33,085 nucleotides of DNA from a virus (IMGVR_UViG_3300042691_048001:1-33085), one strand, 5' to 3'. Positions 1 through 33,085 are shown, counted from the first letter of the stretch. The notes: generated by a model not told the origin, from the sequence alone. Made by a program: numbers and translations.

Positions 1-313
1 CTAATAAATGTAAGTGATCTCTTACCCATAGCAAAACTTTTTTAGTAGCATGTTCTTTACCATATCTTATTTTAAATTCTTTACATATCTCTAAACCATG
101 ATATAATAACCACGAAACATGGTCCATTGATTCACGAACCCATTTTGTTGATGGATGATTGTAATGAGCTTTTTTATATGGCGCATCTATACCATAATGC
201 CAAAATGTTGTACATAACATTTGTGCGCTTTCAATTTGCATTTTACGAATGTGATCGTCTACTAATTGACGCGCGGCTACTTTTGGATCAGAGTCTATGT
301 AAAATATATTCAT
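1..313 (-). CDS. Conserved phage protein, C-terminus cut by window edge
   Basis: Reading from ATG at 313 there are 104 open codons to the left edge, so the C-terminus is missing. The protein begins MNIFYIDSDPKVAARQ, continues with DDHIRKMQIESAQML, and later has AHYNHPSTKWVRES, WLLYHGLE and YGKEHATKK. The combination of an N-terminal DxDPxxxA motif, KMxxESAQML and NHPxxxWxRES resembles a small protein family I recall from many T4-like phages, with no established function that I can name. The conserved His, Asp and Glu residues would suit an enzyme, but that is inference. It lies 116 bases downstream of its neighbour, behind a stem-loop, so it may be a separate transcription unit. The opposite-strand frame over this region is a shadow of this gene. 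Confidence 0.72.
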   Translation of the reverse strand, partial: MNIFYIDSDPKVAARQLVDDHIRKMQIESAQMLCTTFWHYGIDAPYKKAHYNHPSTKWVRESMDHVSWLLYHGLEICKEFKIRYGKEHATKKVLLWVRDHLHLL

Positions 314-356
314 AATAATTAAATATAGCATCTTAATCTCGCGCAGGCAAACAAAG

Positions 357-377
357 GGCGCACCTTTTGAGTGCGCC
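357..377 (-). terminator. Stem-loop, possible intrinsic terminator
   Basis: GGCGCAC and GTGCGCC form a perfect 7-bp stem around a 7-base loop, notably GC-rich for this genome. On the minus strand the stem is followed by CTTTGTTTGCC, a weak U-rich tract. It sits in the 116-base gap after the gene ending at 430. A second small inverted repeat (GACAG/CTGTC) lies at about 404-422. The short, interrupted U-tract makes termination plausible but not certain; it could also be an RNA-stability or processing element for the downstream gene. Confidence 0.45.
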
Positions 378-429
378 ACAGCTGCAGTTGTGTTTATTTA
401 AAGCGACAGGCTATGAATCTGTCTATATG

Positions 430-642
430 TTAAAAATTATCTGATATATATAATCTAACTTGATTTTCTTGTTTTCTTTGTCCTAAATCAGCTAAGGAAT
501 CAGCTAAATTTTCTAATTGGTTTCGATTATAATTAGATAAATCTAATGATAAATTTAAAGTTTGGGAAGGATTATCTAAATATCCTTCTTTTATTCCAGC
601 TAAACGCTGCATTTTTTTAATTTCGTTAATATTTTGTTTCAT
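430..642 (-). CDS. Small protein with MKQxINE leader
   Basis: The protein has 70 residues. Its first 16 (MKQNINEIKKMQRLAG) nearly match those of the protein encoded at 10854-11237 (MKQSINEVKKMQRIAG), although the remainders are unrelated. The leader contains I-N-E at residues 5-7, the pattern cleaved by T4-type prohead proteases. The body is Asn/Leu-rich and polar (LSLDLSNYNRNQLENLAD) with no recognised domain. It starts 12 bases after the gene ending at 655, and NATAAATA-type boxes flank its start. I infer a small cargo or internal head protein; the function is unknown. Confidence 0.7.
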   Translation of the reverse strand: MKQNINEIKKMQRLAGIKEGYLDNPSQTLNLSLDLSNYNRNQLENLADSLADLGQRKQENQVRLYISDNF

Positions 643-645
643 AAT

Positions 646-653
646 TATAAATA
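646..653 (+). promoter_or_regulatory. TATAAATA box beside the gene starting at 642
   Basis: Plus-strand TATAAATA in the 12-base gap and adjoining bases between the genes at 430 and 655; the following bases also give AATAAATA on the minus strand (652-659), the only place in the set where the box also occurs in the gene direction. Weak evidence for a promoter. Confidence 0.3.
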
Positions 654-654
654 T

Positions 655-2298
655 TTATTTTAATTGAAATCCTATTTTTTCTCCATCTTTATTTGTACTG
701 TTTTTAGTAGCTAAATAAACATCAAATCCTTTCTCTTTAATTATTTTTATATATGATTTTAAAGAACTCTCATCAATACCATATTTAACATATATAACTT
801 GAACATACTTGTTAAATAAATCATTAAAATTAACTTGAGAATTAACATCTTTTAGAATTTGTCTTTCTAAAGCTGTTCTTTCCGCAGCATCATATGTTTT
901 TGGAAAATCAGGATTGGCTTTTAAGAAATTTTTAAGTTTAGCTTTTGTTTCTTTTGAACCATATTTAGGGACAAGTTTTAAAGTTCCTACTTTACCATTA
1001 TTATCTCTAATAATATCAAATATTTCTTGTCGTTCTGGATCAATTTTTCCTTTAGCGTTTTTAACTTTCTGTTCAATATTAGGTAATTTTATCACATTAC
1101 CTTTACCTTTAGCTTTTTTAGCGCTAACCTCAATAGTACTTCCATCAGAAGTTTTCATAAAATAATCAACTAAAGGATAATTACCTATAGCAGGAAATAA
1201 AACTTCAGTACCCTTAACTTCTTTAGCAAACATAATAGCACCTATTATCTCACCTAAGTTTTTCTCTACTTCATTTATAAATTTTCTATCACTTAATATT
1301 TCTTGTTTTTCATTAGAATTTAAAGTACTTTTATCAGCTACAAGATCTAAAATAAATTTCTTCTGAATGTCTTCTAATTTTGGATGATTTTTAACGCCAG
1401 TTGTTAATTCTTTTTTTAATTGATTTATAGAAATATAATTGTCTGTAGTAACACCTAAAGATTGAGGTTTTAATTCATAATACTCACCACTTGTTTTTAA
1501 TGGTTTAAATGTTATAGTAACTTTACCAACTTTAAAATCTCCTGAATTTGGTTGATTTGGTTTTCCATAAGTATCAAGTTCAGTTGTTTTACTTATTAAT
1601 TCTTTTCTATTATCATCATATATAACAATGTTATTAGCAGACGATGGTATTATTTGGTCTTGAGATATTTTTAGTTTTTTTATTAAATTTTGAGCTATAG
1701 CTTTAGCGTCAGGAGATAAAGCATCATATGATAATTTTTTCAATTCTAATAAATTTTCTAATAAATTTAAACCAAATCGTTTTTTAGATTCAGCTAATTC
1801 TTCTTCTCCACCTGCTTCTGGTTTAATAGTTTCTTCTTCTGTAGGTGTTTCTTCTGGAGTAGGAGCTAATTCTTGTTCAGGACCAGCTGTTTGTGGAGGT
1901 GAACCTAAAATTAATAAATCAGCTATAGCTAATATAGCTATTTCTAATTCACTTATGTGAGATAAATAATATTTTTTACCACTTACTTTAGCTTGGTATT
2001 TATCTTCTCCTAAATAAGTTAAATAAAAATATCTATTGTTATGTAAAATAATTTTAAATATTGTTGGTTTTGGAGCCATTATATAAACACCTACAATATA
2101 ATCTCTAAAATCTTCAGTTAATAAGTCTACTAAAGTTTTAGTTAATGAAGGATATTTATTTAAAATAAATTCTAATGGGTTAGACTCAAAAGTAAGTTCA
2201 GGAGTATCAGAACCAGTGTCTTGAGGGACTTGGTCTATTACTTCTTCCTCTTCTTTTAATGGACGTGATCTTATAATTTTAATCTTCTTCATATTCAT
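655..2298 (-). CDS. Large phage protein of unknown function, possible nuclease-like core
   Basis: The protein has 547 residues. The N-terminus is basic then acidic (RSRPLKEEEE). Residues about 130-170 form a Pro/Glu-rich linker (PTPEETPTEEE), which separates an N-terminal domain from a Lys-rich C-terminal domain. Around residues 374-400 the segment PLVDYF, about a dozen residues, then IEVSAKKAKGKGN resembles the D...(E/x)xK core of PD-(D/E)XK nucleases, but I cannot verify the fold. An internal stretch SKKRFGLNLLENLLE near residue 175 looks like the leader peptides of neighbouring proteins. The start overlaps the upstream gene by 20 bases; a second Met at codon 3 is an alternative start. No firm function. 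Confidence 0.75.
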   Translation of the reverse strand: MNMKKIKIIRSRPLKEEEEVIDQVPQDTGSDTPELTFESNPLEFILNKYPSLTKTLVDLLTEDFRDYIVGVYIMAPKPTIFKIILHNNRYFYLTYLGEDKYQAKVSGKKYYLSHISELEIAILAIADLLILGSPPQTAGPEQELAPTPEETPTEEETIKPEAGGEEELAESKKRFGLNLLENLLELKKLSYDALSPDAKAIAQNLIKKLKISQDQIIPSSANNIVIYDDNRKELISKTTELDTYGKPNQPNSGDFKVGKVTITFKPLKTSGEYYELKPQSLGVTTDNYISINQLKKELTTGVKNHPKLEDIQKKFILDLVADKSTLNSNEKQEILSDRKFINEVEKNLGEIIGAIMFAKEVKGTEVLFPAIGNYPLVDYFMKTSDGSTIEVSAKKAKGKGNVIKLPNIEQKVKNAKGKIDPERQEIFDIIRDNNGKVGTLKLVPKYGSKETKAKLKNFLKANPDFPKTYDAAERTALERQILKDVNSQVNFNDLFNKYVQVIYVKYGIDESSLKSYIKIIKEKGFDVYLATKNSTNKDGEKIGFQLK

Positions 2299-2638
2299 TA
2301 TCTAGTTCATGAAAGCCTTGATTAGCTTGATCAATATAATTTTCAGCGTTTGTAATATGGTCTTGAATCCAACCTGGTATATTACGTTCATTACTACCTA
2401 GTTTATTCATTAATTGAGATGCATTAGATATAATAGATTTTAAACTAGCTTGAGCCATTGATACTTCATGATCTTCACCTTCTTTAGCTACAATTTTAGC
2501 TTGTACTTCATCAGGTAAATCTTTTTGACCACCTTTTAATTTAGGATTATCATCATGTTTAGATGTAAATGTAGCTTCATCCATCTCTTTAAGAGATTGT
2601 TGCAACTTCCATGAATGTATGTTAAAATTGTCTTGCAT
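2279..2638 (-). CDS. Conserved small acidic phage protein
   Basis: The protein has 119 residues. The C-terminal half holds ASQLMNKLGSNERNIPGWIQ followed by DHITNAENYIDQANQGFHEL. This resembles a short helical module (P-x-W-[IV]-Q-x-x-I-T-x-A-x-x-Y-I) that I recall recurring at the ends of small proteins in marine T4-like phages, function unknown. The N-terminal part contains LKEMDE at 16-20, another L-x-E site. The protein ends in an acidic tail (ELDNEYEED). It begins 5 bases after the stop of the gene at 2644 and overlaps the next gene by 20 bases, so it is probably co-translated. Hypothetical, possibly virion-associated. Confidence 0.72.
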   Translation of the reverse strand: MQDNFNIHSWKLQQSLKEMDEATFTSKHDDNPKLKGGQKDLPDEVQAKIVAKEGEDHEVSMAQASLKSIISNASQLMNKLGSNERNIPGWIQDHITNAENYIDQANQGFHELDNEYEED

Positions 2639-2643
2639 ATATT

Positions 2644-3009
2644 TTATTTTGTTTTACCCCAAGTTTTACCTTTACCTTTTTTTTTACATCCAGCGGGTGT
2701 TGGACGACATGATGGATATTTGGCTCGTTTTTCACCTTCTTTTCTACCACATGCTTTATATCCACCTTTTCCATCAGGAGCATTACAATCTATCCAACCT
2801 GTTTCTTTACCTTTAGGACCAGAACGTTTAAACCATTTATGTAATGATTCATCTTCTTTTAAATCTTTCCAAATTTTACCTTGACGGCAACGTACAATAG
2901 CACCTGATTTATAAGCTGATGGTTTATCATAACGTCTATCAGCGATGCGATGACATCTATCTTTTTTCTTTTCAAGTAATATTTCTAATAAAATATTGGT
3001 TAATTTCAT
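2644..3009 (-). CDS. Cys-rich basic phage protein (DUF5872-like) with LLE leader
   Basis: The protein has 121 residues and is strongly basic. The leader MKLTNILLEILLEKKK contains two L-L-E sites. It is followed by KSGAIVRCRQGKIWKDL, then GWIDCNAPDGKGGYKACGR, then YPSCRPTPAGCKKKGKGK. The W-x-D-C-N...CGR...YPxCRPTPxxC pattern matches a Cys-rich module common in marine phage genomes and, as far as I recall, assigned to DUF5872. The six or so cysteines and basic character fit metal and nucleic-acid binding, but no activity is established. The start codon overlaps the upstream stop by one base (TAATG), so it is translationally coupled. Confidence 0.75.
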   Translation of the reverse strand: MKLTNILLEILLEKKKDRCHRIADRRYDKPSAYKSGAIVRCRQGKIWKDLKEDESLHKWFKRSGPKGKETGWIDCNAPDGKGGYKACGRKEGEKRAKYPSCRPTPAGCKKKGKGKTWGKTK

Positions 3010-3632
3010 TAGTCTTTAGTTACGTCTTTTAATTCATCAACTACAGCTTTAGTATCTTTTTTATTTTTCATGTATTCTTGTACCTTAGCTAAAGTTTCAT
3101 CTTTCATTTTCTTATAAGCTTCAGCTGCTTTTTTCACTTCTTCTCTTTTATCGTCACGTTCTTTAATTAACTTATTAGCTAATTTTTTAGCTTTAGCTTC
3201 TTTAACAAATACGCCTTTAATATCTTCTAATTTTAAACCACCACGCACTTGATTAGCAAAATAAGCTATATCAGAGCATTCAACTACAATATCTTCAACT
3301 GTAGATTTAGTTCCTGGTTTTTCTACTATATAGAAAGATCCTACTTCATCTTCAACATCGTCAGAAAGATGAACTCCTTCTTTTTTAGCTTCAGTCATTT
3401 CTGCTGGTTTATCTTCTTTAATCACATCATCAATTATATAATCACCGTGTGTTGGATCTTCTTTATTTATTTTTGCTAAAGCGGCTTTTGCTTCTTCTTC
3501 AGTATCAAAATATTCAGAAGCATTTTCACCACGTGCTCTGTCAAACACAACAAATTTTGTTTTACCTTTTTTTATAGGTTTTGCTTCTTCAATAGCTTCT
3601 CTAATTAATTGTTTAAGTTCTGAACGTTTCAT
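3009..3632 (-). CDS. Lys/Glu-rich helical protein with LIRE leader
   Basis: The protein has 207 residues. It opens MKRSELKQLIREAIEEAKP, a short amphipathic leader ending in I-R-E at 10-12, typical of many marine phage proteins. The middle contains a compact segment around FVVFDRARGENASEYF and TEEEAKAALAKIN. The last ~80 residues are charged helix (KREEVKKAAEAYKKMKDE) with probable coiled coil. High Lys/Glu content recalls internal head or scaffold-like proteins, but no homologous family is certain. It overlaps the upstream gene by 4 bases (ATGA) and the downstream gene by one, so it sits inside a tightly coupled operon. Confidence 0.72.
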   Translation of the reverse strand: MKRSELKQLIREAIEEAKPIKKGKTKFVVFDRARGENASEYFDTEEEAKAALAKINKEDPTHGDYIIDDVIKEDKPAEMTEAKKEGVHLSDDVEDEVGSFYIVEKPGTKSTVEDIVVECSDIAYFANQVRGGLKLEDIKGVFVKEAKAKKLANKLIKERDDKREEVKKAAEAYKKMKDETLAKVQEYMKNKKDTKAVVDELKDVTKD

Positions 3633-3892
3633 GATTTATATATTTTTATCTTTAGTTTACCTGTACCTTTTATAGTACGATGCCACATATGACGTGGTAT
3701 AAATATTGACTGATTCATAGACATTGGAAGTTGGTTATCAAGTTGTACAAACCAATCTGTAGGTTCTATAGCTTCAATCAATCTGTTTTCATCATCTCGA
3801 TGCCACATTAATTCTATAGGGTCAATGTTTTCATCAAATTCCCTAATTATATATTCATTAGTTGTAACTAAGTCTGTATATGGTTTACTCAT
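3629..3892 (-). CDS. Small cupin-like conserved phage protein
   Basis: The protein has 87 residues. The features are ELMWHRDDENRLIEAIE, then WFVQLDNQLP, then IFIPRHMWHRTIKGTGKLKI. Two W-H-R motifs, a central aromatic beta segment and a C-terminal IPxxxWHRxIKGxGxLxIKI hairpin resemble a small conserved phage family whose spacing suggests a minimal cupin-like beta barrel with His ligands. No function is known. The start follows a weakly purine-rich leader (AATTACCTCTATATG). The gene lies between the endolysin and the Lys/Glu-rich protein and overlaps the latter by 4 bases. An I-R-E site occurs at 16-18 but not in the usual leader context. Confidence 0.7.
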   Translation of the reverse strand: MSKPYTDLVTTNEYIIREFDENIDPIELMWHRDDENRLIEAIEPTDWFVQLDNQLPMSMNQSIFIPRHMWHRTIKGTGKLKIKIYKS

Positions 3893-3914
3893 ATAGAGGT
3901 AATTATTAATTTAA

Positions 3915-4574
3915 TCATAGTGATTTAAGCATCTGAATTAGTTTAGGATGAGGATAAACATCAACTTTATCTGTTCTTACAGAATTATGTGTAAATACTC
4001 CATTTTCTCCTCTTAAAGCTCGAGGAGTTACATCCCAAATATCTTCATTATATGTTAAATTAATACCATATTTTTGTTTCCAAAGTATTAATAAATCTTT
4101 TACAGCTTCAATTTGAGCATCTGTGTAGTTATGAAAATATCTGAATCCTTTATATGGTTGATCTAAATGACAAACATCATTTGGGTTGACTTCTTTATTA
4201 ACATAATTAATAAATTTATTATCTTTTACTGTTAGTTGCCCCCAGTTGCATATCTCAATACCTATTGATATCTTATCTAATGACTTGTATGGTAAATTAA
4301 ATTTCTGAAAAGTAGATTCTTTTAATCCTAAATGATAAGCCCAAAATTTAGAGCTAAATCCTTGAACTACTTCACCATCTATCCAATTAGCATTAGCTCC
4401 TGGTTTGCCTCCAATAGCTACACACGTAGCAATTCGTTCTTGATTGGATGCCCAACCAGTAAACGTAGCAAATGGATTAGCATTACCTGCTGTATGGTGT
4501 AAATAAATTTGTACTTTAGGATGTTCTTCAGCAATGTATTGGTTTGTTGGGAATGATGTTTGTGTAAGTTTCAT
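3915..4574 (-). CDS. N-acetylmuramoyl-L-alanine amidase (endolysin)
   Basis: The protein has 219 residues and an Amidase_2/PGRP-type fold. It would cleave the amide bond between muramic acid and L-Ala in peptidoglycan for lysis. Seen in sequence: YLHHTAGNANPF (Zn-binding His at 26-27), an AYHLG segment with His81, SIGIEICNWG, and THNSVRTDKVDVYPHP. The last places His196 and Asp205 in the H...K-x-D-x-x-P arrangement of AmpD-like enzymes. There is no signal peptide or membrane segment, so release would need a holin; none is recognisable in the window. It is flanked by hypothetical genes with short gaps of 22 and 15 bases. Length fits single-domain phage amidases. Confidence 0.92.
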   Translation of the reverse strand: MKLTQTSFPTNQYIAEEHPKVQIYLHHTAGNANPFATFTGWASNQERIATCVAIGGKPGANANWIDGEVVQGFSSKFWAYHLGLKESTFQKFNLPYKSLDKISIGIEICNWGQLTVKDNKFINYVNKEVNPNDVCHLDQPYKGFRYFHNYTDAQIEAVKDLLILWKQKYGINLTYNEDIWDVTPRALRGENGVFTHNSVRTDKVDVYPHPKLIQMLKSL

Positions 4575-4589
4575 AAATTTAAATTTTTA

Positions 4590-5249
4590 TTACCAATATC
4601 CTGAAAATGTTGTTTTGAATCCTAATAATTTAGCGTAACGCGGTAAACGACAACTCCAATATGAAGATGTTGTTCTATCTTTCTTTTGAGGGCAATTATG
4701 TCGCTTAGAAAAAGCAGCTCTAGCTTTTGGATTGTTAAGTTTGGCTCTTAAACCACCACCTGCCATTCCAAATGATACTTTTTTTATTTTTTTAGTCTTA
4801 GGATTTTTAACATATACATAGAATTTTTTAGAACCACCACGTTTAGGTTTACCTAACGCGGGTTGTTTTTTATCTGCTTCATTTAAGACTTCTGTCAAGA
4901 ATTCCTCGGTCAGAGGTAAGTCTAGTGGTACTTTAATACCATTATACTCACCAAATGTTCCTATATCTGTATTATCAAAATAATATTTATCTGATTCACA
5001 TAATACTAAACGCTTAGATTCATATAAATTTCTCGCTTCAATAAATAATTTCAAAAACATCATTGATTGAGGACGATATATTGATTCATTTAGCGGCAAG
5101 TTATTTTCAATATGATAAAACATACCTTCAGAAATGAAGACTGGTTCTTTAGATTCATTCATAACTAACTTAGGGCCATGATTATATTCTTGGCCCATAT
5201 AGTTAACAATTTTTTCAATATGTTCTTTTAATTGTATCTTATTCATCAA
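4590..5249 (-). CDS. Conserved phage protein with RHNCPQKKDRTT...SGYW C-terminal module
   Basis: The protein has 219 residues and two parts. The N-terminal ~130 residues begin MMNKIQLKEHIEKIV with an L-K-E site at 7-9. The C-terminal ~85 residues are highly basic: KPKRGGSKKFYVYVKNPK, KKVSFGMAGGG, NNPKARAAFSKRHNCPQKKD, SYWSCRLPRYAKLLG and terminal FSGYW. I recall this C-terminal module as very common in marine T4-like phages, often fused behind variable N-termini, with no known function. Conserved Cys, His and many Lys/Arg suggest nucleic-acid or metal binding (inference). The ATG overlaps the upstream stop (ATGA), so it is coupled to the gene at 5246. Confidence 0.78.
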   Translation of the reverse strand: MMNKIQLKEHIEKIVNYMGQEYNHGPKLVMNESKEPVFISEGMFYHIENNLPLNESIYRPQSMMFLKLFIEARNLYESKRLVLCESDKYYFDNTDIGTFGEYNGIKVPLDLPLTEEFLTEVLNEADKKQPALGKPKRGGSKKFYVYVKNPKTKKIKKVSFGMAGGGLRAKLNNPKARAAFSKRHNCPQKKDRTTSSYWSCRLPRYAKLLGFKTTFSGYW

Positions 5250-6199
5250 TATGGGGTTGTTTCTTTTGCTTTAGGAAATACTTTAAATTCAACTACACCA
5301 GCTATATTCTTAATATCCTCAATAATTTTTTTAATAGCGGACTTTATATCACCTTCTAAAACAGATGTGTCAATTTTAATATCAACATTTGTTTTATAAC
5401 GTAGTTGTCCTTCAGAATCAACACCTGGTTCTGCTGCTTTTGAGTTAACAATTGTAACACCAGGTAAAGCTCTCATAGCTGATAATATATTAGTTTGATC
5501 ATTTTCTTTAGTATTAGAAATCATTGTAGCTAACAATTGAAATTGTTTAGCAGGTGGTTTCTTTTCTGTTGGTTCTTCAATTGGTGTAAAATCTTCACCT
5601 TTATCTTGAGTAGGTTGAGTTTCTTCATCTCCTTTTTCTTCATCCGCCTCTTTTAATCCATAAGGTAAACCTAAAATACCATGAACTGTATTTCTAAACA
5701 TTTTTTGTGCTTGAATTTGAATAGCTTTCATAAGTAAATCCTGTAATGTAGGATTATCAGCTAATAAAGCTATCTTTCCATTATCTTTACTATGAAAAAA
5801 AGTACTTAGACGTAATGTCATGTTATTATCATCATCTATTTCAATATCTACAGATGGTATATCATCAAATGGATTTTCATCTTGTAGAGTATTTGTTTCT
5901 GCTTCTCTAATTAAAGAAGTATGTTTTTTTCCTTCATCACTTAATCTTATAACAATTGATCCTTCAGTAGCTCCGCCTTGACTAATACGCATTGGGCTAT
6001 CTAACCATGATTCAGGTATAGCTTTTGTTAGTCTTTCAAGTACAGATTGTAAATAGCTTGATCTAATAAAACTATTAACTGGATATACTATTATCATATT
6101 ATCTTTAAAATGTTGAACTTTAACATCTATAATATTACTAGCTGTATCTTTAATTAATTTTACTAGATCAGTTGTTTCTTCTTTAATACGAATCTTCAT
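5246..6199 (-). CDS. Conserved phage protein with MKIRIKE leader and C-terminal ferredoxin-like domain
   Basis: The protein has 317 residues. Its first seven (MKIRIKE) are identical to those of the kinase at 10105-10854. Residues about 20-95 form one alpha/beta domain (VYPVNSFIRSSYLQSVLERL). An acidic linker follows around 115-125. The region about 190-220 is a Pro/Glu/Lys linker (EEPTEKKPPAKQ). The C-terminal ~90 residues, with ILSAMRALPGVTIVN, KTNVDIKIDTSVLEG and IAGVVEFKVFPK, show the beta-alpha-beta periodicity of a ferredoxin/ACT-like fold that I recall repeatedly in marine phage proteins. Function unknown. It shares one base with the upstream gene and overlaps the downstream gene by 4 bases. 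Confidence 0.72.
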   Translation of the reverse strand: MKIRIKEETTDLVKLIKDTASNIIDVKVQHFKDNMIIVYPVNSFIRSSYLQSVLERLTKAIPESWLDSPMRISQGGATEGSIVIRLSDEGKKHTSLIREAETNTLQDENPFDDIPSVDIEIDDDNNMTLRLSTFFHSKDNGKIALLADNPTLQDLLMKAIQIQAQKMFRNTVHGILGLPYGLKEADEEKGDEETQPTQDKGEDFTPIEEPTEKKPPAKQFQLLATMISNTKENDQTNILSAMRALPGVTIVNSKAAEPGVDSEGQLRYKTNVDIKIDTSVLEGDIKSAIKKIIEDIKNIAGVVEFKVFPKAKETTPY

Positions 6200-6603
6200 T
6201 ACATTAATTTTGATAATTTATATTTAGTTGATTCAATTAATTCAACAAATGTATCAACTTGATTTTGAATATAAGAATCTTGAGATAAAGATTGACGATT
6301 TTTTTCTACATACATGCTTAAAGCTTCAAAATATTTAACTACATCTTTAGTATTTTCAATCCATTGTCCTTCACTTTTATATCCAGCAATGATACCATAA
6401 CGACCTTGAAATGATTCAGCTAAAGCGTCAATTAAAGGAATTATACCTTCATAATAAGCTTGTAAAGCAATATGAGCAGCATATGATCCTGGTCCTGTTA
6501 TTTGGAGATGAAATATATGAGCTTGTGTACGAGATGCCATGAATGTAGATAAGAAATTAGCCATGGCTTGATTTGGATTTGATAATTCAATTGATATAGA
6601 CAT
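6199..6603 (-). CDS. Dps/ferritin-like small protein (DUF5856-like)
   Basis: The protein has 134 residues, all helical by composition. FMASRTQAHIFHLQITGPGS, AAHIALQAYYEGIIPLIDAL and ESFQGRYGIIAGY match the pattern H-x-x-H-L-Q...Y-A-x-H-x-A-L-x-x-Y-Y...E-x-x-Q-G of phage proteins related to Dps/ferritin four-helix bundles (DUF5856-like, from memory). Retained His and Glu residues could form a di-iron centre, suggesting DNA protection or metal binding, unproven here. Upstream lies a larger gap (6604-6652) with a CATAAATA box and a small inverted repeat, so this may begin a transcription unit. The start lacks a Shine-Dalgarno sequence. Confidence 0.7.
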   Translation of the reverse strand: MSISIELSNPNQAMANFLSTFMASRTQAHIFHLQITGPGSYAAHIALQAYYEGIIPLIDALAESFQGRYGIIAGYKSEGQWIENTKDVVKYFEALSMYVEKNRQSLSQDSYIQNQVDTFVELIESTKYKLSKLM

Positions 6604-6624
6604 AGTTATGTAGATTTTGTCTTA

Positions 6625-6632
6625 CATAAATA
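6625..6632 (+). promoter_or_regulatory. CATAAATA box in gap before the Dps-like gene
   Basis: On the plus strand this reads CATAAATA, matching the cyanophage late-promoter form NATAAATA. The flanking gene is on the minus strand, where the same bases read TATTTATG. It is one of seven such boxes in intergenic gaps. An inverted repeat TTAATC/GATTAA (6636-6656) lies beside it and covers the stop codon of the gene at 6653. Whether it works as a promoter in this orientation is unclear. Confidence 0.35.
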
Positions 6633-6652
6633 TATTTAATCAACAGATAAGA

Positions 6653-7264
6653 TTAATTTTCACATAAGTGGTTATGAAGAACACCTCCGATTTGAGCTGC
6701 TTCTAATTCAAGTTCTTGAACTTGTTCTAAATCTAAAGATTTTTTACGTTTTGTATATTCAATACCTAAAGAACCTATTAATTTGTTATTTATATCTCTT
6801 ATACCAACCATATAAACACTTTTACAACCTGTCTCTGATGCTGTATATTTTAATCCATAAGTAGCCTCAGCTTCATCTTTAAAGTCTATTACAGATAATT
6901 TATTATCTTCTAAAATTTTATTAACAGATGGACTAAATAAGCTAACTGGAATGTTTTGAAATAACATTTTGATAGAATCAATACCATTTTCTACAACTTC
7001 ATAAAACATACTAAATTTTTGTATTGATTTACCTGTTGGATAGTAATGACCACCATTATGAAATTGAAGTATCCACACTCTATCAGTGTTGAATTTATTT
7101 TTTATGTCTTCAAGTTTATGATTTATTAAACTAGATACTTTTACTTCTCTAACTAATTTATCTTCTTTTTTAGTTTTATGATTTTCTATTTTACTTTTAA
7201 TTAATGCTACACCTATAGGAACTATTACACCAGTCACAAAAAATGATACACTTTCCCAATTCAT
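6653..7264 (-). CDS. Membrane-anchored GAF-like domain protein
   Basis: The protein has 203 residues. A single N-terminal membrane segment occupies about residues 5-24 (VSFFVTGVIVPIGVALI), followed by a charged helical linker (KTKKEDKLVREVK). The rest resembles a GAF-type sensor domain: RVWILQFHNGGHYYPTG, KFSMFYEVVENGI, a central variable helix, then GCKSVYMVGIRDINNKLIGS and LGIEYTK. The FHNGG and late beta-strand pattern is one I recall in phage proteins annotated as GAF-like. A ligand-binding or host-membrane sensing role is inference. It has its own gap upstream (7265-7304) with a TATAAATA box and an inverted repeat, suggesting separate control. Confidence 0.7.
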   Translation of the reverse strand: MNWESVSFFVTGVIVPIGVALIKSKIENHKTKKEDKLVREVKVSSLINHKLEDIKNKFNTDRVWILQFHNGGHYYPTGKSIQKFSMFYEVVENGIDSIKMLFQNIPVSLFSPSVNKILEDNKLSVIDFKDEAEATYGLKYTASETGCKSVYMVGIRDINNKLIGSLGIEYTKRKKSLDLEQVQELELEAAQIGGVLHNHLCEN

Positions 7265-7276
7265 AGAGTCTATAAT

Positions 7277-7298
7277 TTATAAGATTGATTGCTTATAA
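7277..7298. promoter_or_regulatory. AT-rich inverted repeat with TATAAATA box before the GAF-like gene
   Basis: TTATAAG and CTTATAA form a perfect 7-bp inverted repeat around an 8-base spacer in the 40-base gap upstream of the gene starting at 7264. A TATAAATA octamer (plus-strand reading, 7294-7301) overlaps its right arm. It could be an operator, a weak RNA hairpin in the leader, or part of a promoter. The AT-only stem makes a strong terminator unlikely. Confidence 0.35.
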
Positions 7299-7304
7299 AT
7301 ATGT

Positions 7305-7880
7305 TTATATGTTGCGTTCTCGCAAATTTTTTATATATTCTTTGATATTTTTTATTTCTTCTTCATTAATTTTACCACCGCTCCATGATTCTAAATCTCC
7401 CTGCTCAGTAAAATAAGATTCGTTTTGTGAGTTAATATAATTTTCAAACGCTTGTTCAAAATCATCTACCATAGAGTTTTTATTAGCATTCATCATTTGT
7501 TTTTCATATTCATCCCATTTACCTTCTAATTTGATTTTAGCCTCCATTTCAATAACACAATCAAAACATCTACTATGTATAGACCACATTTTCTTATTTA
7601 AATCATTTCCTTTTATTGATTTATTACAAACAGGACATGCTAGAGGTATAGCAACTAATTGTCTTAATTTATCATGTTTAGTCACTGTTTGTTTAATACC
7701 GTTTTTAATAGTCCATTGTTTACCATTTTCTTCCCATATATCTCCTTCTTGATAATCTTGATATTGTTTTGAATATCCTACTTGAGTACCAGTAGATGAT
7801 CCAGCATTACCTGTGATAATATTTCTCATTCTCTGAACATCACGTTTAGAGAATTCTTTTTTTAAATTTGATTCTTGCAT
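7305..7880 (-). CDS. Zinc-ribbon conserved phage protein
   Basis: The protein has 191 residues. The N-terminal segment KRDVQRMRNIITGNAG followed by STGTQVGYSKQ and the strand YQEGDIWEENGKQWTIKNG matches a conserved phage protein that I recognise from marine T4-like genomes. A zinc ribbon follows, with CPVCNKSI and HSRCFDCVIEME giving two Cys-x2-Cys knuckles about 24 residues apart. The C-terminal ~70 residues are charged helix. Role unknown; zinc binding is well supported by spacing. It begins 6 bases after the gene ending at 7887, without a Shine-Dalgarno sequence (A/T-rich ACATTTTATT-like context on the complementary strand). Confidence 0.75.
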   Translation of the reverse strand: MQESNLKKEFSKRDVQRMRNIITGNAGSSTGTQVGYSKQYQDYQEGDIWEENGKQWTIKNGIKQTVTKHDKLRQLVAIPLACPVCNKSIKGNDLNKKMWSIHSRCFDCVIEMEAKIKLEGKWDEYEKQMMNANKNSMVDDFEQAFENYINSQNESYFTEQGDLESWSGGKINEEEIKNIKEYIKNLRERNI

Positions 7881-7886
7881 AACATT

Positions 7887-8303
7887 TTATTTTATTTCAG
7901 TTTTCTCCTTTACTTCTGGGTTAAGATATTTAGGTAGAAATGCTTTGTAGACTCTACTACGTTTCTCATCTGTTCCTTTGATTATAATTTTGTCTATTTC
8001 TTCTTTATATTGATAATAAAACTCATTAATTATTTCAGCTAATGTTTGAAGGATATTTCTAGCATCACCTTCACCTGTCATCTGGAATGTATCTATTTTG
8101 TTAAAATCTCCTGTATCTACTCCAAATGATACTTCAAATTCTCTGGCTTTTTCTTTAGAACTAAATACAACTTTATATTTATTAATCTCAGTTTCAAAAG
8201 TATATTCAACGTCTATTAAACTATCATCTGTTTCGTCATATATAGTATCATATTCAGAAAAAGGATAAGCTATCTCTTTTAATATATTTATTAACTTAAT
8301 CAT
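7887..8303 (-). CDS. Conserved phage protein (TGEGDARNIL family) with ILKE leader
   Basis: The protein has 138 residues. It opens MIKLINILKEIAYPF, a hydrophobic/basic leader ending L-K-E at 8-10. The body has strands (YKVVFSSKEKAREFEVSFG) and then FQMTGEGDARNIL, TLAEIINEFYYQYK, IIIKGTDEKRSRVYKAF. The G-x-G-[ND]-A-x-x-[IV]-[FL]-x-T-[LV]-x-x-I-I-x-E-F pattern with S-R-x-x-x-Y-x-x-F is a small phage family that I recognise but for which no function is known. The ATG overlaps the stop of the 602-residue fusion gene (ATGA), so the two are translationally coupled. Confidence 0.72.
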   Translation of the reverse strand: MIKLINILKEIAYPFSEYDTIYDETDDSLIDVEYTFETEINKYKVVFSSKEKAREFEVSFGVDTGDFNKIDTFQMTGEGDARNILQTLAEIINEFYYQYKEEIDKIIIKGTDEKRSRVYKAFLPKYLNPEVKEKTEIK

Positions 8304-10108
8304 AATCCTAAATCTTTCAATTGTTGTATTGTATCAGCAGCTGAAGTATGTAAAATACCTATACCACCAGCATCTTTCCAACGTTGTATATTATCTGCTC
8401 TATCATCAATTAATATTGAATTTGGTGTAGCAAATTCTTGTTTACGTTCTGCTGAACGTAATATAAGTTTAGTACCAGGTATATTTCTTTTTACCCAAGT
8501 AAATTTACCTATTTTAGATGATTCTTCTCTTGATGGGGCTGATAATAATTCTGGAGAGTATGGTTTAATATATTCCCATAATTGTTTTCCATCAGGCATC
8601 CATTGTAATTTAATCCAAAATGCGGCTCCAGCTCTAGTGATAGGTTCCCAAAATTCTTCAGGATTTGTATCATAACTAGCCTCTTTATTAGTTAAATCTT
8701 TATATCCTTTTTCAAAATCAACTAATACACCATCCATATCACAATATATTTTATAATCACCTTTTGAAGCATCTGCTTCAGTGAATATTTCTGGTCTGTA
8801 TTTACCAAATTGTCTTAATAAGACACCAGCAGCAGCATTAGCTTCATTTTCTACTTCTGATCCTGTTTTACCATCTTCAGGTGTTAGAGGTTTCATTTCA
8901 GCTTGTTTACGATGTACTAATTCATGAGCTAAAGTACGTAAAATATCTGCTGTTAATCTTGATCCTCTAACAACTAATAATTCATCAGTTTGAGGATTAT
9001 AAGCACCTAATGAATGTATTTTTTTAGCTAATTGTTCATCATCACTAAAAGTGATTTTAGGTACTTTTTGTAAATTAAGTGCTTGAGAAGCGAAATCAAT
9101 GAAATCAGCTATAGTATTATCAGTTGATACTTCTGGTTCTGCTAATGTTTCTTCTAATTTTGATTTCCACCAATTAATAGTAAATAAATCTTCTTCAACA
9201 TTAGTTGGTATATTATGTTTAGATAGATATTTAAGTACTTTTTCTCTTTGATCAGGTGAATCTCCTAAATTAGGAATCAACATACGACGTTCTTTACCAC
9301 CAAATGCTTGTTGAGAATATTCAAATGGTATTAACATTGTATTTAAATAATTCTCAATTTTAGGTGTTAAATGATAAGGTACACGTATAATTAAATTACC
9401 ATTTTCTTGATTTTCTTGAAGTTGATCTACATTTAATACTGGTATTCCTAATATTTTTAATATATCATCAAATCCACCTTTTTGGATAACAACTTCAGGA
9501 AAACATCCTTTTAATTCTTCTATTTTAATTAAATATTCATTTCTAGCTTTAGAATAGTCTGTTGAATTTTTGTCAGTAACTGAACGTAAATTCAAAATTG
9601 ATTTTTTTACTTCATTAACTAATTCACGAACTTGTGTACCTGATAATCGTTTACCTTTTGTTACAACTTTTTCTTCAACAGGTAATGGTTTTACTCTATC
9701 ACCAAATGCTTTTGTTAAAGCATCAAAATAATTTTGTGTGTCAGGATCACCTTGAACACCAGCAACATAAGCATTTAATTCTAAATCATTATCCATTATT
9801 GAAAAAATATCTTTAATGGGAGATGAATTAGAAGCTATTTCAACATTTATATTAGGAGATGGACTAAGATTTAAATATAAATCCCAAATCTTTTTACTTT
9901 GTTCTTTAGTTATACCATCTCGAGTACTATGACCAATTAATACTTTTACATTAGTAACATAAGGACGAGAAGATAAATCTTTAGCTACTTCAAAATGTCC
10001 TTCATGTGGTGGTTTAAAACCACCTGGGTAGAAACAAATGGCTGGAGGTGTTTTTGATTCTCCTTCATCCTCATTTAGTTCATTTAGTATAGTATTTAGA
10101 TCAATCAT
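8300..10108 (-). CDS. Three-domain fusion: nucleotidyltransferase, zincin, HAD phosphatase
   Basis: The protein has 602 residues. Residues 1-13 are a leader with two L-N-E sites (MIDLNTILNELNE). Residues 22-165 are a HxGH nucleotidyltransferase (NadR/TagD/NMNAT superfamily): YPGGFKPPHEGHF with HEGH at 35-38, and RLSGTQVREL at 154-163 as the second signature. Residues about 170-325 are an unrecognised linker domain. Residues about 330-437 are a minimal zincin: LRTLAHELVHRKQ gives HExxH at 395-399, with Glu at 417, 419 or 422 as third-ligand candidate. Residues 452-602 are a HAD-type phosphatase of the 5'(3')-deoxyribonucleotidase kind: YCDMDGVLVDF, GTKLILRSA, ILIDDRADNIQRW. All catalytic motifs look intact, so it is probably an active multi-enzyme. 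Substrates are unknown. It overlaps both neighbours by 4 bases. Confidence 0.88.
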   Translation of the reverse strand: MIDLNTILNELNEDEGESKTPPAICFYPGGFKPPHEGHFEVAKDLSSRPYVTNVKVLIGHSTRDGITKEQSKKIWDLYLNLSPSPNINVEIASNSSPIKDIFSIMDNDLELNAYVAGVQGDPDTQNYFDALTKAFGDRVKPLPVEEKVVTKGKRLSGTQVRELVNEVKKSILNLRSVTDKNSTDYSKARNEYLIKIEELKGCFPEVVIQKGGFDDILKILGIPVLNVDQLQENQENGNLIIRVPYHLTPKIENYLNTMLIPFEYSQQAFGGKERRMLIPNLGDSPDQREKVLKYLSKHNIPTNVEEDLFTINWWKSKLEETLAEPEVSTDNTIADFIDFASQALNLQKVPKITFSDDEQLAKKIHSLGAYNPQTDELLVVRGSRLTADILRTLAHELVHRKQAEMKPLTPEDGKTGSEVENEANAAAGVLLRQFGKYRPEIFTEADASKGDYKIYCDMDGVLVDFEKGYKDLTNKEASYDTNPEEFWEPITRAGAAFWIKLQWMPDGKQLWEYIKPYSPELLSAPSREESSKIGKFTWVKRNIPGTKLILRSAERKQEFATPNSILIDDRADNIQRWKDAGGIGILHTSAADTIQQLKDLGL

Positions 10109-10854
10109 TTAATAAATGCTTTTATTTTATTAATAGCTTCTGACGATGGAGTAAATTCTGGGGTTTGTTGAGTTAAACTAATTATATCTTGATTTAATTC
10201 TTCTTTTTCTTTTTTAAGTTTAGCTATTTCTTCAGGTGTTTTTGGTTTACCTTTAGCTTTAGATGTATCAAAAAATCTACGTTTTATTTCTTCAGGATCA
10301 AAACTAGTCTCAGCATCATTTGGATTATTATTAATAATTACTAAATTATCTCCAAATGCTTGTTTATATGTTTCAATATTTTTATTAATATCTCTCCATG
10401 TTCTTAAAACAATACCTGGTAATAATGCTCTATCTCTATTAGCATTTCGTTCAAGTGAAGTTATAGGTGAAACCCATATCATTATCATCATAGTTTCATA
10501 GCCTAAAGCCTCTAATTCTGCCTTTTTCTTGAGTAAAGGCTTTGATGCTGCACCTGTACCATCAATAATAATATCGTTTAAATTTTCGAGTGCTTTGGCG
10601 TATTTTTCTTTAGTTGCTTTTTGAGCTTGCCCCATCATTTTAGCTGCTTGAGACAATTCTTCAGGGCCAAAATCTTTAATTTTCATTCCTATGCCAGATG
10701 CCTTAAGTAATTCTTCATAAGTGTCATCAACATTTATAACTTGGAATTTAGATAGTGGTAATGATTTAGATACAAAGGATTTTCCTGCACCGGCTGGTCC
10801 AGCCATGAATACTGCTTGTGGCTTTTGTTGTACCTCTTTAATCCTTATTTTCAT
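10105..10854 (-). CDS. P-loop kinase, zeta-toxin/polynucleotide-kinase-like
   Basis: The protein has 249 residues. After the leader MKIRIKE comes a Walker A motif MAGPAGAGKS (17-26), INVDDTYEELL with acidic residues at 43-44, NDIIIDGTGA (94-101) and a lid-like Arg-rich stretch LERNANRDRALLPG followed by VLRTWRDINKN. This matches the AAA_33/zeta-toxin/T4 polynucleotide-kinase group of small-molecule or nucleic-acid kinases. The C-terminal ~60 residues are a Lys/Glu helical tail (PEEIAKLKKEKEELNQ). The substrate cannot be told from sequence: nucleotide, RNA end or UDP-sugar are all possible. It is coupled upstream by TAATG and downstream by a 4-base overlap to the nucleotidyltransferase fusion, suggesting a shared pathway. 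Confidence 0.82.
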   Translation of the reverse strand: MKIRIKEVQQKPQAVFMAGPAGAGKSFVSKSLPLSKFQVINVDDTYEELLKASGIGMKIKDFGPEELSQAAKMMGQAQKATKEKYAKALENLNDIIIDGTGAASKPLLKKKAELEALGYETMMIMIWVSPITSLERNANRDRALLPGIVLRTWRDINKNIETYKQAFGDNLVIINNNPNDAETSFDPEEIKRRFFDTSKAKGKPKTPEEIAKLKKEKEELNQDIISLTQQTPEFTPSSEAINKIKAFIK

Positions 10855-11237
10855 TACTTACTTGGAAATTCATCTGGTTTGGAAAATAAATAATAACTCA
10901 TTTCCATTTCAGCCCATTTTTCAACTTCATTATCAGGAATAGTGAATGGATCTTCATCAACTGGTGTGTCAAAGAAATACATTGATGACTCACCGTATCC
11001 TTCATCATCATCCATAAACACATCAACATCATCAATATATTCAGGATCAATTACTGATTTAAGATATGCTCTAATAGCGTCATCATTTAATACTGGAAAA
11101 TCTTCATCTTCTTGTTCTTCAGAAGAAATATATTTACTAGTAGTATTTTCATTTATTGATGATTCACGATATTCTTCTTCAGATATCAGACCAGCAATAC
11201 GTTGCATTTTTTTAACTTCGTTGATACTTTGTTTCAT
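10854..11237 (-). CDS. Acidic small protein with MKQSINE leader
   Basis: The protein has 127 residues. The leader MKQSINEVKKMQRIAGL is nearly the same as that of the protein at 430-642. The rest is very acidic (SSEEQEDEDFPVLNDD, DDVDVFMDDDEGYGESS) and ends with an aromatic helix (EKWAEMEMSYYLFSKPDEF). No domain is recognised. It is the first gene of the tight run that continues through the kinase and fusion protein, and it is preceded by 29 bases with an AATAAATA box at 11259-11266. The acidic body could act as a DNA mimic or a partner of basic cargo proteins; that is speculation. Confidence 0.7.
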   Translation of the reverse strand: MKQSINEVKKMQRIAGLISEEEYRESSINENTTSKYISSEEQEDEDFPVLNDDAIRAYLKSVIDPEYIDDVDVFMDDDEGYGESSMYFFDTPVDEDPFTIPDNEVEKWAEMEMSYYLFSKPDEFPSK

Positions 11238-11258
11238 TTTTACACAGTTTTAACCATT

Positions 11259-11266
11259 AATAAATA
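11259..11266 (+). promoter_or_regulatory. AATAAATA box before the cargo-like operon
   Basis: Plus-strand AATAAATA in the 29-base gap upstream of the gene starting at 11237, which is the first of the tightly coupled run down to 7887. Coding strand reads TATTTATT. Part of the intergenic NATAAATA set. Confidence 0.32.
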
Positions 11267-11740
11267 TTAACTATTTTTCTTTGGGCGACCACGTTTACCA
11301 CCTGTTTTAACATATGCAATTGATTTCTTTAATGCCGGGTCCATTTTTGGACGGCCACGTTTACCGCCTGTTTTAACATAAACTGTAGGTGTTTTCTTTA
11401 ATGATGGATCCATTTTTGGGCGGCCACGTTTACCTTTTGGTTTATTTTCTTGTACTTTAGCTTTCTTTTTAAACAATTTAGGATGTACAATAAGCGCATC
11501 TAAATGAAATGCTCGTTTAGCACCTGTAATATCATAACATTCAAATCCACCGCCTTTCCATCCTTTTTCACCATCTTCATGACGTTGTTTAAAGTAAAAC
11601 TTGTTACCATAATCATTTTCAAAATATTGTGCAGGTAACACCTCAACACCTTCTTTAAAATCAAGTAAATGTTGTTCATCTGCTTCTATAACATATGCCT
11701 TACGAGACATGATATTAGCTTCTACATTAATTATTTCCAT
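11267..11740 (-). CDS. Triple AT-hook DNA-binding protein
   Basis: The protein has 157 residues. The C-terminal third carries three perfect AT-hook cores RGRPK at residues 105-109, 128-132 and 150-154. They are embedded in two near-identical repeats (KRGRPKMDPSLKK and KRGRPKMDPALKK, each followed after a short gap by YVKTGG) plus a third truncated copy. AT-hooks bind the minor groove of AT-rich DNA, which suits this genome. The N-terminal ~100 residues form an unrecognised alpha/beta domain (FYFKQRHEDGEKGWKGGG). An alternative start at Met11 (MSRKAYVIEADEQ) is plausible because the first ten codons are weakly conserved-looking. It is preceded by the sixth promoter-like cassette. Confidence 0.85.
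   Translation of the reverse strand: MEIINVEANIMSRKAYVIEADEQHLLDFKEGVEVLPAQYFENDYGNKFYFKQRHEDGEKGWKGGGFECYDITGAKRAFHLDALIVHPKLFKKKAKVQENKPKGKRGRPKMDPSLKKTPTVYVKTGGKRGRPKMDPALKKSIAYVKTGGKRGRPKKNS
11275..11440 (-). repeat. Tandem AT-hook coding repeats
   Basis: The plus strand shows three copies of a block reading (g/c)GGCCACGTTTACC or GGGCGACCACGTTTACC, spaced about 66-69 bases, each followed by CACCTGTTTTAACATA or CGCCTGTTTTAACATA in the two fuller copies. Near-identity at the DNA level indicates recent internal duplication of the AT-hook module. Copy number could vary between related phages. Confidence 0.7.
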
Positions 11741-11791
11741 AACTTTTTATTTTTTATTATATATTAAATTTAGTAAAGGAATTATGGTCAA
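11741..11791 (-). promoter_or_regulatory. Promoter-like cassette copy 1
   Basis: In the minus orientation TTGACC (11786-11791) is followed after exactly 24 bases by TATAAT (11756-11761) and then an A-rich leader to the ATG at 11740. This is the most diverged copy: the bases after TTGACC are ATAATTC instead of GCRRCTC. It drives the AT-hook gene if functional. Confidence 0.6.
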
Positions 11792-11795
11792 TCAA

Positions 11796-12035
11796 TTAAA
11801 GATAATCCATAACATCATAAAAATGTTTAGATGGGTAAATTTTAACAATTGAATCTTTATATTCATTCAAATGCCAATTAAATTGTTCACGAGATTTACA
11901 TGGATAGTCAATAGAACTACCATTACTTGTTTCCCTACAAATGCGAACAATATCATAACTTTCAATATATCCAGATCTTTCAGCCTCAAATAATTCATCA
12001 TCATTTTCAAATGTAAATACGTAATTGTTGTTCAT
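11796..12035 (-). CDS. Small acidic hypothetical protein
   Basis: The protein has 79 residues, beginning MNNNYVFTFENDDELFEAE and containing IVRICRETSNGSSIDYPC and EQFNWHLNEYKDSIVKIYP. No family is recognised. Aromatic and acidic composition and the length resemble small phage early proteins that modify host functions. It stands alone between two promoter-like cassettes, so it is likely transcribed from its own promoter, with its stop codon directly followed by the next cassette. Confidence 0.65.
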   Translation of the reverse strand: MNNNYVFTFENDDELFEAERSGYIESYDIVRICRETSNGSSIDYPCKSREQFNWHLNEYKDSIVKIYPSKHFYDVMDYL

Positions 12036-12084
12036 AACTTTTATTTTTATTATATAATAAATTTACTAAAGGAGTTGCGGTCAA
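12036..12084 (-). promoter_or_regulatory. Promoter-like cassette copy 2
   Basis: The minus orientation has TTGACC at 12079-12084, CGCAACTC-type bases next, TATAAT at 12049-12054 after 24 bases, then an A-rich leader. The -10 region lies inside a perfect 16-bp palindrome TTTATTATATAATAAA (12046-12061). It directly precedes the ATG at 12035. Confidence 0.65.
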
Positions 12085-12315
12085 TCAATCACATCCCCAT
12101 TTATCCATGAATTCTTCTTTATAAGAACATGAACTGATCATAACCATATGGTCTGTTTCTACCTCTACGTAAAATTCATCCCAAGTGAACCTACTTTCCT
12201 TGAATAATTTCATTAAATGAAAATCATCTTCATATTCAAGTTCGTATTTACGAACTAAGTTCGGGTGATTTGGTGTAATGTCTTTGTCAAATACTCTAAA
12301 AATCGCTTTATTCAT
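12085..12315 (-). CDS. Small hypothetical protein
   Basis: The protein has 76 residues: MNKAIFRVFDKDITPNHPN, then KYELEYEDDFHLMKLFKES, then WDEFYVEVETDHMVMISSCS and a C-terminal WGCD. It is unrecognised. The alternation of strands and one helix suggests a compact alpha/beta fold. It is the second gene of the small-gene array, immediately flanked by cassettes 2 and 3. The upstream sequence AAGAAAGT before the ATG is a weak Shine-Dalgarno-like element. Confidence 0.65.
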   Translation of the reverse strand: MNKAIFRVFDKDITPNHPNLVRKYELEYEDDFHLMKLFKESRFTWDEFYVEVETDHMVMISSCSYKEEFMDKWGCD

Positions 12316-12365
12316 ACTTTCTTATTTTTATTATATAATAAATTTACCTAAAGAGCCGCGGTCAA
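12316..12365 (-). promoter_or_regulatory. Promoter-like cassette copy 3
   Basis: TTGACC at 12360-12365, GCGGCTC next to it, then TATAAT at 12330-12335 with the fixed 24-base spacing, read on the minus strand. It carries the TTTATTATATAATAAA palindrome and a leader ending AAGAAAGT before the ATG at 12315. The upstream gene's TGA stop abuts the cassette. Confidence 0.65.
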
Positions 12366-12554
12366 TCAAGCGTATTGTTCATTAAATTGTTTGAAACAAG
12401 CTATAGCGTGTTTTTCGTCAAAAGCTTTCCATAACTCTACTTGACCGTATTTTGATAATACAACTTTGTTGTTAATTAATATCTGGTAGTCGGCTCTGCC
12501 CATATAATTGGCTTTTCCTACTTTCTTAGCGGTAATTTTTACTTTTGATTTCAT
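12366..12554 (-). CDS. Small basic hypothetical protein
   Basis: The protein has 62 residues: MKSKVKITAKKVGKANYMGR, ADYQILINNKVVLSKYGQ, VELWKAFDEKHAIACFKQF. It is basic at the N-terminus with a short beta-rich segment and a C-terminal amphipathic helix. No family is recognised. Third of the array; its TGA overlaps the end of cassette 3 spacing and its start follows cassette 4. Confidence 0.62.
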   Translation of the reverse strand: MKSKVKITAKKVGKANYMGRADYQILINNKVVLSKYGQVELWKAFDEKHAIACFKQFNEQYA

Positions 12555-12599
12555 ACTTTCTTATTTATATAATAAATTTACCAAAAGAGCTGCGGTCAA
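12555..12599 (-). promoter_or_regulatory. Promoter-like cassette copy 4 (shortened)
   Basis: TTGACC at 12594-12599, GCAGCTC beside it, and TATAAA (12564-12569) at the same 24-base spacing, read on the minus strand. A few bases are missing relative to the other copies between the -10 and the ATG at 12554, so the element reads TATAAATAAGAAAGT. This copy shows that the leader, not the spacing, tolerates change. Confidence 0.6.
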
Positions 12600-12604
12600 T
12601 CTAA

Positions 12605-12706
12605 CTATTTTGACCACATATCATATACAGTTTTACAAAAAGCATATACAAATAATGTTAATACTGAAATGACTAAAAATTCTGCGATTGTAATGTGTGT
12701 ACCCAT
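12605..12706 (-). CDS. 33-residue single-span membrane peptide
   Basis: An ATG at 12706 opens a 33-codon frame ending in TAG at 12605. The peptide starts MGTHITIAEFLVISVLT and ends VYDMWSK. Residues about 5-24 (ITIAEFLVISVLTLFVYAF) form one hydrophobic span, followed by a short polar tail. Support comes from position: it fills exactly the space between cassettes 4 and 5, with start and stop placed like those of its neighbours. A small membrane-active phage protein is likely; a holin role is possible but nothing proves it. Confidence 0.65.
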   Translation of the reverse strand: MGTHITIAEFLVISVLTLFVYAFCKTVYDMWSK

Positions 12707-12755
12707 ACTTTTTATTTTTATTATATAATAAATTTACCAAAAGAACCGCGGTCAA
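12707..12755 (-). promoter_or_regulatory. Promoter-like cassette copy 5
   Basis: TTGACC at 12750-12755, GCGGTTC beside it, and TATAAT at 12720-12725 after 24 bases, read on the minus strand. It has the intact TTTATTATATAATAAA palindrome and an A-rich leader to the ATG at 12706. It matches copies 2 and 3 almost base for base. Confidence 0.65.
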
Positions 12756-12929
12756 TCAAGGATTGACTGGGTCTATACTAGATATAGTATATTCTTTTGT
12801 GTTATTTTGCCAAATAAGACTTTGAAATAATTCGGCCTCATCCCGATTATTGAATGTTTTTGTAAAATCTGTGATCATTTGATCACAACCTAAATCCCAA
12901 CCAAAACTTACTCTGTATTTTATTTTCAT
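12756..12929 (-). CDS. 57-residue hypothetical protein
   Basis: An ATG at 12929 opens 57 codons to TGA at 12756-12758. The product begins MKIKYRVSFGWDLGCDQM, continues with ITDFTKTFNNRDEAELFQSL, and ends ISSIDPVNP. It is unrecognised. It resembles a beta-hairpin plus helix. Evidence for expression is the cassette placed directly upstream (12930-12978) and the stop codon abutting cassette 5, the same arrangement as its neighbours. Confidence 0.65.
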   Translation of the reverse strand: MKIKYRVSFGWDLGCDQMITDFTKTFNNRDEAELFQSLIWQNNTKEYTISSIDPVNP

Positions 12930-12978
12930 ACCTTTTAATTTTATTATACACTAAAGATATGGCGAGAGTTGCGGTCAA
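12930..12978 (-). promoter_or_regulatory. Promoter-like cassette copy 6
   Basis: TTGACC at 12973-12978, GCAACTC beside it, then TATAAT at 12943-12948. The 24-base spacer itself (CGCCATATCTTTAGTG at its distal end) differs from the other copies, so the fixed parts are the TTGACCGCRRCTC block, the distance and TATAAT. This divergence is the best evidence that those three parts are what is selected. Confidence 0.65.
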
Positions 12979-12983
12979 TCTAA

Positions 12984-13760
12984 CTAAATTTTCACAGAAA
13001 TTGGTAAAGTTTCAGTAGAAGGTTTGGCGTCAGGATTTTCTAATTTGTAAATGTCATATACTTTAAGAAACATAGTGAAGTTATCTTCAACATTATCAAT
13101 AACTTTTAGTTCCCATCCTTTACCTTGTATTTTATCTTTTTTCTCACCACGAGTATTAGCTTTTAACCACAAAATGGCTATACCTTCAATTGGTTCGTTG
13201 TGTGTTTCATTCCATGCTTTAGCATAAGCGGCGAGTTGTAAGTTATATGATGTGTGGATTGAATTAGATGTTTTAATATCTATTAACCATATTTTTCCAT
13301 CAATACGACAAATAATATCTGTTGTACCAGCATATTGATGTTCATCTGAAAATAAATGATATTCAGTTGCTATTAATTCTGGTTTTACTTGTTTCCAAAA
13401 GTCAGCAAATTTTAAAATCATTTTCCATACATCAAGTGAATAGTTTACTTTTCCATCTTCATTCATCCAATGAACTTCTTCACCTAACATAAGTTTTTCA
13501 GAAGCATTGTGTACTTGAGTACCTTCAGCTGCTGCTTTTGATGCTATAATATCAGAGTTATGACCTACATCCTTAAGCCAATTATGGAAAAATTGATTTT
13601 TAGGAAAATAATTTAATATGCTAGTGATTGATGGATAATATTTACCATCTCTTCTATAAAATCTTTGATCTAATACATTTACTTGTTTATTATCAGCGCT
13701 ATATTCAACTACCCTTTTAATTTTAGGATCATGAATAATGTTTGAGTGTTTATCTATCAT
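12984..13760 (-). CDS. RecB/Cas4-like PD-(D/E)XK nuclease
   Basis: The protein has 258 residues. The motifs of the RecB-type nuclease family appear in order: AAAEGTQVH with His84, TEYHLFSDEHQYAGTTDII with Glu133 and Asp148, IWLIDIKTS with Asp161 and Lys163, and LQLAAYAKAW with Gln175 and Tyr179. This gives the H...E/D...D-x-K...Q-x-x-x-Y active site of two-metal DNA exonucleases. No iron-sulfur cysteines are seen, so a Cas4-type cluster is unlikely. Its ATG overlaps the primase stop by 4 bases, placing it in DNA replication or recombination. It lies immediately upstream of the small-gene array. Confidence 0.88.
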   Translation of the reverse strand: MIDKHSNIIHDPKIKRVVEYSADNKQVNVLDQRFYRRDGKYYPSITSILNYFPKNQFFHNWLKDVGHNSDIIASKAAAEGTQVHNASEKLMLGEEVHWMNEDGKVNYSLDVWKMILKFADFWKQVKPELIATEYHLFSDEHQYAGTTDIICRIDGKIWLIDIKTSNSIHTSYNLQLAAYAKAWNETHNEPIEGIAILWLKANTRGEKKDKIQGKGWELKVIDNVEDNFTMFLKVYDIYKLENPDAKPSTETLPISVKI

Positions 13761-14692
13761 GCTAATTCTAGTTTTTTATATATTAGTTCACCTAGAGTTA
13801 ATTGCTCTGCATCATGAACTAATTTAGTGAAGTTTTCAAAACCCATATCTGATGGATCTTTGTCTTTTAAGTCAACTAAATAAACGTCTTTACCTAAATT
13901 GAGTAATTGTTCTGCATATGATAAAGCATCTTTTAAGGCGTCCCTATCTAAAGACACGTATACTGTTTTTACATTTGATTGTACTAATTTCATCATTAAC
14001 GCTTTAGGTATTGTTTTGCCTAATAATGGTATTGCATTACGTTTAATTGCTATAGCGTCAAAAATACCCTCACATAATATAACAGGTACATTCCAGTTAA
14101 TAAAATATTCTAGTCCTATTATTTCGTTTTTATTACATTTAGGAGCATCATATTTTCTTTTTGATTCTGGATTGATGTCTCTAGCTATAAAATAATTTAA
14201 TTCTCCATTAGCATTATAAGATGGTATAATAACTCTACCTCCATACCTGCCATTTTCACAATATCCTATATTATATTTCAGAATATCTGCTTTAGTAAAT
14301 CCTCGTTTTTTAAGGTAAGATAAAACATGTTTAGCAAGGATATCAGTACGAGCTATATTAGTTAGTGGTTTATATTCTTTAGGTAATTCAACTTTATTAA
14401 TATCATTAACAGTATCTATTTTAGGTGTAAAACCAAGTATTGACTTTAGTTCAGATATTTTATTTGAATCTATTTTTAGTTTCTTAAATAGTCCTAATAA
14501 TGTTTTTCCTTTAGCATTACATACCCAACAATGCCACGGTGTTTCGTTTTTAGAATTAGGTTGTAAATTAATTTCTAATTTTGGTTTATGATGGTTACAA
14601 AAAGGACATTTATAAGCATAATTATTATTGCTTGTTTCTTTTCCTTTACCTAAAACACTATTTACAGTATGTAGTAAAGCCGCATTTATCAT
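13757..14692 (-). CDS. 61: DNA primase, T4 gp61-like
   Basis: The protein has 311 residues. The N-terminal zinc ribbon is KCPFCNHHKPK (Cys29, Cys32) with WHCWVCNAKG (Cys55, Cys58). The TOPRIM domain holds VILCEGIFDAIA (Glu208, Asp212), YVSLDRDALKDA (Asp249, Asp251) and VDLKDKDPSDMG. The order and size match T4 gp61, which makes RNA primers for lagging-strand synthesis with the gp41 helicase. There is no fused helicase, consistent with the T4 arrangement. It forms a coupled pair with the PD-(D/E)XK nuclease. Upstream lies the GIY-YIG gene with a 27-base gap. No Shine-Dalgarno precedes the start. Confidence 0.88.
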   Translation of the reverse strand: MINAALLHTVNSVLGKGKETSNNNYAYKCPFCNHHKPKLEINLQPNSKNETPWHCWVCNAKGKTLLGLFKKLKIDSNKISELKSILGFTPKIDTVNDINKVELPKEYKPLTNIARTDILAKHVLSYLKKRGFTKADILKYNIGYCENGRYGGRVIIPSYNANGELNYFIARDINPESKRKYDAPKCNKNEIIGLEYFINWNVPVILCEGIFDAIAIKRNAIPLLGKTIPKALMMKLVQSNVKTVYVSLDRDALKDALSYAEQLLNLGKDVYLVDLKDKDPSDMGFENFTKLVHDAEQLTLGELIYKKLELA

Positions 14693-14719
14693 AACGATTA
14701 ATATAACATCTTTATTTTA

Positions 14720-15148
14720 CTAAACCAAATCTTTACTGAAAAACTTACCTAATATATTATCATTGTATGTTAGTACACCTGGTATTAATACATCATGTTT
14801 ACATTGGTAATGTAATTCATAGTATGTAAGTTCTTTTTTAGTCTTACATAATTGAATTATTATACATTCAAAATATTCTGGACCTAACTCTTTAACATCT
14901 TTAATAAGTTCTTTATTTGAGCCCCAATAATGTTCCCAATCACTTCCCACTTTTATTATTTCAAAAGATGATTTACGACCAGGACCGGTTTGTTCAGCAA
15001 GTTGTTTTTTGGTTAATTTTTTCTTTTTATTATACCAAAAATATTTTTTACCAATATAAAATTTTCCGTTTGTAAGATTTGTTATTTTATAAACAAAACC
15101 TAAATAATCTTCTGGATTATAATTATTAATATAATTCCATTTTGTCAT
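14720..15148 (-). CDS. GIY-YIG family endonuclease, free-standing
   Basis: The protein has 142 residues. GFVYKITNLTNGKFYIGKK gives the G-[FI]-[VI]-Y...Y-I-G motif at 17-33. GRKSSFE and DWEHYWGSNKEL follow, and the catalytic Glu lies in ELTYYELHYQ (Glu111). The spacing of the conserved W-x-x-Y-x-G-S-S/N-K segment fits a phage group of small GIY-YIG nucleases found in T4-like genomes. No extra DNA-binding domain is attached. It sits alone between the tail appendage genes and the replication genes, a typical place for a mobile homing-type nuclease, although a structural or repair role is not excluded. Confidence 0.85.
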   Translation of the reverse strand: MTKWNYINNYNPEDYLGFVYKITNLTNGKFYIGKKYFWYNKKKKLTKKQLAEQTGPGRKSSFEIIKVGSDWEHYWGSNKELIKDVKELGPEYFECIIIQLCKTKKELTYYELHYQCKHDVLIPGVLTYNDNILGKFFSKDLV

Positions 15149-15163
15149 AACATTAATATTTTA

Positions 15164-16795
15164 TTAAGAGCAAGTTCCCTCATATAAATAAATATCAATA
15201 TTATCACTAGATGCAAAAAGATATGGATTAAAGCTATATAATACGGGTGATGTACTATTATCAATCTCTATACAGTCAATTAATACATTATTTACAAATA
15301 ATGAAGCATTAAGTACAATAAAGTTAGGTAATCCAACATTGAAACTAACAATAATTTGAAGTGATAATGGAGATGGAGATCCACTATGATTTCCTCTAAA
15401 TCTTGAACCACCACCAGCTAATGGGAATGTTGTACTTCCCTGAATTGAGTAGAAACTTTGTGGTTCAATTACATCAATAAATATATTTTTAGATTGTTCT
15501 GTCCAATTTGTAACATTGAAATTTCTAGGTAATAGAGATGGAAGAGGTAGAGAAGTTGATATTGATGGAGTTGGAGTTACTGTTGGTGTTATGCTTATGC
15601 TAGGTGTTTGTGTTGGTGTTAAACTAGGTGTTATAGTTACACTAGGTGTTACACTTGTTGTAATAGTAACACTTGGTGTTTGTGTTGGAGTTATAGTTAC
15701 GCTAGGTGTTTGAGTCGGTGTTATAGTAACAGTTGGTGTAACTGTTGGTGTTGGTGACAATGTAGGTGTTATACTTGGAGTAGCAGATGGTGTTCTAGAA
15801 GGAGTTACAGATGGTGTAAAATAAGGCCGAGGACTCCATTGTGTATCCCATTTAATTAAAAAAGTTACATCAGTATTAGAAGATAAAGGCATTGGAGCTG
15901 CCATTTTACCAATAGCTAATAAATCATTAGCATCATTATATAAACCTACAGTAGTAACATAAGGAGAAAAAGTAATATCAGGTTTTATTGGATTAAAAGT
16001 TAATAAAGTTCCATTATTTGGTGATAAACTATTAAATTTATATTGTTTAAAATTAGAATCATTAAAATTATTTTGTATACCTATAACAGAATTAACTAAA
16101 GATGGATCCATTACTCCATAAACTAATTCTATCACATTAGTAGTCTCATAAAGTCTAATTTGAAAATTTACATTTTTAGTTTTATCATAATAAAATACAC
16201 CCTTCCATTCAGCACAAAATATTCTATTACCCGCTGTTCCTAATACTTGAGTATATATTCCAGCATTTGGTCTATAAATTGTACCAAGATGCAAATCAGT
16301 AAAAAATGGAAATATTGATGGACCAAAACCCGCATCAGGCAGAGGTCTTGGGGAATATAAAGTGTTAAATGTAGTGAATTGTAAGTTACCATTTGATGAT
16401 AAATTTACAGTGTTGTAGGTTTTATCATAAAAAATAAAATCAAATCCTATAGGTATATTATTTGTAACTTGATCATCACTTTGATTCCCTATATTAGCAC
16501 CACCTCCTGTTATTGTACCTGTAGATACACTTAAATCATATATAGTGCTGCCTTTTTCTTGAGCGAAATCTTTTAATATACCATAATTTGATTCAGAAAT
16601 CATATAAAAAACATCTCCTCCAACTGAACCACTAAAAGGAACTAATGTAGCTTGAGATCCTGATAATAAAGTTGGATTATAGCTTAAGTTAAATTCATAA
16701 TCTTTTACAGTACATTTAATAAAACTTTCATAGACTATATGATTATTTTTGAATTTTAAACTAGTAGCGTTTGTATTTAAACTTCTAATATTCAT
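15164..16795 (-). CDS. TPS-stalk appendage protein with inserted NIDO-like domain
   Basis: The protein has 543 residues. The N-terminal segment (SFIKCTVKDYEFNLSYNPT) and a later segment (VTTVGLYNDANDLLAIGKM, about 275-300) together match the C-terminal region of the protein at 22627-23700. Between them, residues about 80-270 look like a nidogen-type domain: IPIGFDFIFYDKTYNTVNLS, SSNGNLQFTT, GIYTQVLGTAGNRIFCAEW. Residues about 327-412 are a T/P/S/V/I stalk of TPSVTITPTQ type. Residues about 415-543 form a beta-rich C-terminal domain with two cysteines. It is probably a tail or baseplate adhesin. It sits last of the structural block, 10 bases after the gene at 16806. Confidence 0.78.
   Translation of the reverse strand: MNIRSLNTNATSLKFKNNHIVYESFIKCTVKDYEFNLSYNPTLLSGSQATLVPFSGSVGGDVFYMISESNYGILKDFAQEKGSTIYDLSVSTGTITGGGANIGNQSDDQVTNNIPIGFDFIFYDKTYNTVNLSSNGNLQFTTFNTLYSPRPLPDAGFGPSIFPFFTDLHLGTIYRPNAGIYTQVLGTAGNRIFCAEWKGVFYYDKTKNVNFQIRLYETTNVIELVYGVMDPSLVNSVIGIQNNFNDSNFKQYKFNSLSPNNGTLLTFNPIKPDITFSPYVTTVGLYNDANDLLAIGKMAAPMPLSSNTDVTFLIKWDTQWSPRPYFTPSVTPSRTPSATPSITPTLSPTPTVTPTVTITPTQTPSVTITPTQTPSVTITTSVTPSVTITPSLTPTQTPSISITPTVTPTPSISTSLPLPSLLPRNFNVTNWTEQSKNIFIDVIEPQSFYSIQGSTTFPLAGGGSRFRGNHSGSPSPLSLQIIVSFNVGLPNFIVLNASLFVNNVLIDCIEIDNSTSPVLYSFNPYLFASSDNIDIYLYEGTCS
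15560..15815 (-). repeat. TPS stalk-coding repeat, third appendage gene
   Basis: About 85 codons of near-perfect Thr/Pro-Ser periodicity, on the plus strand seen as repeated GGTGTTAYACTAGGTG/GGAGTTATAGT-like 6- and 12-base units. Third positions vary freely (GGT/GGA, GTT/GTA), so protein sequence rather than DNA sequence is kept. Confidence 0.85.
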
Positions 16796-16805
16796 TTTTT
16801 TATAA

Positions 16806-17414
16806 TTAACAACTTTGTAATACTATTAAAAATCCAGCGTCTCCACCACCAATTGCACCTTGCTGAGCACAAACATCTTGTCCTGGAGGTATACTTACTG
16901 GGCCAATTGGGAATCCGATACAGTTAGTAAATGATATACCATTTAATGTGTTTTGTGTAGGGTTATAATAAACAAAACATGGAATTGGTTCAAATGATAC
17001 ACTAGGAGTTACACTTGGTGTTCTAGTTGGAGTCACACTTATACTTACACTAGGTGATTGAGTTGGTGTTACACTTACACTAGGTGTTTGAGTTGGTGTT
17101 ACGCTCACACTAGGTGTTTGAGTTGGTGTTACGCTCACACTAGGTGTTTGAGTTGGTGTTACAGTGACTGTTGGTGTAACAGTTGGGGTTATGCTAGGTG
17201 TAATAGTAACACTAGGTGTTATAGTAACACTAGGTGTAACTGTTGGAGTCACACTAGGGGTAGCTGATGGTAATGGACAAAATACAAAGTCAATAACTGG
17301 AGGAACATAATCAGGATCTCCAATAGTATTTGGTTTGGTATTTCCTGTTGCTGCCCCATTATCAAGAAAATATTCTTCAAGATTGGCGTATATTTTAAGT
17401 CCTGTATTGGCCAT
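16806..17414 (-). CDS. Small TPS-stalk appendage protein
   Basis: The protein has 202 residues in three parts. The head (residues 1-46) is MANTGLKIYANLEEYF through DFVFCPLPSA. The stalk (about 47-143) contains three exact PTQTPSVSVT units. The C-terminal module (145-202) has FVYYNPTQNTLNGISFTNC, GPVSIPPGQDVCAQQGA and LIVLQSC, with four cysteines that may form disulfides. No signal peptide; a virion role is inferred from neighbours sharing the stalk. It lies after a TATAAATA-containing gap (17419-17426) only a few bases upstream of its ATG. Confidence 0.75.
   Translation of the reverse strand: MANTGLKIYANLEEYFLDNGAATGNTKPNTIGDPDYVPPVIDFVFCPLPSATPSVTPTVTPSVTITPSVTITPSITPTVTPTVTVTPTQTPSVSVTPTQTPSVSVTPTQTPSVSVTPTQSPSVSISVTPTRTPSVTPSVSFEPIPCFVYYNPTQNTLNGISFTNCIGFPIGPVSIPPGQDVCAQQGAIGGGDAGFLIVLQSC
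16990..17275 (-). repeat. TPS stalk-coding repeat, second appendage gene
   Basis: A 33-base unit (plus strand GGTGTTACGCTCACACTAGG then TGTTTGAGTT) is repeated in tandem at about 17060-17160 with almost no change, giving PTQTPSVSV T units. The rest of the tract is degenerate TPS repeat. Exact copies here imply recent expansion. Confidence 0.85.
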
Positions 17415-17418
17415 TTTA

Positions 17419-17426
17419 TATAAATA
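17419..17426 (+). promoter_or_regulatory. TATAAATA box before the small appendage gene
   Basis: The octamer is the T4 late-promoter consensus read on the plus strand, whereas the gene starting at 17414 is on the minus strand, where the same bases read TATTTATA. It is only 5 bases from the ATG. It is one of seven similar intergenic boxes. Confidence 0.35.
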
Positions 17427-17429
17427 TTA

Positions 17430-20400
17430 TTACACTGAGAAACATTGGTTACCTAATGATATAGTTCCAGTTCCTTGAGTAAATACTATAGATCCAACTA
17501 TAGCACACCCTATATTTTCAGAGTTACCACCAGATATAGAGAAAAGTCCAATATTTGAGTAACAATCAAGATATTCTCCAGTTAAAGTTTGTGATAAACT
17601 ATCATTTTGTATTGTTTGTTCATAACAATTTGTTGAGAATTGAACAGAAGGAGTAATACTAGGTGTTATACTTGGTGTTAAACTAGGTGTGGTAGTAACT
17701 GTTGGAGTCACACTTGGAGTTACACTATTACTTAAAGTAGTACTAGGTGTTAAACTAGGTGTAATAGTAACTGTTGGAGTCACACTTGGAGTAGCTGAAG
17801 GTGATGGGCAAATTCCACTAAATGTAAATTTTATATATATAGATGAAGATCCCGAAATTGACCAATCTGTATCAGAAATCGGACAATAATAACCATCTAA
17901 AGTACTATAGACAGTTCCACCACCTAAGTTAGATGAATAGGTCCAATCAGTTGTATTCCACCATAAATAACCTAAAATTGTTGTACAATTACTATCATAA
18001 ATTATCCAATAAGGTCTATTATCATAAGTTGCTGTGGATGTTGATGAACATTGGTAAATAGTAGCTTCACTATCTGTGGTAGCGAGATAACATATAGTTA
18101 ATGGACATGATGATGGTGATGGTGTTGGTGTTAAACTAGGTGTAATAGTAACACTTGGTGTTATACTATTGCTAGGTGTGACAGTAGGTGTTACACTAGG
18201 TGTTACACTGTTACTTAATGTAGTACTAGGTGTAACAGTAGGTGTTACACTAGGTGTTACACTGTTACTTAAAGTGGTGCTAGGTGTGACAGTAGGTGTT
18301 ACACTAGGTGTTACACTGTTACTTAAAGTGGTGCTAGGTGTTTGTGTTGGAGTGATAGAAGGTGTTACACTATTACTTAAGGTAGTACTAGGTGTGACTG
18401 TTGGAGTTATACTTGGAGTTACACTGTTACTTAAAGTGGTACTTGGAGTAATTGTTGGAGTAATACTTGGAGTCACACTATTACTTAATGTAGTACTAGG
18501 TGTAATTGTTGGAGTAATACTTGGAGTAGAACTAATACTTGGGTTTATACTTGGTGTAATTGTTGGTGTTATACTATTACTAGGTGTTCTAGTAGGTGTG
18601 ATACTAGGTGTTACACTATTGCTTAAGGTAGTACTTGGAGTAATAGAAGGTGTTACACTATTACTTAATGTAGTACTAGGTGTAACAGTAGGTGTTACGC
18701 TTGGAGTCACACTGTTACTAACTGTTCTAGTAGGTGTCACACTTGGAGTTACACTATTGCTTAAGGTAGTACTTGGAGTGATTGTTGGAGTAATAGAAGG
18801 TGTTACACTATTACTTAAGGTGGTACTTGGGGTAATACTTGGAGTCACACTGTTACTAACTGTTCTAGTAGGTGTTATACTAGGTGTAATACTAATACTT
18901 GGTGTATTACTTGGAGTTTGAGTTGGTGTTGGAGTATTAGAAGGATTAGCACATAAATTCTGATCTGGAGTTAAAGAATCATTACTTTCTGTAGCTATAG
19001 TATCATCATTTTCAGTACTTAAAGTATACTCACAAGATGGAGTTGGTGTAATTGTTGGAGTAAGTGTTGGAGTGACACTAACAGTTGTATTAAAACTTGG
19101 TGTCACACTAGGTGTTACACTGTTACTTAAGGTAGTACTAGGTGTAATTGTAGGTGTGATGCTTGGTGTTACACTAGGTGTTACACTGTTACTTGGAGTT
19201 TCACTTGGTGTTACACTAGGTGTTACACTATTGCTTAATGTAGTACTAGGTGTAACTGTTGGAGTTACACTAGGTGTTACACTATTACTTAGGGTAGTAC
19301 TAGGTGTTTGTGTTGGTGTAACAGTAGGTGTAACACTGTTACTTGGAGTTTCACTTGGTGTAATTGTAGGTGTGGTACTTGGTGTAATATTGTTACTTGG
19401 AGTTTCAATTGGTGTAATTGTAGGTGTGATACTTGGTGTAACACTGTTGCTTAATGTAGTACTAGGAGTAACTGTTGGAGTCACACTAGGTGTTACACTA
19501 ATACTTGGAGTTGGAGTTATTGATGGTGATGTACATAGATTTTGATTTGTCACTATAGAATCACCATTTTGTGTAATTATATCATCACCATTTTGAGTGT
19601 TTATCTCAGTTATACAACTAGGTGTAACACTTGGTGTAGCAGTGATTGTTGGAGTTATTGTAATACTAGGTGTTATGCTAGGTGTTACAGTTATACTAGG
19701 TGTAATAGTAATACTTGGTGTAGCTGTTTCACTTGGTGTTGCTGTTATACTTGGAGTTACAGTTACACTTGGTGTTGCAGTCATACTTGGTGTAGCTGTT
19801 TCACTAGGAGTCACAGTCACACTTGGAGTTACAGTTACACTTGGTGTAGCTGTTTCACTAGGAGTTACAGTAATACTTGGTGTTGGAGTATTTGTAGGAG
19901 TTTCACTTGGTGTAATAGTAATTGTTGGTGTTACTGTAGGAGTTGCTGTAGCAGTAACTGATGGAGAAACACAAATTCCATCACTAGATACAAAAGCATC
20001 ACCTGAATTATCACTAATTACTAAGAATGTTCCAGCTGGGATACCTGGGCCTGTTAGGAAGAATGTAGTACCACTGCTTCCTATTAATGCTTGGATTTCA
20101 GCTATTGTCCATTTATTACTACCATTTGGTACTTGATATAGGAATTCACCTACTTCTAACGGTTGATCAGCATCATAAATTAATATTGATGTTGTTGGAC
20201 CAAAGCAAGCTTTAAATGCTGTATCAGCTATTTGATAAAATTCTCCATCTAAAGGATCTGTTGTGGATGGAGTTATTGTCGGTGTAAGTGTAGGTGTTAA
20301 ACTTGGAGTTGAAGTAAGTGTAGGTGTAACACTTGGAGTTACACTTGGAGTTACAGTTACACTTGGTGTAGATGTTTCACTAGGAGTAGCTGTTATGCTA

Positions 20401-22616
20401 GGTGTTTCACTTGGTGTAGCAGTTACACTAGGTGTAGATGTTTCACTTGGAGTAATAGTAATACTAGGAGTAACAGTCACACTTGGAGTAACAGTTACGC
20501 TTGGAGTAGGTGTTTCACTTGGTGTAGCAGTTACACTTGGTGTAGATGTTTCACTTGGAGTAATAGTAATACTAGGAGTAATAGTAACACTAGGAGTAGA
20601 TGTTTCACTAGGAGTTACAGTAATACTAGGAGTAACAGTTACACTTGGAGTAGTTGTTTCACTTGGAGTAATAGTAATACTAGGAGTAATAGTAACACTA
20701 GGTGTGGATGTTTCACTTGGAGTTACAGTCATACTTGGAGTAACAGTTGCACTAGGTGTAGATGTTTCACTTGGTGTTACTGTTACACTTGGAGTTACAG
20801 TTACACTTGGAGTTACAGTCACACTTGGAGTAACAGTTGCACTAGGTGTAGATGTTTCACTTGGTGTAGTGGTTACACTAGGAGTAGCTGTTTCACTTGG
20901 AGTAGCTGTGATGCTAGGTGTAATAGTAACACTAGGTGTCACAGTTATACTAGGAGTAATAGTAATACTAGGTGTGGATGTTTCACTAGGTGTTGCAGTT
21001 ATACTTGGAGTAACTGTTTCACTTGGAGTAACAGTTAAACTTGGTGTAGCTGTTTCACTTGGTGTCGCAGTTATGCTTGGGGTGACAGTTATATTTGGTG
21101 TAGCTGTTTCACTTGGAGTTATAGTAATACTAGGTGTTATACTTGGAGTTATAGTTACACTAGGTGTTTCACTAGGTGTGACTGTTGGAGTCACAGTTGG
21201 AGTAAATGAAGGTGTTTCACTTGGTGTAACAGTTAATGTTGGTGTAACAGTTGGTGTTGGAGAAGGAGACTGAGATAGAGGTAAACAAAATCCAATACTT
21301 TGTACATAAGCATTTCCTCCTAAACTAGCTATTACTAAGAAAGTACCAGATGCTATACCTGGACCTGTTAAGAAGAATATACCTGAAGTACTTCCTATTA
21401 ATGCTTGGATTTCAGCTATTGTCCAGGCATCATTTCCATCTGGGGCTTGATATAAAATATCTCCTACTTGTAATGGTTGGTTAGAATCATAAATTAATAT
21501 AGGAGCATTTGGTGGATTACAAGCTTCTGTTGATGAATCAGAAATCTCATAGATCACTCCATCTAAAGGATTGGTAGTTGATGGCGTTATACTAGGTGTT
21601 ATACTATTACTAGGTGTTATAGTAACAGTTGGTGTTATACTAGGTGTTATAGTTGGTGCTGGTGTTCTGGTGTAAGTTGGTGTTATAGTAGGTGTTACAG
21701 TATTAGTTGGCGTAATAGTTACACTTGGAGTTTCGCTAGGTGTTTCACTTGGAGTTATAGTTACACTAGGTGTTTCACTTGGAGTTATAGTTACACTAGG
21801 TGTTTCACTTGGAGTTATAGTTACACTAGGTGTTTCACTAGGTGTAATTGTTACACTTGGGGTTTGAGTTGGAGTTATAGTAACTGTTGGTGTTAAACTT
21901 GGAGTAATAGTAACACTAGGTGTTGAAGATAGTGATGGTAAAGGACCAGCTTGTTCACAATAAGGATCAATTGGTCTCCATCCTCTTAATCTTAAACTAT
22001 TAGGTATAATAGTTATTATAGCTATATTTTGTTCATAAAATACATTACCAACATATGAACTTTGTGATAAAACAGTTCCTATAGAAGAACTTATATTACT
22101 TCCACTATAAAATAAATTATAATTTCCATCATCATATATACTATATGCTTGTGATTGACTAACAAAATTTAACTCAAATGTTGTTGGTAATATTTTATCA
22201 CCAGTTAATGATTTTGGTATACTTAAAACGTAAATAGCACTTCCTGAACCTGTTGGAAAGAATTTAATTGTGTCTATATTACCTAAATCAATATGTCCAT
22301 TATAATAAGAAGATGTACTTAAAGTATTATCAAAAAGAGGAGTATTAAAATAAGAAGATGTATTAGAATAAGTAGGTAAAAAATTTGGATAATATATAGT
22401 ATTAATTGAATTATAAACTAATCTATCATATTGGTTATTTGTAAAATAATCTCTATCAGGATTAAATATACTTGATGTTCCATAATTAACACCAATATTA
22501 AATGTAATACGGTTATCAGCAAATGATGATGATGGTATGTCCCAATTTTTGTTAGCTGTATAAGGTACTATAAAAGTATCAGATACGTTAAGTCGTTTAA
22601 ATGTATTTGCTGACAT
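17430..22616 (-). CDS. Giant modular TPS-stalk tail/baseplate appendage protein
   Basis: The protein has 1728 residues, roughly two thirds T/P/S/V/I repeat. The head, residues 1-220, opens FKRLNVSDTFIVPYTANKNW and is beta-rich; I recall similar heads in structural proteins of uncultured phages. Six stalk blocks (about 228-343, 452-780, 885-998, 1030-1193, 1225-1498, 1605-1657) separate globular islands. Islands 345-447 and 782-884 are duplicates sharing TIAEIQALIGS and FFLTGPGI. Islands 1000-1030 and 1195-1224 are short Cys-bounded duplicates. Residues 1500-1604 (Trp/Cys-rich) and the C-terminus 1658-1728 are single-copy. The modular plan suggests an elongated fibre or receptor-binding appendage. 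No signal peptide, sortase or T9SS signal seen. Whether it is proteolysed or glycosylated is unknown. Confidence 0.82.
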   Translation of the reverse strand: MSANTFKRLNVSDTFIVPYTANKNWDIPSSSFADNRITFNIGVNYGTSSIFNPDRDYFTNNQYDRLVYNSINTIYYPNFLPTYSNTSSYFNTPLFDNTLSTSSYYNGHIDLGNIDTIKFFPTGSGSAIYVLSIPKSLTGDKILPTTFELNFVSQSQAYSIYDDGNYNLFYSGSNISSSIGTVLSQSSYVGNVFYEQNIAIITIIPNSLRLRGWRPIDPYCEQAGPLPSLSSTPSVTITPSLTPTVTITPTQTPSVTITPSETPSVTITPSETPSVTITPSETPSVTITPSETPSETPSVTITPTNTVTPTITPTYTRTPAPTITPSITPTVTITPSNSITPSITPSTTNPLDGVIYEISDSSTEACNPPNAPILIYDSNQPLQVGDILYQAPDGNDAWTIAEIQALIGSTSGIFFLTGPGIASGTFLVIASLGGNAYVQSIGFCLPLSQSPSPTPTVTPTLTVTPSETPSFTPTVTPTVTPSETPSVTITPSITPSITITPSETATPNITVTPSITATPSETATPSLTVTPSETVTPSITATPSETSTPSITITPSITVTPSVTITPSITATPSETATPSVTTTPSETSTPSATVTPSVTVTPSVTVTPSVTVTPSETSTPSATVTPSMTVTPSETSTPSVTITPSITITPSETTTPSVTVTPSITVTPSETSTPSVTITPSITITPSETSTPSVTATPSETPTPSVTVTPSVTVTPSITITPSETSTPSVTATPSETPSITATPSETSTPSVTVTPSVTPSVTPTLTSTPSLTPTLTPTITPSTTDPLDGEFYQIADTAFKACFGPTTSILIYDADQPLEVGEFLYQVPNGSNKWTIAEIQALIGSSGTTFFLTGPGIPAGTFLVISDNSGDAFVSSDGICVSPSVTATATPTVTPTITITPSETPTNTPTPSITVTPSETATPSVTVTPSVTVTPSETATPSMTATPSVTVTPSITATPSETATPSITITPSITVTPSITPSITITPTITATPSVTPSCITEINTQNGDDIITQNGDSIVTNQNLCTSPSITPTPSISVTPSVTPTVTPSTTLSNSVTPSITPTITPIETPSNNITPSTTPTITPSETPSNSVTPTVTPTQTPSTTLSNSVTPSVTPTVTPSTTLSNSVTPSVTPSETPSNSVTPSVTPSITPTITPSTTLSNSVTPSVTPSFNTTVSVTPTLTPTITPTPSCEYTLSTENDDTIATESNDSLTPDQNLCANPSNTPTPTQTPSNTPSISITPSITPTRTVSNSVTPSITPSTTLSNSVTPSITPTITPSTTLSNSVTPSVTPTRTVSNSVTPSVTPTVTPSTTLSNSVTPSITPSTTLSNSVTPSITPTRTPSNSITPTITPSINPSISSTPSITPTITPSTTLSNSVTPSITPTITPSTTLSNSVTPSITPTVTPSTTLSNSVTPSITPTQTPSTTLSNSVTPSVTPTVTPSTTLSNSVTPSVTPTVTPSTTLSNSVTPSVTPTVTPSNSITPSVTITPSLTPTPSPSSCPLTICYLATTDSEATIYQCSSTSTATYDNRPYWIIYDSNCTTILGYLWWNTTDWTYSSNLGGGTVYSTLDGYYCPISDTDWSISGSSSIYIKFTFSGICPSPSATPSVTPTVTITPSLTPSTTLSNSVTPSVTPTVTTTPSLTPSITPSITPSVQFSTNCYEQTIQNDSLSQTLTGEYLDCYSNIGLFSISGGNSENIGCAIVGSIVFTQGTGTISLGNQCFSV
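18178..18950 (-). repeat. 54-bp tandem repeats, 18-residue TLSNSVTPSVTPTVTPST unit
   Basis: Units of 54 bases start at 18178, 18232 and 18286 and differ at only a few positions; more degenerate units follow to about 18900. Each encodes an 18-residue unit of STTLSNSVTPSVTPTVTP type. The same unit reappears, more degenerate, at about 19090-19510. The near-identical trio indicates recent unequal crossing-over or replication slippage. Copy number is likely to vary among relatives. Confidence 0.85.
20265..21275 (-). repeat. Longest TPS stalk block, SETxTPSVTVTPS type
   Basis: About 330 codons of repeat with a different higher-order pattern from the 54-bp block: TPSETSTPSVTVTPSV-like units of 10-16 residues. 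On the plus strand it reads as GGTGTAGATGTTTCACTTGG and GGAGTAACAGTTACACTTGG alternation. The absence of stops on the complementary strand creates long spurious frames. Confidence 0.85.
21585..21935 (-). repeat. TPS stalk block nearest the N-terminal head
   Basis: Contains four near-identical 36-base units (plus strand: GGTGTTTCACTTGGAGTTAT then AGTTACACTA) at about 21735-21845, encoding ITPSETPSVT repeats, followed by PTNTVTPTITPTYTRTPAP-type degenerate sequence. The exact copies indicate recent expansion independent of the 54-bp block. Confidence 0.8.
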
Positions 22617-22626
22617 GGGCGAAACA

Positions 22627-23700
22627 TTAGAAATCTAATTTAACTCTTAATAATAATTCTTTAGTAAAATCTTTAACTAGAGGTTTATTTAGTTTAGCCA
22701 CAGCTAATAAGTCACCAGCATTATTATACATACCTACTGTTGTTATAAAAGTTTGAGGATTATAAACTAATTGAGTATAAAGTAAATTACCATTTGAATC
22801 AATTATTGTAGGGTTAGAGGTATAATTAAATTCAGAATTTTTCACACGAGTAAAGAAATAACGAGATGATATTGTTTCATAGTTTTGTAAACTAAAAGTT
22901 GGTGGTGATGGTAAATTTAACATATCAAATACCATCCTATTATTAATAGATCCAGATGTTGGATTTAATGAAAAAAATGTATTAACTTGTGTTGATGAAT
23001 CATTATTAAATACAGCATTTATTCCTCCTAATGGGCCTACAGGTAAAGACAAAGCTCTAGGATTTAATATAATTAAACCTTCATCAGGAATCATTATACC
23101 ATAAGATCCACTAGGTGTGTAGTTAGAAGATGATGGAGTAGCTACATTTAATGAAGTGTTATAAGATCCACTTAATATTTGATAAACACGAGATGTTCCA
23201 ATATATGTAGATGTTGTAGTTACAGTTGAATCATCTACTAAACCAATTTGGTTGCTACCGCTTTTAAGAGTTAAAAAGAAAGAACCAGGATTAAAAGATT
23301 CTTTAAAACGAGCTCTATTTACAGAAATTACAATTATATCATATGATGTATAACTAGATCCTCCAAATTGAAAAGAAGTATTTTCATCACCATATATTAA
23401 TGATCTAAATTGTCCATAGATATCTCTAGTATGTGTTTTATCTTGTACTAAAGGATTAAAATAAGATGATCCTGAACCACTTATATGTCCATAAGCTATG
23501 GAAAATTGAGGTAATAAAGATGAGGTTACATCTACATCTCCTTGATAAACATTAAGAAAAAATTTACCTGATGGAGATGAAAATTGTAAAGAAGATGTAT
23601 ATAATGTATTTAACATTATTTTATTATTATCCCACATAGGAGATATAATAGCATCTGAACTAAGTACTTGGTCATCAATTTGGTATGTTCCGAAAGACAT
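22627..23700 (-). CDS. Beta-rich virion structural protein
   Basis: The protein has 357 residues. It starts MSFGTYQIDDQVLSSDAI and is Ser/Tyr/Thr/Gly-rich, typical of phage tail structural proteins. The last ~85 residues (YFFTRVKNSEFNYTSNPTI, FITTVGMYNNAGDLLAVAKL) are the same domain that is split in the protein at 15164-16795, so the two probably occupy related sites or share a partner. No enzyme motif. It ends 10 bases before the giant stalk gene and starts 6 bases after the gene at 23707. Probably baseplate or fibre-attachment; exact role unknown. Confidence 0.75.
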   Translation of the reverse strand: MSFGTYQIDDQVLSSDAIISPMWDNNKIMLNTLYTSSLQFSSPSGKFFLNVYQGDVDVTSSLLPQFSIAYGHISGSGSSYFNPLVQDKTHTRDIYGQFRSLIYGDENTSFQFGGSSYTSYDIIVISVNRARFKESFNPGSFFLTLKSGSNQIGLVDDSTVTTTSTYIGTSRVYQILSGSYNTSLNVATPSSSNYTPSGSYGIMIPDEGLIILNPRALSLPVGPLGGINAVFNNDSSTQVNTFFSLNPTSGSINNRMVFDMLNLPSPPTFSLQNYETISSRYFFTRVKNSEFNYTSNPTIIDSNGNLLYTQLVYNPQTFITTVGMYNNAGDLLAVAKLNKPLVKDFTKELLLRVKLDF

Positions 23701-23706
23701 ATATTA

Positions 23707-24375
23707 TTAAGTTTTTTTCAGTATAAAAGGTATTGTAATTCTAGCACCACTATCTCTACCTATAACAGTAAATGTAGTGGTGATTGTAGCACCAGCCAAA
23801 GCTGTTGCTGGGAAAAGAGTATTAAGAGTTGTAGCTACTATTGAGAATGATGTACCAATAGCACTTTGAGATAAGTTAGCTCCACTAGCATTTGGAATTA
23901 AACCAGTTAAATTTAATCCTGTTGTGTCTATACCTATACCAGCAAATGAACTAACAAATCTTGAATCTCCAATAGTGGCTAAATATCCTGATGGTTCAAC
24001 TGTTCGTGCTGCATTTAGATAATTTAAAGTCTGCGGTCCTATACTAATAGTACCAGCTTGAGGAATACTAATAACAGGTAAAGATAAATTAATAACAGGT
24101 AATTTGGATGTACCACGAGGTAATGTTACTAATTTATATTTCATTAATTGAGTTTCATCAACAAATGCTTCTAATAAAGGCATTGCTTCAATAGCTTCTC
24201 CAAAAAAAGCTGAACCAGATGGGTGGGATGGATTATATAAAGTATAATCTATTTCATCATCAGATAAAGCAAATTGAGTAATTTGGAAAGATCCATCATT
24301 GCGAGCTAATAATTCACGGCCTTTTTTTGTTAAAACCGCATCAATTGTTACATATTGGTTGTTTAAAAATCCCAT
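23707..24375 (-). CDS. Conserved phage structural protein (MGFLNNxxVTxDAxLTKKGRELLARN family)
   Basis: The protein has 222 residues. The N-terminus VTIDAVLTKKGRELLARNDG, followed by FQITQFALSDDEIDYTLYNP, is highly characteristic of a structural protein that I recall from many uncultured T4-like phages. After this segment come Ile/Pro-rich strands (INLSLPVISIPQAG) and a C-terminal Ig-like beta domain (TFTVIGRDSGARITIPF). No enzymatic motif. It sits between the 1605-residue protein and the beta-rich protein, in the baseplate/tail block. A TATAAATA box lies in the 26-base gap upstream. The start is preceded by ACACTGCAAA, with no Shine-Dalgarno. Confidence 0.8.
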   Translation of the reverse strand: MGFLNNQYVTIDAVLTKKGRELLARNDGSFQITQFALSDDEIDYTLYNPSHPSGSAFFGEAIEAMPLLEAFVDETQLMKYKLVTLPRGTSKLPVINLSLPVISIPQAGTISIGPQTLNYLNAARTVEPSGYLATIGDSRFVSSFAGIGIDTTGLNLTGLIPNASGANLSQSAIGTSFSIVATTLNTLFPATALAGATITTTFTVIGRDSGARITIPFILKKT

Positions 24376-24391
24376 TTTGCAGTGTGTTTTA

Positions 24392-24399
24392 TATAAATA
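24392..24399 (+). promoter_or_regulatory. TATAAATA box in short structural-gene gap
   Basis: Plus-strand TATAAATA within the 26-base gap between the 1605-residue protein gene and the gene starting at 24375. On the coding (minus) strand the bases read TATTTATA followed by TAAAACAC. Part of the intergenic NATAAATA set. Confidence 0.35.
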
Positions 24400-24401
24400 T
24401 A

Positions 24402-27400
24402 TTATGAGGTAAGAACTGTGCTAAATAATTTACTTTTTAGTTCACTTACTATATTAGCTACTTTAAGATCAACTCTAGATACTAAATTACTATTTTTAGC
24501 TATTCCAGAAGATGTTAATCCTAAATTTTTTCTAAATTGAATTACAACATTTGTTTCATCTGGTATTTTACGTGAAAAAATAAATTGATCTATTGTTGAT
24601 ATATTTGTATTAATATTATATGAACTAGTAGCCACATTTTTTATTCTTTCATTTAATTCAAATATTACACAATCTCTATTAGCTGTTGGAGGAAATACAT
24701 TCTTTATTTCATATTCTAATTCAGGTAAAAATCTATCAAATGCTCCATTACTAGCTGAGGTAAATCTAACTACATCTCCTGGAGATATTAAAAAATTATA
24801 GTCAACATTGAGACTACTAGATAAAACCCAATTTGGATAATATTTTGACATATCTATTGAGCAAGATATAAATAATGGTTCACTAGTTGAAAAAGTTAAT
24901 CGTGCTGCTGTATCTCTAACAGTATTAGCAACTTTACCTGTAATACCTACATCAGTTACACTATTTATTCTCTCAGTACCTAGATAAGGTCTATATCCAA
25001 TATGTTGAGTTGGTACTGCGACTTTATCATTAGGTTGTAAAAATCTACCAGATGGAAATCTTGTAGTGATATCATTAGTATTTAATAATGCTACATTACC
25101 TGGAGAGAAATCAGGTTCAGCTTGTACAGTACCTCTTATTAATATATCTGTTGGTAACAATACACCAGAACCTATATATCTAACTGTAAGACTAGTATAA
25201 TTTCTACCTCCAGCAACAAAGGTAATTGCATCAAGGACAAAATCATTTATTGAGGGAATATTAACATTAGGAGCTACGTTAATAGCTTGATCTACAATAT
25301 ATTCTAAAACTTCGGTACTTCCTGTTTTCCATAGTGTAGGATGATATCTAAATCCACCAGCTTTTATCAATTTATTTCCATCTAAATTAATTTGACGAGA
25401 TGGAGATTGATTATCAAATAATCCTATATTTACATATTCTCCTTCTTTAAAAATATTTTGTACTTGATATAAATTATATTTAAGTTGTTCACTTAATATA
25501 TCATAATTACGTTTTGTTAATTCTGTTAAATTACTATTTTCATCAATTAAATATTTAATATTTAAATTGGTCCTTTCAGGCATTGCTAAAAGATCAGATC
25601 CAGTAGCGAAAGCATTTAGAAAGAAAGCGAATTGATTTGTATTTTTATCTATAGCGGCCTGTTTTCCATATAAAGAAACATTAAAGTTAGGTGTATAAAA
25701 AGTATAAAATTCACTTGTTGTAATTGATCCAAAATATCTTGGTCTAGAATGTCTAATATAATCATATGTAAAATCTTGTAATTCTACAGGTTCTAATATT
25801 TGAGTTAATTTATTTTGATTATTTGTTATATAAGTTAATTTTTTTCTAAAATTAGATAATACTGATCCAGAAACATTATTTAATAGTGGATAATAACCAT
25901 AATACCATATTGATTCTGAATATGTTAATGGAGTATGTATTGGGCTAAGAGTATATGATGAATTATATACTGTGAAAGGATTATATTGATAAATAACATC
26001 ATCAAAACTAACTGAGGCACTTGGAAATTCACCAACATAAAAATCTCTACCATCAGAAGTTAAATTTATTGGACCTATATTAGAAGGAAAAACATAACTG
26101 TATGTTGGTTGATAATAATCTCCTCCATTACTAGCTGTTATAAAGGCTGTGTCTATATTACTTATTAAACCAATAGGTTCTATATTTGGTTGAGGTCTAT
26201 AAACAACAGGTCTTTCTAATAAGTGAGGTTTAATTACTATTCCTGTAGATAGATTAGTTCTAGCAGGAGTAAAATCTTTAAGTGTTCTAAATAATGAATT
26301 ATAGAAAAATTCAATTAATCTAATATAATCTTTATAATTATATTTATTATTGAATTTCTTAAAAAATTCATTTTGTAATGCAGGAATAGCACTATATGAT
26401 CCTGTATCTGGATTACCTATGATATCATCTAAATTATAAGTAGATCCAAATTGAGATATTATAGCTCTATCTATCTCATCTTGTGGAGATAAACTAGCAT
26501 CAAGTAAATGTATATCTTTAGTTGGTAAAATTATAGGAGAAATTTCAATACTTCTATTAGGTAAAAGTTGAGTACCATATATACTACCACTATATATTCT
26601 TACTTTGTCTACAACTGGATTAGCATATCCTGAATTAGCAACATCAGCGTAATATGTTTCTACAAAATTAGAATAATTATTTTGATTAGGGAAATTACTA
26701 AAGGATGCTGTTAATATTTGTGTTTTTTGATCTGGGTGGGTAGAATAAACTTCATTTATAACACTATGGTTATATGTGTATAGATTATTTCCTAGAGTAA
26801 ATCTAGTCATTAAATCATTAAATGAAGATGTTGTATAATTACCTTCAATTGATTCAGGATTCAATACATGAGAATCAAAAGTAGATTCAGAAACATAGTA
26901 AGACCATAATCTTACTTCTTGAATAGAGCCAGAAAAAGGAAATGTTCCTCCTCCAAATGTTAAAGTTGTACCATTAGTATACCAAGGTGAGTTTTGAGTA
27001 GATGTAGTTAAACTAGCACTAGCTACATGTCCTACTTGTCCCCAATTATTATTTTTAATATAAATGTCATAAGTTTGAGATAAACCTACATCACCAATTC
27101 TTCTATCAGGTATACGTCTTTGTACTAATACATTATACCAACTTGTATCACCATCAGATCCAGTAGTGAATACAGGTACTGTGGATGATGTTATAGATGT
27201 TGATCCTAAATTAAATTGTAAATATCCGAAATCTCCTCCACTTCCTGAGTATATAGAGTCATTAGATCCTGTATCTGTATATAATAAGTATAAATTATAG
27301 TTAGTACTATTATAAAATAAAGATTGAGTAGTATAACTGGTTTTTAAAACATTTGATGATGTTGAAAAAGCTTTAAATCTAAATTCAATACCATTAGGTG

Positions 27401-29219
27401 TTATATCATTAAATCCAGTTCTATTTAAACTTTGAGAAGTATAAATCCAAGGTGTAGATACAGTATTTGGACCAGATAGATCTAAACCATAAGTAAATCT
27501 ATCATACTCATATTCAAATGAAGATGATACTTTATCAACACCTCCATATTCAATATATGACATTACTGTAGAAGGAATACCAAATATAGTATTTAAATAT
27601 TGAATAAAACGATTTGTACCTTTTGATTTAAGTAATAAAGGTAAATTATGATATAAACGTTTGTATATTCCTTTTTGAATATCTTGTCCTGATAATTGAT
27701 AATTAGAGGCACTAATTAATGTTTCAAAAGAACCAGTTATAGGTTTATAGCTACCATCTGGATTTACTCCATAAAGATATCTAAATGTATCTGTACCATC
27801 TTGATCTGTATAAACATCTATACCTAAGGATTGAAGGGCAAAATATACTAAATCTTTAGATATACCTTGAGTTAAAGAATTTCTAGATTTATATAAATCA
27901 GCTATAGCTTTAATATGAATCCAAACATCATCAAACATTTGACCTAATGAAGATACAAATTTAAAAGCTAATTCATTATCATCATTTTCAGTTATATAAT
28001 TAGGTAAAGTATAAACTAAATAATTTTGATTATTATCATCATATAATGAAGCTGTTCCATAACTACTGCTATACCAAACATTAACTTGAGATGATGATAC
28101 TGAGTAATTAATATATGGTTTGACAGAATTTTGTTTTGGCCAAGCATATGCTCCACTCTCATAATAAAGATATTGTTCCCATCCATCAAAACTTTGAATA
28201 AATTTATTAATATTATTTTGAGCATTTTGAGCGTCAAGTTGAGCTGTTGGAGATGAACTTAAAATAGCTGATAATGATTGTGAAGTATAATATTCAATAT
28301 TATTTAATTTATACTGAAATCCTTCTAATCTACGAGCAGCGGAAGAAAAATGGATAAAATCTTCATAATTTGTATAATCAACATTAATAGCAAAATTAGA
28401 AGCACTTAATTGACCAAGTAATTGTTGAAGTTGAGGAGCAAAGTTACCTTGGAAACTAGTTATTTGACTAAAGTTATAATATGGAGTTGGACCAACTCTT
28501 ATATTATCTAAATCTAAATCAAAATTAGGACCACGTAATGTAGGGAAAGTAACAGGTATAGATTCTGCTTCTATAGCAATATTAAATACCTGTGAGTTAG
28601 CTATTTTATCAACAAGATTAACAACATTTTGTGTTGTATATTGTGTTGGTAAAGGATTAAGTAATTTTATTATAAGAGAACTTGAGTTATTATCTACTGT
28701 AGCATTTACAACAGGTAATAAAACATTTCTACCTAAATATAAATAAATTTCTTTAAAATAAGAATTTTGAAAATTTAAAACAACATCATTAATAGCTTGA
28801 GAAAAAGGAATAGGAAGAGGTGATGATGGTATTAATCTTAATTCTTTTCTATTACTAGATATTTCTTTAATAAATAAAGATGGAGAAAAAGTATTATATA
28901 TTAGAGGTCTTAATATATGATATGTAAAAACATAATCACCAAAAGTTAAACCAAGATTTTTACTATCTTTTTCAGGATCTAAAACAATGTCGGTTATATC
29001 AACATCTGAATTAGGTAAAAAATCCCCTGGTATTTTATAGTCAGTAAATGGAATTATTGATACTAATAATTTATCTGCAGGATCTGTTACATGTAATTCA
29101 ATATAATCTTGAGGTTGTCCGAATCTGCGGATCATATCTTTAGAAGATAATAGTTGAGCAGCTGATCCAGTTATAATAGTATCATTATTTAAAGATGATA
29201 TTGTAACTATTGTTGACAT
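24402..29219 (-). CDS. 1605-residue baseplate/tail structural protein with LamG-like domain
   Basis: It starts MSTIVTISSLNNDTIITGSA. Residues about 590-795 look like a concanavalin/LamG jelly roll: GIEFRFKAFSTSSN, YGYLQF-like strands, SWYNVLVQRRIPD and GSIQEVRLWSYYVS. Near residue 980, FKKFNNKYNYKDYIRLIEFF and LKDFTPARTNLSTGI with KPHLLERPVV form a segment that I recall in large structural proteins of Bacteroidota-type phages. The C-terminus is beta-rich. By position after gp6 and by size it may be the functional counterpart of T4 gp7, but I see no sequence motif that proves it. An AGAAGAAATTT leader gives it one of the few Shine-Dalgarno-like starts. The lectin-like domain suggests glycan contact. 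Confidence 0.78.
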   Translation of the reverse strand: MSTIVTISSLNNDTIITGSAAQLLSSKDMIRRFGQPQDYIELHVTDPADKLLVSIIPFTDYKIPGDFLPNSDVDITDIVLDPEKDSKNLGLTFGDYVFTYHILRPLIYNTFSPSLFIKEISSNRKELRLIPSSPLPIPFSQAINDVVLNFQNSYFKEIYLYLGRNVLLPVVNATVDNNSSSLIIKLLNPLPTQYTTQNVVNLVDKIANSQVFNIAIEAESIPVTFPTLRGPNFDLDLDNIRVGPTPYYNFSQITSFQGNFAPQLQQLLGQLSASNFAINVDYTNYEDFIHFSSAARRLEGFQYKLNNIEYYTSQSLSAILSSSPTAQLDAQNAQNNINKFIQSFDGWEQYLYYESGAYAWPKQNSVKPYINYSVSSSQVNVWYSSSYGTASLYDDNNQNYLVYTLPNYITENDDNELAFKFVSSLGQMFDDVWIHIKAIADLYKSRNSLTQGISKDLVYFALQSLGIDVYTDQDGTDTFRYLYGVNPDGSYKPITGSFETLISASNYQLSGQDIQKGIYKRLYHNLPLLLKSKGTNRFIQYLNTIFGIPSTVMSYIEYGGVDKVSSSFEYEYDRFTYGLDLSGPNTVSTPWIYTSQSLNRTGFNDITPNGIEFRFKAFSTSSNVLKTSYTTQSLFYNSTNYNLYLLYTDTGSNDSIYSGSGGDFGYLQFNLGSTSITSSTVPVFTTGSDGDTSWYNVLVQRRIPDRRIGDVGLSQTYDIYIKNNNWGQVGHVASASLTTSTQNSPWYTNGTTLTFGGGTFPFSGSIQEVRLWSYYVSESTFDSHVLNPESIEGNYTTSSFNDLMTRFTLGNNLYTYNHSVINEVYSTHPDQKTQILTASFSNFPNQNNYSNFVETYYADVANSGYANPVVDKVRIYSGSIYGTQLLPNRSIEISPIILPTKDIHLLDASLSPQDEIDRAIISQFGSTYNLDDIIGNPDTGSYSAIPALQNEFFKKFNNKYNYKDYIRLIEFFYNSLFRTLKDFTPARTNLSTGIVIKPHLLERPVVYRPQPNIEPIGLISNIDTAFITASNGGDYYQPTYSYVFPSNIGPINLTSDGRDFYVGEFPSASVSFDDVIYQYNPFTVYNSSYTLSPIHTPLTYSESIWYYGYYPLLNNVSGSVLSNFRKKLTYITNNQNKLTQILEPVELQDFTYDYIRHSRPRYFGSITTSEFYTFYTPNFNVSLYGKQAAIDKNTNQFAFFLNAFATGSDLLAMPERTNLNIKYLIDENSNLTELTKRNYDILSEQLKYNLYQVQNIFKEGEYVNIGLFDNQSPSRQINLDGNKLIKAGGFRYHPTLWKTGSTEVLEYIVDQAINVAPNVNIPSINDFVLDAITFVAGGRNYTSLTVRYIGSGVLLPTDILIRGTVQAEPDFSPGNVALLNTNDITTRFPSGRFLQPNDKVAVPTQHIGYRPYLGTERINSVTDVGITGKVANTVRDTAARLTFSTSEPLFISCSIDMSKYYPNWVLSSSLNVDYNFLISPGDVVRFTSASNGAFDRFLPELEYEIKNVFPPTANRDCVIFELNERIKNVATSSYNINTNISTIDQFIFSRKIPDETNVVIQFRKNLGLTSSGIAKNSNLVSRVDLKVANIVSELKSKLFSTVLTS

Positions 29220-29221
29220 TT

Positions 29222-29572
29222 TTAAATTTCTTCTGAGTTGATTTTAGTTAATAAAAGAATTTGGTTTTTTAACTCTACATTTTCTTCTCTTAATATTTCA
29301 ATTTCACTTTGTAAATCTTCTAAATTAAAACCTAAAGCTTCTAAACTTTTTGAAGCTAAATATAAATGAGATTGATCAGAACCTGATGGAGGAATTGAAA
29401 AATAATACTGTTCATATAAAAGAAAAAAATCATTAAGTGGAGCGGTAACAGTTTTTTTAGTTGGATTAATAACTTTAGGAAATTTAACTAATTGATTAAA
29501 TTCAGTATCAATAACCTCTCTAATATTTTCTGAATAGATACGTTTAGTTATTTTGACATTTTGCTCACTCAT
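29222..29572 (-). CDS. Small coiled-coil protein in baseplate block
   Basis: The protein has 116 residues. The N-terminal half (NVKITKRIYSENIREVIDTE, FFLLYEQYYFSIPPSGS) is followed by a clear heptad-rich helix LEDLQSEIEILREENVEL that continues to NQILLLTKINSEEI. No family is recognised. Its start codon overlaps no neighbour but is only 3 bases after the upstream stop (TAACCATG), so it is likely coupled. A coiled-coil connector or chaperone for the following 1605-residue protein is a reasonable inference. Confidence 0.72.
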   Translation of the reverse strand: MSEQNVKITKRIYSENIREVIDTEFNQLVKFPKVINPTKKTVTAPLNDFFLLYEQYYFSIPPSGSDQSHLYLASKSLEALGFNLEDLQSEIEILREENVELKNQILLLTKINSEEI

Positions 29573-29574
29573 GG

Positions 29575-30654
29575 TTATACAGTTTGATTTACTTTAAAAT
29601 AGTAATCATCATCATAAATGTATGTACCTCCATTAATTATAGATTTAATTTGTATTTTATAATAACGATCAGGTTCTAATCCATTCATATGCATCATAAA
29701 ATAACTACTTGTAACATCATTACTTAATTGAGTAGAAGAATCAAATTCAGTAACTATTAAATTTGATTGTAAATCTATAATTGAATAATAAGAAGATGTT
29801 GGTAATAATTTATTATATTTATAAAGAGATTCATTAACATATATACGTGGAGGATATTTTTCTCTAGCATATACTCTAAATCTCACATATTCATTATCAT
29901 AAAATATATTTTTATTATTACTAATAGCTATATTTAATTCTTCATTAGGAATATATTGTGTTGTTCCAGGATTGAATGTACTATCATTCCATTTAAATTC
30001 CAAATAAGGAGAATAAATAGTATTAGTATCTCTTGAAAAGAAGTTAAAAACATATTCATAATTAGGATCAAATTCAATAGATCCAGTGTTACGAATAATA
30101 AATCCATTATTCGGTATAATACTAGCTGTATACCATCCTATAAATTGTGTAACATTAATATTAATATCTTTAGTTGAAAAATAATTAAAAGATTGACTAA
30201 CACTAGCTGTATACCAACTAGCACCTCCAGGGCTTTCTATAAAATATGATGATGTTACTCCTGATGGGAATCCTGATATAGCCCATGGATTTGTTTTGTT
30301 TGAATTTCTATAAATCCAACTACATCCATCTGTTATTTCAGGATCATTATTAAATCTTCCTGTACCCATATCCCAACTTTCATAAAGAGGATTTACAAGA
30401 ATATCAAAATTAGTTGGTATTCCTTCTACAGCAGAATTATATAATTTTAATGAAGCTGTAAAATTAGGTCCTGATTTAGATATAGCATTAGCTATATCAT
30501 TATTATCAAATTTAATTAATATTCTACTTGTTGAAGAGGAAATTGGAGATTCATATTTAGATAAATCTAAAATAGAATCTAATCCTGCATTTAAAGTATT
30601 ATAATTTGTATAAATTGTCGCATCCTGTGATGGAAATATTTTGTAAACTCCCAT
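29575..30654 (-). CDS. Virion structural protein with CBM96/DNRLRE-like N-terminal domain
   Basis: The protein has 359 residues. IFPSQDATIYTNYNTLNAGL, SRILIKFDNNDI, ASLKLYNSAV and NPLYESWDMGTG follow the order of strands in DNRLRE/CBM96-type domains, where D-A-x-I/V...N-x-G...L-I-K-F-D...L-x-L-Y...W is typical. These domains are usually carbohydrate-binding in secreted proteins. The C-terminal ~140 residues (YVRFRVYAREKYPPRIYVNE, HMNGLEPDRYYKIQIKS) are Ig/fibronectin-like. It is placed directly after gp6, suggesting a baseplate-associated protein, possibly contacting surface glycans. Assignment to the family is by eye only. Confidence 0.7.
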   Translation of the reverse strand: MGVYKIFPSQDATIYTNYNTLNAGLDSILDLSKYESPISSSTSRILIKFDNNDIANAISKSGPNFTASLKLYNSAVEGIPTNFDILVNPLYESWDMGTGRFNNDPEITDGCSWIYRNSNKTNPWAISGFPSGVTSSYFIESPGGASWYTASVSQSFNYFSTKDININVTQFIGWYTASIIPNNGFIIRNTGSIEFDPNYEYVFNFFSRDTNTIYSPYLEFKWNDSTFNPGTTQYIPNEELNIAISNNKNIFYDNEYVRFRVYAREKYPPRIYVNESLYKYNKLLPTSSYYSIIDLQSNLIVTEFDSSTQLSNDVTSSYFMMHMNGLEPDRYYKIQIKSIINGGTYIYDDDYYFKVNQTV

Positions 30655-30675
30655 TTATATTAATATTAAGTCTAA

Positions 30676-30683
30676 TATAAATA
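30676..30683 (+). promoter_or_regulatory. TATAAATA box in gap after gp6
   Basis: Plus-strand TATAAATA in the 46-base gap between the gp6 stop and the ATG at 30654; coding strand reads TATTTATA then TTAGACTTAATATT. One of the seven intergenic NATAAATA boxes. The longest gap in the structural block, so a promoter here is plausible. Confidence 0.38.
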
Positions 30684-30700
30684 TACAATTATATGAAAGT

Positions 30701-32575
30701 TTAATAAGCTGTTACACGTCCATAAATGTCAGTATCAGGAAATCTAACTTCAAATATCATAGGATCTAATGAAGGATATACAACTCCTTGTTTTGTAGCT
30801 GCTTTAATATCATAAGAATATGGAGAATAATTACCTCCAGCTAAATTTTCAATATCTACTTTTAAAACAGATTGAACACCTTTAATTGATCCTATTAAAT
30901 TATATATATCTGAATATATAATAGGTTGATTGATTTGCCATTTAGATATATCAAAATAATCCTTTAAAGCATTAATACATTTTGTTAATACTTCTTGTGA
31001 GTTATAAGCTGGGAGAACTGATATATCAAAATTAACTTTTATATTAGCGTAATATGCGTCTTTAATAATAATAGCATCACTCATCATTTTATTATATGAT
31101 AAGTATGTTTTTAGATTTTGTTTTAAAACTTGACTAGCTCTAGTTATTTTATCTTCTAAATTAGTTGATAAAATATAAATAGATAAAGCTAATGGATTAT
31201 TATTTATAAAATTTTGTTTATCTGTATCATTAGCTACTAAAAAATCTTGAGTTACATAAGCCTTACTTATATGTCCGTATTTAGAAGGCATTGATAGTGT
31301 TCTAATCAAATAATCAGCTTTTGTAACATTTCTATTTTGAGTAGGAAAATTAGCTAATGCCTGTAAACGGATTTGTTCAACTGTTTCTCCTGATCCTCCT
31401 CCTGATGAAGGTTGATTATTATTAAATCTTACAGAACCTAAAACTATATTTTTAATAGTGTTATTTATATTAAATCCATTAATATCAATATTTACACTAT
31501 CATTTAAACCAATATCGTTAGCTGGTAGATTAGTTTCAGCACCTCCTCCAACTAAATATACCACAGTTAATGTTGTATTAGAAGGAGCTATACCATATTC
31601 ATTTGTGTACATAAAATTAGATGGATCATAAGCCATAAACATTTTAGACACACCATCAACTAATCCCATACCAACATTATCAGGATTAGGTATAATATTT
31701 TCATCAGGTGTAGATGTAACTCCACTTCCAAATTCAATTATTAAATTATTTTCATCATTAAACCGAGTAGAAAATCGTCTATCAACTCTTTTTAAACGCA
31801 GTAAAAAACGAGCTTTATCTTTTTCAGTATAGTAATTAGGCTCATTTATAGGCAAGTTAAGAGTTTCATCAAATATAGTATCTTGAGCTAAATAAGGTAC
31901 TTCATACCAAGTATTATTATCACTATCTGTTATGCTTACTATTTTAATAATATCTGAATCATTAATAGTTACAGTTGGAAATTGCTCAGGAATACCGAAA
32001 GAAAATGAAGCTGTTTTAAATGTTCCTGATATAGCTTTTACTTGTTTTTTAAGTAAATAAAATTGAGGATCTGAAGTATTAGCAAAATATTGATAAATAC
32101 TTATATCAGTTTTATCAATTGAAGAAGAAAATCTAAAATCAACAGAATCTTGTGTTATGAAAGTTATTGATGGATTAGAAATTGATTTAATTGAAGAATT
32201 TTCTCTAATTATAGAAGCATATCTCCAATCTGGAGCAAACTTAAGAGACGCGTCTGATGGTAATAATTGGAAAACTGTAAGGTTAGCTGTTGATACTGAT
32301 GTTACTTTAGGTCTATATCCTAAATTATAAGCTAATGCCATTATATTTTTCTTCTCCTGAGCGTATAAAAGTAATGTTTCTTGGAGTTGATTATCAGTGT
32401 AAAATGATAAAACATCTCCAACATACGCAGCCATATCCATAAACATATTTCCAGGAGAAGAAGGACTAAAGTCCATGTAACTATTTTGAAAATAAGTTCT
32501 AGCGTAGTTTACTAAATCTTGTTTTAAAGTTACAAAATCTTTATCAAAATATTTTATATCGGGTACATTAGCCAT
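30701..32575 (-). CDS. 6: Baseplate wedge protein gp6-like (baseplate J family)
   Basis: The protein has 624 residues, close to T4 gp6 (660). The N-terminal segment MANVPDIKYFDKDFVTLKQD, with YMDFSPSSPGNMF and MDMAAYVGDVLSFYTDNQ, is the signature of T4-like gp6. RPKVTSVSTANLTVFQLLPS follows. The central region has EQIRLQALANFPTQNRNVTK, with the A-D-Y-L-I-R-T motif typical of baseplate J proteins. The C-terminal ~100 residues contain IYSDIYNLIGSIKGVQSV. gp6 dimers form the wedge ring that clamps gp7 and gp53 in T4. It abuts gp25 with one base between the genes. Confidence 0.92.
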   Translation of the reverse strand: MANVPDIKYFDKDFVTLKQDLVNYARTYFQNSYMDFSPSSPGNMFMDMAAYVGDVLSFYTDNQLQETLLLYAQEKKNIMALAYNLGYRPKVTSVSTANLTVFQLLPSDASLKFAPDWRYASIIRENSSIKSISNPSITFITQDSVDFRFSSSIDKTDISIYQYFANTSDPQFYLLKKQVKAISGTFKTASFSFGIPEQFPTVTINDSDIIKIVSITDSDNNTWYEVPYLAQDTIFDETLNLPINEPNYYTEKDKARFLLRLKRVDRRFSTRFNDENNLIIEFGSGVTSTPDENIIPNPDNVGMGLVDGVSKMFMAYDPSNFMYTNEYGIAPSNTTLTVVYLVGGGAETNLPANDIGLNDSVNIDINGFNINNTIKNIVLGSVRFNNNQPSSGGGSGETVEQIRLQALANFPTQNRNVTKADYLIRTLSMPSKYGHISKAYVTQDFLVANDTDKQNFINNNPLALSIYILSTNLEDKITRASQVLKQNLKTYLSYNKMMSDAIIIKDAYYANIKVNFDISVLPAYNSQEVLTKCINALKDYFDISKWQINQPIIYSDIYNLIGSIKGVQSVLKVDIENLAGGNYSPYSYDIKAATKQGVVYPSLDPMIFEVRFPDTDIYGRVTAY

Positions 32576-32576
32576 A

Positions 32577-33023
32577 TTATTGAATAAATGTTATTTGTTG
32601 ATCAGTATTGTTAAGTATAGTTGTCATATCTACATTTATATTTAAAACATCATTTCCTTCAGGAACAGAATAGTCAATTTGTATATTCACTAAATTTTGA
32701 CTATAAAATTTTTTTACTCTTATATCATTAATAATAATACCAGGAACATATTCTTGTATTTCTTCTCTTAATAATTCTCTTAAATTATCAAAACTATCTA
32801 TATTTTCAAATAAATATGCTCTTACATTTCCACCAAATTCAGGATCAAAAACACGCTCTCCTTTATTTGTTAAAATAAAGTTAATTAAATTAGATTTTAC
32901 TTGATCTTTAGTTGTGTAATTTTGAAAAAAAATATCATACCCATTAGTATAAAAAATACTAATCCCTAAACCTCTAGGTTTAGGAGTTACAGCATTAGGT
33001 ATAGAAAAAACAGGCCTATTCAT
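32577..33023 (-). CDS. 25: Baseplate wedge protein gp25-like
   Basis: The protein has 148 residues, about the T4 gp25 size (132). DQVKSNLINFILTNKGERVF and PEFGGNVRAYLFENIDS hold the invariant N...L-x-T-x-x-G-E-R-x-x-x-P-E-F-G-x-x-L/V core of the gp25/GpW family. REEIQEYVPGIIINDIRVKK and NIQIDYSVPEGND complete the fold. In T4 gp25 sits at the inner baseplate and sheath initiation. AAGGACAAAT upstream is one of the best Shine-Dalgarno sequences in the window. The ATG overlaps the TGA of the partial gene to its right (ATGA). Confidence 0.92.
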   Translation of the reverse strand: MNRPVFSIPNAVTPKPRGLGISIFYTNGYDIFFQNYTTKDQVKSNLINFILTNKGERVFDPEFGGNVRAYLFENIDSFDNLRELLREEIQEYVPGIIINDIRVKKFYSQNLVNIQIDYSVPEGNDVLNINVDMTTILNNTDQQITFIQ

Positions 33024-33085
33024 ATTTGTCCTTTTTCTTTCATTGTTTTCATCAAGTTACTAAAATCAGGTACAACATCAATTCT
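33020..33085 (-). CDS. C-terminal fragment of an upstream gene
   Basis: The last 21 codons of an open frame enter from the right edge and end in TGA overlapping the gp25 start. They read RIDVVPDFSNLMKTMKEKGQ plus Ile. The tight ATGA coupling to gp25 shows it belongs to the same structural operon. Too short to identify. Confidence 0.6.
   Translation of the reverse strand, partial: RIDVVPDFSNLMKTMKEKGQI

Follow-up and report, generated by a model that had tools for sequence, protein, structure and literature searches.

Why do so many unrelated proteins encoded in one phage gene cluster begin with a few shared short peptides, each ending in (I/L)-x-E? The question arises in a 33-kb IMG/VR fragment (IMGVR_UViG_3300042691_048001:1-33085; "the window" below is this whole stretch of 33,085 nucleotides) on which all main genes lie on the minus strand. 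A preliminary description of the sequence had listed nine such proteins between positions 430 and 11,237, and had read the leaders as propeptides that direct proteins to the capsid and are removed by a gp21-type protease. All nine reading frames are present on the minus strand, each with [IL]xE by residue 7-13, although one start was moved, the ATG at 5246 (MNKIQLKE) fitting better than the TTG at 5249. The list itself was incomplete, as the genes at 655-2298 and 2279-2638 had been missed; they bring to 11 the window genes whose short leader ends in (I/L)-x-E (Table 1). It appears that these T4-like, mostly uncultivated phages of aquatic bacteria place head-loading tags on about 12 unrelated enzymes and small proteins; on sequence comparison, the leaders are very probably cleavable capsid-targeting propeptides through which the prohead takes up a large set of cargo proteins.

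Table 1. Leader-bearing genes of the window and sites within them (positions from the first nucleotide of the window; a slash marks the junction after Glu)
Feature	Position	Strand	Leader DNA and other evidence
Small acidic protein, class D leader MKQSINEVKKMQRIAGLISE/	10854..11237	-	leader DNA 11178-11237
P-loop kinase (Zeta_toxin/AAA_33, polynucleotide-kinase-like), leader MKIRIKE/	10105..10854	-	leader DNA 10834-10854; P-loop 10777-10800; Pfam, PHROGs
Fusion protein, leader MIDLNTILNELNE/	8300..10108	-	leader DNA 10070-10108; HxGH nucleotidyltransferase 9995-10024; HExxH zincin-like motif 8912-8929; HAD 5'-deoxyribonucleotidase 8729-8746 and on
Predicted internal processing site IFTE/AD, zincin/HAD boundary of fusion	8777..8788	-	HAD-upstream motif count
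DUF6934 protein, class A leader MIKLINILKE/	7887..8303	-	leader DNA 8274-8303; Pfam DUF6934 E=1.4e-10 from residue 33
Unnamed protein, leader MKIRIKE/	5246..6199	-	leader DNA 6179-6199
Unnamed protein (C-terminal phrog_7595), leader MNKIQLKE/	4590..5246	-	leader DNA 5223-5246
Lys-rich protein, class C leader MKRSELKQLIRE/AIEE/	3009..3632	-	leader DNA 3597-3632
DUF5872 small basic protein, leader MKLTNILLEILLE/	2644..3009	-	leader DNA 2971-3009; Pfam match from residue 16, directly after leader
Protein with class E leader MQDNFNIHSWKLQQSLKE/	2279..2638	-	leader DNA 2585-2638
Carrier protein, leader MNMKKIKIIRSRPLKE/, conserved N-domain, hypervariable body type X	655..2298	-	junction ELAE/SKK 1789-1800
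Candidate PD-(D/E)xK-like motif VDYF..STIEVSAKK in carrier's variable body	1114..1170	-	post-hoc motif
Small protein, class D leader MKQNINEIKKMQRLAGIKE/	430..642	-	leader DNA 586-642

The baseplate wedge gene of the window matches Flavobacterium phage vB_FspM_immuto (immuto below) at 46% identity, and further matches are to Microcystis phage Mel-JY01 and to numerous uncultivated contigs; a megablast search of the window against phages gave no match. Judging from gene content, the group seems to resemble the 'Far-T4' phages (PMC4360716). Pfam and PHROGs left most of the cargo proteins without a name, and PDB sequence searches with the kinase and with the fusion protein returned no matches. The fusion protein matches phrog_2643 (E=6.8e-27), its immuto homologs are annotated NadR-like and NT5C, and its HELVH motif was seen without a Pfam match for a metallopeptidase domain. 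The leader of 4590-5246 is the weakest case of the set because apparent homologs have other N-termini. Between 430 and 11,237 the genes at 3629-3892, 3915-4574 (an amidase), 6199-6603, 6653-7264 and 7305-7880 are without a leader; NQYIAE near the N-terminus of the amidase was set aside as a candidate, this type of sequence being presumably the normal start of such amidases. A T4 late-promoter-like sequence, TATAAATA, is no marker of the leader cluster.

Six leader classes were found in the group, with up to five per genome: class A, M(I/K)(K/R)LxDILKE; B, MKIRIKE; C, MKKSELKxLIREAIEE; D, MKQxINEIKKMQRLAG(I/L)xxE; E, MxNFDLKKFLxE(N/G)KL; and F, of 35 residues, MDxLDxFFKKxSYKFPKGYPDMNNxQDxLLLES. 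Immuto has classes A, C, D, E and F together, and in the cultured-phage collection E and F occur in immuto isolates only. The class A leader is also found in contigs G001 and G004, while the class E leader of 2279-2638 is common to immuto gene 202 and to genes of L106 and L093; in contig G005 neighbouring genes form an array of class E leaders with different bodies. The class D leader of 10854-11237 recurs on unrelated bodies, namely 430-642, immuto 188 and genes of G001, G007, G008 and L262. The preliminary description was right that 10854-11237 and 430-642 share a leader on different bodies; for this pair cleavage is likely at residue 19-20 (AGIKE/, GLISE/) and not after INE.

To quantify this sharing, N-terminal 13-mers of 771 proteins from 12 related contigs were paired at a BLOSUM score of at least 30, with bodies non-homologous by BLAST. 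This yielded 95 pairs, as compared to 1-3 with shuffled N-termini and 2-5 with internal windows, bearing out, and strengthening, the claim that leaders are shared by unrelated bodies. At residues 4-16, [IL]xE occurs in 20/32 cluster families (62%) versus 40/234 others (17%; p=1.9e-7); immuto replicates the result (13/21 cluster genes versus 29/181 others, p=1.5e-5). Cluster families were enriched neither for [IL]xD/Q/N/S/R/T at the same N-terminal positions, nor for [AG]xE and [ST]xE, nor for [IL]xE at residues 31-43 or 51-63. The T4 N-termini, including the capsid-targeting sequence (CTS) MKTYQEFIAE, showed no similarity to the leader set above shuffles; we therefore claim common function and not descent.

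Leaders and bodies are exchanged at the Glu. Leaders are present in 38/40 kinase orthologs (e.g., MKIRIKE/, MISLVQLLKE/ and MKTFLEIQE/) and are 7, 9 or 10 residues long, joined at Glu; orthologs of the window kinase have MI(S/K)LxxLLKE in place of MKIRIKE, and the MKIRIKE/ and MISLVQLLKE/ types have the body at an equal distance from Glu. Kinase orthologs L139 and L141 and the nucleotidyltransferase of G003 are without a leader. The DUF5872 body is near-invariant; its leaders can be as short as six residues (MENLNE/DRC), and in fusions with another domain in front of it the junction reads LQE/, LEE/ or IQE/; [IL]xE stands just before DUF5872 in 59/59 distinct upstream sequences against a background of 14%. 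Likewise, the HAD nucleotidase occurs either by itself behind a class A-like leader or as part of a fusion, joined via LAE/, LNE/, LTE/ or IFTE/, with [IL]xE just upstream of 26/28 copies (background 14%) and [ILVMF]xE upstream of 28/28 (24%), although the sequences behind the DUF5872 and HAD counts are related and do not represent independent trials. Leader and body are separate modules joined at Glu, and separate fusions that kept an (I/L)xE junction would be difficult to account for if no protease cut there. A DUF5872 match in Roseobacter phage CRP-901, a broken unannotated stretch, was unsuitable as a control.

In T4, gp21 cleaves after L/I-x-E, and propeptides of 10-19 residues direct internal proteins into the core (PMC9026906). 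A gp21-like protease, which the preliminary description had proposed to look for in relatives, is indeed encoded by them: an S77 (gp21) protease, S77/phrog_207, was found in 16/30 related records, including all eight longer than 100 kb. Leader-cargo contigs with the protease numbered 14/16, including all seven longer than 100 kb among them, and where positions were compared its distance to the leader genes was mostly 10-25 kb. In another set of 14 contigs it was present in G001 and G003 and in none of the other 12, fragments of 25-62 kb; the 33-kb window, itself a fragment, gave no S77 match. In G003 and immuto the cluster has primase/nuclease on one side and terminase-portal-protease-scaffold-MCP on the other, and in G006 and G007 its flanks are primase/nuclease and terminase-portal; in immuto and the larger relatives the genes that come after it are those for terminase, gp20 portal, gp21 protease, scaffold and gp23. 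The slots of the prohead-core genes (gp67/gp68) are occupied by genes with the same leader classes. Between portal and scaffold, for instance, immuto has genes 199 (class C), 200 (FIAE/AR, which is also seen in T4 internal proteins) and 202 (class E). Scaffold-like proteins start with LKE- or IAE-type sites (MNRNFLKEA in G003, LLKQAIAEA in immuto), and the MCPs have a conserved hydrophobic-x-E where the maturation site is expected. Protease, synteny, core-slot leaders and exchange at Glu together lend good support to the capsid-targeting role originally proposed.

Three other explanations deserve consideration. One takes the leader proteins to be parts of the prohead core or scaffold that are digested by the protease, that is, head builders and not delivered effectors. 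Since in T4 cleavage reduces gp22, gp67 and gp68 to fragments (PMC9026906), the leader classes in the gp67/gp68 slots would suit this explanation, as would the small, Lys- and Glu-rich nature of several cargos. We nevertheless consider it unlikely, as conserved catalytic folds occur among the bodies (P-loop kinase, HxGH nucleotidyltransferase, HAD nucleotidase), and certain bodies, unlike a structural core, are swapped among close relatives.

Alternatively, the leaders might serve as an all-purpose N-terminal helix for docking to some other assembly, be it the tail/baseplate or an infection-stage complex, with [IL]xE merely reflecting the composition of amphipathic helices. One gene of the baseplate neighbourhood (fam21; immuto 81525-81944) does have a class C-like N-terminal helix, so that such an N-terminus need not always mean head cargo, and [IL]xxE and [IL]xK are likewise enriched at cluster N-termini. 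A docking role is nonetheless quite improbable given an enrichment for Glu and not for Asp or Gln, sites retained at internal domain junctions, leaders that swap at Glu, a leader whose six residues are too few for a helix, and class D, E and F leaders that differ as helices. Finally, the N-terminal sharing could be incidental to conserved 5' DNA or translation starts, or to recent recombination among genes, as might be suggested by leaders adjoining start codons in tightly packed genes. The two MKIRIKE leaders, however, differ in 4/6 codons, all synonymously, and thus it is the peptide and not the DNA that is conserved; the DNA upstream of the two differs as well, the bodies are unrelated by BLAST, and we find this last explanation scarcely credible.

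Returning to capsid-targeting propeptides, we infer the course of targeting, cutting, packaging, ejection and host function as follows. Late in infection, affinity of the leaders for scaffold or core would pull the proteins that bear them into the prohead core, where the gp21-family (S77) protease would cleave after (I/L)-x-E and free the mature proteins within the head; the same protease would separate fused domains at internal (I/L/F)-x-E junctions. DNA would then be packed around the released cargo, which would be ejected together with the genome when the next cell is infected. Delivery of the cargo into the host as effectors seems probable to us, with the kinase, nucleotidyltransferase, nucleotidase, small basic proteins and possibly nuclease bodies acting early on the host.

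Several known systems are comparable. The T4 IPI-III and Alt proteins similarly have a short N-terminal propeptide ending in L/I-x-E on unrelated bodies, an S77 protease, a gp20-gp21-scaffold-gp23 module and variable accessory cargo; in contrast, here about 11 leader genes, enzymes among them, form one cluster adjoining the head module, with six leader classes and sites at domain junctions. A CTS is common to the T-even internal proteins, of which at least 10 are on record across relatives, many found via the CTS (PMC12373910). Another parallel is with the polyvalent proteins of phages and plasmids (Iyer et al. 2017, PMC5512222), multidomain conflict enzymes near late genes for which packaging into the virion, injection and proteolytic processing are predicted. 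The fusion at 8300-10108 is like them in combining HxGH, HExxH (a candidate metallopeptidase-type motif) and HAD in one ORF, and in relatives the cluster adjoins the head module; unlike them, most proteins here are short and carry a targeting leader, and the sites fit a prohead protease. The ejection proteins of giant phages phiKZ and SPN3US (PMC5694885) are likewise numerous capsid proteins with propeptides cut by the prohead protease, but the propeptides are mostly long, the S80 protease of phiKZ cuts S/A-x-E (PMC9026906), and leader sharing is there among paralogs (gp53/gp54 have an identical N-terminus; PMC5694885), whereas here it is on unrelated bodies. The S77/phrog_207 assignment and the [AG]xE and [ST]xE results above also set the present proteins apart from the S80 type.

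The preliminary description knew of no such set at this scale. We found no open-access account of so many leader classes or of this group's cargo set, nor of packaging, cleavage, injection or virion proteomics for these phages, although T-even CTS proteins and polyvalent proteins were already known. The strategy is that of the few T4 internal proteins, on a larger scale and with more variety, and not a new principle; what appears to be new, from sequence, is the six leader classes, the enzyme cargo, the protease-like sites at domain junctions and the constant leaders on swappable bodies. The leaders offer a sequence rule for spotting proteins probably injected with DNA by a widespread, mostly uncultivated T4-like group, and turn many 'hypothetical proteins' into testable virion effectors, with immuto as a cultured member. 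A prohead protease that processes polyprotein cargo, and capsid cargo that evolves by body swaps behind a constant tag, are both suggested.

Such swaps are seen in the carrier gene at 655-2298, in which a conserved N-domain is followed by an (I/L)xE/SKK junction and a C-terminal body that varies among relatives. Elsewhere, variable bodies of six types stand behind a constant class F N-terminus, with 46-80% identity over residues 1-32 and at most 9% after residue 40. Polymorphic toxins (PMC3482391) similarly place exchangeable C-terminal domains behind a constant N-terminal region for delivery, but the carrier and class F genes are phage-borne and their toxicity is putative. A D-x(n)-(E/S)xK motif, picked after the bodies were seen, occurs in the body types and in 12/150 control proteins, three of them being such bodies. 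No relatives of body X were found among the genome contigs. Its AlphaFold model (pLDDT 81) gave nothing in Foldseek at E<=0.001 and MspI as best match (E=0.07); the top 16 include the restriction-type nucleases MspI, EcoO109I and AvaII, plus Exo5 and SfsA. Structure matches of the type 4 body were discarded with its poor model. The motif and the model hint that the variable bodies could conceivably be nucleases. We speculate, tentatively and with some doubt, that these phages have a combinatorial virion-effector system in which leader classes are interchangeable, the carrier gene and class F leader bear fast-swapped (possibly nuclease) bodies, and fused cargo is cut in the capsid, providing a strain-specific arsenal for the first moment of infection. 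Immuto is annotated with queuosine/deazaguanine genes, and QueC- and QueE-like ORFs were read by eye in G001; the phages' own DNA may therefore be modified and protected.

Six unrelated body types were found behind the same 35-residue class F leader, SYKFPKGYPDMNN, which, like the other (I/L)xE-terminated N-termini considered here, we read as a capsid-targeting propeptide. Kinase and HAD nucleotidase form a single ORF at L147-L152 and are separate genes elsewhere. The DUF5856/phrog_858 protein (window 6199-6603), annotated as a starvation-inducible regulator, is joined in relatives (contig G006) to an upstream segment as a fusion.

Leader-bearing and leader-like features (L, loci and G, contigs of related phages; immuto, cultured Flavobacterium phage vB_FspM_immuto)
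Feature	Location	Remarks
Kinase-HAD nucleotidase one-ORF fusion	L147-L152	junction (M/I)LAE, predicted cut after Glu
Carrier gene	window 655-2298; L184, L112, L101, L090, L182, L187	constant N-domain, (I/L)xE-SKK junction (predicted cut after Glu), hypervariable C-terminal body
Class F leader	L183, L189, L191, L192, L194, L211, L236, L238, L251, L255, L093, L106, L125, L266, L267	
Class E and class A leader genes	immuto 1803-2318 and 24569-24994 (L126)	both distant from late cluster
Leader-like N-termini	G001 27545-29283 (+), 38330-39129	LLEAEG; class D LAGINE; beyond cluster
Baseplate-side protein	immuto 81525-81944 (L124); fam21 in G002/G006-G011	class C-like N-terminal helix

If class C leaders mark head cargo, the baseplate-side protein, whose helix in immuto is MKLDLLKKLIKEAVKEAVREEL, is left without explanation.

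Within the window, the protein at 11267-11740 has three AT-hook-like repeats (KRGRPKMDP) at its C-terminus. A GIY-YIG-like protein, also present in several relatives, is flanked by fibre genes and primase (14720-15148). The fibre-region proteins (15164-17414 and 17430-22616) carry long T-P-S repeats (TPSVTITPS), which give rise to long spurious antisense ORFs.
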